Positions 1-64,000 of a stretch of 64,000 nt of DNA are shown here, one piece after another. The position numbers and the translations under genes are program-made. The notes beneath the pieces were generated by a model. That model saw nothing but the letters and a program-made list of their open reading frames with translations. It was not told where the DNA came from and searched no databases. The stretch is from Planctomonas psychrotolerans (GTDB lineage: Bacteria > Actinomycetota > Actinomycetes > Actinomycetales > Microbacteriaceae). How positions within the stretch are numbered: position 1 is the first letter of the stretch; every line of letters begins with the position of its first letter. Location of the stretch: positions 1,550,001 to 1,614,000 of the forward strand of contig NZ_SJEV01000001.1 of NCBI RefSeq assembly GCF_008642235.1, given 5' to 3'.

Positions 1-345
1 ATCACCGAGTCCCTCGTGCTCCAGCCTCATCTGCGTCGACGCCCCAGCAGGGGTGACGGCGATGCGAAGCCGGGACAGCGGTTCGTCGGGGAATTGCCAC
101 GTCACGTCGAGCAGCCGCTCCGGAACGCACTCCCGAACGCGGCTGGTGCAGGAATAGTTCTCCGCGTGCTCGACGATGATTTCACCGCCTCGCACGTAGG
201 TCCCGGCAGTGGGAGTTCCGAGCCACTGCGGCAGCGCCTCCGCGTCGGTGAGGCCCCACCACAGTCGGCCGGGGGTGGTCGCCATGGCCCAGTCGAGGAC
301 GACACGCTGGTCGGCCGGGTGGATCGCGCGGCTCAGCAGGGGCAT
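1..345 (-). CDS. SRPBCC/AHSA1-like domain protein, C-terminus cut by window edge
   Basis: The 115 visible residues begin MPLLSRAIHPADQ and contain ATTPGRLWWGLTDAEALPQWLG, the usual opening of the SRPBCC (START-like, AHSA1/polyketide cyclase) fold, a hydrophobic-pocket domain in which a helix with a Trp-Leu pair precedes curved beta strands. The rest of the fold continues past base 1, so the C-terminal helix is not visible. The ATG was chosen because a TACGGT -10 box on the minus strand lies six bases ahead of it (352-357), a leaderless arrangement. These proteins bind small hydrophobic ligands or act as co-chaperone-like modules; the actual ligand cannot be read from sequence. Confidence 0.72.
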   Translation of the reverse strand, partial: MPLLSRAIHPADQRVVLDWAMATTPGRLWWGLTDAEALPQWLGTPTAGTYVRGGEIIVEHAENYSCTSRVRECVPERLLDVTWQFPDEPLSRLRIAVTPAGASTQMRLEHEGLGD

Positions 346-724
346 GCAACGACCGTAACCGTCGCGTGGAGGAGGCGTGCTGCGGGGGGCGTCCCTTCGA
401 CGGGTGCAGGCCCCGTGTGCGGGTCGGGGACCGTGTGGGGGTCGGGGACCGACCGGACCAAGGTTCCTTTCGGGTGGGCCCGATACGGTCGAAGTGGTCG
501 CTGTCAGCGGCCGGACGAATCCCCGGTCACCGAGTGACCGGCGGCGCACCGTCCATCGGTGCACCGCTGCGGGATCCCCCGAAGGCGCTGGCGCGACGAG
601 CGTAATGGCGCGACGTCCGTGCCATCCAGCAGGGAAGGGATGCCGAGGCCGACTCCGGTCGGTCCGTATCCGATGCTCGACCACGGGAACGGTATTCCTC
701 CCGGACACATCGAGAAAGGACACC
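346..724. other. Divergent intergenic region with a palindrome and a direct repeat
   Basis: No convincing gene is seen in this 379-base gap between two outward-facing genes. It holds the leaderless promoter of the SRPBCC gene, a 13-bp direct repeat GGGTCGGGGACCG at 421-433 and 439-451 (18-bp period), and a perfect 8-3-8 inverted repeat at 523-541. Confidence 0.6.
523..541. promoter_or_regulatory. Perfect inverted repeat, candidate operator
   Basis: CCGGTCAC and GTGACCGG are separated by CGA, giving an 8-bp dyad about 185 bp upstream of the baeRF-like gene. There is no T-run, so an operator is more likely than a terminator. The regulator is unknown. Confidence 0.4.
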
Positions 725-1846
725 ATGTTCACCCAGACCGATCTGATGACACTCGTCAATGCCGGGGACGATTCCCTCAAGGTTTCCCTCTTCCTCCCTA
801 CCGCGCCATCCGGCCGCGAGACCCTGCAGGGGCGCATCGTTCTGAAGAACGCACTCGCGCGGGTGCGTGCCGAGCTCGATGCGCGCGAGGTCGACGACTC
901 CGCCACGGACGACCTGCTCGCCCCGGCCGAGGCGATGGTGCGGGATACCGACTTCTGGCAGCACCAGAGCGAGGGCCTGGCGATCTTCCTGGCCCCCGAT
1001 TCGCCGCCGCGACACTTCTCCGTGCCGATCCCCCTCACCGAGGAGGTCGTGGTGAGCGAGGCGTTCTCGGTCGGACCGCTTCTGCCGCTGCTGTCCGCGG
1101 ACGGATCGTTCACCGTCCTGACGGTCACCACGAACCGGGTGCGCCTGTTCGAAGCATCACGGTTCACCATGGACGAGGTCGACGACTCCGGCCTGCTGTC
1201 GAGCCTGCAGGACAGCATGGGGGAGTCGGACTACGAGAATCCGCTCCAGGCGAGCCCGGTCGCCCGTCCCCACACCGCCGACTTCAGCATCAGCAACGCC
1301 CAGGTCTACGGCGACAGCCCGGCCGAGTGGCAGGACTCGCAGACCCGGGAGTTCGCCAGTCGCGTCGCCTCGGCGCTCACCGCCTACCAGGCGTCGCATC
1401 CCCGTCCGACGGTGCTGGTGTCCGGTGCCGAGTACATCGGTCTCCTCGGGTCGACGGATGCCGTCACCGACAGTGTCGACGTGGACCCGGAGTCCCTCGA
1501 CGACCAGAAATTGCACGAGGTGGCCTACGAGAAGGTGCAGGCCGTGCTCGATGACGGTCGTGCGCGTGCGCTCGACACCTTCGCCATGTTGCGGGGCGGG
1601 GAAGACGCGCGCGCCGTCGTCGGCTCCGGCCTGGTCGCTCAGGCGAGCACCGAGGGGCGGGTCGACACGCTTCTCTACCGCCACCTGTCGCCCACGGAAG
1701 CGTCTGCGGAAGGGGGAGAGTCGGACGTCGAGGAACGTCGACTTCTCGATTCCGCGGTGATCGAGACTCTGCGCAACGGCGGGACGGTCTACGCCCTGGA
1801 CGATTCTCCCGTCGATGACCGGGTGCGTGCCGTCCTCCGGTACTGA
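725..1846 (+). CDS. baeRF-type (eRF1/Rho-like fold) hypothetical protein
   Basis: The 373-residue acidic soluble protein starts MFTQTDLMTLVNAG and contains PTAPSGRETLQGRIVLKNAL near residue 25 and a central TVTTNRVRLFEASRFTMDEV stretch. This layout matches the bacterial/archaeal eRF1-like (baeRF3/baeRF7) families, which share the Rossmann-like and C-terminal domains of release factor eRF1 but usually lack the GGQ peptidyl hydrolysis loop; none is seen here. The family is suspected to act in ribosome-related stress, without proven function. The ATG is preceded by GAAAGGA at a good distance. The frame is open well upstream, but the longer version has atypical composition. Transcription ends in a strong hairpin 50 bases downstream. 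Confidence 0.7.
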   Translation: MFTQTDLMTLVNAGDDSLKVSLFLPTAPSGRETLQGRIVLKNALARVRAELDAREVDDSATDDLLAPAEAMVRDTDFWQHQSEGLAIFLAPDSPPRHFSVPIPLTEEVVVSEAFSVGPLLPLLSADGSFTVLTVTTNRVRLFEASRFTMDEVDDSGLLSSLQDSMGESDYENPLQASPVARPHTADFSISNAQVYGDSPAEWQDSQTREFASRVASALTAYQASHPRPTVLVSGAEYIGLLGSTDAVTDSVDVDPESLDDQKLHEVAYEKVQAVLDDGRARALDTFAMLRGGEDARAVVGSGLVAQASTEGRVDTLLYRHLSPTEASAEGGESDVEERRLLDSAVIETLRNGGTVYALDDSPVDDRVRAVLRY

Positions 1847-1894
1847 CGTTCCCCGTCACCTGCGCGGCGCCCGACCAAGCCCCGCCCGTTAACG

Positions 1895-1932
1895 CAGTTC
1901 GTCCCCGGCCGAGAATGGCCGGGGACGAACTG
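1895..1932. terminator. Strong bidirectional hairpin terminator
   Basis: A perfect 16-bp stem (1895-1910 with 1917-1932) closes a GAGAAT loop between two convergent genes, the baeRF-like gene and the membrane protein at 1974-2675. No long T-tract follows, as is common in high-GC actinobacteria. Confidence 0.85.
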
Positions 1933-1973
1933 TTGGTGTGCTGCGCTAGTCGCGGAGCACGGCTTCGCGGAAG

Positions 1974-2675
1974 TTAGCGCGAGGTCGTGGTGCGGACGAC
2001 GTCGCCCTCGTTGCGGGGGGAGACGACGGAGCGGACTCCGAGGATTCCGCCCACGGCGGCGATGATGGCGCCGAGCAGCAGGCCGATGAAGCCCCACGTG
2101 GAAGCGGCCTGTGCTTCGTCGGAAGCCTCAGCAGCGGTCTGCTGGGCGTCCTCGAGCGCTGCGTTGGCGTCTTCCTGGGCCTGCTCGATGTCTTCTTCGC
2201 TGACAGCGCTCTGCGCTTCCTCGACCTGCTCGCCGGACACTGCCTGGCTGGCGGAGGATGCAACGGTTCCCACTACGCCACCGACGGCGCCGAGCAGGCT
2301 TGCGCCCAGCCAGACCGCGAGAGCAAGAGCGGTGACCAGGGAGGTCGCCCAGGTGAGGAAGCCGTGAAGCAGTCCCGCACGCGCTGCGAGCGCGCCGGCG
2401 ACGTATCCGGCTGCGGCAAGAGCGAGCGCCAGAGCGATGACGCTCCAGATGCCTGCGCCCATGCCCGAACCACCGAGTCCGATGGCCGCGGTGACCAGCG
2501 ACAGCAGCACGGTGACGGCGAGGAAGGTCATGACACCGGCGATGATGGCGCCCCATGACACGTTCGAGGAGCGGTCGGTGCGGTCGGTGCCGACGAGCGA
2601 CTCCTTCGTGACGTCGTTTCCGTCGTGCACAGCGTGTGCTGTGGAGTTCGCGCGGGGATTGGTGTTGTTTGCCAT
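1974..2675 (-). CDS. Conserved four-helix membrane protein with acidic coiled-coil loop
   Basis: A 233-residue integral membrane protein starting MANNTNPRANS. The first ~45 residues are polar. Hydrophobic helices follow at about 48-75 (WGAIIAGVMTFLAVTVLLSL), 80-105, 108-135 and finally 200-220. Between the third and last helices is a Gln/Glu/Ala-rich stretch (EEAQSAVSEEDIEQAQEDAN) likely to form an extracytoplasmic or cytoplasmic coiled coil. The start was chosen because GGAGG lies seven bases ahead of this ATG; the open frame extends upstream with unlikely composition. Proteins of this build are common in actinobacteria and often stress-induced, but no function is established. Confidence 0.75.
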   Translation of the reverse strand: MANNTNPRANSTAHAVHDGNDVTKESLVGTDRTDRSSNVSWGAIIAGVMTFLAVTVLLSLVTAAIGLGGSGMGAGIWSVIALALALAAAGYVAGALAARAGLLHGFLTWATSLVTALALAVWLGASLLGAVGGVVGTVASSASQAVSGEQVEEAQSAVSEEDIEQAQEDANAALEDAQQTAAEASDEAQAASTWGFIGLLLGAIIAAVGGILGVRSVVSPRNEGDVVRTTTSR

Positions 2676-3059
2676 TCTTGCCTCCTGGGCGGTTGGGATG
2701 ATGCAGTGAGCCGGTGAACACCGGCGCGGGTGCAGATTCACTACGGGCGAATCGACGCCTGCGGTGCTGTGTGTTTCTCGAGCGGCCGGACGCTGTGTTT
2801 CTCGCTCACCCTCGGCTCCGACGTGCGGAGCGATTGGCGAGGGCGACACGACCTGGCGGGTTTTCGACGGAAGGACCGTCATGGATTCGCGAATGCTGCG
2901 ATCGTCGATAGGGGGGAGACGACGTTTCTCCGGCATACCCGTCTGTGGGTGCCCGGTCGCTGGCATTCGTCGAGACGAAGACACGACCGGGGCTCGGGCA
3001 ACCGTTTACGAAACTACACGGCTGACATTTCCCCGGCTACGGGGTTGTGCCAACCCCTG
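2676..3059. other. Intergenic region, promoter side of the membrane protein
   Basis: No gene is seen in these 384 bases. An 11-bp direct repeat TGTGTTTCTCG occurs at 2770-2780 and 2794-2804 (24-bp period, about two helix turns), roughly 100-130 bp upstream of the minus-strand membrane-protein start. This spacing suits two sites for one regulator on the same face of the DNA. Confidence 0.45.
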
Positions 3060-3722
3060 TTAATCGAGTATGACGACGAACTGGGCGCGGGGACGGGTCG
3101 CTTCGATGAGCACGGCGTTGCGTTCGTCGGTGCCGCCCGCCCACGCTACAGCCTCCGCGTGCGTGCGCCCGTGAGCCTCGTGCCGGGCGACGAGCCGGCG
3201 CATCCGCAGTGCGGGATCCACGCTGACGAAGAAGGTGAGGTCGAGCATGCCCGCAACCCGGCCCCAGCCGTGCGAGTCGAGCAGCAGGTAGTTGCCCTCC
3301 ACGATGACGACGCGCGCCTCGGGCGGGATCGCGATGGCCCCGGCGATCGATTCCTCGATCCGGCGGTCGAACTCGGGCGCGTACACGGTGGCCGGCTCGG
3401 GTCCGTCCGTCGCCGACGTGCGGATGCGCGCCAGGAGCGCGGTGAACCCCGCCGCGTCGAATGTGTCCGGCGCACCCTTCCGGTCGCTCCGCCCGAGCCG
3501 TGCGAGCTGGCGGTTGGCCAGATGGAAGCCGTCCATCGGCAGGAGAACGGCGGTCGGCCCGAGTGCCGAGGAGAGTCGTCCGGCGACCGTACTCTTCCCG
3601 GCACCGGGCGACCCGGCGATGCCGACCACCGTGCGATGGCGGCCGGATGCGACCTGCGTCACCGCATCGACGAGGTGTTCGAGCGTCCGCGGCGTGCCGG
3701 GGTTACCAGCGGCGTTGCTCAC
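3060..3722 (-). CDS. P-loop nucleoside/nucleotide kinase family protein (uridine/pantothenate/fructose kinase-like)
   Basis: A 220-residue cytoplasmic kinase. A Walker A loop GIAGSPGAGKST lies near residue 35, followed by a substrate-lid region LLPMDGFHLANRQLARLGR, then VEGNYLLLD and a C-terminal MRRLVARHEAHGRTHAEA arginine-rich lid. This is the PRK/uridine-kinase/PanK-like superfamily; the DGFH motif and short length resemble proteins annotated as sugar or nucleoside kinases (YggC/YFH7-like). The substrate cannot be assigned. The GTG start overlaps the kynureninase stop (GTGA), so the two are translationally coupled, making this the last gene of a minus-strand operon. Confidence 0.8.
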   Translation of the reverse strand: MSNAAGNPGTPRTLEHLVDAVTQVASGRHRTVVGIAGSPGAGKSTVAGRLSSALGPTAVLLPMDGFHLANRQLARLGRSDRKGAPDTFDAAGFTALLARIRTSATDGPEPATVYAPEFDRRIEESIAGAIAIPPEARVVIVEGNYLLLDSHGWGRVAGMLDLTFFVSVDPALRMRRLVARHEAHGRTHAEAVAWAGGTDERNAVLIEATRPRAQFVVILD

Positions 3723-5035
3723 GACGCACCGCTCACTTCGGTGCCACTCGGCGCTGCACCGTCGTTCCGGTGAGCCGCGGCGTCCAGCTCGTCGTCGATT
3801 GCGGCCATGCCGCGGAAGGCCTCCTCGAAACTGGTGCTGAGCGGGGCGAGGCCCACCCGCAACCCGTCGGGGGAGCGGAAGTCCGGAATCACATTCCGCC
3901 GCCACAGGGCTGCAGTGACGGCTCGGAAGGAGCGATGCGAGAGCGTCACGTGGCTGCCTCGGCGCTCCGCGTTCCGCGGCGACGACACGCGCACCCCGTG
4001 ACGTGCCAGCGTGGTGTCGGCGAGCTCGATGACGAACTCGGTCAGCGCCACGGATTTCTCGCGGATGGGACCCATACCGGCGTCGGCGATCAGCTCGAGG
4101 GTGTGCTGCATCGCGATCATCGCCGAGATCGGTGGCGTGCCGCTGAGGTAGCGGCGCATCCCGCGCGCCGGCGCGTAGTCGGGGGCCATGGCGAAGACGT
4201 CGGCTGCGCCCATCCACCCCCAGATGGGCTGTTCGAGCTCGGTCTGCAGATCGGCGCGCACATAGGCGAATGCGGGCGAGCCCGGTCCGCCGTTCAGGTA
4301 CTTGTAGGTGCAACCGACGGCGATGTCCACGCCCCAGGCGTCGAGCTCCGTCGGCACCACGCCCGCCGAGTGGCAGACGTCCCAGAGCATCAGGGCGCCG
4401 GCGCGGTGCACGATGTCGGTGATGGCAGGCGCATCGGCGAGGAAGCCGGAACGGTAGGCCACCTGGCTGAGCACCACCAGGGCCGTCCGTGGTCCGAGAA
4501 CGTCGGCGAGCGTCTCCGGGACCACGCCCGCTGCCGCATCGGTGTGCACCAGCCTCAGCGTGACGCCGCACTCCGCTGCGATCCCCTGCAGCACGAACCG
4601 ATCGGTGGGGAAGCTGTCCGCGTCGATGACCACCTCGTCGCGGTCGGGCCGTGCCCGCAGCGCCGCGCGGATGAGCTTGTAGAGCAGCACCGTGGTGGAG
4701 TCGCCGACGATCGTCTGTCCTGGCGCGGCACCGAGCGCCACCTGGCCCATGCGGTCGCCGATGACTTCGGGAAGAGCCATCCACCGCTCGTCCCAGCCGC
4801 GGATGAGGCGGCTCCCCCATTCCTCCGTCAGGAAGCGGTGCACGTTCTCGATGCTCGCGGTGGTGGGGCGCCCGAGCGAGTTGCCATCGAGGTAGACGGT
4901 GCCGAACGGGTCGGTGCCGGTTCCCCCCTCCGTGCTCCCGCCGGCGTCACCGGCCGTGGCGGTCGCGAAGAGGTCGCGGTAGGAGCGCAGCGGATCGGCG
5001 GCGTCCAGGGCGCGGGCGGTGGCGAGGCTGATCAT
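3719..5035 (-). CDS. kynU: Kynureninase
   Basis: A 438-residue PLP enzyme of fold type I that cleaves L-kynurenine to anthranilate and alanine in tryptophan catabolism. Visible family features are YLDGNSLGRP near residue 48, VLLYKLIRAALRARPDRDEVV for the cofactor region, LWDVCHSAGVVP, and the PLP-lysine motif CTYKYLNGGPGSP with Lys at about residue 245. Length is normal. The ATG overlaps the stop of the upstream GNAT gene (ATGA), and its own stop overlaps the kinase start. No tryptophan dioxygenase, formamidase or kynurenine monooxygenase is seen in the window, so the source of substrate is not local. Confidence 0.93.
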   Translation of the reverse strand: MISLATARALDAADPLRSYRDLFATATAGDAGGSTEGGTGTDPFGTVYLDGNSLGRPTTASIENVHRFLTEEWGSRLIRGWDERWMALPEVIGDRMGQVALGAAPGQTIVGDSTTVLLYKLIRAALRARPDRDEVVIDADSFPTDRFVLQGIAAECGVTLRLVHTDAAAGVVPETLADVLGPRTALVVLSQVAYRSGFLADAPAITDIVHRAGALMLWDVCHSAGVVPTELDAWGVDIAVGCTYKYLNGGPGSPAFAYVRADLQTELEQPIWGWMGAADVFAMAPDYAPARGMRRYLSGTPPISAMIAMQHTLELIADAGMGPIREKSVALTEFVIELADTTLARHGVRVSSPRNAERRGSHVTLSHRSFRAVTAALWRRNVIPDFRSPDGLRVGLAPLSTSFEEAFRGMAAIDDELDAAAHRNDGAAPSGTEVSGAS

Positions 5036-5556
5036 CGGGAACCCTCCGCTGTCAGGTCGAGCACCATCTCGAGGTCGCGTTCCGCGGTGTTCAGCGCGTA
5101 CGGGGTGTATCGTCCGGTTGCCCGGAATCCCCGGCGCTCGTAGTAGGCGGCGGCTCGCGCGTTGCGCTCGTGCACCTCGAGCACGAGCGAATCGACCCCC
5201 TGGGCGCGGGACCACTCGATCACCGCATCCAGTAGTGCGTCGGTGACCCCGTGGGCCCTGCCCCGACTGTCGGGTGCCACGTAGACGCTCACGAGGTGCG
5301 CCGCATCCTCCCGCACGAAGCAGTTCATGCTGCCCCGCCATCGGCCGCTCGACACATCCACCGCCGCGAAGGCCGCGTTGCCGAGCAGCTCGTTGCGGCC
5401 GGCGCGCTGCCGCCATTCGCTCTCGGCCCGGGCCTCGGCCGTCTCCCGTGTCTCCAGGTAGGCGAGCGGCGTGTCGGCGAGCATCTCCAGGCGAAGCGCG
5501 CGAGCGAGCTGCCAGTCCGCTTCCCGAATCGCGTGGATGTGCACGGGGATGGGCAT
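5032..5556 (-). CDS. GNAT family N-acetyltransferase
   Basis: A 174-residue acetyl-CoA-dependent acetyltransferase starting MPIPVHIHAIREADW. The acetyl-CoA loop region is VSVYVAPDSRGRAHGVTDAL (an R-G-R-A-H-G variant of the Q/RxxGxG/A motif), followed by LVLEVHERNARAAAYYERRGF, the usual beta5-alpha4 signature. The substrate is unknown. It heads a coupled operon with kynureninase and the kinase. A TACCGT -10 box six bases upstream of the ATG (5563-5568 on the minus strand) supports leaderless transcription and this start. Confidence 0.85.
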   Translation of the reverse strand: MPIPVHIHAIREADWQLARALRLEMLADTPLAYLETRETAEARAESEWRQRAGRNELLGNAAFAAVDVSSGRWRGSMNCFVREDAAHLVSVYVAPDSRGRAHGVTDALLDAVIEWSRAQGVDSLVLEVHERNARAAAYYERRGFRATGRYTPYALNTAERDLEMVLDLTAEGSR

Positions 5557-5603
5557 GCTTCGACGGTACCGGGATCCGGAACGGGCCGGTGAACCGGGAG
5601 GCC

Positions 5604-6170
5604 CTAGACCATCTGCCCGTTCCAGCGGATGTCGCCCTGCGGCCAGTCCTCGAGGGGACTCGCGACCGGGAGCACGAGCCATCCCGTGTGCCCGCGAACC
5701 ACCCGGGCCGGCTCCTCGATGGCGAACCCGTTGTACGACCCGACGGTGCCGGGCAGCGGATGCCAGCCGTGCCGCTCGTAGTATCCCGACGTCTCGGCTC
5801 CGGTCTCCAGCAGACCGAACGGCACCGCCATGTCGTCCAGTACCCCGCGGATGGCGGCGGCGAGGGCGCCGCCGAGGCCGGTGCCTTGCAGATCGGGTCG
5901 CACCGACACCATGCCCACGGCGCCGACGAGCTGGTCGTTCGCGAACGACGAGTCGCCCGTCTGCACGAACAGCCGCTTGACGCCCGCGTGTGCCGCGATC
6001 CCGGCGCCATCCGATGCGGTTATCCGGGTCTCCGGCTGCATTCCGGACCAACTGGCCGTGCCGTGGAAGCCGGTCGCGTAGCTCGGGAAGGACAGGGCCA
6101 GCATCCGGGTGATGTCCTCGTGGTCCTGCACCGTCAGGTTCCCCTCGCGGCGTATGTCGAATGTGCTCAT
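5604..6170 (-). CDS. GNAT family N-acetyltransferase
   Basis: A 188-residue acetyltransferase. The acetyl-CoA-binding motif is VSVRPDLQGTGLGGALAAAI (QGTGLG) around residues 95-115, followed by LLETGAETSGYYERHGWHPL. The front half, with ITRMLALSFPSYATGFHG, resembles the N-terminus of Eis-like and other large GNATs, but the C-terminal sterol-carrier-like part of Eis is absent. The substrate is unknown. A TACCCT -10 box (6178-6183, minus strand) lies seven bases before the ATG. A 47-bp gap separates it from the next acetyltransferase gene, so the two may be co-transcribed or served by separate leaderless promoters. Confidence 0.82.
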   Translation of the reverse strand: MSTFDIRREGNLTVQDHEDITRMLALSFPSYATGFHGTASWSGMQPETRITASDGAGIAAHAGVKRLFVQTGDSSFANDQLVGAVGMVSVRPDLQGTGLGGALAAAIRGVLDDMAVPFGLLETGAETSGYYERHGWHPLPGTVGSYNGFAIEEPARVVRGHTGWLVLPVASPLEDWPQGDIRWNGQMV

Positions 6171-6296
6171 GTCGGCAAGGGTAACGGCGCCCGTTGACGT
6201 TCCGAGGCGCGCACCCGCGTCCACGGAGTCGCACCGGGAAGCGAGCCGAGTAGCGTGTGCGGCACAGCAACTGGCACACCAGCGACAGGAGGCGCC

Positions 6297-6728
6297 GTGG
6301 AGTTCTCGGAGATCATGGAGACGGTCGGCAAGGGCGTGGACGCGGTCGGGGTGATCGTCATCGTGGTCGGGGCGATCCTCGCCACGGTGGTGGCCCTCGC
6401 TCAACTGGCCCGGGGGAAGGGCCCGGTCTACCGGCCCTATCGGCGGCAGCTCGGCCGCACGATCCTGCTCGGCCTCGAGTTCCTGGTGGCCGCCGACATC
6501 ATCCGCACGGTGGCCGTGACGCCCACCTTCGAGAGCGTGGGCGTGCTCGCGATCATCGTGCTCATCCGCACGTTCCTGAGCTTCTCGCTCGAGCTGGAGA
6601 TCACCGGCAAGTGGCCGTGGCAGAAGGGTACCGACGCGGACGGCATGGCCGCGGCTCCGCCGACGGGCGAAGGTTCGAGCGCGGAGGCGAGCGCCGAGGC
6701 CGGATCGGGCGCGCACCCCGCACGGTGA
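6297..6728 (+). CDS. DUF1622-type membrane protein
   Basis: A 143-residue protein starting at GTG (VEFSEIMETVGKGVDAVG), with three predicted membrane helices at about 15-37 (VIVIVVGAILATVVALAQLA), 52-72 (LLGLEFLVAADIIRTVAV) and 80-98 (VGVLAIIVLIRTFLSFSLELE), and a polar Ala/Glu-rich tail. The GLEFLVAADIIRT segment is the hallmark of DUF1622. The GTG follows AGGAGG at ideal spacing; an upstream in-frame start would add a short tail and lacks a ribosome site. TAGCGT at 6251-6256 is a candidate -10 box. Function is unknown. Confidence 0.78.
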   Translation: MEFSEIMETVGKGVDAVGVIVIVVGAILATVVALAQLARGKGPVYRPYRRQLGRTILLGLEFLVAADIIRTVAVTPTFESVGVLAIIVLIRTFLSFSLELEITGKWPWQKGTDADGMAAAPPTGEGSSAEASAEAGSGAHPAR

Positions 6729-6753
6729 CGCTCAGACCCCGCATGGTGACGGC

Positions 6754-7203
6754 TCAGAGATCCTTGGCGTAGCACACGGAGTCGGCGACGCCCGCGTAGG
6801 CGCCGAAGTTCGCGATGCGGGTGTACCCCTCGCGCTCGTAGAAGCGCATCGCGTCGGGCTGCTGCTCGCCCGTCTCGAGCTTCAGGCGCAGCCAGCCCAG
6901 GTGTCGCGCGTGATCCTCCAGGTGGCCGAGGATGGCGGTCGCGACGCCGTGTCCGCGCGCGGCAGGCAGCACGTACATCCGCTTGATCTCCGCCTCACCG
7001 CCCCCGAGGTACCGGAGCCCGCCGCAGCCGAGGGGCTCTCCGTCGACGCTCGTCGCGACGAAGAACACGGCGATGTCGGCAGCGGATGGCGGAACGCCCG
7101 GCTCCGACTCGGTGGTGCCGTACCGTTCCGCGATCTCCAGTTGCTGAGCGGCGCGCAGTCGCACCGACACCTGGTCGTCCCAGTCGTACTCCTCGACCTT
7201 CAT
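6754..7203 (-). CDS. GNAT family N-acetyltransferase, coupled to purC
   Basis: A 149-residue acetyltransferase. It contains GCGGLRYLGGGEAEIKRMYV, then LPAARGHGVATAILGHLEDH (RGHGVA, acetyl-CoA pyrophosphate loop) and FYEREGYTRIANFGAYAG. The IKRMYV...RGxG arrangement is typical of the small single-domain GNATs. Its ATG overlaps the purC stop (ATGA), making it the third gene of a purD-purC-GNAT operon. The target is unknown; operon membership alone does not prove a role in purine synthesis. Confidence 0.85.
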   Translation of the reverse strand: MKVEEYDWDDQVSVRLRAAQQLEIAERYGTTESEPGVPPSAADIAVFFVATSVDGEPLGCGGLRYLGGGEAEIKRMYVLPAARGHGVATAILGHLEDHARHLGWLRLKLETGEQQPDAMRFYEREGYTRIANFGAYAGVADSVCYAKDL

Positions 7204-8123
7204 GCGCCGGTCATCCGGGTGAGCAGTTCGCGATACCGGGATGCGGTCCGCTCCACGATCTCCTGCGGCAACCGCGGGATCGGGGTGTGCTCCGAGCGGT
7301 CCCAGTGGGCCGCCAGCCAGTCGCGCACGATCTGCTTGTCGAAGCTGTCGGTGCGGTTGCCGCTCCGCCATGCCTCGGCGTCCCAGTACCGCGAGGAGTC
7401 GCTGGTGAGCACCTCATCACCGAGCGTCAGCACGCCGGTCACCGGGTCGATGCCGAACTCGAACTTCGTGTCGGCGAGCAGGAGTCCCCGGTCGGAGGCG
7501 AGCTCCGCCGCACGCGAGTAGATCCGCAGGGACGCATCGCGCAACGCGGTCGCGGTCTCCTCGCCCACCAGTTCCACAGTGCGTTCGAAGGAGATGTTCT
7601 CGTCGTGCTGACCCTGCGGCGCCTTCCACGCGGGCGTGTAGATGGGTTCGGGCAACCGGTCGCCCGACTGAAGTCCGGGCGGCAGGGGGATGCCGCACAC
7701 CGTTCCCGATCGGCGGTACTCCGCCTCGCCTGATCCGGCGAGGTAGCCGCGCACCACGCATTCGACGGGCAGCATCTCGAGCACCTTGCACAGCATCGAG
7801 CGACCGGCCACGGCATCGGGAATCGGCGAGACGTCGTCGGGGGGGAGCAGGTGGTTCGGAACGTCGTCGAGCTGGTCGAACCACCACAGGCTGAGCTGGG
7901 TGAGCAGTTCACCCTTGCCCGGGATGCCGGGCTCGAGCACATGGTCGAACGCGCTCACCCGGTCGGTGGCCACGACGAGAACCCGGGGCTGCCGTTCGAG
8001 TTCCTCGTCCCGTCGCGGCGACGGCGTGGGCACGAACAGCTCGCGTACCTTGCCGGAGTAGTCGTGCTCCCAGCCGGGCAGCAGTAGTGCACCGGTGTCG
8101 CGGGAGGACCCGGGCCCGCTCAC
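7200..8123 (-). CDS. purC: SAICAR synthase (phosphoribosylaminoimidazole-succinocarboxamide synthase)
   Basis: A 307-residue ATP-dependent ligase joining CAIR and aspartate in de novo purine synthesis. Signature segments are YSGKVRELF near residue 20, ATDRVSAFDHVL, ECVVRGYLAGSG, and LLADTKFEFGID toward the C-terminus. Length fits the longer eukaryote/actinobacterial-type PurC of about 300 residues. The GTG start overlaps the purD stop (GTGA), indicating translational coupling, and the stop overlaps the following acetyltransferase gene. Confidence 0.95.
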   Translation of the reverse strand: MSGPGSSRDTGALLLPGWEHDYSGKVRELFVPTPSPRRDEELERQPRVLVVATDRVSAFDHVLEPGIPGKGELLTQLSLWWFDQLDDVPNHLLPPDDVSPIPDAVAGRSMLCKVLEMLPVECVVRGYLAGSGEAEYRRSGTVCGIPLPPGLQSGDRLPEPIYTPAWKAPQGQHDENISFERTVELVGEETATALRDASLRIYSRAAELASDRGLLLADTKFEFGIDPVTGVLTLGDEVLTSDSSRYWDAEAWRSGNRTDSFDKQIVRDWLAAHWDRSEHTPIPRLPQEIVERTASRYRELLTRMTGA

Positions 8124-9379
8124 GAGACGACCCGCGCGGCGATGTCGGTGCGGTACTGCCCGCCCTCCAGGAAGATCTTGCCCATCGCCGCGTAGGCGCG
8201 TTCTCGAGCCTCGGCGAAGTGGGCTCCGCGGGCGACCACGCTCAGCACGCGGCCGCCGGTGGCGATCACCGCACCCGAGTGCGCCGCGGTGGTGGCGGTG
8301 GCGGCGTGAGCGATGGTCACGCCCTCCACGGCGCTCGCGGAGTCCAGCCCGGTGATGACCCGCCCGGTGAGCGGCGCCTCGGGGTAGCCCTCGCTCGCCA
8401 GCACCACGGTCACCGCGACGTCGTCGGAGAACTCCGGCCAGTCGTGGCCGGCGAGCGATCCGGTGGCGGCGGCGAGGAGCAAGCCGGACAGCGGCGTCGT
8501 CAGCCGCGGAAGCACCACCTGGGTCTCCGGGTCGCCGAAGCGCGCGTTGAACTCGATCACGCGCACGCCCCGCTCGGTGAGGATGAGCCCGCAGTACAGC
8601 AGTCCGACGAACGGCGTCTGCTCGTTCGCGAGTTGCCGCACCGTCGGCTCGGCGATGGTCGACAGCACCTCCTGAACGAAGCCGTCGGGCAGCCACGGCA
8701 GCGGCGAGTATGCGCCCATCCCGCCGGTGTTCGGTCCGCGATCCTCATCGAGGAGCAGCTTGTAGTCCTGCGCGGGGGAGAGCGGCAGCACGGTGTTCCC
8801 GTCGGAGAGGAAGAACAGCGACACCTCCTGCCCGGCCAGGTATTCCTCCACGAGCACGGTGCCCTGCTGGAGATAGAAGTCGGCGTGCGCGACCGCGGCG
8901 TTCCGGTCGCCGGTCACGATCACGCCCTTCCCCGCCGCGAGGCCGTCGGCCTTCACCACGTACGGAGCCCCGTAGGTGTCGAGCGCCTCGCTCACCTCGG
9001 CCTGCGATGCCGCACGGGTCGCCGATCCGGTCGGCACACCGGCGGCCTGCATGATGCGCTTGGCGAAGGCCTTGCTGCCCTCGAGTGCGGCGGCTCGCTT
9101 GCCGGGGCCGAACACGGGGATGCCTCGGGTGCGCAGGGCGTCGGCGACACCGGCCACCAGGGGTGCCTCCGGCCCGATCACCACGAGGTCGACGTTCTCC
9201 TCCAACGCGTAGGTCGCCACCACGCCCGCATTGTTGGGGTCGAGATGCACCACGGCGGCGTCCTCGGCGATGCCGGCGTTACCCGGAGCGGCCACGATCT
9301 CGTGGCGCGGCTCCTCGCGGGCAAGCGCGGTGATGATGGCATGCTCGCGAGCACCGGAACCGAGAACCAGGATCTTCAC
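8120..9379 (-). CDS. purD: Phosphoribosylamine-glycine ligase (GAR synthetase)
   Basis: A 419-residue ATP-grasp enzyme that makes glycinamide ribonucleotide from phosphoribosylamine, glycine and ATP. It begins with [15 protein letters not shown], the diagnostic N-terminal glycine loop, continues with [17 protein letters not shown] for ATP binding and [26 protein letters not shown] for metal/ATP contacts, and is full length. The GTG start follows a GATAGT -10 box (9388-9393, minus strand) by eight bases, so this first gene of the operon is probably translated from a leaderless mRNA. Confidence 0.95.
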
Positions 9380-9475
9380 GGCACCAGACTATCGGCGGGT
9401 GCCCGGGGCGCGGACGGCGGGATCGACGACGTCCCGCGGCGCGGGAATCCCGCGGTCTGCGTCACACTGGATCGC

Positions 9476-9847
9476 ATGGCTAAAGGGAAGATAGTGGCGG
9501 TTGTCGGCGAGGCAGCGGTGCGCAAGACGCTCGAGGTGGGCGTGGCGGAGGATCGTGACGGGACGGCGCTGGCCGTGCGGTACACACTGCAGGTGCTGGC
9601 CGAGCAGGCGCCCGGGAACACCCTCGAGGTGCGGGTGCCGCCGTTCGGTGCCGTGCAGTGCGTGGAGGGCCCCGGGCACACGCGCGGCACACCGCCGAAC
9701 GTGGTCGAGACCGACGCGGCGACCTGGCTCGAGCTGGCCACCGGTGCCCTCGCCTGGGAGGCCGGTGTCGAGAGCGGGCGGGTGCAGGCGTCGGGGTCGC
9801 GGGCGAGTCTCGCCGGCATCCTGCCCGTCGGCTGGCAACGCACGTAG
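9476..9847 (+). CDS. Sterol carrier (SCP2-like) family protein
   Basis: A 123-residue protein starting MAKGKIVAVVGEAAVRKTLEV, with RYTLQVLAEQAPGNTLEVRVPPFGAVQC and NVVETDAATWLELATGALAW. The latter is the core of the actinobacterial sterol-carrier-like family found close to purF in mycobacteria and relatives. The fold makes a hydrophobic tunnel; no ligand is established for these short bacterial forms. It is transcribed away from purD across a 96-bp gap, with a weak CACACT -10-like box seven bases before the ATG. Confidence 0.8.
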   Translation: MAKGKIVAVVGEAAVRKTLEVGVAEDRDGTALAVRYTLQVLAEQAPGNTLEVRVPPFGAVQCVEGPGHTRGTPPNVVETDAATWLELATGALAWEAGVESGRVQASGSRASLAGILPVGWQRT

Positions 9848-9886
9848 GCGGGCGTTCTTCCCGGGGAGGTGCGCGACAATGGAACG

Positions 9887-10240
9887 GTGTCGAATCCCAG
9901 CCAGCCGCAGCCGCAGCCGACCGCCCAGGTCACGATCCGTCGCTCGCCGCGTTACCTGCGGTTCATGGGGGTCGGTGCCATCCTGGGCCTCGTGCTGGCG
10001 CTCATCCTGACGATGACGTTCGAAGCGGGCCTCGACTACACGAGGACGCAGATCTTCGGCTTCCTGGCCCTGCTCGCCGTGGTGCTGTTCGGAACGCTCG
10101 GGGGGATCGTGGCGCTGGTGCTCGATCGGGTGGGCAGCCGCCGGGCGTCGACCGTGGAGGCGGAGCGCGTGAACGTGCACTCGCAGCAGGAGGGCGACGC
10201 CGACGACGCCGCCCGTGGCACCCCGCCGACCGGGCGCTAG
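9887..10240 (+). CDS. Small actinobacterial membrane protein, two helices
   Basis: A 117-residue protein. VTIRRSPRYLRFMGVGAILG precedes a first helix at about 27-48, and a second lies at about 58-82 (IFGFLALLAVVLFGTLGGIVALVLD), with a charged C-terminal tail. This architecture is conserved next to sterol-carrier and purine genes in actinobacteria, and some databases give it an unsupported potassium-transporter label. A GTG six bases after GACAAT (9875-9880) was chosen because it fits a leaderless promoter; an in-frame GTG at 9869 lies inside a purine-rich stretch and is less likely. Function is unknown. Confidence 0.7.
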   Translation: MSNPSQPQPQPTAQVTIRRSPRYLRFMGVGAILGLVLALILTMTFEAGLDYTRTQIFGFLALLAVVLFGTLGGIVALVLDRVGSRRASTVEAERVNVHSQQEGDADDAARGTPPTGR

Positions 10241-10263
10241 CAGTACCGACCGGAGAGGGTCGC

Positions 10264-10962
10264 TCACGCGCCCCGACCGTGCACGGGTCTGGCGTTCACC
10301 GGCGGTTCTCCGACCTCCAGAACGGTATGGTCACCGCACGCCGTCCCGGTAACGCTGGCTCGATCGATGCGCGACACCGTGAACCATCGGATCGCGTTGC
10401 GCAGTCGGCACCACCCCACGAGGTACCACTGACCGTTCGTGGAGGCGAACAGCACGGGTTCGACGTCGCGGGTGGTCGTCGTCCCATCCCTCGGCGTGTA
10501 TCGGATGCGGAGCACTCGCTGCTCGGCCATCGCCTCCTCCAGCGCCGACCGGATCGAGCGCGAAGAGGAGGGGTCCGCGTTGACCCAGACGCGGCCGGCC
10601 AGCTCATCGGCTCGTGCTCGGGTTCGGGGATCGAGGACGTCGAGGATCTTCTGCACCCCGGCCGCAGCCAGATCAGCGTAGGGGGCATCGGGCGCGGCGG
10701 ATACGGCTGCCATGAGCGCCACGGCCTGCGCGGGAGACAGGGCGACCGGCGGTAAGGACGCACCTACCGCCAGCCCGTACCCACCGCCCGGACCCGGGCG
10801 CGACCACACGGGCGCGCCGCTGTTCCCGAGCGCTGCGAGGTCTCTCTTGACGGTGCGCACCGACACGCCGAATTCTCTCGCCAGCCGCTCGGCGGAGCAC
10901 CCTCGGGTTCCGTTACGGCGCAGCATCTCGGACAGGGCATGCAGTCGTTCCGCTCGCTTCAC
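10264..10962 (-). CDS. HTH/WYL-domain transcriptional regulator
   Basis: A 232-residue regulator. Residues 1-60 (KRAERLHALSEMLRRNGTRG, then AREFGVSVRTVKRDLAAL) form a DeoR/HTH_11-type winged helix. The C-terminal part carries the WYL core VEPVLFASTNGQWYLVGWCR, which in this family binds small ligands or nucleic acid. The GTG start was set by the natural N-terminus of the helix-turn-helix. It is divergent from the adjacent hydrolase gene, separated by 73 bp containing two TGACA half-sites, a common layout for a local repressor and its target. Confidence 0.88.
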   Translation of the reverse strand: MKRAERLHALSEMLRRNGTRGCSAERLAREFGVSVRTVKRDLAALGNSGAPVWSRPGPGGGYGLAVGASLPPVALSPAQAVALMAAVSAAPDAPYADLAAAGVQKILDVLDPRTRARADELAGRVWVNADPSSSRSIRSALEEAMAEQRVLRIRYTPRDGTTTTRDVEPVLFASTNGQWYLVGWCRLRNAIRWFTVSRIDRASVTGTACGDHTVLEVGEPPVNARPVHGRGA

Positions 10963-10984
10963 CGTTCGACCCGCACCGAATTCA

Positions 10985-11001
10985 TGACAAAAATGGTGAC
11001 A
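10985..11001. promoter_or_regulatory. Direct TGACA repeat between divergent WYL regulator and hydrolase
   Basis: TGACA at 10985-10989 and 10997-11001 lie 12 bp apart in the AT-richer centre of the divergent gap. They may be operator half-sites for the WYL protein or -35-like elements; no single reading is decisive. Confidence 0.35.
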
Positions 11002-11035
11002 CACAGGTGCCCGGGGCGCCTCCGAAGATGTGGAT

Positions 11036-11776
11036 ATGACACCTATCACGAGCAATTCGACCGTCATCCTCATCGCCGGCCACTGGCTGGGCGCGTGGGC
11101 GTGGGATGACGTCCTCGAGCACCTGCACGCCGCCGACATCCGTGCAATCTCGATGACGCTGCCCGGTCTCGACGGTGACGACCGTGGGCGCGCGGCGAGG
11201 ACTCTCGATGATCAAACCGCAGCGATCCTCGACGTCCTTGCTCGTGTCGTAGTCGCCCCAGACCAGCCCGCGACCATCGTCGCTCACAGTGGGGCGAACG
11301 CGCCCGTCAGCCTCATCCTCGACCGGCACCCGGAGCTTGTTCATCGGGTGGTGTGGGTCGACTCCGGCCCGACGGCGCCGGGAAGCGCGTTCGCCCCGGA
11401 CCTCCCGGACGAAGTGGAGGAGCTCCCGCTGCCGTCCTTCGACGTCCTCGCGCAGCAGGCGAGTCTCGAAGGCCTCAGCGCAGAGGTCCTCGACCGTTTT
11501 CGCGCCCGGGCCGTCCCTGAGCCGGGTCCCGTGCTTCGTCAGGCCGTCGAGCTCACGAACGAAGCTCGCCGCACGGTCCGGACCACCCTGGTGTGCTGCT
11601 CGATCCCGAGCGCGCAGGTGCTGGAACTGGCCCGGGGAGGCCATCCCCTGTTCGCCGAAGTCGCGAACCTCGCGCACCTCGATGTCAGCGACCTCCCCAC
11701 AGGGCATTGGCCTATGTGGAGCCGCCCTCGAGACCTCGCCGAAATCATCCGGTCAGCGGCGTCTCGAACCGACTGA
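11036..11776 (+). CDS. Alpha/beta-fold hydrolase
   Basis: A 246-residue soluble hydrolase. VILIAGHWLGAWAWDDV is the oxyanion region and TIVAHSGANAP carries the nucleophile (Ser in AHSGA). An acidic position is suggested by VVWVDSGP, and the catalytic His lies in DLPTGHWPMWSRP. The HW-G-W-W start and GHWPMWS ending are typical of small esterase/aminohydrolase-like members encoded beside a dedicated regulator. The substrate is unknown. The ATG was preferred over a GTG two codons earlier. Confidence 0.82.
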   Translation: MTPITSNSTVILIAGHWLGAWAWDDVLEHLHAADIRAISMTLPGLDGDDRGRAARTLDDQTAAILDVLARVVVAPDQPATIVAHSGANAPVSLILDRHPELVHRVVWVDSGPTAPGSAFAPDLPDEVEELPLPSFDVLAQQASLEGLSAEVLDRFRARAVPEPGPVLRQAVELTNEARRTVRTTLVCCSIPSAQVLELARGGHPLFAEVANLAHLDVSDLPTGHWPMWSRPRDLAEIIRSAASRTD

Positions 11777-11823
11777 ACCTGCGCGCACGACCGACTGATC
11801 GCACGACTGGTCACCGCGTCCGG

Positions 11824-13281
11824 TCAGCTGAGCTGGGTGGCCTCCACCCAGGCCAGGTACTCCGGCGTCACGCTGCCGGTGACGTAATCGCCGGTGAAGC
11901 AGCTCATCTCGAGGTCGGTCACCGTCGAGCCCTCCGTGATGGCGGCGCGCATGTCCTCCACCTCCTGATAGATGAGGTGATCCGCCCCGAGTTCGCGAGC
12001 GATCTCGGGGATCTTGCGGCCGGCCGCGACGAGCTCGGTGCGGGACGGCATGTTGATGCCGTACACGTGCGGGTAGCGCACGGGGGGAGCGGCCGACGTG
12101 AAGGTGACCTCGTTGGCGCCGGCCGCACGCGCCATCTCCACGATCTCCTTCGACGTGGTGCCGCGCACGATCGAGTCGTCGACGATGAGGATGTTCTTGC
12201 CCGCGAACTCCGAGCTCATGGCGTTGAGCTTCTGCCGCACCGACTTCTTGCGCTCCGCCTGCCCCGGCATGATGAACGTGCGGCCCACGTAGCGGTTCTT
12301 GTAGAAGCCCTCGCGGTACTCTATGCCGAGCTTCTGAGCGACCTGCATGGCCGCGGGCCGGGACGAGTCCGGGATGGGCATCACGACATCGATGTTCCCG
12401 GTCGGGGCGTACCGCGCCACCGTGTCGGCGAGGCGGTTGCCCATCCGCAACCGAGCCTCGTACACCGAGATGCCGTTCATCACCGAGTCGGGACGGGCCA
12501 GGTAGACGTACTCGAACGAGCACGGCACGAGACGCGGGTCCTGGGCGGTCTGCCGCGAGATCATCTCACCGTCCATCGTGATGAACACCGCCTCGCCGGG
12601 GGCGATCTCCCGCACGGACTCGTAGCCGAGGCTCTCCATGACCAGCGATTCGGAGGCGACGATCCACTCCTCCTTGCCGTCCTCGCCCGTGTGCCGGCCC
12701 AGGCTGAGCGGCCGGATGCCGTAGGGGTCGCGGAACGCGAGGAGACCGTGACCGGCGATGAGCGCGATGGCCGCGTACGAACCTTCGACGCGCTCGTGCA
12801 CCCGCTCCACCGCGGTGAACACCTGATCAGGGTCGAGCGCCAGACCGGAGACCTGCGCCTGCAGCTCATGGGCGAAGATGTTGAGCAGGAGCTCCGTGTC
12901 GGACGTGGTGTTGAGGTGCCGCCGGTCGATGTGGAAGAGCTCCTGCGTGAGCTCCCGGGTGTTCGTGAGGTTGCCGTTGTGCACGAGGATGATGCCGTAC
13001 GGCGCGTTCACGTAGAACGGTTGGGCCTCCTCGTCGTTCGCGGCCGAGCCCTTCGTCGTGTAGCGCACGTGGCCTAGGCCGATCGTGCCTTGAAGGTTCC
13101 GCATGTCGCGGGTGCGGAACGCCTCGCGAACCTGACCCTTCGCCTTCACCATGTGGAAGGTGCTGCCGTCCACGGTCGTGATCCCGGTGGAGTCCTGACC
13201 GCGGTGCTGCAGCAGGAGGAGGCTGTCGTAGATCAGCTGGTTGACGGGCAGGGGGGAAACGACGCCAACGATGCCGCACAT
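11824..13281 (-). CDS. purF: Amidophosphoribosyltransferase (glutamine PRPP amidotransferase)
   Basis: A 485-residue enzyme catalysing the first committed step of purine synthesis. Cys2 directly follows Met (MCGIVGVV), so the Ntn glutaminase nucleophile is exposed by Met removal without a longer propeptide. The PRPP loop is ILIVDDSIVRGTTSKEIV. The C-terminus reads YPHVYGINMPSRTELVA and LEMSCFTGDYVT, close to the E. coli form; at positions where the Bacillus-type enzyme has iron-sulfur Cys ligands, His and non-Cys residues occur, so a [4Fe-4S] cluster is unlikely. It is divergent from purM rather than co-directional with it. Confidence 0.95.
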   Translation of the reverse strand: MCGIVGVVSPLPVNQLIYDSLLLLQHRGQDSTGITTVDGSTFHMVKAKGQVREAFRTRDMRNLQGTIGLGHVRYTTKGSAANDEEAQPFYVNAPYGIILVHNGNLTNTRELTQELFHIDRRHLNTTSDTELLLNIFAHELQAQVSGLALDPDQVFTAVERVHERVEGSYAAIALIAGHGLLAFRDPYGIRPLSLGRHTGEDGKEEWIVASESLVMESLGYESVREIAPGEAVFITMDGEMISRQTAQDPRLVPCSFEYVYLARPDSVMNGISVYEARLRMGNRLADTVARYAPTGNIDVVMPIPDSSRPAAMQVAQKLGIEYREGFYKNRYVGRTFIMPGQAERKKSVRQKLNAMSSEFAGKNILIVDDSIVRGTTSKEIVEMARAAGANEVTFTSAAPPVRYPHVYGINMPSRTELVAAGRKIPEIARELGADHLIYQEVEDMRAAITEGSTVTDLEMSCFTGDYVTGSVTPEYLAWVEATQLS

Positions 13282-13473
13282 GCTCAGGCAGCTCCAGTGT
13301 GTAAGAGGGGACGTGGTGAGGGTCTGAAGGAGGGATCGACCGAGGGGGCCGGAATCGGGTGGCCGCCGCGCGGCCCGCACGATCATAGTTTCTCACGCCG
13401 GTGGCGTGTTCCCCGACGGCGATCCCCTGCCCCGGCCGCGGGGCGGATGGGCGCCGACGCTATCGTGGTAGCC
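13282..13473. promoter_or_regulatory. purF/purM divergent promoter region with GC palindrome
   Basis: The 192-bp divergent gap carries a 6-3-6 palindrome GGCCGC-CGC-GCGGCC at 13361-13375. TATCGT at 13461-13466 lies seven bases before the purM ATG, consistent with a leaderless purM transcript. No PurR-box copy is recognised. Confidence 0.5.
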
Positions 13474-14592
13474 ATGACGACCGCATCCTCTTCCTATGCC
13501 GCTGCCGGGGTCGACACGGCTGCCGGAGACCTCGCCGTCGAACTCATGAAGCAGGCGGTGTCGGCGACCCATTCGTCGAACGTCTTCGGTGGTGTCGGCG
13601 GATTCGCCGGTCTGTACGACGTGTCGTTCCTCACCGCGTTCCGTCGCCCTCTGCTCGCCACCTCGACCGACGGCGTCGGCACGAAGGTCGCGATCGCGCA
13701 GGCGCTCGACAAGCACGACACGATCGGCCAGGACCTCGTGGGCATGGTGGTCGACGACATCGTCGTCGTGGGCGCCCGGCCCCTGTTCATGACCGACTAC
13801 ATCGCATGCGGCAAGGTGGTGCCGGAGCGCATCGCGGAGATCGTCGCCGGGATCGCCCGTGCGTGCTCCGCGACCGGCACCGCGCTCGTCGGCGGCGAGA
13901 CCGCCGAGCACCCCGGCCTCCTCGGGGTCGACGACTACGACGTGGCGGGGGCGGCGGTGGGCGCCGTCGAAGCGGATGCGGTGCTCGGCGCCGACCGGGT
14001 GCGTGCGGGTGACGTGGTGCTCGCCCTCGAGTCGTCGGGGCTGCACTCCAACGGGTTCTCGCTGGTGCGCCGCATCCTCTCCACGGCCGGGATCGGCTTC
14101 ACCGACCGGTCGCCCGAGCTCGGCGGCGTCGTGGGCGAGGTGCTGCTCGAGCCGACCCGGCTCTACACCGCGCCGCTCCTGCGGCTGCTCGACACCGAGC
14201 CGCTCGGGGCGTCGGTGCGATCGATCAGCCACGTGACCGGCGGGGGCATCGCGGCCAACCTGGCCCGTGTGCTGCCGCGGGGCATGTTCGTGGACGTGGA
14301 TCGGTCCACGTGGTCGCCGCAGAACGTCTTCCGAGCGCTCGCCGCACTGTCGGGCGCGACGCTGGAGAGCACCGAGGGCACCTGGAATCTCGGCATCGGG
14401 ATGCTCGTCGTGATCGCGCCCGATGCGGCGGACGACGCGATCGCCGCGCTCGCCGCCGACGGCATTCCCACCTGGCAGGTGGGGGAGGTGCGCGACGTCA
14501 CGGCTGCGCCCCTCGACCTCGCGGGCTACGAGCAGGGTGCGAAGGGCGTCGATGGCGGCGCGGTGCGGATGGTCGGCTCCTACGCCGACTGA
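13474..14592 (+). CDS. purM: Phosphoribosylformylglycinamidine cyclo-ligase (AIR synthetase)
   Basis: A 372-residue ATP-dependent enzyme converting FGAM to AIR. Characteristic segments are LLATSTDGVGTKVAIAQAL near residue 55, VVDDIVVVGARPLFMTDYIA, GGETAEHPG, SSGLHSNGFSLVRR and VTGGGIAANLARVLP. Length is usual for the family. This ATG was chosen because it sits seven bases behind a TATCGT -10 box and matches the expected N-terminus. It diverges from purF, and its 3' end converges on the DUF3073 gene. Confidence 0.95.
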   Translation: MTTASSSYAAAGVDTAAGDLAVELMKQAVSATHSSNVFGGVGGFAGLYDVSFLTAFRRPLLATSTDGVGTKVAIAQALDKHDTIGQDLVGMVVDDIVVVGARPLFMTDYIACGKVVPERIAEIVAGIARACSATGTALVGGETAEHPGLLGVDDYDVAGAAVGAVEADAVLGADRVRAGDVVLALESSGLHSNGFSLVRRILSTAGIGFTDRSPELGGVVGEVLLEPTRLYTAPLLRLLDTEPLGASVRSISHVTGGGIAANLARVLPRGMFVDVDRSTWSPQNVFRALAALSGATLESTEGTWNLGIGMLVVIAPDAADDAIAALAADGIPTWQVGEVRDVTAAPLDLAGYEQGAKGVDGGAVRMVGSYAD

Positions 14593-14694
14593 CCGGTCTC
14601 GCCTGACTGACGTCGACCGACGGCCTCACGCCGACTGACGGGCTACGCCTGATTCGCGGGACCTACGGGTGCCGCGGGAGATGAGCGGGGAACG

Positions 14695-14895
14695 CTAGGC
14701 GAGCTTCTGCTCGTCCTCCGACTCGAACTTGTCGGTGTCGTACTCCGACCACTTCGCCAGCTCTTCTTCGGACAGCTCGCTGTGGGCGTGTCCGGTGAGC
14801 TCACGCTCCAGTTCGTTGTAGTTCGTCTCGGGGCTGAAGTACTTCAGCTCGCGAGCCACCTTGGTGTGCTTCGCTTTTTGACGGCCGCGCCCCAT
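14695..14895 (-). CDS. DUF3073 family small protein
   Basis: A 66-residue highly charged protein, MGRGRQKAKHTKVARELKYF followed by an acidic half rich in Glu/Ser (SELSEEELAKWSEYDTDKFE). This is the DUF3073 family, near-universal in actinobacteria and, from memory, next to purM in mycobacteria as well. It has no known function; the basic head and acidic tail suggest nucleic-acid or ribosome contact, which is inference. The ATG has a GAGGGGGT ribosome site. Confidence 0.9.
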   Translation of the reverse strand: MGRGRQKAKHTKVARELKYFSPETNYNELERELTGHAHSELSEEELAKWSEYDTDKFESEDEQKLA

Positions 14896-15001
14896 GCGTG
14901 ACCCCCTCACAAACTCGGGCCGAGTGAGCAAGAGTCACCCGAAGAAATGAACAGAAATGGGAAAAATCTAACTGTCAGCTTAGCATGCGGCGTCCGACGC
15001 C

Positions 15002-16510
15002 CTAGCTGGTTGTGGGTTCGCCGTCGAGCGGGCGGAACGCGACCCCCGTGGCGCTCAATCGAGCCAATTGTGGACGAAGCCGTCGCAGGAAGTCGTCGTA
15101 ATCGCGGGAGTCGCCGGGTGCGCCGCCCGGTGCGAGCGGCTGACGCCACACCGCCTCGGCGAGCGCATGCAGCCGCGGGAACAGCATGTACTCGGCGTGC
15201 TCGGCCGTGGGCACGTACTCGGTCCACAGGTTGGCCTGCCCGCCGAGGATCGTGCCGTGGCGGTCCTCTCCCGCATGCCCCGGCTCGGCCGCCGCGCCGG
15301 CGCCCGGCTCGAACTCGAACACCCGCCGAAGTGACACGGCGCTGTGGGGAAAGGTGACCGGCTCCCGAGTGTCGAGCGACTGCGCGTGGTCGAGGTACAC
15401 GTACTCGCACGGCGACATCACCACGTCGTACCCAGCGCGCACCGCCGCCGTGCCGTGGGCGGCGCTCCGCCACGCCATGACCACGGTGTCCTTCGGTGCG
15501 CCGCCGTCCACCACCTCGTCCCACCCGACCATGCGGCGACCCAGCTCGCGCAGCATCCCGGCGGTCTCGGTGGTGAACCAGCCCTGGAGCCGCTCCTCGT
15601 CGGGGAGTCCGAGTTCGGCGATGCGGATCTGCGCTCCCGGTGACGCCTCCCACTCCGCCTTCGGCACCTCGTCGCCGCCCGCGTGCACGAACGTGCCGGG
15701 GAAGATGTCGGCCACCTCGGCGAACACGGCCCGCACGAACTCCAGCGTGGGGTCGTCGAGGTTGAGGATGCGGCGGCTGATGCCCCAGCGGGTCCACACC
15801 TCGGCGGGTTCCCCGTTTCCGAGCTCGGGATAGGCGGCGATCGCCGCGGAGGCGTGCCCCGGCAGGTCGATCTCGGGCACGATCTCGATATGGCGCTCGG
15901 CGGCGTAGGCGACCACCGCCGCGAGTTCGGCCCTCGTGTACGCACCCCCGTGCGGCACGCCGTCGTAGGAGGGCTCCGGTCGTCCGTCGTCGTATCCCAC
16001 GATGGTGCTCGACCGGGTGGCCCCGACCGAGGTGAGCCGCGGATATCCCGGGATCGGGATGCGCCAGCCCTGGTCGTCGGTGAGGTGCAGGTGCAGCACG
16101 TTCAGTTTCAGTGCGGCGAGCAAATCGATCACCCGGTACAGGAAGGAGACCGGTTGGAAGTGCCGCGCGACGTCGAGCATCAGACCCCGCCAGCGAAAGG
16201 CCGGAGCGTCTTCGATGTGCACGTGCGGCAGCTCCACCGGACCGCGCTCGAGCACCGCCTCGAGGGTCGGCGCCCAGCGATCGGACGGGAGCAGCTGCAG
16301 CAGGGTCTGCATCCCGTAGAAGAGTCCCGCGTCGTCCCCACCACGGAGCACCACCCCGCCGTCCCCCACCGAGAGCACGTACGCCTCCGGTGACAGGAAC
16401 CCGTCGAGCGTGCGTCGCACCTGGCTGATGCCCGCGAGTCGGAAGCGCCCCTCCCCGGGCCGAACCAGACGTGGTTCGGGAACGAGCGCGAGGGCGTGGG
16501 ATTTCGGCAT
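15002..16510 (-). CDS. Beta-N-acetylhexosaminidase, glycoside hydrolase family 20
   Basis: A 502-residue GH20 enzyme that removes terminal beta-GlcNAc or GalNAc. An N-terminal GH20b-like domain (about 1-115) precedes the TIM barrel that starts at FRWRGLMLDVARHF. Catalytic residues are in HAGGDEVPKAEW, with the Asp-Glu pair at about 280-281, and a Trp-rich aglycone site occurs in GGQANLWTEYVP. There is no signal peptide, so the enzyme is probably cytoplasmic and acts on imported or recycled amino-sugar oligomers. The ATG has a GGAGGT ribosome site. No transporter gene is adjacent. Confidence 0.93.
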   Translation of the reverse strand: MPKSHALALVPEPRLVRPGEGRFRLAGISQVRRTLDGFLSPEAYVLSVGDGGVVLRGGDDAGLFYGMQTLLQLLPSDRWAPTLEAVLERGPVELPHVHIEDAPAFRWRGLMLDVARHFQPVSFLYRVIDLLAALKLNVLHLHLTDDQGWRIPIPGYPRLTSVGATRSSTIVGYDDGRPEPSYDGVPHGGAYTRAELAAVVAYAAERHIEIVPEIDLPGHASAAIAAYPELGNGEPAEVWTRWGISRRILNLDDPTLEFVRAVFAEVADIFPGTFVHAGGDEVPKAEWEASPGAQIRIAELGLPDEERLQGWFTTETAGMLRELGRRMVGWDEVVDGGAPKDTVVMAWRSAAHGTAAVRAGYDVVMSPCEYVYLDHAQSLDTREPVTFPHSAVSLRRVFEFEPGAGAAAEPGHAGEDRHGTILGGQANLWTEYVPTAEHAEYMLFPRLHALAEAVWRQPLAPGGAPGDSRDYDDFLRRLRPQLARLSATGVAFRPLDGEPTTS

Positions 16511-16620
16511 CGACAACCTCCGCATCCCACCCTAGGGCTCGCACATCGGCGGGCGTGGCAGGATTGCCGACGACACCGCATGCCCGCGACGCGGCGCCCG
16601 ATCAGGAGGACCCCATTTCC

Positions 16621-16944
16621 GTGCACCCGTCCCTCCTCTTCACCGCCGCCAGTTCGGCGTACCTCGGCAACGTCGTACTGGGGTCCGGCGTGAAGCTCCG
16701 ACTGTTCAGCACTCGGTCGTTCCGCTGGGTGCACCACGCGGTGTACATCACGACCTGCGTTCTCGGTGCTGCGGCCGTGAGCAGCCTGCTGTGGTCCGAG
16801 GATGTTGCAGGCTGGGTGCTCCTTCCCGCCGCGATTCCGCTCGCCGCCCTTCCCTATGCCGCGTCCCGTTCCCGCCGTCATGTCGTGGTCGCCCTGCTCG
16901 CTGCGCCCTTCTTTCTCGTCAGCCTGATCGTCTCCTGGAGGTAG
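16621..16944 (+). CDS. Small three-helix membrane protein
   Basis: A 107-residue protein with hydrophobic segments at about 35-55 ([20 protein letters not shown]), 62-80 ([18 protein letters not shown]) and 88-105 ([19 protein letters not shown]). Start GTG follows AGGAGGA by ten bases. The stop is two bases before the nitroreductase start, so the two share an operon. Not recognised as a known family. Confidence 0.7.
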
Positions 16945-16946
16945 GA

Positions 16947-17738
16947 ATGCAGTTTCTCGACGTGCTGCGGGCGCGCAAGACCACCAATGGACCGTTCCGG
17001 CCGGATCCGGTGACCGAGGAGCACCAGCGCTTGCTCATGGAGGTGGCCGGAGCCGCGCCGTCTCAGCTCAACAGCCAGCCGTGGCGGTTCGTGATCATCG
17101 AAGACCGGCAGACCATCGAGACCATCGCCGCGATCAGCGGCGAGAGCATGACGAAGGTGATGGCGGAGGGAACCTTCTTCGAGCGCTACAAGCCGTACTT
17201 CCGGTTCAGCGAGGCCGAGATGGAGGAGAAGCGGAACGGCATGCTCTTCGATCAGCTGCCCCTGCTGCTCCGTCCGTTCACCAAGCGCGTCTTCACGGAG
17301 CAGGGCCAGGCCATGATGAATCGTCTGCGCGTGCCGCAGAAGCTCGGCGAGGAGAACCGCAGGCTGGTGGAGGGGTCGCCGCTCCTTCTCGCGGTGCTGC
17401 TCGATAGGGCGGAGTACCGTCCCGGTCAGCTGTCCTCCTTCTACTCACTCTTCAGCATGGGTGCCGCCATGGAGAACGTCTGGCTCACCACGGGCGAGAT
17501 CGGGATGGGCATCCAGTTCGTGTCGTTCCCGATGGAGGTGCCGGAGAACTGGGAGCGCATCCAGCGTCTGCTGCACGTGCCCGACGACCTTGAACTGATG
17601 GCCGTGTACCGGCTGGGGTACCTGCCCGAGAACGCCAAGCGCCCCGCCATCGACTGGTCGAGTCGGCAGCGCAAGCGGCCGTCGCAGTACGTGTTCCGCG
17701 ACACCTGTGAAACGCCGGAGTCGAACTGGGACAGCTGA
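16947..17738 (+). CDS. Nitroreductase family protein
   Basis: A 263-residue FMN-dependent oxidoreductase of the nitroreductase superfamily. [18 protein letters not shown] and [18 protein letters not shown] supply the N-terminal FMN phosphate and isoalloxazine contacts, and [20 protein letters not shown] forms the dimer/FMN core. The middle is longer than in the minimal ~200-residue enzymes ([20 protein letters not shown]). The physiological substrate is unknown. The gene ends with CTGA, where a CTG start for the following FAD oxidoreductase may overlap its TGA stop. Confidence 0.85.
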
Positions 17739-18883
17739 GGGCTCTGTCGGAGATCGACCCTCCGACTCCGGGCGACGTCGATATCGAGGCGCGGATCGTC
17801 GTCATCGGTGCCGGGCAGGCCGGCCTGTCGACGGCGTACCACCTGTCTCGCCTCGGCCTGCGGACGGATCGCGATGTCATGATCCTCGACCGCGGACCGG
17901 GAACCGGGGGAGCATGGCAGCACCGCTGGGAGTCGCTCCGGCTCGGCACGGCGCACCGGGTGCACGACCTGCCCGGCATGGCGGCACTCGGGCTGAGCTT
18001 CGACACCGCGGACCGCGGGGCGCCCGCCCGGGAGGTGGTGGCCGACTACTACCGACGGTACGAGAACGCCTACGACCTGCGGGTGCGACGCCCTGTCGCG
18101 GTGACCGCAGTGCGTTCGGAGGGCACCGATCTCGTCGTCGAGTCGTCGGCGGGCCGGTTCCGCGCTGCGGCGGTGGTGAATGCCACCGGCACCTGGGGCG
18201 CTCCGTACGTACCCTTCTATCCCGGGGCGCCCGAGTTCCCCGGCACCCAGGCGCACACGGCCGACTACGTGTCGGCGAGCGCCTATGCCGGGAAGCGGGT
18301 GCTCGTGGTGGGCGGCGGTTCGTCGGCCATTGGTTTCCTGCTCGAGCTCGAGGGCGTCGCGGCTCGCACGCTGTGGTCCACCCGCCGCCCGGTCTCCTTC
18401 TCGGAGCAGACCGACCTCGACCTCGAGTCCGCGGTTCGCGCCGTGGCCCAGCAGGATGCCGCGGCTCGGGCGGGAAAGGTTCTGCCGAGCATCGTCAGCG
18501 GAACAGGGATCCCGAAGACCCGTCGTGTTCGCGACGCCATCGATCGCGGGCTTCTCGAATCGCGTGGCCGCATCGCACGGTTCGAGGGGAACTCCGTGGT
18601 GTGGGCGAGCGGCGGTGTCGGCGGCGGTGACACGGACGAGATCGACGCCATCCTGTGGGCGACGGGATTCCGCCCGGAGGTACGGCACCTTGCTGCTCTC
18701 GGCCTGCGCGAATCGACCGGCGGCATCTCGGTGGTCGACGGTGTCGCGGAGCGGGATCCCCGGGTCTTCTTCGCCGGGTACGGTCCGCAGGCGTCCACTA
18801 TCGGCGCCAATCGGGCCGGTCGGCTGCTCGCGCGCAGAGTGCATGCGCTGGTCGGTTCCCCTCCCACACCGAACGGCGGGTGA
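17735..18883 (+). CDS. FAD-dependent oxidoreductase (flavin monooxygenase-like) with probable CTG start
   Basis: A protein of about 382 residues. The dinucleotide fold [20 protein letters not shown] lies at roughly residues 29-48 and [20 protein letters not shown] matches the FMO/ArsO-like group. A second nucleotide site is [19 protein letters not shown] and the C-terminal ATGFRPE motif is present. The first ATG in frame (17879) would delete the essential GxGxxG loop, and no ATG, GTG or TTG exists between the preceding stop (17708) and that loop. CTG at 17735 overlaps the nitroreductase TGA, the same coupling geometry as ATGA, and is proposed as start. Length and motifs argue for a functional gene rather than a remnant. 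Confidence 0.75.
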
Positions 18884-18926
18884 CCGACTCTGTTCGTCAT
18901 ATTCCCGGTGTGGGTATATTACGGGC

Positions 18927-19286
18927 ATGACCGAAGTCACCTTCTGGATCCTCACCGCACTGGTGGCGAAGACCCGGCATGGATACGCCATCCTCCGCGA
19001 CGTGGAGGAGCTCACCGCCGGTGCGGTGTCCATCCGGATCTCGACGCTCTATTCGACGTTGGAGCGGCTCGAACGCGATGGGCGGGTGCGTCGGGCGGGC
19101 GAAGACGTGGTCGACGGGCGTGCGCGCCGGTACTACGAGCTGACCGACGAGGGCCGTGAAGACCTCGAAGCGGAGACCGACCGGCTCGCCGCCAAGCTCC
19201 GTGCTGCGGAGACGCGGTTGAGTGCGCACCGCCTCGGCCCTGCCCGGCCCGCGCCGGCGACGATGTCGTGGAGAGAGGCGTGGTGA
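18927..19286 (+). CDS. PadR family transcriptional regulator
   Basis: A 119-residue winged-helix regulator: TEVTFWILTALVAKTRHGYA, ISTLYSTLERLERDGRVRRA and RRYYELTDEGREDLEAE are the classic PadR segments, followed by a short C-terminal helix. TATATT (18915-18920) lies six bases before the ATG, so the message is probably leaderless. Its stop overlaps the GTG of the next membrane protein, a common PadR/effector arrangement; the signal is unknown. Confidence 0.9.
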   Translation: MTEVTFWILTALVAKTRHGYAILRDVEELTAGAVSIRISTLYSTLERLERDGRVRRAGEDVVDGRARRYYELTDEGREDLEAETDRLAAKLRAAETRLSAHRLGPARPAPATMSWREAW

Positions 19287-20659
19287 CGGAGGCTCGGAGG
19301 AACCACTACTCACGGTTGTTGCGCTGGTATCCCCGGGACTGGCGCGACGAGAACGGCGCCGTCGTGTTGGACAGCCTCGAACAGCACGCCGATGATCGCG
19401 GCCTCGCGCGACCGTCCGGAGCGGAGGCATGGTCGCTCCGCGCACATGGCCTGGGGGCGCGGGCGACGCCTCGGTGGGCGGGGGTCTTCGCGGCGATCGC
19501 GCTGGTCTCCTACGCGGCTTCGACGGCGGTCCTGCTCACCGACGCCATCCTCCTCCCCGGGGCAGGCCTCGCCCACCTCGTTCTGTCGGGAGGTATCGGG
19601 GCGCTCGCGCTCAGCTTGTCCACGCTCGTTCTGGTGCATCGACGCGGCAGTATCTCGTCTCCGGCTGCGGGAATCGTGGCGGCGTGTGCGATACCCGCGT
19701 GCGGTTTCGCGGTTCTCACCGCCGCCAGTTGGTCGGCCGGTTTCGCCGACGCCGACGCCGGCACGGAGTCGGGCCTGTTCGCTTCGGCGGGAGGGTACTT
19801 CTTCGCTGCGGCTGTCGTCGCGGGAACCGCGTGTCTCGCGCCACTCGTCGACGCGCTCATCGGCATCCGCCGCTCCCTGGGGGCTCGTGTCGGGCTGAGC
19901 GTTGTCTGTGCGATGCCGGCGGCCATGGTCATAGGCGTTCTCAGCGTGACCGGATACATGCTGGGAGCGATCGCCGCCGCTGTCCTGCTGATCATGGCTT
20001 TGCGCGCCGAGCACAGGGAAAGTCGCGTGGCGGCGCCGGTGGCCGAGTCCGCCGACAGCCGGAGGCTCGTGGACGACGGACCAGGGCCAGTTCCCGGTCC
20101 GCGCACGGCGGTTCGGGTGAGTGCGCTCGTGTCGCCCGTTCTCGGGCTGGCCTGCGCGGTGTTCGCCCTCACCGGCAGCGACTGGTCGATCGGAGTGGCG
20201 GATGCGACCCGGGCGATGAATCTCGGCCTGGCCGCGGGAGCGCTTGCAGCGATCCCGGTCGTTCTCGCCTCGGCCGCAGTCCTGGAACGGCGTCTCGGCG
20301 TAATCGTCCACGGGTCGGCCCTCCTCGTCTCGGTGAGCCTGATCGTGGAAGCCGGCGCTCAATTCCTCGGAGCGGGTCACCCATCCCAGTGGCCGCTCAC
20401 TCTGACCGCCGCGCTCGTGCTGGGACTCGGCCTGGCGCTGCCCGTGGTGCGACTGGTGCCGGGTGCTCCACTGCGTCGCGCCAGCATTGTCGTCGGGGCC
20501 GGGGTCGCCGCCTCGGTGATCGGGCTCGCCCTGGTTCCGATGGCCGGCTTCATCGCGCCCCTCGCCGCCGTCGCACTCCTCGTCCATGTCCACCGGGCCG
20601 CCTCTGCGGGACGGATGCCGGGACGGCGCCGGGTCGAGGATCGCGCACACGCCGCCTAG
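19283..20659 (+). CDS. Polytopic membrane protein coupled to PadR
   Basis: A 458-residue protein with a cytosolic N-terminus containing YSRLLRWYPRDWRDENGAVV, a motif common in proteins encoded downstream of PadR regulators, and about ten hydrophobic segments from residue 60 onwards, in two similar halves separated by a polar linker near residues 245-275. GTG (VTEARRNHYS) starts within the PadR stop codon. No transport or enzymatic signature is seen. The pair resembles PadR-controlled membrane stress modules, but function is unknown. Confidence 0.78.
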   Translation: MTEARRNHYSRLLRWYPRDWRDENGAVVLDSLEQHADDRGLARPSGAEAWSLRAHGLGARATPRWAGVFAAIALVSYAASTAVLLTDAILLPGAGLAHLVLSGGIGALALSLSTLVLVHRRGSISSPAAGIVAACAIPACGFAVLTAASWSAGFADADAGTESGLFASAGGYFFAAAVVAGTACLAPLVDALIGIRRSLGARVGLSVVCAMPAAMVIGVLSVTGYMLGAIAAAVLLIMALRAEHRESRVAAPVAESADSRRLVDDGPGPVPGPRTAVRVSALVSPVLGLACAVFALTGSDWSIGVADATRAMNLGLAAGALAAIPVVLASAAVLERRLGVIVHGSALLVSVSLIVEAGAQFLGAGHPSQWPLTLTAALVLGLGLALPVVRLVPGAPLRRASIVVGAGVAASVIGLALVPMAGFIAPLAAVALLVHVHRAASAGRMPGRRRVEDRAHAA

Positions 20660-20724
20660 TCGTTCATGGCCGAGGTGATGGGGAAGGATCGACGCCGGTC
20701 GGCATGGCGCTATGGTCGGGTGGC

Positions 20725-21282
20725 ATGCAGCCCTTCCCCCTGCGGACCGAGCGGTTCATCCTCGACCAGCCCTCCGTGGATGACGTGGACGACATTGCGT
20801 CGTATTGCTCCGACCCGGTGTTCGAGATGTTCGTGGTGACCCCGTGGCCGTACGAACGACAGCACGCCGAATACTTCGTGAACGAGCATGTGCCCGGCGG
20901 GTGGGCTCAGGATGACGAGTGGACATGGGCGATCCGGGACGGAAGCGGGCAACCCCTCCTCGGGGTGATCTGCATCCGGGTCGACAGTGGCATGGTCGGC
21001 TTCTGGCTCGGTGCTCCTCACCGTGGCCGCGGGATCATGCCCGAGGCGCTCACCGCGGTCATCGACGCGACCTTCGATCGAACCGAACGTACCGATGTGC
21101 TCTGGGAATGCGTGGTGGGGAACCATGCTTCGCTGCGCGTCGCCGAAAAGGTCGGCTACCGGTACACGGGACAGCGCGACGGGATGACTCTCGGCCGGGA
21201 TGGCGCTTCCACGCCGTCGTGGACCGGTCGGCTGGGCCGCGACGACACGCGCGCACCCCAGCCCGGATGGCCGCGAGGGTGA
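20725..21282 (+). CDS. GNAT family N-acetyltransferase (RimJ/RimL-like)
   Basis: A 185-residue acetyltransferase beginning MQPFPLRTERFILDQPSVDD, the RimJ/RimL style opening. GFWLGAPHRGRGIMPEALTA contains the acetyl-CoA loop RGRGIM, and VVGNHASLRVAEKVGYRYTG is the conserved N-x-x-S-x-x-V-x-E-K-x-G-Y/F block. Substrates in this subfamily range from ribosomal proteins to small amines. TATGGT eight bases before the ATG supports leaderless initiation. A second acetyltransferase follows after two bases. Confidence 0.87.
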   Translation: MQPFPLRTERFILDQPSVDDVDDIASYCSDPVFEMFVVTPWPYERQHAEYFVNEHVPGGWAQDDEWTWAIRDGSGQPLLGVICIRVDSGMVGFWLGAPHRGRGIMPEALTAVIDATFDRTERTDVLWECVVGNHASLRVAEKVGYRYTGQRDGMTLGRDGASTPSWTGRLGRDDTRAPQPGWPRG

Positions 21283-21284
21283 CC

Positions 21285-21827
21285 ATGCGACCGCCGTCCG
21301 TCGAACTCCGTCCGCTTCGGGAGTCGGACGTGCCGGTGCTGGTGGGCTGGGAAGCGGATGAGGTGTTCTGCGCGCACGCGAGGTGGCGTCCACACCGGCC
21401 ATACGCGGAAGCGACCGCCTGGTGGCGCGATCGAATCGTCTCCCCGGATCCGTTCCTCCTGCGCCTGCTCGCCGTGTCGAACGGGGTGCCCGTGGGCTAC
21501 GCGGATCTCCACGGCGACGAACCGGATGCACGGGAACTCGGCTACCTCATCGCGCCGTCGGCGCGGTGGGGTGAGGGACTGGGCACGGCGACTGCACGAG
21601 CGGCGCTCGCCCGCGCTTTCGGCGACATGCGTCTGCATCGCGTGTGGGCGGAGGCGGTGGAGGCCAATGCGGCGTCCGTGCAGGTGTTGCGTCGGCTAGG
21701 CATGCGTGAGACCGGAGTAGGGAACGAGGAGTCCTTCCTCGGCCAGCCGTCCCGGTATGTGCGGTTCGAGCTCCTCCGCGAGGAATGGGAGACCACTCGG
21801 CAACGGGTACGACGAGGCGTTTCCTGA
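21285..21827 (+). CDS. GNAT family N-acetyltransferase
   Basis: A 180-residue acetyltransferase with PPSVELRPLRESDVPVLVGW at the N-terminus, LGYLIAPSARWGEGLGTATARA (acetyl-CoA loop RWGEGLG) and VEANAASVQVLRRLGMRETG. It is close in design to aminoglycoside 6'-acetyltransferases and RimJ-like enzymes but shows no diagnostic resistance motif. It lies immediately after another GNAT gene and is probably co-transcribed. An in-frame ATG six codons upstream is an alternative start; the chosen ATG has GAGGG ahead of it. Confidence 0.84.
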   Translation: MRPPSVELRPLRESDVPVLVGWEADEVFCAHARWRPHRPYAEATAWWRDRIVSPDPFLLRLLAVSNGVPVGYADLHGDEPDARELGYLIAPSARWGEGLGTATARAALARAFGDMRLHRVWAEAVEANAASVQVLRRLGMRETGVGNEESFLGQPSRYVRFELLREEWETTRQRVRRGVS

Positions 21828-21853
21828 GCGTCCCTTCCGGCGAGGCAGGGTGC

Positions 21854-21884
21854 TTGACATTGACGCTGCGTCAACTTGTACGCT
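21854..21884 (+). promoter_or_regulatory. MerR-type promoter/operator of the TipA-like gene
   Basis: TTGACA (21854-21859) and TACGCT (21879-21884) are separated by 19 bp, longer than the normal 17. A perfect 6-3-6 inverted repeat TTGACG-CTG-CGTCAA (21860-21874) fills the spacer. This is the hallmark of MerR-family promoters, in which the activator underwinds DNA to align -35 and -10. Confidence 0.85.
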
Positions 21885-21928
21885 GATGAAACCGGCTCGA
21901 TCGGACGCACCGAGAGAGGGGAGCAGCG

Positions 21929-22672
21929 ATGGAATGGTCCATTCAGGAGGTGGTGCGCGCCTCCGGCGTGACGTCTCGTGCGCTCCGTCACTACGACGAC
22001 GTCGGTCTGCTCAAGCCCAAGCGGATCGGCGCGAACGGGTACCGCTTCTACGACGCGGACGCCCTCGTGCGCCTGCAGCGCATCCGGATCCTGCGCCAGC
22101 TTGGACTGGGGCTGCCGGAAATCGGCCGGGTGATGACGGGCGAGACCGACAACGGAACCGCCCTGCGGGCTCAGTTGGCTGCTCTCCGGCGCGAGTCGGA
22201 GCGACTCGAGCGGCAGATCGCCGCCGTCGAAACCACGATCGCGAAATGGGAGGGAGGTGAACAACTGATGGCACAGGAGATGTTCGAGGGCTTCGATCAC
22301 ACCGTCTACCGAGACGAGGTGGAGGAGCGATGGGGCGCCGAGGCGTACGCGACGGGTGACCGCTGGTGGCGGTCGCTCACCGCGCAGCAGAAGCGCGACG
22401 TCGGGCAGCAGCACCTGGATATTGCGGCCGACTACGGTACGGCGAGTGCAGCGGGCCAGGATCCGGCGAGCGGCGAGGTCCAGGCGATCGCGCAGCGCCA
22501 TTACGACTGGCTGAAGACCTCGACGGGAACCGTGTCCAAGGGTTACTTCCTCGGGCTCGCCGATATGTACGTCGCTGACCCGCGCTTCGCCGGGAACTAC
22601 GCGCGGGACGGTGTCGAGTACGCGGGATTCGTGCGGGAGGCGATGCGGGCGTACGCCGAGCACAACCTCTGA
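21929..22672 (+). CDS. MerR family regulator with TipAS antibiotic-recognition domain
   Basis: A 247-residue regulator. Residues 1-70 (WSIQEVVRASGVTSRALRHY, then YRFYDADALVRLQRIRILRQ) form the MerR winged helix, followed by a coiled coil (LRRESERLERQIAAVETTIA). The C-terminal half, from about residue 112 (FEGFDHTVYRDEVEERWG) to YARDGVEYAGFVREAMRAYA, is the TipAS domain that in Streptomyces captures thiopeptide antibiotics. It likely activates its own promoter through the 19-bp spacer operator upstream. No export pump is directly downstream, so other targets must lie elsewhere. Confidence 0.93.
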   Translation: MEWSIQEVVRASGVTSRALRHYDDVGLLKPKRIGANGYRFYDADALVRLQRIRILRQLGLGLPEIGRVMTGETDNGTALRAQLAALRRESERLERQIAAVETTIAKWEGGEQLMAQEMFEGFDHTVYRDEVEERWGAEAYATGDRWWRSLTAQQKRDVGQQHLDIAADYGTASAAGQDPASGEVQAIAQRHYDWLKTSTGTVSKGYFLGLADMYVADPRFAGNYARDGVEYAGFVREAMRAYAEHNL

Positions 22673-22721
22673 CGCGTCGAGGCCCGACCTGTCAGGCCGT
22701 TTCCGGCGACGGCATCGGAAT

Positions 22722-22739
22722 CCGGCCCTAGTGGGCCGG
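22722..22739. terminator. Short hairpin between convergent genes
   Basis: CCGGCCC and GGGCCGG pair around a TAGT loop. The stem overlaps the stop codon of the minus-strand YczE-like gene and lies 50 bases beyond the TipA-like gene, so it could end both transcripts. Confidence 0.5.
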
Positions 22740-23390
22740 GGAATCGAGCACCGGGGTGGAGGGAGGGACGTCTCCTCCGAGTCCGGTGCGGTCGTCGGCC
22801 GGGCGGGCCGGGATGGCGAAGACGGGCAGGGCGAGATTCACCAGCGGTCCGATGAGTAGCGCGAACGCCACCGTGCCGAGTCCCACGTTGCCGCCGAGCA
22901 GCCAGCCGATACCGAGCACGGTCAGCTCGATACCACCCCGGACCGACCAGATCGGCCAGCCGGTGCGCTGATGCAGCCCCGTCATCAGACCGTCCCGCGG
23001 GCCCGGGCCGAACCGTGTGCCGATGTAGAGCCCGGTCGCGACGGCGAGCAGCACCAGCCCACCCGTGAAGAGCAGCACCCGTGCCCACAGCGCGTCGGGG
23101 CGCTCGAGGAGGGCGAGCCCCACCTCGGCGCTGGGGCCGACGAGCAGGGCGTTCAGCACGGTGCCGATCCCCGGCCGCTGGCGCAACGGAATCCACAACA
23201 CGAGCACCGCGAGGCCGACCAGATTCGTCGCGACGCCGAAGGGAATCCCGGCTCGGAGGGCGGCGCCCTGGCCGAGCACGTCCCACGGGCTCACGCCGAC
23301 CGCGGCTCGGATCATCATGCTGAGCGAGATGCCGTAGAGGAACAGGCCGAGAAGCAGCTGGGCTATGCGTCTCGTCACCGGTTCATCCAA
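22728..23390 (-). CDS. YczE/YitT-like membrane protein
   Basis: A 220-residue protein with five or so membrane helices. RIAQLLLGLFLYGISLSMMI is the first helix, and VSPWDVLGQG and IGTRFGPGPRDGLMTGLHQR are hallmark loops of the YczE/BCR-like DUF161 group. LVNLALPVF ends the last helix and a hydrophilic tail follows. Members are often next to regulators, but a transported substrate is not established. No strong ribosome site is seen, so the start could be leaderless or displaced by a few codons. Confidence 0.82.
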   Translation of the reverse strand: MDEPVTRRIAQLLLGLFLYGISLSMMIRAAVGVSPWDVLGQGAALRAGIPFGVATNLVGLAVLVLWIPLRQRPGIGTVLNALLVGPSAEVGLALLERPDALWARVLLFTGGLVLLAVATGLYIGTRFGPGPRDGLMTGLHQRTGWPIWSVRGGIELTVLGIGWLLGGNVGLGTVAFALLIGPLVNLALPVFAIPARPADDRTGLGGDVPPSTPVLDSPAH

Positions 23391-23408
23391 GCACAGCGGG
23401 ACGATTCC

Positions 23409-25439
23409 CTATCGCCCGCCCCCGCCGCCGCCCCCGCCACCACCTCCGGAGAACCCGCCGCCCATGGAGCCTCCCGTGCCCCCGCTTCCCCCGCTCGCGG
23501 CCCACGCGGTGGCGCTGACCGACGTCGCCTGCGCATGCAGTGATCCCGTCAGTCCTACGAAAGATGCGGAGTTGTACGGCCGGGGTCCGGCGTACCAGTC
23601 GGGTCCGGTGCCCGACGATGCGTAGAGACGATCGAGTTCCTCGGCCCACTGCTCCTCGATGCCCCACAGCACCGCATAGGGGAGCAAGCGCTCGTAGAGG
23701 CGCACGACCTGCTGCTCATCCGCTGCACCCCCGTCCGCGGTTGTGCCCGCAGATGCGCTGGCATCCGACCCGCGGCCGGCCGCACGACCGGCGTCGCGAC
23801 GCCACGCCACACGACCGGCGTGCGCACGGTCGCTGCTCCGTTCCGCTCCGAGCGGGCTCTGCAGCATGCGGAATCGATCGGCCTCCGCCAGTTCGAGGTA
23901 GTCGCGCAGACCGAGAAGGTGGTCACGGACCTCTGCCCCCGCCGGGGTGAGGCGCGGACCGCTCGAGAGCACTACGATCGCGAGCACGGCGAGCGCCATG
24001 GTCCCTCCGATCAGGAGCACCGACGGCAGGACAAGGGCGTCGATCACGGCGAGCACGACCAGCACCAGACCGGTCACCGCGATGAGGAGCCACGCCGCCG
24101 TGAGGAGCGCGACCCGGGCGGGCACCCGGGGTGTGTTCCGCAGCCCGCGGTCGAGTGCCTGCCGGGGTACCGCCGAGAGGTGCTCGTGCAGCGCCTCCGC
24201 CATCGTCTCGTCCACGTCGTCCACGGGGCGCCGTCTGCCCGGCGTGAGCTTCCTGCCGAAGAGCGCGGTGAGCACTTCCCGCTCCGAGTCGTCGATGTCG
24301 TCGCTGCGGACCAGCACCAACGTGTACTGCGAGTCGTCCGACTCGGGCGCGGGCTCCTCGGTGCGGCCGTCCCTGTCGGTGGGGGTTCCGGAGTCGTCGA
24401 CCACCCGCACGATCCCCCGAACGGCGAAGTCGATGAGCTGGGCGGCGAGCGCCGAGGACGGACGGCCGACGATGTCGCCGGCCAGGAGCAGGGTGATGCC
24501 ACGGGGTGGCGCATACTCGGGAATGATCACCGGGCGTCCGGCCGCGTGCCGCAACCGGAAACGGCGGACGAGCGCGGCGGCAACGGCGACTGCCGCTGAC
24601 AGTGCGGCGAGGACACCGGGAACGATCCCGACCCACGCGGCGTCCTTGGCGCGGGCGGGCTCGGTGAAGGTGCCCGGTTCGAAACCGATCGCCACCGTCA
24701 CGTTCTCACCGGCGGTCAGATCATCCGCAGAAGCGGTGAACACGGCGCCTCCATCGTCGATGTCGAGATCGATCGAACAGGGATCCGCTGATCCCTCGCC
24801 CCCGACGTAGCAGGCGGCGTTGCCGGTGAGGGCACCCGCGAGGTCGGCGGTCAGGTGCACGCGAGCGCTCACGGTGCCGAAGGGCTGGTCCCATCCGGTG
24901 CCGTTGGTGTCCCAGTAGAACTCGTCGGCGCTCGTGTCGTCGTAGCTCCGGGTGACGTTGCGCTGCTCGTACTCGAGCACGTAGGTCTGTGTCCCGCGCA
25001 CGAACTCGTCGGTGCCGAGGGCGAGCACCCGGAAGTCGTCCTCCTCGTCCTCCTCGAACGGCACCGGGTTCCCCTCCGCGTCGGTGACCGACGTGATGCG
25101 CAACCCGACGTCTGCTCCCTCGTACCCCGTAGGGATCGCGCGCACGATGCCGCGGTTCTGATCCCTCTCGGGGAACTCGGCCACCAGAGTCTCCACGGTG
25201 CGGAGGCGCGACGATCCGTCATCCGCCCGTTCGAGGTAGTAGTCGGCCTCGAACGAGGAGAAGCGGAAGTCGTCGGTACCGCGTACGGCGGCGTATGCCG
25301 CGGTTGCCGTGGATGGCGACGCGGCACCGGCCGACAGCGGCGCGGTGACGGACGGCACCAGCGCGGCGCCGGCGAGAAGAAGGGCGGGCAGAACCCTCCC
25401 GAACACCGCACGAGCGAGGGGAAGTCGGAGCGCTGGCAT
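23409..25439 (-). CDS. DUF2207 family predicted membrane protein with Gly-rich tail
   Basis: A 676-residue exported membrane protein. A signal peptide (residues 1-39, ending SAGAAS) precedes the DUF2207 extracellular beta domain (DFRFSSFEADYYLERADDGS ... RNVTRSYDDTSADEFYWDTN). A membrane helix follows at about 275-295, a cytosolic part with PPRGITLLLAGDIVGRPSSALAAQLIDFAV, two further helices near 460-505, and a terminal Gly tract (FSGGGG...). This is the standard architecture of DUF2207, function unknown. TAGAGT six bases ahead of the ATG (25446-25451, minus strand) indicates a leaderless mRNA. Confidence 0.88.
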   Translation of the reverse strand: MPALRLPLARAVFGRVLPALLLAGAALVPSVTAPLSAGAASPSTATAAYAAVRGTDDFRFSSFEADYYLERADDGSSRLRTVETLVAEFPERDQNRGIVRAIPTGYEGADVGLRITSVTDAEGNPVPFEEDEEDDFRVLALGTDEFVRGTQTYVLEYEQRNVTRSYDDTSADEFYWDTNGTGWDQPFGTVSARVHLTADLAGALTGNAACYVGGEGSADPCSIDLDIDDGGAVFTASADDLTAGENVTVAIGFEPGTFTEPARAKDAAWVGIVPGVLAALSAAVAVAAALVRRFRLRHAAGRPVIIPEYAPPRGITLLLAGDIVGRPSSALAAQLIDFAVRGIVRVVDDSGTPTDRDGRTEEPAPESDDSQYTLVLVRSDDIDDSEREVLTALFGRKLTPGRRRPVDDVDETMAEALHEHLSAVPRQALDRGLRNTPRVPARVALLTAAWLLIAVTGLVLVVLAVIDALVLPSVLLIGGTMALAVLAIVVLSSGPRLTPAGAEVRDHLLGLRDYLELAEADRFRMLQSPLGAERSSDRAHAGRVAWRRDAGRAAGRGSDASASAGTTADGGAADEQQVVRLYERLLPYAVLWGIEEQWAEELDRLYASSGTGPDWYAGPRPYNSASFVGLTGSLHAQATSVSATAWAASGGSGGTGGSMGGGFSGGGGGGGGGGGR

Positions 25440-25587
25440 GCCCCGACTCTAGAAGCCCCGGCGACGCATCGGCCGGGATTCCGCACGGCGGTTTCCCCAT
25501 TGCGGAATGGCATACTGTGCGAGCGCTTCGCCGCGCGAGTTCTCCGCCCTCTGCCGCCCCCGCGGCGACACACTCACGGGAGCAATC

Positions 25588-28500
25588 GTGCACCTTCTGG
25601 CCGTCTTCAGCCTCCGTAACCGGGCGCTGATCGCCTTGGTCACCGTGGTGATCGCCATCTTCGGTGGGCTGGCGCTGAACTCGCTCAAGCAGGAGCTCAT
25701 CCCCTCCGTCTCCTTCCCGCGGCTCGTCGTGGTGACCGCCTATCCGGGCGCGGCACCCGAGGTGGTCAACGACGATGTCAGCACGCCGATCGAGACGGCG
25801 ATGCAGGCCGTTCCGGGCCTCGAGGACACGACGGCAACGTCGACGACGAACGTCTCGACCGTCTCGGCGTCGTTCGCGTTCGGCACCGATCTGGCCACGG
25901 CCGAGCAGAAGGTGCAGCAGGCGATCAACCGGATCAGCTCGCAGCTGCCCACCGACATCGACCCGCAGGTCATCACCGGAACCATCGACGACCTGCCCGT
26001 TCTCCAGGTCGCGGTCACGAGCGATCTCGACCAGCGAGAGCTGACCACCGCCCTCGAGGGCGCGGTGCTCGCCGACATTCAGGCGCTCGAGGGCGTGCGC
26101 GAGGCGAGCCTGCTCGGCACCCTGGGGCAGCGCGTCGTCATCACCCCGGACCCCGCGGCGCTCGCCGCAGCAGGCCTCAGTACGGGGTCCATCCGGGACG
26201 CGCTCGACGCGAACGGCGTGCTGCTGCCCGCCGGGGAGATCACCGAGAACGGCTCGACGCTGAGCGTGCAGACCGGGTCGCGCACCCGCAGCATCGACGA
26301 CATCGCGGGCATACCGCTCCTGGCCGCCGATGGTGCCGGTGCCGACTCCACTCCGGGCGACTCCACTCCGGGCGGAGCCGCTCCGGGCGGGGCCGTGCCC
26401 ACGATCGGCAGCGTGGCCACCGTCGAGCTCGACGACGACCCCGTCACCGGAATCTCGCGGGTGAACGGTCAGCCGTCGCTCACCATCGCGGTCACGAAGA
26501 CCCCGGACGGCAACACCGTCGACGTGTCGCACGTGGTTCAGGAACTCCTGCCCACGCTCGCGAGCGACATCGGCAGCAACACCGAGTTCACCGTCGTGTT
26601 CGATCAGGCTCCGTTCATCGAGCAGTCGATCGAGAGCCTCACCACCGAGGGCCTGCTCGGGCTCGTGTTCGCGGTGATCGTGATCCTCGTGTTCCTCATG
26701 TCCCTCCGATCCACGCTGGTCACGGCGATCTCCATCCCGGCATCGGTGCTCATCACCTTCATCGGTCTGCAGGCGTCGAACTACACGCTCAACATCCTCA
26801 CGCTCGGTGCGCTGACCATCTCCATCGGGCGGGTGGTGGACGACTCCATCGTCGTGATCGAGAACATCAAACGCCACCTCTCGTTCACCCCGGACCGCAT
26901 GATCGCCATCACCCAGGCCGTGCGGGAGGTCGCCGGCGCGATCACGGCGTCGACCGTCACCACGGTCGCCGTCTTCCTGCCGCTCGCGCTCGTCGGCGAT
27001 GTGACGGGAGAGCTCTTCCGTCCATTCGCTCTCACGGTGACCATCGCGCTCGTCGCCTCGCTGTTCGTCGCGCTGACCATCGTTCCGGTGCTGGCGTACT
27101 GGTTCCTCCGCCCCTCGCGGACGCGTGCACCCCGCGGCGGGACCGACGCGCTCGCCGAACTCGAGGCGGCGACGGCGGGTGCCGCCACCACGAGCGCGTC
27201 TTCCACGGCTGTCGCCGCCGCTCACCCCCGCACGCGGCGGCAGGCACTCTCACAGGATGACGCGGAGGACGAGCTCGACACCCCCACGCGCCTCCAGCGC
27301 GGCTACCTGCCGGTCATCTCCTGGACCCTCCGACGCCCCGTGGCCACGATCCTCATCGCCCTGCTCGTGCTGGGCGGCACGGTGGCCCTCATCCCGAGCA
27401 TGAAGACCAACTTCCTGAGCGACAGCGGGCAGAACACCCTCACGGTCTCCCAGGAGCTGCCCACCGGAACGAGCCTCGAGGCGCAGGATGTCGCCGCGAG
27501 CGCGGTGGAGGACGCGCTGCTCGAGGTGGACGGCGTCGAGACGGTGCAGCTCTCCATCGGCTCCGATGGCGGCTTCCTCAGCTCGGCGTTCGGCCGCGGC
27601 GGCGCCGTCACCTTCTCCATCACCACCGATGCGGACGTGGACCAGGAGCAGCTGCGCGCCGACGTGCGCACCTCGGTCCGCGGACTCGACGAGGTCGGCG
27701 AGGTCACCGTGGCCGCGGCCGGCTCCGGCTTCTCGTCCAGCGACATCGAGGTGAACATCACCGCGAACGGACAGTCGGAGCTGAACGAGGCCGCGGAGGC
27801 CGTGCTCGCCGAGATGCGCGACCTCGACGTGGTCGCCGAAGCGAGCAGCAACCTCTCCGAGACCCGCCCGTACATCGCCGTGCAGGTCGACCGGACGGCC
27901 GCCGCCGCCGCCGGGCTGAGCGAGATCGTGGTCGGTGGCATCGTCGCCGAGGCGAGGCTGCCCGCGGCGGTGGGGTCGGTCGTGATCGACGAGAACACGC
28001 TCAGCATCTACATCGCCAACGCGAACGCGCCCACGACGCTCGACGAGCTCCGGTCGTTCAGCATCCCCACCCCGGCGGGCGTCGTTCCGCTCACCGACCT
28101 CGCGACGGTCGACGTCGTCGACGGTCCGGCGAACATCACGACCACCCAGGGCTTCCGAAGCGCGACGATCAGCGTCACGCCGAACAGCGACGACATCGGC
28201 ACCGCCTCCGCGGTGGTGCAGGAGGCGGTCGACGCCATCGACCTTCCCGGGGGCGCGTCTGCGCAGCTCGGCGGCGTCACCTCCCAGCAGGGCGACGCGT
28301 TCGAGCAACTGGGCATCGCGCTGCTCGTCGCCATCCTCATCGTCTACATCGTCATGGTGGCCACATTCCGCAGCCTGCGGCAGCCGCTTCTGCTGCTCGT
28401 CTCCGTTCCGTTCGCGGCGACCGGCGCCATCGCACTGCAGGTCGTCTCCGGCATCCCGCTGGGGGTTGCGTCCCTGATCGGCGTGCTCATGCTGATCGGC

Positions 28501-28917
28501 ATCGTGGTCACGAACGCGATCGTGCTGGTCGACCTGATCAACCAGTACCGGAATCGCGGGATGCGGGTGGGCGACGCGATCGTGCACGGCGCCAGCAGGC
28601 GGCTCCGACCCATCCTCATGACCGCCCTGGCGACGATCTTCGCGCTCGTGCCGCTCGCCATCGGGCTCACGGGAAGCGGGGGCTTCATCTCGCAGCCGCT
28701 GGCGATCGTGGTGATCGGGGGGCTCGTGTCGTCGACCCTCCTCACCCTGGTAGTGCTGCCGGTGCTGTACTACCTCGTCGAGGGCTACGGCGAGCGGCGT
28801 GCGGAGGGCCAGCCGTCGATGGTGCGCCGCCTAGCGCGTCGAGTGTGGGCGGTGGTGCGCCGCCCAGCGCGTCGACTCCGGTCGGTGGTGCGCGGGCTGC
28901 GACGCTCGCAGGGTTGA
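25588..28917 (+). CDS. RND/HAE1-type efflux transporter
   Basis: A 1109-residue inner-membrane pump of the AcrB/HAE1 class. TM1 lies in VFSLRNRALIALVTVVIAIF and the first periplasmic-type porter loop covers about residues 40-345. TM4 contains ISIGRVVDDSIVVIENIKRH, whose paired Asp residues match the proton relay of RND pumps. A cytosolic insertion rich in Ala/Ser/Thr lies between TM6 and TM7, a second loop follows, and TM8-12 end with an Arg-rich tail. Actinobacterial homologues work without an outer-membrane channel; substrates are unknown. GTG was chosen over an upstream ATG (25507) because GGGAG precedes it and it starts at the conserved region. Confidence 0.9.
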   Translation: MHLLAVFSLRNRALIALVTVVIAIFGGLALNSLKQELIPSVSFPRLVVVTAYPGAAPEVVNDDVSTPIETAMQAVPGLEDTTATSTTNVSTVSASFAFGTDLATAEQKVQQAINRISSQLPTDIDPQVITGTIDDLPVLQVAVTSDLDQRELTTALEGAVLADIQALEGVREASLLGTLGQRVVITPDPAALAAAGLSTGSIRDALDANGVLLPAGEITENGSTLSVQTGSRTRSIDDIAGIPLLAADGAGADSTPGDSTPGGAAPGGAVPTIGSVATVELDDDPVTGISRVNGQPSLTIAVTKTPDGNTVDVSHVVQELLPTLASDIGSNTEFTVVFDQAPFIEQSIESLTTEGLLGLVFAVIVILVFLMSLRSTLVTAISIPASVLITFIGLQASNYTLNILTLGALTISIGRVVDDSIVVIENIKRHLSFTPDRMIAITQAVREVAGAITASTVTTVAVFLPLALVGDVTGELFRPFALTVTIALVASLFVALTIVPVLAYWFLRPSRTRAPRGGTDALAELEAATAGAATTSASSTAVAAAHPRTRRQALSQDDAEDELDTPTRLQRGYLPVISWTLRRPVATILIALLVLGGTVALIPSMKTNFLSDSGQNTLTVSQELPTGTSLEAQDVAASAVEDALLEVDGVETVQLSIGSDGGFLSSAFGRGGAVTFSITTDADVDQEQLRADVRTSVRGLDEVGEVTVAAAGSGFSSSDIEVNITANGQSELNEAAEAVLAEMRDLDVVAEASSNLSETRPYIAVQVDRTAAAAAGLSEIVVGGIVAEARLPAAVGSVVIDENTLSIYIANANAPTTLDELRSFSIPTPAGVVPLTDLATVDVVDGPANITTTQGFRSATISVTPNSDDIGTASAVVQEAVDAIDLPGGASAQLGGVTSQQGDAFEQLGIALLVAILIVYIVMVATFRSLRQPLLLLVSVPFAATGAIALQVVSGIPLGVASLIGVLMLIGIVVTNAIVLVDLINQYRNRGMRVGDAIVHGASRRLRPILMTALATIFALVPLAIGLTGSGGFISQPLAIVVIGGLVSSTLLTLVVLPVLYYLVEGYGERRAEGQPSMVRRLARRVWAVVRRPARRLRSVVRGLRRSQG

Positions 28918-28921
28918 CCGC

Positions 28922-29905
28922 TCAGCGGAGGGCGTCGCGCAGGAAGTCCGCCACCCGGGCGCGCAGCGATTCGTCCAGGGCGGCGGTCGAGTGCTCGATG
29001 CCCGCGTCCACCTCGAGCGTGTGATCCACGCCCGCCGTCGCGAGAGCGGCCGCGAACGATTCGGCCTGCGCCAGGGGAATGAACTCGTCGGCGGACTGCG
29101 CCACCAGCATCGGCGGATCGGTGCGATCCACGAAGGACACCGGTGATGCGTCGATGGCGGCCGCACAGCCGTCGAATGCCGCACAACCCAGGTACGACAG
29201 TTCGCGATCCGTGAGCCAGCCGGGGTAGGCGCCGAGCGTCTGGCCGTGAGCAGTGAGGTCGAACGGGGCGGACACGGCGACCACCGCGGCGACGCGCTCG
29301 CCGCTCGTGACGTCACCGGAGCCCCGCGTGCCGAGGAGGGCGGCGAGGTTGCCGCCCGCCGAGCCGCCGAACGCCCCGATCCGCTCGGGATCCACCGCGA
29401 AGCGTTCGGCCACGGCGGGGGAGCGGAGCCAGCGGACCGCGGCCGTGACGTCGTCGATCGCGGCGGGGAACGGGAACTGCGGAGCGAGACGGTAGTTCAC
29501 GTTCACCACGACGAAACCCTCGGACGCGAGCCACTGGCAGGTGAGTCGCCATTCGGGCTCCGCTTTGTCACCTCGGGACCACCCGCCGCCGTGCACCTCG
29601 ATCACCGCCGGTCGGAGCGCCGCGGCGCCGTCCGCATCACCCACCGCGTCGTCGTGGGGGGCTTCTCCGCCGGTTGCCGAGGCCGCGGGGAGGCATACGT
29701 CGGCGGTGAGCGGCGTACCGTCGGGGGCCGTGCCGTAGACGAGATCGGGCACCACCGTGACGTCGGGTGAACCGAGCCAGCTGAGGATGCCGACCGTCGG
29801 GGACTCCGCCACTGCCGATTCGACGGCGACCGGGGTGGCGGTGTGCACAAGGGCGATGGTGGTCGTGGCCAGGGCGGCGGCCAGGATCAGCATCCTGTGC
29901 TTCAT
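28922..29905 (-). CDS. Secreted alpha/beta-hydrolase (carboxylesterase/lipase, HSL-like)
   Basis: A 327-residue exported esterase. Signal peptide: MKHRMLILAAALATTTIALV, cleaved near residue 25-35. The oxyanion motif HGGGWSRGDKAEPEW and nucleophile IGAFGGSAGGNLAAL (GxSxG) identify the hormone-sensitive-lipase/BD-FAE group. The acid is probably in QSADEFIPL and the His in DAGIEHSTAAL. ALRPAVIEV leads the HGGG loop. The substrate is unknown; acetylated polysaccharides or short esters are plausible. TAGTCT on the minus strand (29981-29986) is a candidate -10 box about 75 bases upstream. Confidence 0.9.
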   Translation of the reverse strand: MKHRMLILAAALATTTIALVHTATPVAVESAVAESPTVGILSWLGSPDVTVVPDLVYGTAPDGTPLTADVCLPAASATGGEAPHDDAVGDADGAAALRPAVIEVHGGGWSRGDKAEPEWRLTCQWLASEGFVVVNVNYRLAPQFPFPAAIDDVTAAVRWLRSPAVAERFAVDPERIGAFGGSAGGNLAALLGTRGSGDVTSGERVAAVVAVSAPFDLTAHGQTLGAYPGWLTDRELSYLGCAAFDGCAAAIDASPVSFVDRTDPPMLVAQSADEFIPLAQAESFAAALATAGVDHTLEVDAGIEHSTAALDESLRARVADFLRDALR

Positions 29906-30058
29906 TCGGGCTCCGGGGGAACGCGGGATCGGGTGGTGGAACTCACCCGATCCGCGAACGCCGAGAAGGGAGCTGGGTCGAGACTAGGGGACGCGGGCAC
30001 GCGTCCGAAACCCCCGGGTCGGGGGCGCCGCTTTCGGCCGACGTGCCGGGCGCGTCGG

Positions 30059-30937
30059 CTAGATCTGGCCGGTCGTGGGGAGGCGCAGCTCGAGTCGACC
30101 GTTCGACACGCGCGTCTCGAAGCGGGGCTGCGGGGAGGTAGCGGGGCCGTGCACCACGTCGCCCGTCGTCATCGAGAACATGCTGGCGTGCCAGGGGCAG
30201 GTGACGCAGGGGTCGTCCCCGTCGATCAGCTCTCCCTCATCGAGCGGCCCGGACAGGTGGCTGCAGGTGTTCGAGAGGGCGTGGATGTCGTCGCCCGAGC
30301 GGAGCAGCACGACGGGCTCGTCGCCGACCATGCGCTTCGTCAGCCTGCCGAGCGGAATGTCGGCCACCGTGCCGACATCGTGCCAGCCGGGCTCGATGCG
30401 ATGCGGCACGTCCTCGGCGTGATTCGCGCCGGACGCCTGCCGGAACGACAGGTGACCGCCGAGCACGCCCCCGGTCATCACGGCGGCGAAGCCGGCGAAC
30501 GACAGGACCTTGCCGGAGAGGATCTTCCCGCGACTGCGTTGCACGAAGGCCGCGCTGTACAGCACCACGCCGGTGATGTTCGTCGCCGCGTGCACCAGGC
30601 CGACACGCTGCTGCTGCTTGTGCAGTCGCGACCAGTCCGCCCAGCCCGCCGCCGCGGAGGGAAGGGCCGAGAGGATTCCCGTGCCGACGAGCAGCCGGGC
30701 GGATTTCTCCGTGCCCGGCACGAGATCGAGCACCGCGGCCGAGGTCCACGCACCGACCGGCACGAGCACGGCCACCGGGTGCAACGGATGCCCGATCGGC
30801 ACCCCGTGCAGGATGTCCTCGAGCCACCGCGGGTGCAGCAGGCCGACGACGACCGACTTCACCTTGTCAATGGCCGGATCAAGGCCCGTGGCGTTTTCGA
30901 GCACCGAGATGTAGCGGAACGGTGGAAGAACCTTCAT
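30059..30937 (-). CDS. DUF2231 membrane domain fused to a Rieske [2Fe-2S] domain
   Basis: A 292-residue protein. The N-terminal half is DUF2231: HGVPIGHPLHPVAVLVPVGAW, four helices, and GWADWSRLHKQQQRVGLVHA with conserved His. The C-terminal 105 residues are a Rieske module with ligands in NTCSHLSGPLDEG (Cys-x-His) and VTCPWHASMFSM (Cys-x-x-His). A fusion of this kind suggests membrane electron transfer, perhaps heme-linked through the DUF2231 histidines; the partner is not encoded here. GAGGAG precedes the ATG, and TAGCGT at 30971-30976 (minus strand) is a possible -10 box. Confidence 0.88.
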   Translation of the reverse strand: MKVLPPFRYISVLENATGLDPAIDKVKSVVVGLLHPRWLEDILHGVPIGHPLHPVAVLVPVGAWTSAAVLDLVPGTEKSARLLVGTGILSALPSAAAGWADWSRLHKQQQRVGLVHAATNITGVVLYSAAFVQRSRGKILSGKVLSFAGFAAVMTGGVLGGHLSFRQASGANHAEDVPHRIEPGWHDVGTVADIPLGRLTKRMVGDEPVVLLRSGDDIHALSNTCSHLSGPLDEGELIDGDDPCVTCPWHASMFSMTTGDVVHGPATSPQPRFETRVSNGRLELRLPTTGQI

Positions 30938-31311
30938 GGCACTCTCCTCGCGTAGATGGCGTGTTCCGAAACGCTATTCCTGTGCCACCCGCTGTGCGGC
31001 GGAACTCGCGCGCCCGCACCCTATTGCCAGCGAAGCCGTGCGGAAAGCGGGGATGTGGGGTAACGTTGGTCGGTCGGCTCTTGACACTGCCTCGGTTCCA
31101 CGCCGGGCGGATGGGTTTGTAAGTCAGGTGGGCCGGTTTCTTCGCTACTCCGCGCGAGAATGTCACGTATTGACACGGCCCCGGTCAACGACTGCCCGGG
31201 TTTCTAGTAGTTCCGATGATCCCCCTCCGCCTTCGGCGTCCGGGGCGAGTCGTCGTGCCGCTTGCATTGTGCTCTGTCATGCAATCGAGAAAAACCCAGA
31301 AACACATCGTC
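30938..31311. other. Divergent gap with likely structured helicase leader
   Basis: This 374-base AT-richer stretch has no supported gene. On the helicase side, CCCC...CGCC-TTC-GGCG...GGGG at about 31219-31244 can form a hairpin with an inner 4-bp stem and an outer 4-bp stem. TTGACA occurs at 31081-31086 without a fitting -10. A long structured leader is common for cold-induced DEAD-box helicases, but that role here is inference. Confidence 0.4.
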
Positions 31312-33141
31312 ATGCCGAAAAACACCAGCACCGGCGGCCTCCGCGCCGCCAAGAACTACGACCCGAAGCGCAGCGGGGCCAAGTCCGGCAGTCGCAGTCC
31401 GGGCCATCGCGGCCATAAGCCGGTCGACGACGCGGCGCCGAAGAAGCAGCGGTGGAACGCGGATGAGCGGGCAGCACGACGCGGCTCCGATGCTCCCCGT
31501 AGCGAGCGACCCAACTGGGAGCCGCGCGAGCGTCCCGCGTACAACGATCGTCCGTCGCGGGGCGAGCGTCCCGCGTATGGTGACCGTCCGTCGCGCGGCG
31601 AGCGTCCTGCGTACAACGATCGTCCGTCGCGGGGTGAGCGTCCCGCGTACGGCGATCGTCCGTCGCGCGGCGAGCGTCCTGCGTACAACGATCGCCCGTC
31701 GCGTGGCGAGCGTCCCGCGTACAACGACCGTCCGTCGCGCGGCGAGCGCCCGGCCTACAACGATCGCCCGTCGCGGGGCGAGCGCCCGGCCTACAACGAT
31801 CGCCCGTCGCGGGGCGAGCGTCCGTCGTACGGCGACCGTCCCCGCCGGGACAGCGCACCCCGCCAATCCGACAGCTCCTTCTACCCCAGCCGCGACGAGA
31901 AGGCCCGCTTCACGCCGAACGACGACGTGGTGCTCGAGCGCCTCGAGGCTCAGACGACTACGGCGACCGATGTCGAGGGCGTGACCTTCGCGGACCTCGG
32001 TCTCGGCGGCAACATCGTGCGCCAGCTCGGCGAGCTCGGTGCGAGCGCGCCGTTCCCGATCCAGGCGGCCACCATTCCCGACGTTCTCGCCGGCAAGGAC
32101 GTCCTCGGCCGCGGCCGCACGGGCTCCGGCAAGACCATCGCCTTCGGCGCGCCCCTCGTGGAGCGGTTGATGGAGAACAACGGTGGCAAGAACCGCAAGA
32201 TGGGCCGTAAGCCCCGCGCGCTCATCCTCGCCCCCACCCGCGAACTGGCGATGCAGATCGACCGCACGGTGCAGCCCATCGCCCGGAGCGTCGGGCTCTT
32301 CACCACCACGATCTTCGGCGGCGTGCCCCAGCACCGCCAGGTCGGTGCGCTCCAGCGCGGCGTCGACATCCTCATCGCGACGCCCGGCCGCCTCGAGGAC
32401 CTGATCGAGCAGGGGCGTCTCGACCTCAGCGAGATCCTCATCACCGTGCTCGACGAGGCCGACCACATGTGCGACCTCGGCTTCCTCGAGCCGGTGCAGC
32501 GCATCCTGCGCCAGACCGCAGAGGGTGGGCAGAAGCTGCTCTTCTCCGCGACGCTGGACAAGGGCGTGGCGCAGCTCGTGAACGAGTTCCTGCCGAACCC
32601 GACCGTGCACGAGGTCGCCGGTGAGGACCAGGCATCCTCGACCATCGACCACCGGGTGCTGCTCATCGAGCAGCGCGACAAGACCGCGATCATCGAGCAG
32701 CTGGCGCAGGGCGAGGGCAAGACGCTGATCTTCGCGCGCACCCGGGCCTTCGCCGACCAGCTGGCCGACCAGCTCGAGGACGCCGGCGTGCCCACCACAT
32801 CGCTGCACGGCGACCTCAACCAGGCGCGACGCACGCGCAACCTCCAGCTGCTCACGAGCGGCAGGGTGCGAGTGCTGGTGGCGACCGACGTCGCGGCTCG
32901 CGGCATCCACGTGGACGACATCAGCCTCGTCATCCAGGCCGACCCGCCGGACGAGTACAAGACCTACATGCACCGCTCCGGCCGTACCGGCCGTGCGGGC
33001 AAGCAGGGCACCGTCGTCACGCTGATCAACCGGTCGCGTCGCCGTCGCATGGACGAGTTGCTCGACCGTGCGGAGATCTCGGCCTCCACGCAGACCGCCG
33101 TACCGGGAGACGTGCTGCTCGACGAACTGGCCGCGCTCTAG
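31312..33141 (+). CDS. DEAD-box RNA helicase with repeated basic N-terminal tail
   Basis: A protein of about 609 residues. The N-terminal ~180 residues are disordered and basic, including nine 12-residue units of ERPAYNDRPSRG type. The helicase core follows with the Q-motif region SAPFPIQAATIPDVLAGKD, GRTGSGKT (about 263-270), APTRELAMQ, TPGRLEDL, LDEADHMCDLGF (DEAD at about 380), LLFSATL, ATDVAARGIHVDDIS and HRSGRTGRAG. It is likely to unwind or anneal RNA in ribosome assembly or cold stress. No clear Shine-Dalgarno is seen; an in-frame ATG 33 bases upstream is an alternative. The chosen Met begins the conserved MPKNTSTGG sequence. Confidence 0.9.
   Translation: MPKNTSTGGLRAAKNYDPKRSGAKSGSRSPGHRGHKPVDDAAPKKQRWNADERAARRGSDAPRSERPNWEPRERPAYNDRPSRGERPAYGDRPSRGERPAYNDRPSRGERPAYGDRPSRGERPAYNDRPSRGERPAYNDRPSRGERPAYNDRPSRGERPAYNDRPSRGERPSYGDRPRRDSAPRQSDSSFYPSRDEKARFTPNDDVVLERLEAQTTTATDVEGVTFADLGLGGNIVRQLGELGASAPFPIQAATIPDVLAGKDVLGRGRTGSGKTIAFGAPLVERLMENNGGKNRKMGRKPRALILAPTRELAMQIDRTVQPIARSVGLFTTTIFGGVPQHRQVGALQRGVDILIATPGRLEDLIEQGRLDLSEILITVLDEADHMCDLGFLEPVQRILRQTAEGGQKLLFSATLDKGVAQLVNEFLPNPTVHEVAGEDQASSTIDHRVLLIEQRDKTAIIEQLAQGEGKTLIFARTRAFADQLADQLEDAGVPTTSLHGDLNQARRTRNLQLLTSGRVRVLVATDVAARGIHVDDISLVIQADPPDEYKTYMHRSGRTGRAGKQGTVVTLINRSRRRRMDELLDRAEISASTQTAVPGDVLLDELAAL
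31528..31851 (+). repeat. Nine tandem 36-bp in-frame repeats
   Basis: Each unit encodes ERPAY(N/G)DRPSRG; the last reads ERPSYGDRPRRD. Unit DNA differs mostly by synonymous changes (cgg/cgc/cgt), indicating expansion by slippage or recombination while the protein repeat was kept. They form an Arg/Tyr-rich low-complexity segment. Confidence 0.95.
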
Positions 33142-33166
33142 CCGCGCCGCACGCCGCCGTACCGGG

Positions 33167-33228
33167 CTCGCCGTTTCGCACCCCGCCCCCGTTGCACTTC
33201 GGGCGGGGCGCGATACCCGGACGGCGAG
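33167..33228 (+). terminator. Nested double hairpin downstream of the helicase
   Basis: An outer 8-bp stem CTCGCCGT/ACGGCGAG (33167-33174 with 33221-33228) encloses an inner 8-bp stem CCCCGCCC/GGGCGGGG (33181-33188 with 33201-33208). Both are perfect. It sits 26 bases after the helicase stop and probably terminates its transcript. Confidence 0.65.
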
Positions 33229-33355
33229 TCGGGGTTAACGGCGGGTTACGCGAGGGCACTCCTCTCTAGCGGTGGTCGCGCCCCGGACCCTAGGCTCAGC
33301 ACTGGCCCCCATGCGGGTGAGCCGGCACATCGTTCGCACGAAGGAGTCCCCCGGT

Positions 33356-37393
<4,038 letters not shown>

Positions 37394-37522
37394 TTACTCG
37401 CACAACCCGGAAGATCACGGGGGCTCGGCGCATGCCGGGCCCCCGCCTCCGTGCACCCGATGAAATATTGGGCGGGCCGTCGAGGTTGGCATTCCCGACG
37501 ACGAAACGAAAGGATGAACCGC

Positions 37523-37903
37523 ATGGCAACTATGGAGATGACCGCAGAGAACTTCGAGACGACGGTCGACAGCAACGGAATCGTGGTGGTCGACTTCTGG
37601 GCGGAGTGGTGCGGACCCTGCAAGCAGTTCGCTCCCGTGTTCGAAGCATCCTCGGAGAAGAACCCCGACATCGTCTTCGCCAAGGTCGACACCGAGGCCC
37701 AGCAGGATCTCGCCGCGCAAGCCAGCATCACCGCCATCCCCACCCTGATGGTGTTCAAGGATCAGACGCTGATCTTCAACCAGGCGGGCGCATTGCCGCC
37801 GCAGGCGCTCGACTCCCTGCTGGAGCAGGTGCGTGCCGTCGACATCCCGGCTCTCAAGGCGCAGGCCGAGGCAGAGGCCGCCGCTTCGGCGGAGACCGAA
37901 TAG
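37523..37903 (+). CDS. trxA: Thioredoxin
   Basis: A 126-residue cytosolic thioredoxin. FWAEWCGPCKQFAPVFE carries the redox pair at Cys30 and Cys33, cis-Pro occurs in ITAIPTLMVFKDQ, and a 20-residue Ala/Glu-rich tail extends beyond the usual end. AAAGGA lies nine bases before the chosen ATG; an in-frame ATG nine bases earlier sits too near the ribosome site. It is followed by a 19-bp hairpin, so it is monocistronic. Confidence 0.92.
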   Translation: MATMEMTAENFETTVDSNGIVVVDFWAEWCGPCKQFAPVFEASSEKNPDIVFAKVDTEAQQDLAAQASITAIPTLMVFKDQTLIFNQAGALPPQALDSLLEQVRAVDIPALKAQAEAEAAASAETE

Positions 37904-37927
37904 GTTCACCCCCCCCGACGCATGTCG

Positions 37928-37970
37928 CGAAAGCGGCCCCGCACGCGACACGCGTGCGGGGCCGCTTTCG
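37928..37970 (+). terminator. Strong hairpin terminator after thioredoxin
   Basis: A perfect 19-bp stem (37928-37946 with 37952-37970) closes a five-base loop GACAC. The right arm ends CTTTCG, a weak U-tract, typical for high-GC terminators. Confidence 0.88.
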
Positions 37971-38061
37971 TGGGGCACTCTCCTGAGCCGCCGCCGCCGC
38001 CGCCGTCGTTGTGGTGGGGTGGGCCGTGCGGTGCCGCGTCTTCCGAGTTACCATTGCCGGG

Positions 38062-39987
38062 ATGAACTCCAGCCCCGCCGCCGTAGCACCGCAGGGCGCA
38101 GGAGGAGCCGTGGGGAACGCCTCGGGAACGGCGCCCGCCGCCCCGCTCGGATCGGCGCTCGAACGGCTGCGCCGGGTCTTCGGCTACGACGCGTTCCGCG
38201 GCGACCAGGAAGAGATCATCGAGCATGTGATCGCCGGTGGCGATGCCCTCGTGCTGATGCCCACCGGGGGTGGCAAGTCTCTCTGCTATCAGGTGCCCGC
38301 GCTCGTGCGGAACGGCACCGGGGTGGTCATCTCACCGCTCATCGCCCTCATGCAGGACCAGGTCGATGCGCTCCGCGCCGTGGGCGTGCGGGCGGAGTAC
38401 CTGAACTCCACCCAGTCCGTCGAGGAGTCCCGCGACGTGGAGCGGCGCCTGCTCGCCGGAGAGATCGACCTGCTCTACCTCGCGCCTGAGCGGCTCATCC
38501 TCGAGCGCACCCGTCAGCTGCTCGATCGCGCCACGGTATCCCTCTACGCCATCGACGAAGCGCACTGCGTGTCGCAGTGGGGTCACGACTTCCGCAAGGA
38601 CTACCTCGCGCTCTCCCTGCTCGCCGACCGGTGGCCCGACATACCGCGCATCGCCCTCACCGCCACCGCGACCCGGGCAACCGCGGCGGACATCGTCGCG
38701 CGACTGAAGCTCGAGGGCGCTCGAACGTTCGTGTCGTCGTTCGACCGCCCCAACATCCAGTACCGCATCGTGTCGAAGGACGAGCCGCGGAAGCAGCTGC
38801 TCGATCTTCTCCGCACCCAGCATGCGGGGGACGCGGGCATCGTGTACTGCCTGTCGCGGGCCACGGTGGACAAGACGGCCAAGTTCCTGTCGGACTCGGG
38901 CATCCCCGCGCTTCCCTATCACGCCGGTCTCGATGCGGCCACGCGGTCGGCCCACCAGTCCCGCTTCCTCCGCGAGGACGGCATCGTCATGTGCGCGACC
39001 ATCGCGTTCGGCATGGGCATCGACAAACCCGACGTCAGGTTCGTGGCGCACATCGACCTGCCCAAGTCGGTGGAGGGGTACTACCAGGAGACCGGACGGG
39101 CCGGTCGCGACGGACTGCCCTCGACCGCCTGGCTGGCGTACGGCCTGCAGGACGTGGTTCAGCAGCGCCGCATGATCGACGAGTCGGAGGGCGACCTGGC
39201 GCACCGACGCCGGCTGTCCGCGCACCTCGATGCGATGCTCGCCCTGTGCGAGACCATCGACTGCCGGCGCGTGCAGCTGCTCGACTACTTCGGGGAACGG
39301 AGCACCCCGTGCGGCAACTGCGACACCTGTCTCGAACCCGTCGCGGGCTGGGATGGCACGGTGGCGGCGCAGAAAGTGCTGTCCGCGGTCGTGCGCCTGC
39401 ACCGTGAGCGCAACCAGCGCTTCGGTGCGGGCCACATCATCGACATCCTCCGAGGCAAACGAACCCCGCGCGTGGAGCAGCAGAAGCACGACACGCTCAC
39501 GGTGTTCGGTGTGGGTCAGGACCTCGCCGAGGCGCAGTGGCGCGGCGTCGTGCGCCAGTTGCTCGCGCAGGGTCTCCTCGCCGTGAACGACGACGGCTAC
39601 GGCACGCTCGTTCTCACCGAGGCGAGCGCCGAGGTGCTGAGCGGACGGCGCAGCGTCACCCTGCGCGCCGAAGCCGAGCGCACGAGGCGTCCGTCGACGA
39701 ACGGCAGAACGAGCCGCAGCGCGGGCGGCGCCGCCGTCGACCTGTCACCGGACGCGGCGGACCTGTTCGAGCGCCTCCGAGCCTGGCGCGCCGCCGAGGC
39801 ACGCGAGCAGGGTATGCCCGCGTACATCGTGTTCGGCGACGCCACCCTGCGGGAAATCGCGACGGCCCGGCCCGCGTCGCTCGGCGACCTGTCCGTCATC
39901 GGCGGAGTGGGTCAGAAGAAACTCGAGTCGTACGGCGAGGGGGTACTCGCCGTCGTGGCGGCTACGCCTCCTGAGCGACCGGCGTAA
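38062..39987 (+). CDS. recQ: ATP-dependent DNA helicase RecQ
   Basis: A 641-residue 3'-5' DNA helicase. Motif I MPTGGGKSLCYQ has Lys at about 72, motif II DEAHCVSQWGHDFRKDY has Asp at about 165, and motif V/VI reads GYYQETGRAGRDG. The zinc site is CRRVQLLDYFGE...CGNCDTC, a winged helix follows, and a C-terminal HRDC domain (LRAWRAAEAREQGMPAYIVF) ends with KLESYGEG. All domains of a full RecQ are present. TACCAT seven bases before the ATG supports leaderless expression and this start. Its 3' end overlaps the convergent cytidylyltransferase gene by 26 bp. Confidence 0.95.
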   Translation: MNSSPAAVAPQGAGGAVGNASGTAPAAPLGSALERLRRVFGYDAFRGDQEEIIEHVIAGGDALVLMPTGGGKSLCYQVPALVRNGTGVVISPLIALMQDQVDALRAVGVRAEYLNSTQSVEESRDVERRLLAGEIDLLYLAPERLILERTRQLLDRATVSLYAIDEAHCVSQWGHDFRKDYLALSLLADRWPDIPRIALTATATRATAADIVARLKLEGARTFVSSFDRPNIQYRIVSKDEPRKQLLDLLRTQHAGDAGIVYCLSRATVDKTAKFLSDSGIPALPYHAGLDAATRSAHQSRFLREDGIVMCATIAFGMGIDKPDVRFVAHIDLPKSVEGYYQETGRAGRDGLPSTAWLAYGLQDVVQQRRMIDESEGDLAHRRRLSAHLDAMLALCETIDCRRVQLLDYFGERSTPCGNCDTCLEPVAGWDGTVAAQKVLSAVVRLHRERNQRFGAGHIIDILRGKRTPRVEQQKHDTLTVFGVGQDLAEAQWRGVVRQLLAQGLLAVNDDGYGTLVLTEASAEVLSGRRSVTLRAEAERTRRPSTNGRTSRSAGGAAVDLSPDAADLFERLRAWRAAEAREQGMPAYIVFGDATLREIATARPASLGDLSVIGGVGQKKLESYGEGVLAVVAATPPERPA

Positions 39988-40411
39988 CGCGCCCGGTGAG
40001 CGCATCCAGGGCGCTCCGGAGACGCGTGCTCGACGTGTGCACGGTGTACGGGAAGTACACGACCTCCACGCCCACCGCGGCGAACTCCTCCTCGAGGCGG
40101 AGTCCCTTTTCGGTGCCGCGCCAGTCGTCGCCCTTGAAGAAGATGTCGAAACCGACCTGGCGCCAGGTGTCGAGCTTGTCGGGCAGCACCTCCGCGATCG
40201 CCTCATCGACGTAGCTGATGTGGCTCACGATCTCAAGGCGCTCCGCGAGCGGAACGACCGGGGTGATGCCCTTGTTCAACTCGAGCATCTCATCGGAGAC
40301 GACGCCGGCGATCAGGTAGTCGCACGAGCTCTTCGCGTGCTTGAGGATGTTGAGGTGTCCAACATGGAACAGGTCGAATGCGCCTGCTGCATAGCCAATT
40401 CTTCGGGTCAC
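39962..40411 (-). CDS. TagD-like cytidylyltransferase (glycerol-3-phosphate type)
   Basis: A 149-residue nucleotidyltransferase. GYAAGAFDLFHVGHLNILKH holds the HxGH signature, DIFFKGDDWRGTEKG matches the GDDW block of TagD, and HTSSTRLRSAL stands where TagD has RTEGIST. The last motif is altered, so a related alcohol phosphate or sugar phosphate is possible. The product would be CDP-glycerol or a CDP-alcohol, a precursor for teichoic-acid-like polymers. A CDP-alcohol phosphatidyltransferase gene lies 17 kb away in the same locus. The GTG start gives the family-typical N-terminus; a -35/-10 pair lies about 75-100 bases upstream. Confidence 0.83.
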   Translation of the reverse strand: MTRRIGYAAGAFDLFHVGHLNILKHAKSSCDYLIAGVVSDEMLELNKGITPVVPLAERLEIVSHISYVDEAIAEVLPDKLDTWRQVGFDIFFKGDDWRGTEKGLRLEEEFAAVGVEVVYFPYTVHTSSTRLRSALDALTGRVTPVAQEA

Positions 40412-40484
40412 GTGCCAGCTTTTCTTTTCGGGTGGACGGCTCGCAATGCTGTCGGTGGGTAGTCGACCGCGTGCCTTGACGAAG

Positions 40485-40512
40485 ATTATCCGGCCTGCGG
40501 CCTTCCTGTCAT
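40485..40512 (-). promoter_or_regulatory. Candidate sigma70-type promoter of the cytidylyltransferase
   Basis: Reading the minus strand, ATGACA (40507-40512) and GATAAT (40485-40490) are 16 bp apart. The predicted start leaves a leader of about 67 bases. Confidence 0.5.
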
Positions 40513-40733
40513 CCTCGAGCGTGGAATTGGGGCGCCTTCCCACCTTCGAGGGACAGTGGGGAAATACGAAGGAATAGCAAATCGACACGGCGATTCACAG
40601 TGAACGTGCAGATGCGCGGCTTTCTTGTTACTGTGAAGCTGCGAAATGTAACGTTCGCATAACGCCCGAAAGTTTCGCCTCTCCAACCACCTGATGCGCC
40701 CACATCAGGACGAACTTAAGGACATCCCCCGTC
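40513..40733. promoter_or_regulatory. AT-rich control region upstream of first beta-helix gene
   Basis: This is the most AT-rich stretch in the window. TTCAC-A-GTGAA (40594-40604) is a palindrome, and its half TTCACAGT recurs inverted as ACTGTGAA (40630-40637), 36 bp away start-to-start. GCGAA...TTCGC (40641-40645, 40654-40658) forms another dyad. This looks like a regulator-controlled promoter. Confidence 0.5.
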
Positions 40734-41669
40734 ATGGCCATCGCCAAACCGCGCTTTCGGCGCGCCACAAAATCCGACCGCCGCCCGCTCACCGCTCTCG
40801 GTGCGGCATCCATCCTCTCGCTGGTCCTCGTAGGCTTCAGCCCCGTGTCCACGCCGGCATCAGCCGTCCCACTGCTGTCAGCGCCGACAGCCGCCAGCGC
40901 GAGCCTGCGCTACGAGGTCGGCGTGCCCGAGGGCACGAGGCTCAGGGTCCACTACGGGGACATCGTCGTCACGCGAGCCGGCACCGTGATCGACAGCCTC
41001 GACGTCCGCGGCCTCATCACCATCAAGGCGCCGGACGTCGTGATCAAGAACTCGATCGTGCGGGGCCGGGTCGTCGACGGCAACTCCGCACTCATCAGCA
41101 ACTACCGCTCCGGCGCGAAGTTCACTGTCATCAACAGCGAGCTCATCGCCGACCACCGCTCGCCGTACATCAACGGCATCATCGGCTCGAACTTCACCGT
41201 CCGCAACTCGGAGATCAGCCGGGTGGTCGACGCCGTGCACATCACCGGAAGCAACGTGACGATCGAGAAGTCCTGGTTCCACTACCACCTCCACTTCCTC
41301 CGGGACCCGAATCACCGCGGCACGCCGAGCCACGACGACTCGATCCAAGTACAGTCGGGCAACAACATCCGGATCGCCGGCAACATCCTCACCGGCCCGC
41401 ACAACGCCGTCCTGCAGATCACCCAGGACACCGGTGCCGTCTCCAACGTCACCTTCACCGGAAACCGCGTCGACAACGGCCACTGCAGCCTGAACATCTC
41501 CGAGGGGGATCGCTCGTCGATTCAGGGTCTGACGGTGTCGAACAACACCTTCGGTCGGAATACGGGTCACCCGAATTGCGCCATCGTCGCCCCCGACACC
41601 ACGAGGATCGCGATGAGCGCGAACACGTTCCGCGACAATGGTCAGGCCATCTGGATTTTCGGCAAGTAA
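40734..41669 (+). CDS. Secreted right-handed beta-helix protein, paralogue 1
   Basis: A 311-residue exported protein. The signal region is a long basic start followed by TALGAASILSLVLVGFSPVS and a cleavable SAV. From about residue 85 it is made of short beta-helix rungs (IKAPDVVIKNSIVRGRVVDG, VVDAVHITGSNVTIEKSWFH). A histidine/acid cluster PSHDDSIQVQSGNNIRIAGN and two Cys (HCSLNI, NCAIVAP) are conserved in the adjacent paralogue. The fold is shared with pectate lyases and phage tailspikes, but no lyase catalytic triad is assigned. It lies 45 bp upstream of its paralogue. Confidence 0.82.
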   Translation: MAIAKPRFRRATKSDRRPLTALGAASILSLVLVGFSPVSTPASAVPLLSAPTAASASLRYEVGVPEGTRLRVHYGDIVVTRAGTVIDSLDVRGLITIKAPDVVIKNSIVRGRVVDGNSALISNYRSGAKFTVINSELIADHRSPYINGIIGSNFTVRNSEISRVVDAVHITGSNVTIEKSWFHYHLHFLRDPNHRGTPSHDDSIQVQSGNNIRIAGNILTGPHNAVLQITQDTGAVSNVTFTGNRVDNGHCSLNISEGDRSSIQGLTVSNNTFGRNTGHPNCAIVAPDTTRIAMSANTFRDNGQAIWIFGK

Positions 41670-41714
41670 CCGCTCGCATGAGTCACCCCGGCGGGCGACG
41701 TACACTCACCAGTC

Positions 41715-42647
41715 ATGGATGTGTCGACGACCGCGGAAATAGCCGCGAGGAGTGGCCCTCGCGCGCCTCGGCGCCACAGGGTCACCCTGGCGGCAGGGGT
41801 CCTCGTCGTTCTCCTCATCATCGCGGTGCTGTTCATCGGACGCGGCGCGAACCAGCAGGAGGAGGTAAGCGGCGCGGAGTTCACCTCCAACACTCCGGGC
41901 GTGCCGGCCGGGACGCGCCTGACCGTGCACGAGGGCGACATCATCGTCAAGGAGCCCGGGGCATACGTCGACGGACTCGACGTTCACGGGCTGATCTTCA
42001 TCCGGGCTCCTGACGTGACCATCATGAACACGATCGTGCGCGGACGCCCGGTGGAGAAGAACTCGGCCCTGGTGAGCAACTTCACCACCGGATACCCCTT
42101 CACCGTGCGCGACAGCGAACTGATCGCGACCCATCCTTCGCCCTACATCAACGGTGTCATCGGGTCGAACTTCACGCTGCGCAATGTGGTGATCTCCTCG
42201 GTGGTCGACGGCGTGCACATCACCGGTGACGACGTAGTCGTCGAGTCGTCATGGATACGCGACCATCTGCACTTCGCCGTCGACCCGAATCACAACGGCG
42301 GGCCGAGCCATGACGACTCCATCCAGATCCAGGCCGGAGCGAACATCAGGATCGCCGACAACGTGATGACCGGACCGCGGGCAGCGGTCATGCAGATCAC
42401 CCAGGACCGGGGTCCGGTGTCGAATGTTCGCTTCCTCCGCAACGAGGTGGACAACGGATTCTGCAGCGTGAACGTCGATGAGAACGATTACGGACCCATT
42501 CGGGGTCTCGTCGTCGCGAACAACGTGTTCGGCCGGAACACCTCGCACTTCAACTGCGCGATCATCGCACCCCCGTCCACCACGGTGGTGTCGAGGGGAA
42601 ATTTCTTCACAGATGGCGCTCCGGTAACGATCACCCGAGGTCGTTAG
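41715..42647 (+). CDS. Membrane-anchored right-handed beta-helix protein, paralogue 2
   Basis: A 310-residue protein with a short cytosolic N-terminus, one membrane anchor (VTLAAGVLVVLLIIAVLFIG, about 25-44) and an extracellular beta-helix aligning along its length with the upstream paralogue (GVPAGTRLTVHEGDIIVKEP, SPYINGVIGSNFTLRNVVIS, PSHDDSIQIQAGANIRIADN, FCSVNV, NCAIIAP). The conserved residues cluster in the same rungs. TACACT (41701-41706), eight bases ahead of the ATG, is a leaderless promoter, so this gene can be expressed separately. Probably a surface carbohydrate-binding or processing protein; activity not established. Confidence 0.82.
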   Translation: MDVSTTAEIAARSGPRAPRRHRVTLAAGVLVVLLIIAVLFIGRGANQQEEVSGAEFTSNTPGVPAGTRLTVHEGDIIVKEPGAYVDGLDVHGLIFIRAPDVTIMNTIVRGRPVEKNSALVSNFTTGYPFTVRDSELIATHPSPYINGVIGSNFTLRNVVISSVVDGVHITGDDVVVESSWIRDHLHFAVDPNHNGGPSHDDSIQIQAGANIRIADNVMTGPRAAVMQITQDRGPVSNVRFLRNEVDNGFCSVNVDENDYGPIRGLVVANNVFGRNTSHFNCAIIAPPSTTVVSRGNFFTDGAPVTITRGR

Positions 42648-42741
42648 TCCACTCCGGTGCCACGCCGTACACTGGCGACCAGCGCCAGGGGGCTGTGGTG
42701 CATGGAACGTCAACCCGACATGAAGATGGAGCAGGAGCGTC

Positions 42742-43458
42742 GTGAGCGAACATAATGCGGTACCCGGGGGACGTGACCGCTCGACGGCGCAGCGACGACG
42801 CGCCCTGATCTGGGGCGGTGTCGCGCTCCTCCTCATCGTTCTCGTCATCGTGGCCATCGTCGCGTCGCTCACCCGCAGGGGAACCCCGGACGACGCGGTG
42901 ACGCCGACGCCGAACGGCACACCCGCGGCGAGTGCGTCGCCAACCCCGAGCCCATCGGAAACGCCCACCGAGGCACCGACACCCGAGGAGACGGCGTCCG
43001 CGGAACCTGCTCCGGAAGCGGAGCAGCCGAACGCCTCCGCCGAGGTCGTGGAGGCCACCGAGGAGAATCCTGCGGCGTTCGATGAGACTTCGGAGGCGGC
43101 CCCGGGCGTCCGCGTCGAGGTGGGAGAACTGACCGCGGTGGAGGGCGAGCCGCGCGGTGCGGGCGAGCTCGCCGGTCCGGCGCTCCGTCTCACGGTCAAT
43201 GTGACGAACACCGGCCCGGAGCCCGCGAATCTCGACTCACTCGTCGTCAACCTCTACTACGGCGAGGATGAGCGTCCCGCGCCGTCCGTGAGCGGTCCGA
43301 ACGTCTTCAACGTTCCGGCCGAGGCCGCCCCTGGCGCCACCGTCACGGGTGCGTACGTCTTCACCGTGCCGGAGGATCAGCGCGACACCGTGCGAGTGGC
43401 CGTCGACTACTCCACCGACGTCGATCTGGTCGTCTTCCAGGGCGCCGCGCCGCGCTGA
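42742..43458 (+). CDS. Membrane-anchored Pro/Thr-rich protein with Ig-like (DUF4352-type) domain
   Basis: A 238-residue protein. The cytosolic start SEHNAVPGGRDRSTAQRRR is followed by a helix at about 21-43 (LIWGGVALLLIVLVIVAIVA), a Pro/Thr/Glu/Ala-rich stalk (TPTPNGTPAASASPTPSPSE), and a C-terminal beta-sandwich with LRLTVNVTNTGPEPANLDSL and GAYVFTVPEDQRDTVRVAVD. This pattern is the DUF4352/telokin-like fold common to actinobacterial surface proteins. Function unknown. GTG start with GCAGGAG ribosome site; TACACT (42668-42673) may be the -10 box. Confidence 0.75.
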   Translation: MSEHNAVPGGRDRSTAQRRRALIWGGVALLLIVLVIVAIVASLTRRGTPDDAVTPTPNGTPAASASPTPSPSETPTEAPTPEETASAEPAPEAEQPNASAEVVEATEENPAAFDETSEAAPGVRVEVGELTAVEGEPRGAGELAGPALRLTVNVTNTGPEPANLDSLVVNLYYGEDERPAPSVSGPNVFNVPAEAAPGATVTGAYVFTVPEDQRDTVRVAVDYSTDVDLVVFQGAAPR

Positions 43459-43499
43459 CGCCAGCGGCTTCTCTCCGCGCCCGGGCGGGCCGTCACCCC

Positions 43500-43543
43500 C
43501 AGTTCTGGGCAGTATCGCACCGGCGGGTCTTGGCCGATACCAT
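43500..43543 (+). promoter_or_regulatory. Bipartite upstream element of giant surface gene A
   Basis: CAGTTCTG, 28 bp, then GATACCAT. Exactly the same 8-28-8 arrangement occurs upstream of giant gene B at 47564-47607. TACCAT fits a -10 box. The left half may be an activator site or an unusual upstream promoter part. Confidence 0.5.
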
Positions 43544-43601
43544 GAACTCACCCGCAGGTGTTTACCCGAACGCCTGGACATCAAGCGTCAGGCACACACC
43601 C

Positions 43602-46600
43602 ATGGGCTCACCCACCCTCCTCCCGCACGTCCGCACGCGGTTTCTCGCCGTCGGAACGACGGCCGCACTGATCGCGACGCTGTTCGCCGGCACATCGGTC
43701 GCGGCGGCCGACACCCGGCCCGCTGAGTCGACGACCCCGGCGACCGTGTCGACCGATTCGCTGCCCACGGTGCAGATCGACGGCATCGTGTGGTCGCAGG
43801 TGGTGGTCGGCACCACCGTTTATGCGGGCGGAAGCTTCGCCACGGCCCAGCCGGCGGGTGCGGCCGAGGGCGTGAACACGGTGCCCCGCGCCAACCTGCT
43901 CGCCTACAACATCGAGACGGGCAACCTCATCACCTCGTTCGCGCCGACGCTCAACGGAGAGGTGCGCTCGCTCGCCGTCTCTCCCGACGGCAAGCGAGTC
44001 TACGCGGGTGGAATCTTCACCGAGGTCAACGGCACGAAGCGCAACCGCATCGCCGCGTTCGACACGGCGACCGGGCAGCTCGTGCCGGGCTTCGCTCCGA
44101 GCGCCAACGCCGGCGTGAGCAGCGTCGTCGCCACCAACGACACCGTCTACTTCGGTGGCACCCTGACCTCGGTGAGCGACGTGCAGCGCCCCGGTCGCTC
44201 GGCCGCGGTCAAAGCGCAGGACGGCTCCGTACTCCCGTGGGCACCCGTCGCCGACACCGATGGTCGTGTGACGTCGATGGTCATCTCGCCCGACGGCGCC
44301 AAGCTCGTGCTCGGCGGCAGCTTCGTCTCGATGAACGGATCGGACCGTCCCGGCTACGGCATGGCCGCGGTCGATGCCGTGAACGGCACCACCAACCTCC
44401 CCTGGAACGTGAACAACGTCGTGCGCAACGGCGGGTCCGGCGCGTCGATCACGAGCCTCACCTCCGACGGCACGAGCGTGTACGGCACCGGCTACGTGTT
44501 CAAGGGCGCGGGCAACCTCGAGGGTGCGTTCCGCGCCGATTGGAAGACCGGCGACCTCGTGTGGCTCGAGGACTGCCACGGCGACTCGTACGGCATCCAC
44601 GCCACGAACGGCGTGGCCTACATCGCCGGGCACCCGCACTACTGCGGCAACGTCCACGGCGGATTCCCGCAGACGTCGCCGTGGACCATCTACCGCGGCC
44701 TCGCTTTCACCGACTACGCGACGGGCACGCTCGGTCGCGAACCGCTCGGTTACTTCAACTTCGAGGGCAACCCCTCGCCCTCCCTTCTGCACTTCTACCC
44801 CGAGTTCGACACCGGGGCGGTGTCCGGTGCCAACCAGGGACCGTGGACCGTAACCGGCAGCAACGGCTACCTCCTATACGGCGGCGAGTTCACTCGCGTG
44901 AACAACAAACGTCAGCAGGGGCTCGCGCGCTTCGCCACCACGGCCAAGGCGCCGAACGCCGACGGGCCGCGCGCGCAGGGATCCAACTGGGTGCCGGACG
45001 TGGTGTCGCTCGCGGACGGCTCCGTGCGGGTCGCCTGGCGCGCCAACTACGACCGCGACAACGCGTCGCTCAGCTACCGGCTGATCCGCGACGGCGTCAA
45101 CGCGTCGCCGATCTACACGACCGCGGCGTCGTCGTCGCCGTGGGACCGTCCATCGATGAGCTATCTCGACACCGATGTCGCTCCGGGGGCGACCCACACC
45201 TATCGCGTCCGCGTCGAGGACCCGTTGGGCAACGTGGGCTGGAGCAGCACCGTCACCGCCACCGTGAACGGCAGCGGTCCAATCAGCGACTACGCGAAGG
45301 GCGTCCTCGCCGACCGACCCGAGGCGTACTGGCGTCTTAACGAGACCAGCGGGACCACCGTGTACGACTGGTCGGGCATGAATCCGGCCTACGCGTCCGG
45401 CGGTGTGACCCGCGGTGCCGCTGGGGCGATCGCCAATGACACGAACACCGCGTCCACCTTCTCCGGGGCCACCTGGGGGCTGGCCGCCACCAAGACGATC
45501 CAGCCCGGGCCGAACGACTTCGCGATCGAGGGGTGGTTCAAGACCACCACCACGCGGGGCGGGAAGATCATCGGCTTCGGCAACAAGTTCTCCGGGGAAT
45601 CGAACCAGCACGACCGTCACGTGTACATGGACGATGCCGGACGGGTGTTCTTCGGCGTCAACGACGGCGGCCGCCGCACGCTGAACACCGCCGCCGGCCT
45701 CAACGACGGCCAGTGGCACCACGTCGTGGCAAATCTTGGATCGACCGGGATGCAGCTCTACGTCGACGGCGCGCTCGTGGGGGAGCGGAGCGATGCCGTT
45801 CAAGGCCAGGCCTACAACGGATTCTGGCGGATCGGTGGCGACACCACCTGGGCCGGCACGTCGATGTACTTCGGCGGCGCCATCGACGACGTGGCGATCT
45901 ACCGCTCCGCCCTGACCGCCGACCAGGTGCGGGCCCACTACGCCCTCTCCGGTCGCGACGCCGGCACCACTCCGCCGCCTCCGCCGCCCGCACCCTCCGC
46001 CCTCGCGGCCGACTCCTTCGAGCGGACGGTGGCTTCCGGCCTCGGAGCCGCCGACACCGGCGGCAACTGGACGCTCGGGTCGGCATCGACCAGCTTCTCG
46101 GTCTCCGGCGGCGCAGCCCGACTTGACACCCCGACCGGGTCGACGCGAAGCGCCTACCTCGCGGGGATCACGGCGGTCGACGCCGATGTGCAGGCCGTCG
46201 CCACTCACTCGCGCGTCGTGACCGGCACGGGTGCCTACATCTCGCTCCTCGCCCGCAAGACGTCGGCGGGGGAGTACATCGGCAAGGTGAAGATCCTCGC
46301 CGACGGTGCGGTCAGCATCCAGGTGACCCGCGGGGGAACGAGCCTCGCCTACGCCAACGTGCCCGCGCTCCGGTACGCCCCCGGTGACCGTGTGCGCATG
46401 AGGGTGCAGGCCGTCGGCTCGTCGCCGACCACGGTGCGCGCCAAGGTGTGGGCCGACGGAACAGCGGAGCCCGCCGACTGGCAGGTCACCGCCACCGACT
46501 CGACCGCGGGCCTCCAGCAGGCCGGGTACTCGGGCATCCGCGGGAACCTGAGCTCGGCCGCCACGGCCACGTCGGTGTTCACCTTCGACGACTTCACGCT

Positions 46601-47513
46601 GCGTTCCGCCGGAGCAACCGCCCCGCCCGCCAACGTGGTACCGACGGCATCGATGACCACCTCGGTGGACGGGCTGTCGGTGTCCGCCAACGGGTCGGCG
46701 TCGAAGGACCCCGACGGGTCGATCACGTCGCACGCCTGGACGTTCGGTGATGGTGGCACGGCGACGGGAGCGATCGCGTCGCACACCTATGCAGCAGCAG
46801 GCACGTACACCGTCACCCTCACCGTCACGGACAACGCCGGAGCCACGGCGAAGACCACCAGCGTCGTCGAGGTGGCCGCACCGCCCGCGAGCGCGGTCCT
46901 CGCGTCCGACGCCTTCGAGCGGGTCGCGGTGAACAGCCTCGGCACCGCGGACGCGGGTGGGGCATGGACGCTCGGATCGACCTGGTCCGCGTTCTCCATC
47001 TCGAACGGGGCCGCTCGACTCGAGACGCCCGCGGGTACCGTGCGGAGCGCGTACCTGAAGGACGTGGCATCGGTCAGCACCGACGTGCGCGCCACCGTGA
47101 CGCACGCGCAGGCCGTGACCGGCACCGGGGCGTACGTCTCGCTGATGCCGCGCCGTACAGCCGCGGGTGAGTACGTGGGCAAGGTGAAAATCCTTGGGAG
47201 CGGCGCCGTGAGCATCCAGGTGACCCGCAGCGGCACGAGTCTGCAATACGCGAACGTGCCGGACTTCACCTACGTTCCCGGCGAGAGGATGAACCTCCGA
47301 GTGCAGACCGTCGGTACGTCGCCGACCGTCGTGCGTGCCAAGGTGTGGCGTGATGGCCTCGCCGAGCCGACCGGCTGGCAGGTCAGCGTCACCGACAGCA
47401 CGGCAGGGCTGCAGGAAGCGGGCCACGTCGGTCTTCGCTCCGACGTGAGCTCGGCGGCGTCCGCCTCGTCCACGTTCACGTTCGACGACTTCGTGGCCAG
47501 CACCGCACGCTGA
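43602..47513 (+). CDS. Giant secreted surface protein A: propeller-like head, Fn3, LamG, PKD, two C-terminal domains
   Basis: A 1303-residue exported protein. Signal peptide to about residue 36. A beta-propeller-like head (about 50-450) has repeats such as VYAGGIFTEVNGTKRNRIAA and YFGGTLTSVSDVQRPG, and the block EDCHGDSYGIHATNG plus AGHPHYCGNVHGG. An Fn3-like module lies at about 465-555, LamG jellyroll at 558-786 (YWRLNETSGTTVYDW ... FWRIGGDTTW), the ~205-residue domain at 800-1003, a PKD at 1007-1092 (AWTFGDGGTATGAIASHTYA), and the ~205-residue domain again at 1096-1303. No wall-sorting motif is seen. The start ATG is preceded by CAGGCACAC, shared with gene C. Probably carbohydrate-binding or adhesive; enzymatic activity unproven. 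Confidence 0.85.
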   Translation: MGSPTLLPHVRTRFLAVGTTAALIATLFAGTSVAAADTRPAESTTPATVSTDSLPTVQIDGIVWSQVVVGTTVYAGGSFATAQPAGAAEGVNTVPRANLLAYNIETGNLITSFAPTLNGEVRSLAVSPDGKRVYAGGIFTEVNGTKRNRIAAFDTATGQLVPGFAPSANAGVSSVVATNDTVYFGGTLTSVSDVQRPGRSAAVKAQDGSVLPWAPVADTDGRVTSMVISPDGAKLVLGGSFVSMNGSDRPGYGMAAVDAVNGTTNLPWNVNNVVRNGGSGASITSLTSDGTSVYGTGYVFKGAGNLEGAFRADWKTGDLVWLEDCHGDSYGIHATNGVAYIAGHPHYCGNVHGGFPQTSPWTIYRGLAFTDYATGTLGREPLGYFNFEGNPSPSLLHFYPEFDTGAVSGANQGPWTVTGSNGYLLYGGEFTRVNNKRQQGLARFATTAKAPNADGPRAQGSNWVPDVVSLADGSVRVAWRANYDRDNASLSYRLIRDGVNASPIYTTAASSSPWDRPSMSYLDTDVAPGATHTYRVRVEDPLGNVGWSSTVTATVNGSGPISDYAKGVLADRPEAYWRLNETSGTTVYDWSGMNPAYASGGVTRGAAGAIANDTNTASTFSGATWGLAATKTIQPGPNDFAIEGWFKTTTTRGGKIIGFGNKFSGESNQHDRHVYMDDAGRVFFGVNDGGRRTLNTAAGLNDGQWHHVVANLGSTGMQLYVDGALVGERSDAVQGQAYNGFWRIGGDTTWAGTSMYFGGAIDDVAIYRSALTADQVRAHYALSGRDAGTTPPPPPPAPSALAADSFERTVASGLGAADTGGNWTLGSASTSFSVSGGAARLDTPTGSTRSAYLAGITAVDADVQAVATHSRVVTGTGAYISLLARKTSAGEYIGKVKILADGAVSIQVTRGGTSLAYANVPALRYAPGDRVRMRVQAVGSSPTTVRAKVWADGTAEPADWQVTATDSTAGLQQAGYSGIRGNLSSAATATSVFTFDDFTLRSAGATAPPANVVPTASMTTSVDGLSVSANGSASKDPDGSITSHAWTFGDGGTATGAIASHTYAAAGTYTVTLTVTDNAGATAKTTSVVEVAAPPASAVLASDAFERVAVNSLGTADAGGAWTLGSTWSAFSISNGAARLETPAGTVRSAYLKDVASVSTDVRATVTHAQAVTGTGAYVSLMPRRTAAGEYVGKVKILGSGAVSIQVTRSGTSLQYANVPDFTYVPGERMNLRVQTVGTSPTVVRAKVWRDGLAEPTGWQVSVTDSTAGLQEAGHVGLRSDVSSAASASSTFTFDDFVASTAR

Positions 47514-47563
47514 GGTCGTGCGTTGAGAAACCGACCGTGCCGCCCGGAATAACGGGAGGGTAA

Positions 47564-47607
47564 CAGTTCTGCGCGGACCGGGTGGCTCCCGGCCCGCGCG
47601 ATACCAT
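47564..47607 (+). promoter_or_regulatory. Bipartite upstream element of giant surface gene B
   Basis: CAGTTCTG and GATACCAT separated by exactly 28 bp, as upstream of gene A. The intervening 28 bp are not conserved, so the two octamers were retained selectively. Confidence 0.5.
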
Positions 47608-47702
47608 CAAGACTTCGGTGACCGCTCGATCGCCGACGACGTAATACCCGACGTCGACCCGTCCGCATTCCCCCACGGAATCAAGCAGAGCTGAGCATCA
47701 CC

Positions 47703-50700
47703 ATGGGCACAGTCGCCACCGGTCCGACACGTTCAAGACGACTTCTCGGCGGTGCGTTGGCTGCGCTCCTCGCCGCCTGCATGCTGGTGGCGCCGGCCGG
47801 CGCCTCGGCCGACACGCGACCGCCGTCCGGGACTCCCGCGACGGTGTCCTCGGACTCTCTTCCGACGGTGCAGATCAACGGCATCGTCTGGTCGCAGGTG
47901 ATCGTCGGGAACACGGTCTACGCGGGGGGCAGTTTCAGCACCGCCCAGCCGGCGGGAGCCGCAGCGGGAGTCAATACGGTCGCCCGCGGCAACCTCCTCG
48001 CCTACCGGCTCGACACCGGGGCGCTGATCACCTCGTTCGCCCCCATGCTGAACGGGCAGGTGCGCGGTCTCGCCGCCTCTCCCGACGGATCCCGGGTGTA
48101 CGCCGTCGGTGAGTTCACCTCCGTGAGCGGGACCACCCGCAATCGCATCGCGGCATTCTCCACGGCGACCGGCGCGCTGGTCCCATCGTTCGCGCCCAGC
48201 GCGAACGCTCGGGTCAGCAGCGTCGCCGCCACCAACAGCACCGTCTACTTCGGCGGCACGCTGACCTCGGTGAGCGGCGTGTCCCGTCCGGGCCGGGCGG
48301 CAGCCGTGTCGGCGAGCACCGGTGCGGTGCAGCAGTGGGCTCCGCGCGCAAACACCGAGGGTCGAGTCGGTGCCATGACCATCAACCCCGACGGCACCAA
48401 GCTCGTCCTCGGCGGCAACTTCACGACGATGAACGGCTCGAGCAACCCCGGTTACGGGCTTGCGGCAGTAGACTCCATCACCGGTGCCAGCCTTCCGTGG
48501 AGCGTGAACTCGATCATCCGCAACGCCGGTCCCGACGCGGCGATCACCAACCTCTCGTCCGACGGCACCAGCGTCTACGGCACCGGATACGTGTTCGGGG
48601 GCGGAGGCAACTTCGAGGGCGCGTTCCGCGCCGACTGGAGCGATGGCCGGCTGGTGTGGATGGAGGACTGTCACGGCGATTCCTATTCCGTTCACACGGT
48701 GCGCGACGTCACCTACGTCGCCGGGCACCCGCACTACTGCGGAAACGTCAACGGGGGCTTCGAGCAGACCGCGCCGTGGAGCTTCTACCGCGGCATCGCC
48801 GTCACGAACTACGCAACCGGGGTGCTGGAACGCGAACCGCACGGGTACTTCAACTTCGAGGGACGCCCGTCCCCGACCCTGCTGCACTTCTACCCGGCGT
48901 TCAACACCGGCTCGGTGTCCGGAGCGAGTCAGGGACCCTGGAGCGTGACCGGCTCGGGGAACTACGTGGTCTTCGGCGGTGAGTTCACCACCGTCAACGG
49001 CAATCGCCAGCAGGGCCTCGCCCGCTTCACCACCGCCGCCGGCGCGCCGAACGATGACGGGCCTCGGCTCAGCGGATCCAACTGGGTGCCGAACGTCGTG
49101 TCGCTCGCGCAGGACTCCGTGAGGGTCGGCTGGCGGGCCAACTTCGATCGGGACAACGCGATGCTGTCGTACCGCGTCATCCGCGACGGCGCCACCTCCT
49201 CGCCGATCCACGAGGTGCAGGCCTCTTCCGCCCCGTGGGATCGACCCTCGATGAGTTACCTCGACACCGGAGTGCGCAACGGGGAGACCCACACCTATCG
49301 TCTCCGGGTGGAGGACCCGTTCGGCAACGTGGCCTGGAGCAACACCGTGAGCGTCACGGTGAACGGATCCGGCACCGTGAGTTCGTACGCGTCCCGGGTT
49401 CTCGCCGACCGCCCCGAGTCGTATTGGCGCCTCGGCGAGGGATCCGGGACCACCGTGTACGACTGGGCGGGGTACACCAACGCGGCGGCATCCTCCGGGG
49501 TGACCCGTGGCACGTCGGGCGCGATCGTGAATGACGCCAACCGCGCCTCGACGTTCTCCGGCACCAGTTCGGGCTTCGTCTCGACCGGTGGCGCGGTGGA
49601 GCCCACGACGAACAGCTTCGCTCTGGAGGCGTGGTTCCGGACGACCACAACGTCGGGCGGCAAGATCGTGGGCTACGGGAACTCCTCGACCGGCAGCTCC
49701 ACCACCTACGACCGGCATATCTACATGGACAACACCGGGCGCGTCTTCTTCGGCGTGCATCCCGGGTCCCAGCGCACCCTCAGCACGGCGGCCGGGCTGA
49801 ACGACGGACAGTGGCATCACGTCGTGGCGAACCTCGGGCCCACCGGCATGCAGTTGCACCTCGACGGCGTCAGGGTGGCCCAGCGGACCGACACGACCAC
49901 GGGCCAGGCATACAACGGGTACTGGCGCATCGGCGGTGACACCTCGTGGGCCGGCACGTCGGGGTACTTCCGGGGCGACATCGACGACGTCGCGGTCTAT
50001 CGCGCCGCCCTGTCCGACAGCCAGGTCGCCGCCCACTGGTCACTATCGGGTCGTTCCGGTTCCACACCGCCGCCACCGCCTCCGCCCGACCCGCAGGTGC
50101 TCGCGTCCGACCGGTTCGACCGGTCCGTGACCGGAGGCCTCGGCACAGCCGATGCCGGCGGCGCCTGGACCCTCGGGTCGTCCGCCTCGAGCTATTCGGT
50201 ATCCGGTGGTATCGCGCGGTTATCGACGCCGCCCGGCGCCGTCCGCAGCGGATACCTGCAGAACGTCTCGGCCATCGGCAGCGACGTGCGTGCGACCGTG
50301 TCGATGCTGCAGCCCGCCACCGGGGGCGGGTCCTATCTCTCCCTTCTCGCCCGGAAGAACGCGGCGGGGGAGTACATCGGCAAGGTCAAGGTGTTGTCGA
50401 CAGGAGCGGTCAGCATCCAGGTCACCCGGGGCGGCACGAGCCTTCACTACGCGAGCGTTCCCGGCATCCGCTATACGACGGGCGATCGGCTCATGATCCG
50501 CGTGCAGGCGGTGGGATCGGCGCCCACCACGATCCGGGCGAAGGTGTGGGCGCAGGGCACGACGGAGCCCGCCGGTTGGCAGGTCAGTGCGACCGATTCC
50601 ACGGCGGGCCTGCAGCAGGCCGGATACGTAGGGTTGCGTGGAGATCAGACCTCCACGTCGACCGGGACCGTCGTGTTCGCCTTCGACGATTTCGTTGCCG

Positions 50701-50711
50701 TTCGCGGGTGA
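47703..50711 (+). CDS. Giant secreted surface protein B: propeller-like head, Fn3, LamG, one C-terminal domain
   Basis: The shortest of the three paralogues, 1002 residues. The signal peptide LLGGALAALLAACMLVAPAG ends near residue 38. Then come the propeller-like head, with MEDCHGDSYSVHTVRDVTYV and AGHPHYCGNVNGG conserved, the Fn3-like module, one LamG (about 558-785; YWRLGEGSGTTVYDWAGYTN), a short Pro linker and one ~205-residue domain (VLASDRFDRSVTGGLGTADA ... VFAFDDFVAVRG). PKD modules are absent, so this may be the ancestral layout or a reduced copy. CysMet in the signal (AACML) is not a convincing lipobox. Confidence 0.85.
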   Translation: MGTVATGPTRSRRLLGGALAALLAACMLVAPAGASADTRPPSGTPATVSSDSLPTVQINGIVWSQVIVGNTVYAGGSFSTAQPAGAAAGVNTVARGNLLAYRLDTGALITSFAPMLNGQVRGLAASPDGSRVYAVGEFTSVSGTTRNRIAAFSTATGALVPSFAPSANARVSSVAATNSTVYFGGTLTSVSGVSRPGRAAAVSASTGAVQQWAPRANTEGRVGAMTINPDGTKLVLGGNFTTMNGSSNPGYGLAAVDSITGASLPWSVNSIIRNAGPDAAITNLSSDGTSVYGTGYVFGGGGNFEGAFRADWSDGRLVWMEDCHGDSYSVHTVRDVTYVAGHPHYCGNVNGGFEQTAPWSFYRGIAVTNYATGVLEREPHGYFNFEGRPSPTLLHFYPAFNTGSVSGASQGPWSVTGSGNYVVFGGEFTTVNGNRQQGLARFTTAAGAPNDDGPRLSGSNWVPNVVSLAQDSVRVGWRANFDRDNAMLSYRVIRDGATSSPIHEVQASSAPWDRPSMSYLDTGVRNGETHTYRLRVEDPFGNVAWSNTVSVTVNGSGTVSSYASRVLADRPESYWRLGEGSGTTVYDWAGYTNAAASSGVTRGTSGAIVNDANRASTFSGTSSGFVSTGGAVEPTTNSFALEAWFRTTTTSGGKIVGYGNSSTGSSTTYDRHIYMDNTGRVFFGVHPGSQRTLSTAAGLNDGQWHHVVANLGPTGMQLHLDGVRVAQRTDTTTGQAYNGYWRIGGDTSWAGTSGYFRGDIDDVAVYRAALSDSQVAAHWSLSGRSGSTPPPPPPPDPQVLASDRFDRSVTGGLGTADAGGAWTLGSSASSYSVSGGIARLSTPPGAVRSGYLQNVSAIGSDVRATVSMLQPATGGGSYLSLLARKNAAGEYIGKVKVLSTGAVSIQVTRGGTSLHYASVPGIRYTTGDRLMIRVQAVGSAPTTIRAKVWAQGTTEPAGWQVSATDSTAGLQQAGYVGLRGDQTSTSTGTVVFAFDDFVAVRG

Positions 50712-50841
50712 ACCGGCCCGAACCTGTCAATGTGCTGTGCGTTTAGCAAACGAAAGCCGGGGGTGCCCGGCAGCCCGTAGGGTGACCGTACCCGCCGGTG
50801 ATCCCCCGTCACCATTCCCCCGAAAGTACAGGCACACCTTC

Positions 50842-53800
50842 ATGGGCTTACCCACCCCAGTTCCTTTCGCGCGCAAGAAAACAATCGTCGCCTTCGGCCT
50901 CGCTACCGCGCTCATCGCGTCGCTGTTCACCGGAACCATGGCCGCCTCGGCTGACACATCCCCGGTGCCGCCGCTCCCCGCCACGGTATCGACGGACTCG
51001 CTGCCCACCGTGCAGATCGACGGCATCGTCTGGTCTCAGGTCATCGTCGGCAACACCGTCTACGCGGGCGGCAGCTTCACCACCGCCCGCCCGGCCGGCG
51101 CTGCGGCCGGCGCCTCGACGGTTCCCCGGGCGAACCTGCTCGCCTACAACCTCACGACGGGTGCGCTCGTCACCTCGTTCGCGCCGACCCTCAATGGTCA
51201 GGTGCGTTCGCTGGCCGCCTCTCCGGATGGTTCCCGCCTGTACGCGGCCGGCGAGTTCACCACGGTGAACGGCGTCAGCCGCAACCGCATCGCCGCCTTC
51301 AGCACCGCCACGGGCGCGCTCGTGACGTCGTTCGCGCCGAGCGCGAACTCCCGGGTGAGCGCCGTCGTCGCCACGAACGACACCGTCTACTTCGGCGGCA
51401 CGATGAGCGCCGTCAGCGGGGTGTCCCGTCCTGGCCGTTCGGCGGCCGTATCGGCCTCGAACGGCGCGGTGCTGCCCTGGGCACCTCTCGCCAACCCCGA
51501 CGGCCGGGTCCTGGCCATGGTGCTCTCGCCCGATAACTCCAAGCTCGTGCTCGGCGGCAGCTTCACGACCATGAACGGGTCGAGCAACCCCGGCTACGGG
51601 CTCGCCTCCGTCGACGCGATCACCGGCGCGAACCTTCCCTGGAACGTCAACAGCGTCGTCCGCAACGGCGGCCCCGACGCGTCGATCACGAGCCTCACGT
51701 CCGACGGCACCAGCGTCCACGGCACCGGGTACGTGTTCGGGTCCGGGGGCAACCTCGAGGGCGCTTTCCGGGCCGACTGGAAGAACGGCGACCTCGTCTG
51801 GCTCGAAGACTGCCACGGTGACAGCTACTCCGCCTACGCCACGGGCGACGTCGCCTACGTCGCGGGACACCCCCACTACTGCGGCAACGTCAACGGCGGC
51901 TTCGAGCAGACCGAACCGTGGACGTTCTACCGCGGTGTCGCCTTCACCAACTACGCGACCGGCACCCTGAAGCGCGAGAAGCACGGATACTTCAACTTCG
52001 AGGGCAACCCTTCGCCCACGCTGCTGCACTTCTACCCCACCTTCAACACCGGAACCGTTTCCGGCGCCAGCCAGGGCCCCTGGAGCGTGACGGGGAACGG
52101 CAAGTACGTCGTATTCGCGGGTGAATTCACCACGGTCAACGGGACGCGCCAGCAGGGACTCTCCCGCTTCGTCGTCGCCGACTCCGCCCCGAACGCCGAC
52201 GGTCCGCGCGTGAGCGGCTCCAACTGGGTGCCGTCGGTGGTCTCGCTGTCCGCCGGCACCGCGCGCGTGGCGTGGCCCGCGAACTTCGACCGCGACAATA
52301 CTTCCCTGACCTACCGGGTCATCCGGAACGGCAACACCGGGTCGCCGGTGCACGAGATCGTGGGCGAGTCGTCGCCATGGAACCGACCGGCCATGGGCTA
52401 CCTCGACACCGGACTTGTGCCGGGGGAGACCTACACCTATCGCCTCCGCGCCGAGGATCCCTTCGGCAACGTGGCTTGGAGCAACACGGTGCCGGTGACG
52501 ATTGCCGCGGAGGGTACTTCCAGCGCGTACGCATCCGGCGTGCTGGACGATGCGCCGACCTCGTACTGGCGCCTGGGTGAAGCGAGCGGCCTAGCGGTCT
52601 ACGACTGGGCAGGCTTCGATGACGCCGTAGCCGGCGCCGGGGTGACCCGGGGAACCGCCGGAGCGATCGGCGGCGACGACAACTCGTCCGCCACGTTCTC
52701 GGGCACGAACACCGGGCTCGTCGCCAGCCAGGTGGCGCAGCCGGGCAGCAACAGCTTCGCCATCGAAAGCTGGGTGCGCACCACGAGCACCGCCGGAGGC
52801 AAGATCGTCGGCTTCGGCAACGCGAAGACCGGTAACTCGTCGAGCTACGACCGTCACGTTTACATGGACGGGGCCGGACGCATTATCTTCGGCGTGTACC
52901 CGAATGCCGAGCGCACGGTGAGCAGCGGGACCGGCTTCAACGACGGCAACTGGCACCACATCGTCGCGAACCTCGGCCCGATCGGCATGCAGCTGTTCGT
53001 GGACGGCAAGCGCGTCGCCCAGCGGACCGACACGACGAGCGCCCAGGCCTACGACGGCTACTGGCGCATCGGCGGCGACTCCTCGTGGGGCGGCACCGCG
53101 CCGTACTTCGCCGGGGACATCGACGACGTCGCCATCTACGGCAACGCCCTCAGCACCGCGCAGGTCGATCGCCACTACACGCTGTCGGGTCGGCCGTCCG
53201 CCCTCCCCAAGGCGCCCTCCGACGCCTACGGTGCGCGGGTCTTCGCCGACGACCCCGACCTCTACTGGCGTCTCGACGACTCCTCCGGATCGATCGCCGC
53301 GGATGCAAGCCCCTCGGGCACTCCGGGCACCTACATCGGCGGAGTCACGAAGCAGCAGGAGGGCGTCCTTCAGGGCAACGCATCCGCGGCCTTCGACGGC
53401 TCCAGCGGGCATGTCGTCAGCTCCAGGCAGGTCAGCGGCCCGCAGGTCTACTCGACCGAGCTCTGGTTCTCCTCCACCTCCCAGCAGGGCGGCAAGCTGA
53501 TCGGATTCGGCAACGCATCCTCCGGCACATCGGGCAACTACGACCGTCACGTCTACCTGCAGCCCGACGGGCGCCTCGTATTCGGGATCTGGAACGGGAC
53601 CGCCAACATCATCACCTCTCCCGCCGCCTACAACGACGGACGCTGGCACCACGTAGTCGCCACCCAGGCGGCGAATGGTCTGCGTCTGTACGTGGACGGG
53701 GAGCTCCTCGGCACTCATCCGGCCAATCGTTCGGACAGTTACGCCGGTTACTGGCGCATCGGTGGGGACAACACCTGGGGTTCCAGCCCGTTCGTCAACG

Positions 53801-55992
53801 CCCGCATCGATGAGGCGGCCGTGTACAGCACCGCCCTCAGCGCGGAGCAGGTGCGTGCGCACTACGCGCTCGCCAGCGGTGTGCCGGTGAATGCAGCCCC
53901 CACGGCATCGTTCACCAGTTCCGTGAACGAGCTCGCCGCGAGCTTCGACGCGTCCGCCTCATCGGACTCGGACGGCACCATCGCGTCCTACGCCTGGTCC
54001 TTCGGCGACGGTCGCACCGGCACCGGTGCTCGAGCGAGCCACACCTACGCCGAGGCGGGCACCTACCGGGTGTCCCTCACGGTCACGGACGACGACGGCG
54101 CCACCGCGGTGTCCACGTCGACGGTCACGGTCGCCGTGACCCCGGTCCCCAATGCGGCCCCGGTCGCATCCTTCACGAGTGCGGTGAACGAACTCGCGGT
54201 GAGCGTGGACGGTTCCGGCTCGACGGACTCGGACGGCACGATTGCGTCCTACGCCTGGTCCTTCGGTGACGGAGGTACGGCCACCGGTGCGACGGCGTCG
54301 CACACCTATGCGGCGGCCGGCACCTACACGGTGACCTTGACGGTGACGGACGACGACGGTGCCACGGCGACCCGGACCAGCACGGTCACGGTGACCGCTC
54401 CGGCTGCACCGCCCGCGACCGGTCCGCTGGCGTCGGATGCCTTCGCCCGCAGCGCCACAGGCAACTGGGGCAGTGCGGACACCGGGGGTGCGTGGACGAA
54501 CAGCAGCGGCACCTCGTCCTACTACTCCGTCGCGAACGGCGTCGGACGGCACACCACATCCACAGCGGGCCGTACGATCGAGAACTACCTGCCGGGGGTC
54601 ACGAGCACCGACTCCGATGTGCGTGCCACCTTCGCGATCACTCCGATGAACGTCGGCGGAAGCGTCTTCGCGTCCGTCATCGGTCGTCGCGTCGGGTCGG
54701 AGGACTACCGCACCCGTGCCGTCATCGCACCGAATGGATCGATCTCGCTCCGGATTTTCCGCGGGGGGACGACGCTCGACAGCCGCACCGTCAGCGGGGT
54801 GACTTACTCGGCCGGTGATCGGATGCGCCTGCGCATCGAAACCACCGGGACCTCGCCCACCACCATCCGGGCGAAGATCTGGAAGGTCGGCACTCCCGAG
54901 CCCACCACCTGGCAGGTCGAAACCACCGACAGCACGGCGGCCCTCCAGACCGCCGGTCACACCGGAGTCAGCTCCTACATCGGCTCCGGCATGACCAGCC
55001 TCCCCCTGACCGTCAGCTGGGACGACTTCACGGCCACCACGGCGGGGAGCACCCCCGCCGAAGAGCCGGGAACCGAAGAGCCGGCTCCCGTTCCGAATGC
55101 GGCTCCCGTGGGTCGGTTCACGTCTTCGGTCGACGGCCTGACCGCGAACGTCGACGCATCGGCGTCGTCGGATGCCGACGGCACGATCGCGTCGTACGCG
55201 TGGAACTTCGGCGACGGAGGTACCGGTACCGGCGCGACCGCGTCACGGACCTACGCGGCTGCTGGCACGTACACGGTGACGTTGACGGTGACCGATGATG
55301 ACGGTGCGACGGCGACGCGGACCGGAACGGTCACGGTGGCCGCGCCGACCGCCCCGCCCGCCGGTGTCCTGGCGGCGGACGCCTTCGCCCGCACCGCCAC
55401 GGTCACCTGGGGCAGCGCGGACACCGGTGGCGCCTGGACGAACAGCAGCAGCACCTCGTCCTACTACTCCGTCGCCAACGGTGTAGGACGGCACACCACC
55501 AGCACCGCGGGTCGCACGATCGAGAACTACCTGCCCGGCGTCACCAGCACCGACACCGACGTGCAGGCGACCTTCGCGATCACCCCGATGAACGTCGGCG
55601 GCAGCGTCTTCGCGTCCGTCATCGGTCGCCGGGTCGGAACCGTCGACTACCGCACCCGCGCGGTCGTGGCAGCGAACGGATCCATCACCCTCCGCATCTA
55701 CAGCGGCGGCACCACCCTGGACTCGACCACCGTCAGCGGACTCACCTACGCCGCCGGCGATCAGATGCGCCTGCGCATCCAGACCACCGGGACCTCGCCC
55801 ACCACCATCCGGGCGAAGATCTGGAAGGTCGGCACCACCGAGCCCACCACCTGGCAGGTGCAGGCCACGGACGGCACGGCGGCCCTCCAGACCGCCGGTC
55901 ACACCGGAGTCAGCTCCTACATCGGCTCCGGCATGACCAGCCTCCCCCTGACCGTCAGCTGGGACGACTTCACCGTCACCCCCATCCAGTAA
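50842..55992 (+). CDS. Giant secreted surface protein C: propeller-like head, two LamG, three PKD, two C-terminal domains
   Basis: The largest paralogue, 1716 residues. Signal peptide to about residue 37 (TMAASADTS). The propeller-like head with LEDCHGDSYSAYATGDVAYV and AGHPHYCGN is followed by an Fn3-like module, LamG1 (about 558-782), LamG2 (792-1012, more diverged), PKD1 (1016-1099) and PKD2 (1103-1185), a type-2 form of the ~205-residue domain (1191-1400), PKD3 (1416-1502) and a second type-2 copy (1507-1716). The two type-2 copies share 53- and 100-bp identical DNA runs. The leader from -10 to ATG aligns with that of gene A. No anchor motif is visible, so retention on the cell would require carbohydrate binding. 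Confidence 0.86.
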   Translation: MGLPTPVPFARKKTIVAFGLATALIASLFTGTMAASADTSPVPPLPATVSTDSLPTVQIDGIVWSQVIVGNTVYAGGSFTTARPAGAAAGASTVPRANLLAYNLTTGALVTSFAPTLNGQVRSLAASPDGSRLYAAGEFTTVNGVSRNRIAAFSTATGALVTSFAPSANSRVSAVVATNDTVYFGGTMSAVSGVSRPGRSAAVSASNGAVLPWAPLANPDGRVLAMVLSPDNSKLVLGGSFTTMNGSSNPGYGLASVDAITGANLPWNVNSVVRNGGPDASITSLTSDGTSVHGTGYVFGSGGNLEGAFRADWKNGDLVWLEDCHGDSYSAYATGDVAYVAGHPHYCGNVNGGFEQTEPWTFYRGVAFTNYATGTLKREKHGYFNFEGNPSPTLLHFYPTFNTGTVSGASQGPWSVTGNGKYVVFAGEFTTVNGTRQQGLSRFVVADSAPNADGPRVSGSNWVPSVVSLSAGTARVAWPANFDRDNTSLTYRVIRNGNTGSPVHEIVGESSPWNRPAMGYLDTGLVPGETYTYRLRAEDPFGNVAWSNTVPVTIAAEGTSSAYASGVLDDAPTSYWRLGEASGLAVYDWAGFDDAVAGAGVTRGTAGAIGGDDNSSATFSGTNTGLVASQVAQPGSNSFAIESWVRTTSTAGGKIVGFGNAKTGNSSSYDRHVYMDGAGRIIFGVYPNAERTVSSGTGFNDGNWHHIVANLGPIGMQLFVDGKRVAQRTDTTSAQAYDGYWRIGGDSSWGGTAPYFAGDIDDVAIYGNALSTAQVDRHYTLSGRPSALPKAPSDAYGARVFADDPDLYWRLDDSSGSIAADASPSGTPGTYIGGVTKQQEGVLQGNASAAFDGSSGHVVSSRQVSGPQVYSTELWFSSTSQQGGKLIGFGNASSGTSGNYDRHVYLQPDGRLVFGIWNGTANIITSPAAYNDGRWHHVVATQAANGLRLYVDGELLGTHPANRSDSYAGYWRIGGDNTWGSSPFVNARIDEAAVYSTALSAEQVRAHYALASGVPVNAAPTASFTSSVNELAASFDASASSDSDGTIASYAWSFGDGRTGTGARASHTYAEAGTYRVSLTVTDDDGATAVSTSTVTVAVTPVPNAAPVASFTSAVNELAVSVDGSGSTDSDGTIASYAWSFGDGGTATGATASHTYAAAGTYTVTLTVTDDDGATATRTSTVTVTAPAAPPATGPLASDAFARSATGNWGSADTGGAWTNSSGTSSYYSVANGVGRHTTSTAGRTIENYLPGVTSTDSDVRATFAITPMNVGGSVFASVIGRRVGSEDYRTRAVIAPNGSISLRIFRGGTTLDSRTVSGVTYSAGDRMRLRIETTGTSPTTIRAKIWKVGTPEPTTWQVETTDSTAALQTAGHTGVSSYIGSGMTSLPLTVSWDDFTATTAGSTPAEEPGTEEPAPVPNAAPVGRFTSSVDGLTANVDASASSDADGTIASYAWNFGDGGTGTGATASRTYAAAGTYTVTLTVTDDDGATATRTGTVTVAAPTAPPAGVLAADAFARTATVTWGSADTGGAWTNSSSTSSYYSVANGVGRHTTSTAGRTIENYLPGVTSTDTDVQATFAITPMNVGGSVFASVIGRRVGTVDYRTRAVVAANGSITLRIYSGGTTLDSTTVSGLTYAAGDQMRLRIQTTGTSPTTIRAKIWKVGTTEPTTWQVQATDGTAALQTAGHTGVSSYIGSGMTSLPLTVSWDDFTVTPIQ
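54932..55031 (+). repeat. 100-bp perfect repeat, copy 1
   Basis: Identical to 55874-55973, 942 bp downstream, inside the paired type-2 C-terminal domains of gene C. A 53-bp identical run (54841-54893 and 55783-55835) keeps the same offset. Suggests recent duplication or gene conversion. Confidence 0.95.
55874..55973 (+). repeat. 100-bp perfect repeat, copy 2
   Basis: Second copy of the repeat at 54932-55031. It covers the end of the domain, from the STAALQTAGHTG-like segment through SWDDFT. Confidence 0.95.
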
Positions 55993-56017
55993 TCCGAACG
56001 ACCCGACCAGCATCGGG

Positions 56018-56050
56018 AAGGGGGGCTACGGCTGCGCCGAGGCCCCCCTT
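56018..56050 (+). terminator. Hairpin terminator after giant gene C
   Basis: AAGGGGGGC (56018-56026) pairs with GCCCCCCTT (56042-56050) across a 15-base loop, 26 bases after the stop. It separates the surface-protein genes from the glycosyltransferase operon. Confidence 0.75.
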
Positions 56051-56126
56051 CCTGGTGTCATCGGCCGTTCGGCGCGTTGCCACGCGATAGTGTTCGATTG
56101 CGGAACACGGGGGAAAGGTGTGCGCT

Positions 56127-57071
56127 ATGGATTTCACGAGCACGAAAAAGCAGGTCGTCGTCGCCGTTCTCACCTATCGCAGGCCGGACGACCTGGACGA
56201 GGTGGTACCGCTCCTGCTGCAGGAGATCGAGGCGACGGGCCCGTTGGCCGAGTGCCGGCTCCTCATCGTCGATAACGACCCGGCTGGGGGCGCCCGTGAC
56301 CAGGTGCGGGGCATGCCGGGCGCTGAGCACATCGGCTACGCGCATGAGGCGGCGCCGGGGATCGCCGCCGCACGCAATCGCGCGCTGGCCGAAGCGGCCG
56401 CAGCGGACTACCTCGTGTTCATCGACGACGACGAGCGACCGACCCGGGGCTGGTTGATCGCCCTCCTCACGAGTGCGACGTCGACCGGCGCAACCGCGGT
56501 CGCCGGACCGGTGATCTCCACCTTCGCCGCCCAGCCTGACGCGTGGGTCGCCTCCGGGAGCTTCTTCGACCGTCGACGCCTGCCTACGGGTACCGCGGTG
56601 TCTCTCGTGGCCACCAATAACCTGATCCTCGACGTGCACCAGTTGACCGCCTTCGGTATCCGTTTCGACGAGCGCTTCGGCCTGAGCGGAGGGTCGGACA
56701 CCATGCTGAGCTTGCGCATAGCTCAGCACGGCGGAACCATGCTGTGGAACGACGACGCCATCGTGCACGACGTCGTACCCGCCAAACGGCTCACCCGCGA
56801 ATGGGTGCTGCAGCGCGCGCGACGGATGGGCAATTCCTGGGCTGTCACCACGCTTGCAGCCGCTCCCTCGCGCACCGCCCGCACCCAGCTGCGCGTCCAG
56901 CACGTGTTCCGCGGACTGGTGCGCTTCAGTGGCGGCGGCGCTCGTTACGTGGGAGGCCTCGTGACCGGCAGAATGTCGGAACGGGCTCGCGGACTTCGCA
57001 CTCTCGCCCGGGGAGCCGGCCTTCTCGCCGGCGCGGCCGGTGTGACCTATTCGGAATACAACAGGAAGTGA
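56127..57071 (+). CDS. Glycosyltransferase family 2
   Basis: A 314-residue inverting GT-A glycosyltransferase. KKQVVVAVLTYRRPDDLDEV starts the Rossmann-like fold, PGIAAARNRALAEAAAADYL and VFIDDDERPTRGW supply the nucleotide/metal site (DDD at about 100-102), and LSGGSDTMLSLRIAQHGG matches the ED-like acceptor region. No membrane helices are needed for activity; the C-terminal Arg-rich helix may attach to the membrane. ATG with GAAAGG eight bases upstream; GATAGT (56086) is the probable -10 box. It starts a three-gene operon. Confidence 0.88.
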   Translation: MDFTSTKKQVVVAVLTYRRPDDLDEVVPLLLQEIEATGPLAECRLLIVDNDPAGGARDQVRGMPGAEHIGYAHEAAPGIAAARNRALAEAAAADYLVFIDDDERPTRGWLIALLTSATSTGATAVAGPVISTFAAQPDAWVASGSFFDRRRLPTGTAVSLVATNNLILDVHQLTAFGIRFDERFGLSGGSDTMLSLRIAQHGGTMLWNDDAIVHDVVPAKRLTREWVLQRARRMGNSWAVTTLAAAPSRTARTQLRVQHVFRGLVRFSGGGARYVGGLVTGRMSERARGLRTLARGAGLLAGAAGVTYSEYNRK

Positions 57072-57077
57072 GAACGC

Positions 57078-57881
57078 ATGACGGACGAAACAGGGGGTGA
57101 GCGGGTGACCAGGACCACGCGACCCGTCGTCGAGAACACGGCGACGCCGCGCACCTACTCTGCAGCCGTGCGTTCGCTCGCGTCCTCGCAGAAATCGTCG
57201 AAGGGCGCTCCCGCTTACTCGCGGTACGTCAACCGCCCGCTCGGCCGTCGCTTCGCCGCACTGGCCTACGTGCTGCGACTCACGCCGAACATGGTCACGT
57301 CGGTGAGCGCGCTCGTCACCTTCGCCGGCATCGCCATGATCGCCCTGCTTCCGCCTACGCCGCTCTTCGCCGTGCTGACGAGCGTGCTGCTCATTCTCGG
57401 CTACGCGCTCGACTCGGCAGACGGACAACTCGCCCGGCTGCGCGGTGGGGGGAGCATGGTCGGTGAGTGGCTCGACCACATCGTCGACGCGATCAAGTCG
57501 AGCGCGCTGCACGCCGCGGTGCTGATCGGCTGGTTCCGATTCCTCGACCTCGACCCCGTCTGGTTGCTCGTACCGCTGGGGTACACGATCGTCTCCGCCG
57601 TCTTCTTCTTCGGGATGATCCTCACCGACCAGCTGCGCCGACTCAACCGCGGGTCGTCGGCCATGATCCTGAAGCACGACGGGCGCACCTCCCTCGCCTA
57701 CTCCCTCGCTGTCATCCCCGCCGACTACGGACTGCTGTGCCTCGTCTTCCTGTTCGCCTGGATCAGCCCCTTCTTCGTGGGCCTCTACACGGCGCTCTTC
57801 GTCGCCAACGCGCTCATCCTCGCGGCCTCCCTCGTGCGCTGGTTCCGGGCGGTCTCCCGCCTCGGCCAGGGTGCCGCATGA
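57078..57881 (+). CDS. CDP-alcohol phosphatidyltransferase family membrane enzyme
   Basis: A 267-residue integral membrane enzyme. The complete signature D112-x2-D115-G116-x2-A119-R120-x8-G129-x3-D133-x3-D137 (starting DSADGQLARLRG) is present, so it should transfer a phospho-alcohol from a CDP-alcohol to an acceptor hydroxyl with loss of CMP. Six membrane helices follow the pattern of the family. The N-terminal ~70 residues are polar. Its location between a glycosyltransferase and an acyltransferase, rather than among lipid genes, suggests a role in a glycolipid or phospho-glycopolymer; the substrate is unknown. Its stop overlaps the next start (ATGA). Confidence 0.9.
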   Translation: MTDETGGERVTRTTRPVVENTATPRTYSAAVRSLASSQKSSKGAPAYSRYVNRPLGRRFAALAYVLRLTPNMVTSVSALVTFAGIAMIALLPPTPLFAVLTSVLLILGYALDSADGQLARLRGGGSMVGEWLDHIVDAIKSSALHAAVLIGWFRFLDLDPVWLLVPLGYTIVSAVFFFGMILTDQLRRLNRGSSAMILKHDGRTSLAYSLAVIPADYGLLCLVFLFAWISPFFVGLYTALFVANALILAASLVRWFRAVSRLGQGAA

Positions 57882-58543
57882 GCCGTTTCTCCGGCCTCGA
57901 GTCGCCTCGGGCCGGTATTGCCGCCGACGTCGGCTTCGTGCGCCGCGTCGTTCCCATGTTCCTTCGCGGGCTCCTTCGCAAGCCGCTGCTGGGAAAGAGC
58001 GCTGGGCCGTTGTTCGTGGGACGGAATGCGCGTCTCTCGAACCTCGGCCGTATCCGCCACGATGGCAGGCTCGTGATCGAGGACGGTGCCGAAGTGCAGG
58101 GCTTGGCCAGGCGGGGCCTCCGATTCGGCAGCGATGTGTCTATCGGACCCGGTTCGATGATCCGCCCGTCGAGCTACTACGGCGGAGAGGTCGGCGAGGG
58201 ACTCCTCATGGGCGACCGCTCGAGCACGGGCGCGAACTGCTTCATCGGCTGCTCCGGACGCATCGAGATCGGAAATGACGTGATGCTCGGCCCGGGGGTG
58301 CGCATCTTCTCCGAGAATCACGCGTTCGAGGACACCGCGGCGTCGATCAAGAGCCAGGGAGTCGTCCGGGGCACGGTGGTGATCGGCGATGACTGCTGGA
58401 TCGCCAGCGGCGCCACCATCACCGCCAATGTCACCATCGGCCGCGGCGTCGTGGTGGCGGCAGGAAGTGTGGTGACGAGCGACGTGCCCGACAACGCTGT
58501 GGTCGCCGGCATCCCCGCGAAGATCCTGCGTTACCGCGCCTGA
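57878..58543 (+). CDS. Hexapeptide-repeat acyltransferase
   Basis: A 221-residue left-handed beta-helix acyltransferase. Hexapeptide turns are visible in VGRNARLSNLGRIRHDGRLV, IGPGSMIRPSSYYG, IEIGNDVMLGPGVRIFSEN (catalytic-type His in SENHAFEDT) and VIGDDCWIASGATITANVTI, ending with the usual AGIPAKILRYR. It resembles the maltose/galactoside/serine acetyltransferases that decorate sugars. Coupled by ATGA to the phosphatidyltransferase gene, it probably O-acetylates the same polymer or a sugar donor. The donor is most likely acetyl-CoA. Confidence 0.9.
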   Translation: MSRFSGLESPRAGIAADVGFVRRVVPMFLRGLLRKPLLGKSAGPLFVGRNARLSNLGRIRHDGRLVIEDGAEVQGLARRGLRFGSDVSIGPGSMIRPSSYYGGEVGEGLLMGDRSSTGANCFIGCSGRIEIGNDVMLGPGVRIFSENHAFEDTAASIKSQGVVRGTVVIGDDCWIASGATITANVTIGRGVVVAAGSVVTSDVPDNAVVAGIPAKILRYRA

Positions 58544-58600
58544 CCGCGAACGAAGCCGACCGCCGGCGAAGCGGATCGCGCGATCTGACGGAAGTCGCGA

Positions 58601-59950
58601 TCAGACGGGCGGCGTCTCGCTGACGTGCCGAGCGCGCCGTTGCGGAACCGGGAGGAGGGCGAGGCCCACCCCGAGGATCAGCGGAAGCGACGATGTGTAG
58701 ATGGTGTTGAAGCCGAGATTCCACAGCGTGATGACCGAGAGGAATAGAACGAGACCGGTCGCACTCGCGTTGGACAGCGACACCGAGAGGTAACGGATCA
58801 GGATTACGGCGATGTAAATGGCGAGGGCGAGGCCGAGTACCCCGCAGATGGCCCACAGGTCACCGGTCACCGAGTGCAGTTCGATCTTGCTTCCGAACAT
58901 GAAGTTCTCGACGTATCCGTTGTCGGGGTCGTACGCCAGCTCCGTCATTCCGATCTTCGCCTGCAGGATGTCGTTGGCGTTGGCCAGAGTTCCCGCGCCG
59001 TAACCCCACAGTTTCGTCGTCATCAGGGCCACGGTCGCGGCGAACTCGGGACGCCCACCGAGGAGCACGGAACCGGCGCGGTCGAACTGCTCCTGCGATC
59101 GGGCCTGGGATTCCGGGCCGAGCACACCGGCCAGAAGCAGCATGGTGCCTGCTTGGTACACGATGACCGCGACCAGCACGAAAAGACCGAAGGTGGCCTT
59201 GGCGGTCAGGCGCTTCGAGTGGGCCGACGCGACGATGGCGCCGAGGATGAGGGTAGCGGCGAGGAGGAGGTCAGCGAAGAAGGCGCGGGAGTCCTGAAGC
59301 GCGGACGCGATCGCCAGCGCGAGGAGCACGATGATCTGCAGCACCCGACGGTGGGCCCGTGCGACGATCGACAGGGCGACGATCGCGATCGGCACACCCA
59401 CGAAGAACTTCCACGGGTTCTCCGACGACAGGGCCGAGTTGGTGAGGGCCGTCACGAGCATGCCGAGACCGAACGACAGCCCGATGACGCGCACGGAGAG
59501 GAAGGCGCGTGCCCACAGTACGACGCCGACGCCGCACACCGTGCCCAGCACGAGAAAGGTGTTGGTGAACGTGTTGCGCGCGGAGATCTCATGGTCGACG
59601 GAGGAGAACTCGGTCAGCACCAATCCGGCGACGGTCGCGGCGATGCCCAGGGCGATGAACCCGCGGGCCCCGCTGTACTGCTTCAGCACGGGCACCCAGA
59701 CGGGAATGAGGGCGAATGACAGCAGGTAACCGAAGCTCAGGCCTTCGACCAGCTCTTCGCGAGCTCCGAGAAGGTAGAGCGTGATGACCGCGACTGCGGG
59801 CGCGAGCCACTCACGGGTAGTGTAATCCAGCCACTTCCCGGGACCCACCGGCTCCGCGACGTGCGAGCGCGTGCGGGTGCGTTCCGCCGCCTGGCTTCGG
59901 TCGGCCGGGTCGGCGTCGTCGATGCCCGTCAGTGCGTCGAGCTGAGTCAT
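58601..59950 (-). CDS. O-antigen polymerase/ligase-like membrane protein (Wzy/WaaL type)
   Basis: A 449-residue polytopic protein. After a polar N-terminal 45 residues come about 11-12 membrane helices, with a large external loop near residues 280-350 (DRAGSVLLGGRPEFAATVAL, LTAKATFGLFV before it, and YDPDNGYVENFMFGSKIELH). A long polar loop between late helices is the general shape of Wzy polymerases and WaaL ligases, which vary greatly in sequence. In this locus, polymerization of an exopolysaccharide repeat unit is the likely role. The start overlaps the end of the Wzz-like gene (ATGA). Confidence 0.8.
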   Translation of the reverse strand: MTQLDALTGIDDADPADRSQAAERTRTRSHVAEPVGPGKWLDYTTREWLAPAVAVITLYLLGAREELVEGLSFGYLLSFALIPVWVPVLKQYSGARGFIALGIAATVAGLVLTEFSSVDHEISARNTFTNTFLVLGTVCGVGVVLWARAFLSVRVIGLSFGLGMLVTALTNSALSSENPWKFFVGVPIAIVALSIVARAHRRVLQIIVLLALAIASALQDSRAFFADLLLAATLILGAIVASAHSKRLTAKATFGLFVLVAVIVYQAGTMLLLAGVLGPESQARSQEQFDRAGSVLLGGRPEFAATVALMTTKLWGYGAGTLANANDILQAKIGMTELAYDPDNGYVENFMFGSKIELHSVTGDLWAICGVLGLALAIYIAVILIRYLSVSLSNASATGLVLFLSVITLWNLGFNTIYTSSLPLILGVGLALLPVPQRRARHVSETPPV

Positions 59951-60600
59951 GGCGTGCGGACGACGCGCTGCTCGTGCCGCAGTCGTGCTGCGCGGCTGCG
60001 GTCGAGTGCGTCACGGCTGAGCGCGTAAGCGACGCCGGCGATGAGACCGAGGAAGACTCCGACGGCGACGTAGTTGCGCGTGACCGGAGCGATGGGGAAG
60101 CGCGGCTCGGGGCCGGCGGCGAGGAGGCGAACCTCCACCCGTGCCGCTCCCTCTTCGGCGCTGGTCGGCGAGAAACGCTCGATCGCCGTTTTGAGCGTGC
60201 TGGTCAGCTCGTCGGCGATCTGCACCGACTGTTCGGCCGTGCCGGCCGTGACGGAGACGTTGACCACCATGGTGTTGAGCGGGTTCTCCGCGGTGACGCG
60301 GTCGGCCAGGTCCGTCGGGGTCGTGTCGAGGCCGAGCTCGCGGATCACCGGGTTCAGCACCTCCGGAGTGGTCACGAGCTGGGTGTACGTGGGCATCAGG
60401 TTGCGGGTGTAGGTCGAGCCTTGAGCGAGCTCTCCAGCGTCGCCGCCGCCGGTCAGGGCGACCAGTACGCTGCTCGATCCCCGATACGTGTCGGGGGTGA
60501 GCTGGGCGATCCCCCAACCGGCGATGCCGCCGATGACGGCCAGAAGGCCGACGGCGATCCACCGCGTGAGAACGACACGGACGTAGTCATAGAGCTTCAA
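59947..60600 (-). CDS. Wzz-like chain-length determinant / capsular polysaccharide protein
   Basis: A 217-residue protein with two membrane helices (WIAVGLLAVIGGIAGWGIAQ near 14-33, and VAVGVFLGLIAGVAYALSRD near 175-195) enclosing an extracytoplasmic coiled part (YTQLVTTPEVLNPVIRELGL, NPLNTMVVNVSVTAGTAEQS). This is the polysaccharide co-polymerase/Wzz domain without a fused tyrosine kinase; the C-terminus is short and basic. TTG is the start, with AAAGG seven bases upstream; it is the first gene of the minus-strand Wzz-Wzy pair. Confidence 0.88.
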   Translation of the reverse strand: MKLYDYVRVVLTRWIAVGLLAVIGGIAGWGIAQLTPDTYRGSSSVLVALTGGGDAGELAQGSTYTRNLMPTYTQLVTTPEVLNPVIRELGLDTTPTDLADRVTAENPLNTMVVNVSVTAGTAEQSVQIADELTSTLKTAIERFSPTSAEEGAARVEVRLLAAGPEPRFPIAPVTRNYVAVGVFLGLIAGVAYALSRDALDRSRAARLRHEQRVVRTP

Positions 60601-60682
60601 GGTTTTGCCTTTCGATGGCCGCAGTCGGGTACTTGCGGCTGCGTTAACTTTACTTTGCGGTCGTCTGAACGACCTCCCCCGG

Positions 60683-61873
60683 TTAGGGGGACGCGGGGCG
60701 GTCGTCCGGTGCGACGACCGCGGCGATCATCGCCCGGCGATACGTGGTGAGGCTGTGCCTGGTGCTGGCGATCCCGCTGTCGGCCACGGCGGCATCACGC
60801 CGTGCCGTCCACTCATCGTGTATCCGCTGAAGGGCGTCGGCGATCGCTTCGGCATCGTCCGCCGGCACGAAAACGGCGGAGGCGTACCCCGCGGCGGCCT
60901 CGCGCAGGCCCGACGTGTCGCTCACGACCACCGGTCGTGCCGCGAGGACGGCTTCGACCGCGGTGTTGCCGAACGGCTCGTCGAGCCGTGACGGGACGAC
61001 GACGACATCGGCCGCGCGAAGGGCGTCCCACACGCTCGGCTGGAATCCGGCGAAGGTGATGGCGTGCTCGAGCCCGGAATCGCGGACGAGGTCGCGGAGG
61101 TCGGTCTCGTACCACTCGTAGCCCGGGAAGACCGCTCCGACGAGGGACACGTGAACGTCGATGCCCCGCTCGCGGAGCATTCCCGCGGCCGGAATGAGAA
61201 GGTCGACGCCCTTGCGGGGCGAAAGACGACCGACGTACAGCACCCGGAGAGGACCATCGATGTCGACGCGGGCGGGCGGGGCGGAGTCCGGCCCGGGAAC
61301 GCCGTTGTAGATGGTGCGCGTGCGTCGGGTGAGGGCGGGCACCGAGCCGGTGACGACGGCGCGGCTGTACTCGCTGTTGGTGATCACGGTGTGCGCGAGC
61401 ACGAGCGGAAGCGCCAATACCAAACGCACCAGGCGCGGGGCGGACCCTTCCGCCTCGTGCACGTGACAGACGGTGCGCACGCCGCCCAGTCGGGCGGCGA
61501 GCAGCCAGAGCGGTATGGTCACGGTGCTCACGTAGACGACGTCCGGGCGGTGTCGACGGAGGAACAGCAGACTCCGCACGAGATCGCGCGCTCCGCGCAC
61601 GATCAGGCCGAGGAATGCCACGGGACGCAGCATGCTCTTGCGGAGCACCGGAGTGGACGAGTACGCGACAGTGGCACCGCGTGCGAGGATCTCGGGAACG
61701 AGCGGTCCGGGTGCGGGCAGGGTGACGATGACGCGGGCGCCGCCGTCGACGAAGCCGCGCACACTCTCGAGCATCACCCGGTCCGAGCCGTACAGGTCTG
61801 CGCTCGGGTGAGCAACCACGACGGTCGGCTTCCCTCCGCGTCGGGAATTCGTGCGCTTGCGCGGTCCGTTCAT
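60683..61873 (-). CDS. Glycosyltransferase family 4
   Basis: A 396-residue retaining GT-B enzyme. The N-terminal domain has VVVAHPSADLYGSDRVMLES and a sugar-acceptor cleft. The C-terminal donor domain has VLYVGRLSPRKGVDLLIPAA, FAGFQPSVWDALRAADVVVV and PSRLDEPFGNTAVEAVLAAR, which includes the ExFG-x3-E motif for nucleotide-sugar binding. The ATG overlaps the stop of the flippase gene (ATGA), so the two genes are coupled. Donor and acceptor are unknown. Confidence 0.92.
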   Translation of the reverse strand: MNGPRKRTNSRRGGKPTVVVAHPSADLYGSDRVMLESVRGFVDGGARVIVTLPAPGPLVPEILARGATVAYSSTPVLRKSMLRPVAFLGLIVRGARDLVRSLLFLRRHRPDVVYVSTVTIPLWLLAARLGGVRTVCHVHEAEGSAPRLVRLVLALPLVLAHTVITNSEYSRAVVTGSVPALTRRTRTIYNGVPGPDSAPPARVDIDGPLRVLYVGRLSPRKGVDLLIPAAGMLRERGIDVHVSLVGAVFPGYEWYETDLRDLVRDSGLEHAITFAGFQPSVWDALRAADVVVVPSRLDEPFGNTAVEAVLAARPVVVSDTSGLREAAAGYASAVFVPADDAEAIADALQRIHDEWTARRDAAVADSGIASTRHSLTTYRRAMIAAVVAPDDRPASP

Positions 61874-63333
61874 CGCTTGCCCTTTCGTCGGGAGACCATG
61901 CGCCGAGCGAAGGTCTGAATGATCGCGAGATCCCGGCGCACGAATGGCACCAGGAGCGCCGCGAGCAGCGCGTATGCGGCGGCGAAGCCGAGCCCGATCA
62001 GCAGTTGGAGCAGTGGCGCGACATCGATCAGCGTCGCCGCCCAGGAGGCTACACCGCAGGGCACGCTCACCACACCGACGATGCGCAGCGCGTTCGCGAA
62101 CAGGGGAGCGGTCGGGATGCCGCTGACGACACCGACCCGCCACAGGGAGACGGCCCAATGCAGCGAGTACGCGAGGGTCTGGCCCACGGCGACACCGACC
62201 GGTCCCCACGGCACGCCCGCGAGCATGATGACCACCATGACGGGCCGCACGGCGAGGAACATGCGCAGCTGCGCCCCGGTCAGCCCGAGCGACAGATACA
62301 TCCAGTAGGAGATCTGCGCCATGGCGCGGAACACCCCGCCGATCGCCAGGATCGCGAAGATTGGGGCCACTCCGGCCCAGCGGTCGCCGAAGAGCACGGC
62401 AACGAGGGGAACGGCAAGACCTGCGCTCACGGCGAATACGCTCGCCGTGACGTACGCTCCCACGAGCTGCGCCTTCAGGAGGTACCGCTGATAGCGCTCC
62501 TTCTCGTCCTGGATCTGCGAGAGCACCGGCAGCGCGACTCTCGTCATGGGCGCGTTGATCTGATTGAGCGGGGTCATCAGCAGCTGATACGCACGATCGT
62601 AGAGACCGAGCGGACCCGCTCCCCAGACCACGCCGATGGCGATGCTGTCCACGTTCTTGGTGAGGTAGCTGATCGCCTGAGTACCGAGCAGTCCACCGCC
62701 GAAGCGCATGAACCGTCGGATGGAGACGTGCCGCTGGGGGAGTCCGGGCTTCCAGCGCGAGAGGACGACGCAGAGCAGGAAGGAGACCATCGTCGTGGTC
62801 AACTGCTGCAGGATGATCGCCCAGTACGACATGCCGGCCAGTGCGCCGATCACCCCGGCGAGGATGCCGACGGTGACGCAGACGATGTCCACGGTGGCGA
62901 GTGCGGTGAACTGCATGCGCCTCGTCAGATCGGCCTTGAACTGCGTGTTGAGGCCACCGATGAGGAAGGACGCCGACAGGGCGTACACGATCGCGAGCAG
63001 CCGGTCGTCGCCGTAAAGCAGCACGATGAGCGGCGCCGCGAGGATGGCGAGCAGCGTGCAGGCGGCGCCGAGTGCCGTGTTGGCCCAGAACAGGTTGGTG
63101 CGCTCGTCGTTGCTCAGCGTCTTGGACTGGATGGCCGCGCTCGAGAGGCCGAAGTCGCGGATGACCTCCGCGAAGCTGACCACCGCGGCGGCCATGGCGA
63201 CCAGTCCGAAGTCCCCGGGCACCAGCAGGCGGGCGAGGATGATCGTCGACCCGAACTGCAGTGCGACCCGGAGCAACTGGCTGAGGAGCGTGACACCCGA
63301 TCCGCGCGCGGCGGCGTCGGCAAGATTCACCAC
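61870..63333 (-). CDS. Wzx-like polysaccharide flippase
   Basis: A 487-residue polytopic protein of the MOP/PST exporter family with about 12-14 hydrophobic helices. It begins GSGVTLLSQLLRVALQFGST and IILARLLVPGDFGLVAMAAA, the usual Polysacc_synt opening, and continues with SYLTKNVDSIAIGVVWGAGP and GLYDRAYQLLMTPLNQINAP. It is expected to flip lipid-linked repeat units across the membrane. Two adjacent GTG codons begin the frame behind a G-rich ribosome site, and the gene is coupled to GT4. Confidence 0.9.
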   Translation of the reverse strand: MVNLADAAARGSGVTLLSQLLRVALQFGSTIILARLLVPGDFGLVAMAAAVVSFAEVIRDFGLSSAAIQSKTLSNDERTNLFWANTALGAACTLLAILAAPLIVLLYGDDRLLAIVYALSASFLIGGLNTQFKADLTRRMQFTALATVDIVCVTVGILAGVIGALAGMSYWAIILQQLTTTMVSFLLCVVLSRWKPGLPQRHVSIRRFMRFGGGLLGTQAISYLTKNVDSIAIGVVWGAGPLGLYDRAYQLLMTPLNQINAPMTRVALPVLSQIQDEKERYQRYLLKAQLVGAYVTASVFAVSAGLAVPLVAVLFGDRWAGVAPIFAILAIGGVFRAMAQISYWMYLSLGLTGAQLRMFLAVRPVMVVIMLAGVPWGPVGVAVGQTLAYSLHWAVSLWRVGVVSGIPTAPLFANALRIVGVVSVPCGVASWAATLIDVAPLLQLLIGLGFAAAYALLAALLVPFVRRDLAIIQTFARRMVSRRKGKR

Positions 63334-63540
63334 GACATCCCCCGATCCCCCACCGCGTACACGTTAGCGTTACGCGGCGTTCGGGACCGCACGCAGGCAT
63401 GCACGCGCGATCGAGAGAAGAGCGGGAGAGGTGCTGTCGGGCGCGGCCGGCCGGTCATGCCCCCGGCCGCGACAGGGCACGGTCGTGTTCCCGGCCCGAA
63501 CGGGTCGCGGGTGCAACCGGCCGGACCGGGAACGGACTCG

Positions 63541-64000
63541 TCAACTGGCGGCCTTGGGCGATACCGGGTCGAACTCGTCGGCGTCCGCAGCGTCGACCGC
63601 CACGGGGGAGAAAGCGCCGACGGTTCCGTCGCGGGACTCGCCCGCGAATCGGTCGAGCGCCGCGGCGAGGGCGGCGTCGAGCACCGCGGCCGGAGCGGAG
63701 TCGAGCGCGCCGTCGAGCGTGGGCGGCGTGGTGTCGAGGCGCGTGGCAGGTTCCCAGGGAACGTCGGAGCGCTTGGCGTCGCTCAGCCCGTGGGTGGAAT
63801 ACCCGTCGAAGAGCCGCCGCGCGAGCGCCTCGTAGCCGTCGGTGACCCGATCCCAGTCGTACGTCGCCTCGGCGCGGTCCTGCAGGCGGAGCCCGCAGCG
63901 CAGCGTGTCGGGCACGTCCGCTTCCGCATGCTCCAGCAGCGTGGCGAGGTCGAGGCCGTCGGTGAAGAACTGCCCGTCGTTGCCGAGCACCTCGCGGTTG
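63541..64000 (-). CDS. Glycosyltransferase C-terminus, cut by window edge
   Basis: Only the last ~152 residues are visible, starting NREVLGNDGQFFTDGLDLAT. The VLGNDGQFF...DLATLLEHAEAD block is typical for the end of GT4/DUF1972-type glycosyltransferases. The final ~85 residues (TPPTLDGALDSAPAAVLDAA and onward) are Ala/Asp-rich and unlike the core family, possibly a disordered tail. Assignment depends on the part beyond base 64000. Confidence 0.65.
   Translation of the reverse strand, partial: NREVLGNDGQFFTDGLDLATLLEHAEADVPDTLRCGLRLQDRAEATYDWDRVTDGYEALARRLFDGYSTHGLSDAKRSDVPWEPATRLDTTPPTLDGALDSAPAAVLDAALAAALDRFAGESRDGTVGAFSPVAVDAADADEFDPVSPKAAS

Follow-up and report, generated by a model that had tools for sequence, protein, structure and literature searches.

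Three consecutive genes of Planctomonas psychrotolerans, here A, B, and C, code for large proteins with a common propeller-like head and differing tails, and these proteins are probably (at a rough probability of 0.6) secreted, unanchored structural proteins or lectins of the exopolysaccharide (EPS) matrix of the organism itself. The linkage to EPS genes, the combination of a propeller with a variable string of lectin-fold modules, and the lack of an anchor make this the best explanation. Secretion would follow from the signal-like N-termini, which were read by eye. The genes lie in the window, i.e., the whole stretch of 64,000 nucleotides that was analyzed, in a genome of 3.29 Mb in two contigs. 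All three are on the forward strand, with 189 nt between A and B and 130 nt between B and C. The start of A is placed at the ATG in position 43602, where the first codons are like those of C, within a reading frame open from 43530.

Table. Features of the three-gene array and of the surrounding locus (positions in the window, except in the last row)
Feature	Position	Strand	Basis or remark
Right-handed β-helix proteins (by reading), two in tandem	40734-41669, 41715-42647	+	No Pfam match
DUF4352-like protein	42742..43458	+	Directly upstream of A; one N-terminal membrane-spanning stretch (by eye)
Paralogue A, 1303 aa	43602..47513	+	Signal-like N-terminus, predicted propeller head, Fn3-like, LamG, d1, PKD, d1
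A head + Fn3-like	43743..45272	+	Module models
A LamG (Laminin_G_3)	45504..45929	+	Pfam, protein E 2.2e-25
A first d1, predicted ConA-like lectin fold	45999..46610	+	Module models
A PKD	46641..46868	+	Pfam
A second d1	46896..47507	+	63% identical to A first d1
Paralogue B, 1002 aa	47703..50711	+	Head, Fn3-like, LamG, d1
B head + Fn3-like	47841..49367	+	Module models; structure predicted for this copy
B LamG (Laminin_G_3)	49572..50030	+	Pfam, E 2.6e-22
B d1	50097..50708	+	Copy used for structure prediction
Paralogue C, 1716 aa	50842..55992	+	Head, Fn3-like, LamG, LamG, PKD, PKD, d2, PKD, d2
C head + Fn3-like	50983..52509	+	Module models
C first LamG	roughly 52520-53185	+	Pfam and module models
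C second LamG	53395..53853	+	Pfam and module models
C PKD1 + PKD2	53890..54393	+	Pfam; likely recombination seam in the PKD2 region
C first d2	54424..55044	+	Module models
C PKD3	55090..55347	+	Pfam
C second d2	55366..55986	+	87% identical to C first d2
GT2 glycosyltransferase	56118..57071	+	Profile match
CDP-alcohol phosphatidyltransferase	57078..57881	+	Profile match
Hexapeptide acyltransferase	57878..58543	+	Profile match
Putative polytopic Wzy-like polymerase	58601..59950	-	By eye, no Pfam match; kept in related loci
Wzz-like chain-length determinant	59947..60600	-	E 3e-5, just short of cut-off
Wzx-type flippase (Polysacc_synt_3)	61870..63333	-	Profile match
WbaP-type transferase	L016:947-2581		Beyond the Wzx gene

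With H for the head, F for the Fn3-like module, L for LamG, P for PKD, and d for the tail domain, home-made module models read A as H-F-L-d1-P-d1, B as H-F-L-d1, and C as H-F-L-L-P-P-d2-P-d2. Pfam and these models bear out the initial annotation, made from the sequence alone, which had given the three proteins a common signal-like N-terminus, head, Fn3-like module, and LamG, followed by different tails. LamG scores 80–150 bits in A, B, and C against a Pfam cut-off of 27.6 (in C with E = 6e-44 across two stretches), and PKD is likewise above its cut-off, with one copy in A (80 bits) and three in C (231 bits in total), E reaching 6e-28. Fn3 is matched faintly (fn3, E = 0.03, in C). Over the aligned region, the heads of A and C are, respectively, 73% and 76% identical to that of B. 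A PADLOC scan of B gave no match. The tail of C had been thought to carry domains of a second type; these are a diverged form but not a separate kind, since a joint alignment puts d1 and d2 in one family, with about 42% identity, and the notion of two kinds of tail domain was discarded.

AF2 modeled the head and Fn3-like module of B with a pLDDT of 96, the head being a predicted β-propeller, and the Foldseek matches of this model in the PDB are propellers, generic ones at the top. The propeller-like character first read from the sequence is thus upheld by structure prediction. When a profile of the head was compared with PDB sequences, there were no meaningful relatives. Similarity with the Rax2 (PF12768) and DUF5122 (PF17164) propellers is weak and confined to short stretches; Rax2, a polarity protein of fungi, reaches 29.0 bits in the head of C (cut-off 28.8) and stays below the cut-off in A and B, and the head of the Actinomyces oris member has 42 bits for DUF5122 and 29.4 bits for Rax2. 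Six residues, W284, C288, H307, H309, C311, and R406, are invariant in all 54 aligned heads (numbered along the first row of the head alignment, which begins at B residue 36). They include a CxG...HxHxC pattern, which may correspond to a disulfide and a metal or catalytic site.

The tail domain of about 205 residues is present as originally described and can now be given a predicted fold. The structure prediction for its copy in B (pLDDT 98) gives a jelly-roll β-sandwich of the concanavalin A (ConA)/LamG-like lectin type. Foldseek gave 176 PDB matches at E ≤ 0.001, of which the best 50 are mostly lectins, GH16, CBM66, and relatives, the best structures being legume lectins, GH16 glucanases, and CBM66. 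The LamG modules are members of the ConA-like lectin/glucanase superfamily by Pfam; the d domain is alike in fold by prediction and Foldseek. Because its query-normalized TM-scores are 0.43–0.62, and profile searches found neither a Pfam match nor a meaningful PDB sequence relative, it is apparently a distant, unnamed branch of this superfamily. Elsewhere in the genome, the d domain occurs in a GH88-type hydrolase, two metallophosphoesterases, and two β-helix-like proteins. Such association with enzymes and β-helix proteins is typical of a binding module, and d would fit a portable one. The PKD modules are probably spacers between modules. They match by profile those of collagenases and cellulases (e.g., ColH), but a catalytic domain of the peptidase or cellulase kind is not among the Pfam matches of A, B, and C. 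Another case of local module exchange was observed at L013:1746-8671 (G000:C1, about 712.7–719.7 kb), where an Ala-Pro repeat linker in each of three adjoining genes leads into a near-identical C-terminal region; the N-terminal parts differ, one being cell-wall-binding-repeat-like and two having d domains.

Downstream of C, a GT1 gene falls between the Wzz-like and Wzx genes. The DUF4352-like match of the protein coded upstream of A is below the cut-off (E = 5e-5 and 24.0 bits versus 25.9 in the window; 19.4 bits in P. deserti). In P. deserti and Naasia, homologues of both β-helix-like genes likewise adjoin the array. Many EPS loci of Microbacterium and Frondihabitans have instead, near the head gene, a β-helix protein of about 900 residues with a d domain. 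The position beside EPS genes, already pointed out for this array, is kept far past this genome. In at least 30 of the 43 genomes having the head, a WbaP-type transferase gene (PF02397) is no more than 20 kb from a head gene, against a slightly low expectation of 1.2, and these counts come from loci that are phylogenetically related and not fully independent, but spread over 28 genera; the maximum in 200,000 simulation runs was eight genomes. Among the remaining 13 genomes, several have the head gene next to other EPS genes or at a contig edge, and homologues of Wzy, Wzz, GT2, and CDP-OH are found in most other head loci. A count by hand puts a DUF4352-like gene immediately upstream of the head gene at 30 of 36 EPS-type loci and at none of four off-cluster ones (hypergeometric probability about 0.002). 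Where PF02397 is near, the head genes are longer (median open frame of 1644 versus 1123 aa, p = 2e-6), and the EPS-near gene is the longer one in nine of the ten genomes having both kinds. Linkage is not obligatory, as off-cluster head genes exist in this genome (paralogue D, see following), P. deserti (2), and Frondihabitans.

Of 150 Microbacteriaceae genomes from 78 genera, 43 (in 28 genera) have the head, which also occurs in Micrococcaceae, Geodermatophilaceae, and Actinomycetaceae; Clavibacter and Actinomyces are examples of plant- or host-associated genera with members. Hence, the family is not lineage-specific, as had been supposed. Tandem sets of two or three head genes make up 13 clusters in the 150-genome survey of Microbacteriaceae, and architectures range from the head and Fn3 alone in A. 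oris (L074) to a dozen modules in Naasia (L065). The P. deserti array reads H-F-d1, H-F-L-L-P-d1, and H-F-L-L-P-P-P-P-d1-P-d1. Comparison across relatives shows module orders that vary in Planctomonas and are rather stable in Microbacterium; the orders are neither fixed nor unlinked to polysaccharide genes, the two conditions that had been named in advance as speaking against local module expansion. In one locus (L093, G011:C1, about 203–208 kb), the head, LamG-PKD-d, and a terminal d are in consecutive separate ORFs, reflecting a split gene or frameshift errors. None of the 54 full-length homologues has an LPxTG motif or a C-terminal hydrophobic stretch, which ruled out sortase or membrane anchoring. 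The family is apparently undescribed, as it did not turn up in searches of the open literature on LamG, PKD, or DUF4352 in connection with exopolysaccharide or with Clavibacter, Microbacterium, and Microbacteriaceae in general.

By the head domain, P. deserti is the nearest named relative (72% across this domain). A single clade (100/99) of the head tree unites A, B, and C with the three genes of the P. deserti array, so that, on this tree, the array is an expansion within the Planctomonas clade. A genome of the same genus (G001) has a very different pair, and the array is thus not established as genus-wide. The fourth, unlinked paralogue D (G000:C2:411854-414928, L009:11854-14928) runs off the contig end; its partner in the tree is a copy of P. 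deserti that is likewise unlinked, and both fall within a Naasia clade. A fragment at C1:1-162 (L014) matches the end of a D-type tail and was taken as the end of D. The PKD/d2 repeats of D, 82–92% identical to those of C, probably broke the assembly. Close to D, L009:680-4921 codes for a protein of 1413 residues in which one can recognize by eye an AMP-binding (NRPS-like) adenylation domain and a carrier, as well as membrane and hexapeptide-acyltransferase-like regions.

Judged by its identities with these genes, C is a chimera, in which the part from the head to the second LamG comes from the array and the d domains of the tail from the unlinked paralogue. The former part is mostly 60–86% identical to the third gene of the P. 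deserti array and less so to D-type genes, whereas the last d domain is 36–61% identical to that array gene and 74–88% to the D-type gene, the switch being in or near the PKD2 repeat. The d2 pair of C groups with the second d domain of the P. deserti D-type gene (100/100), and a separate clade (99/98) holds the d domains of A and B together with those of the P. deserti array. A tree with all array d domains forced into one clade loses 68.5 log units (p-AU 0.0007, a nominal value because the clade was chosen after the identities had been inspected), and with this rejection, module gain of local origin only was ruled out for C. The C1:1-162 fragment is 90–92% identical in DNA to the tail of C; the heads of D and C are about 65% identical. 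Among these few genomes, the exchange is more simply read as a transfer from D to C. Within C, a PKD-d2 unit of 897 nt occurs twice, with 83% nucleotide identity. In A (63%), as in the third gene of the P. deserti array (72%), the sibling d domains pair with each other, and internal duplications thus seem to have occurred independently. The proposal that the family grows by modules therefore holds for gain and swap between close relatives, as in the orders of the P. deserti array, but not for local gain alone, given the tail of C.

As for function, we infer that the head with its Fn3-like collar is the constant part and would bind the EPS of the adjoining Wzx/Wzy cluster, or else the export site, and that the membrane-bound DUF4352-like protein coded upstream may be its partner. 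The tails, made of ConA-fold lectin-like modules (LamG and d) with PKD spacing, would give each paralogue its own reach and specificity, and the set would act as several double-sided tapes between the EPS and other glycan surfaces. Tails would diversify through unequal exchange or conversion at the PKD-d repeats, including with the unlinked paralogue. The folds make the adhesin or glycan-binding role of the initial annotation plausible. On the other side, ConA/LamG folds may bind proteins or be inert, PKD is perhaps a spacer only, the top Foldseek matches of the head are generic propellers, and its invariant Cys and His residues are compatible with an enzyme. Because of these residues, an enzymatic head is the main rival: it would process the EPS (e.g., as a propeller-type lyase or hydrolase), and the LamG/d/PKD tail would target the substrate, much as in large secreted glycoside hydrolases with targeting modules. 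No part of the proteins is more conserved than the head, the same d module is joined to GH88 and phosphoesterases in this genome, and EPS clusters often hold the gene for their own depolymerase. We nevertheless find an enzyme rather unlikely, since Pfam and PDB profile searches found no catalytic family match in the head, the Foldseek matches listed for it are mostly noncatalytic propellers with one GH74, C288 and C311 may form a mere disulfide, and three paralogues with divergent tails suit binding diversity better than a single activity.

If A, B, and C instead bound mainly foreign surfaces or cells (plant, soil, or competitor glycans), the EPS neighborhood would reflect shared regulation. 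It is indeed the tails that vary, there are repeated cases of tandem arrays and of tail swaps, and plant- or host-associated genera have members. Yet the linkage is specific to EPS loci over many genera, with a recurrent DUF4352-like gene upstream, and the longest tails belong to the EPS-linked copies, which makes this an improbable account; what it says of the tails, which may face foreign glycans, is compatible with a matrix role. Very improbable, finally, is that the proteins are parts of EPS assembly or export, the DUF4352-like protein and the head sitting at the Wzx/Wzy exit and, for example, attaching EPS to the cell. One would then understand why the order of the DUF4352-like and head genes is kept beside Wzy, Wzz, and WbaP in several actinobacterial families and why the minimal member is a head with Fn3 alone. 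The head proteins have no membrane anchor or known export domain, PF02397 is in at least 111 of the 150 Microbacteriaceae genomes and the head in 43, so that many EPS producers lack the family, and the tails would be left without explanation.

The preferred reading, secreted lectins of the EPS matrix, has a parallel in Vibrio cholerae, where the propeller shared by Bap1 and RbmC binds Vibrio polysaccharide directly and divergent modules bind surfaces (PMC10102183). In both cases, there are secreted paralogues with a conserved β-propeller, differing glycan- or surface-binding modules, and a proposed role between the own EPS and other surfaces. The tails differ, LamG/ConA/PKD modules standing in A, B, and C where Bap1 and RbmC have β-prism or mucin-binding modules, and so does the phylum. 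The head has no kinship with Bap1 or RbmC in a PDB profile search at E ≤ 0.1, and these are not among its best 50 Foldseek matches; the likeness would thus be functional only, in the sense of working like them, not of membership.

More tentatively, the family could represent a widespread actinobacterial EPS-matrix system, composed of a DUF4352-like membrane protein and a secreted, propeller-headed multi-lectin, which would be an independent Gram-positive counterpart of Bap1/RbmC with tails shuffled at PKD repeats. If so, lectin tails would be shuffled between paralogues much like in cassette exchange. The chimeric tail of C is a clear example of an exchange of putative binding modules between such proteins. 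Little is known of matrix or adhesion proteins in these actinobacteria, and this EPS-linked, lectin-like family provides concrete candidates for them.
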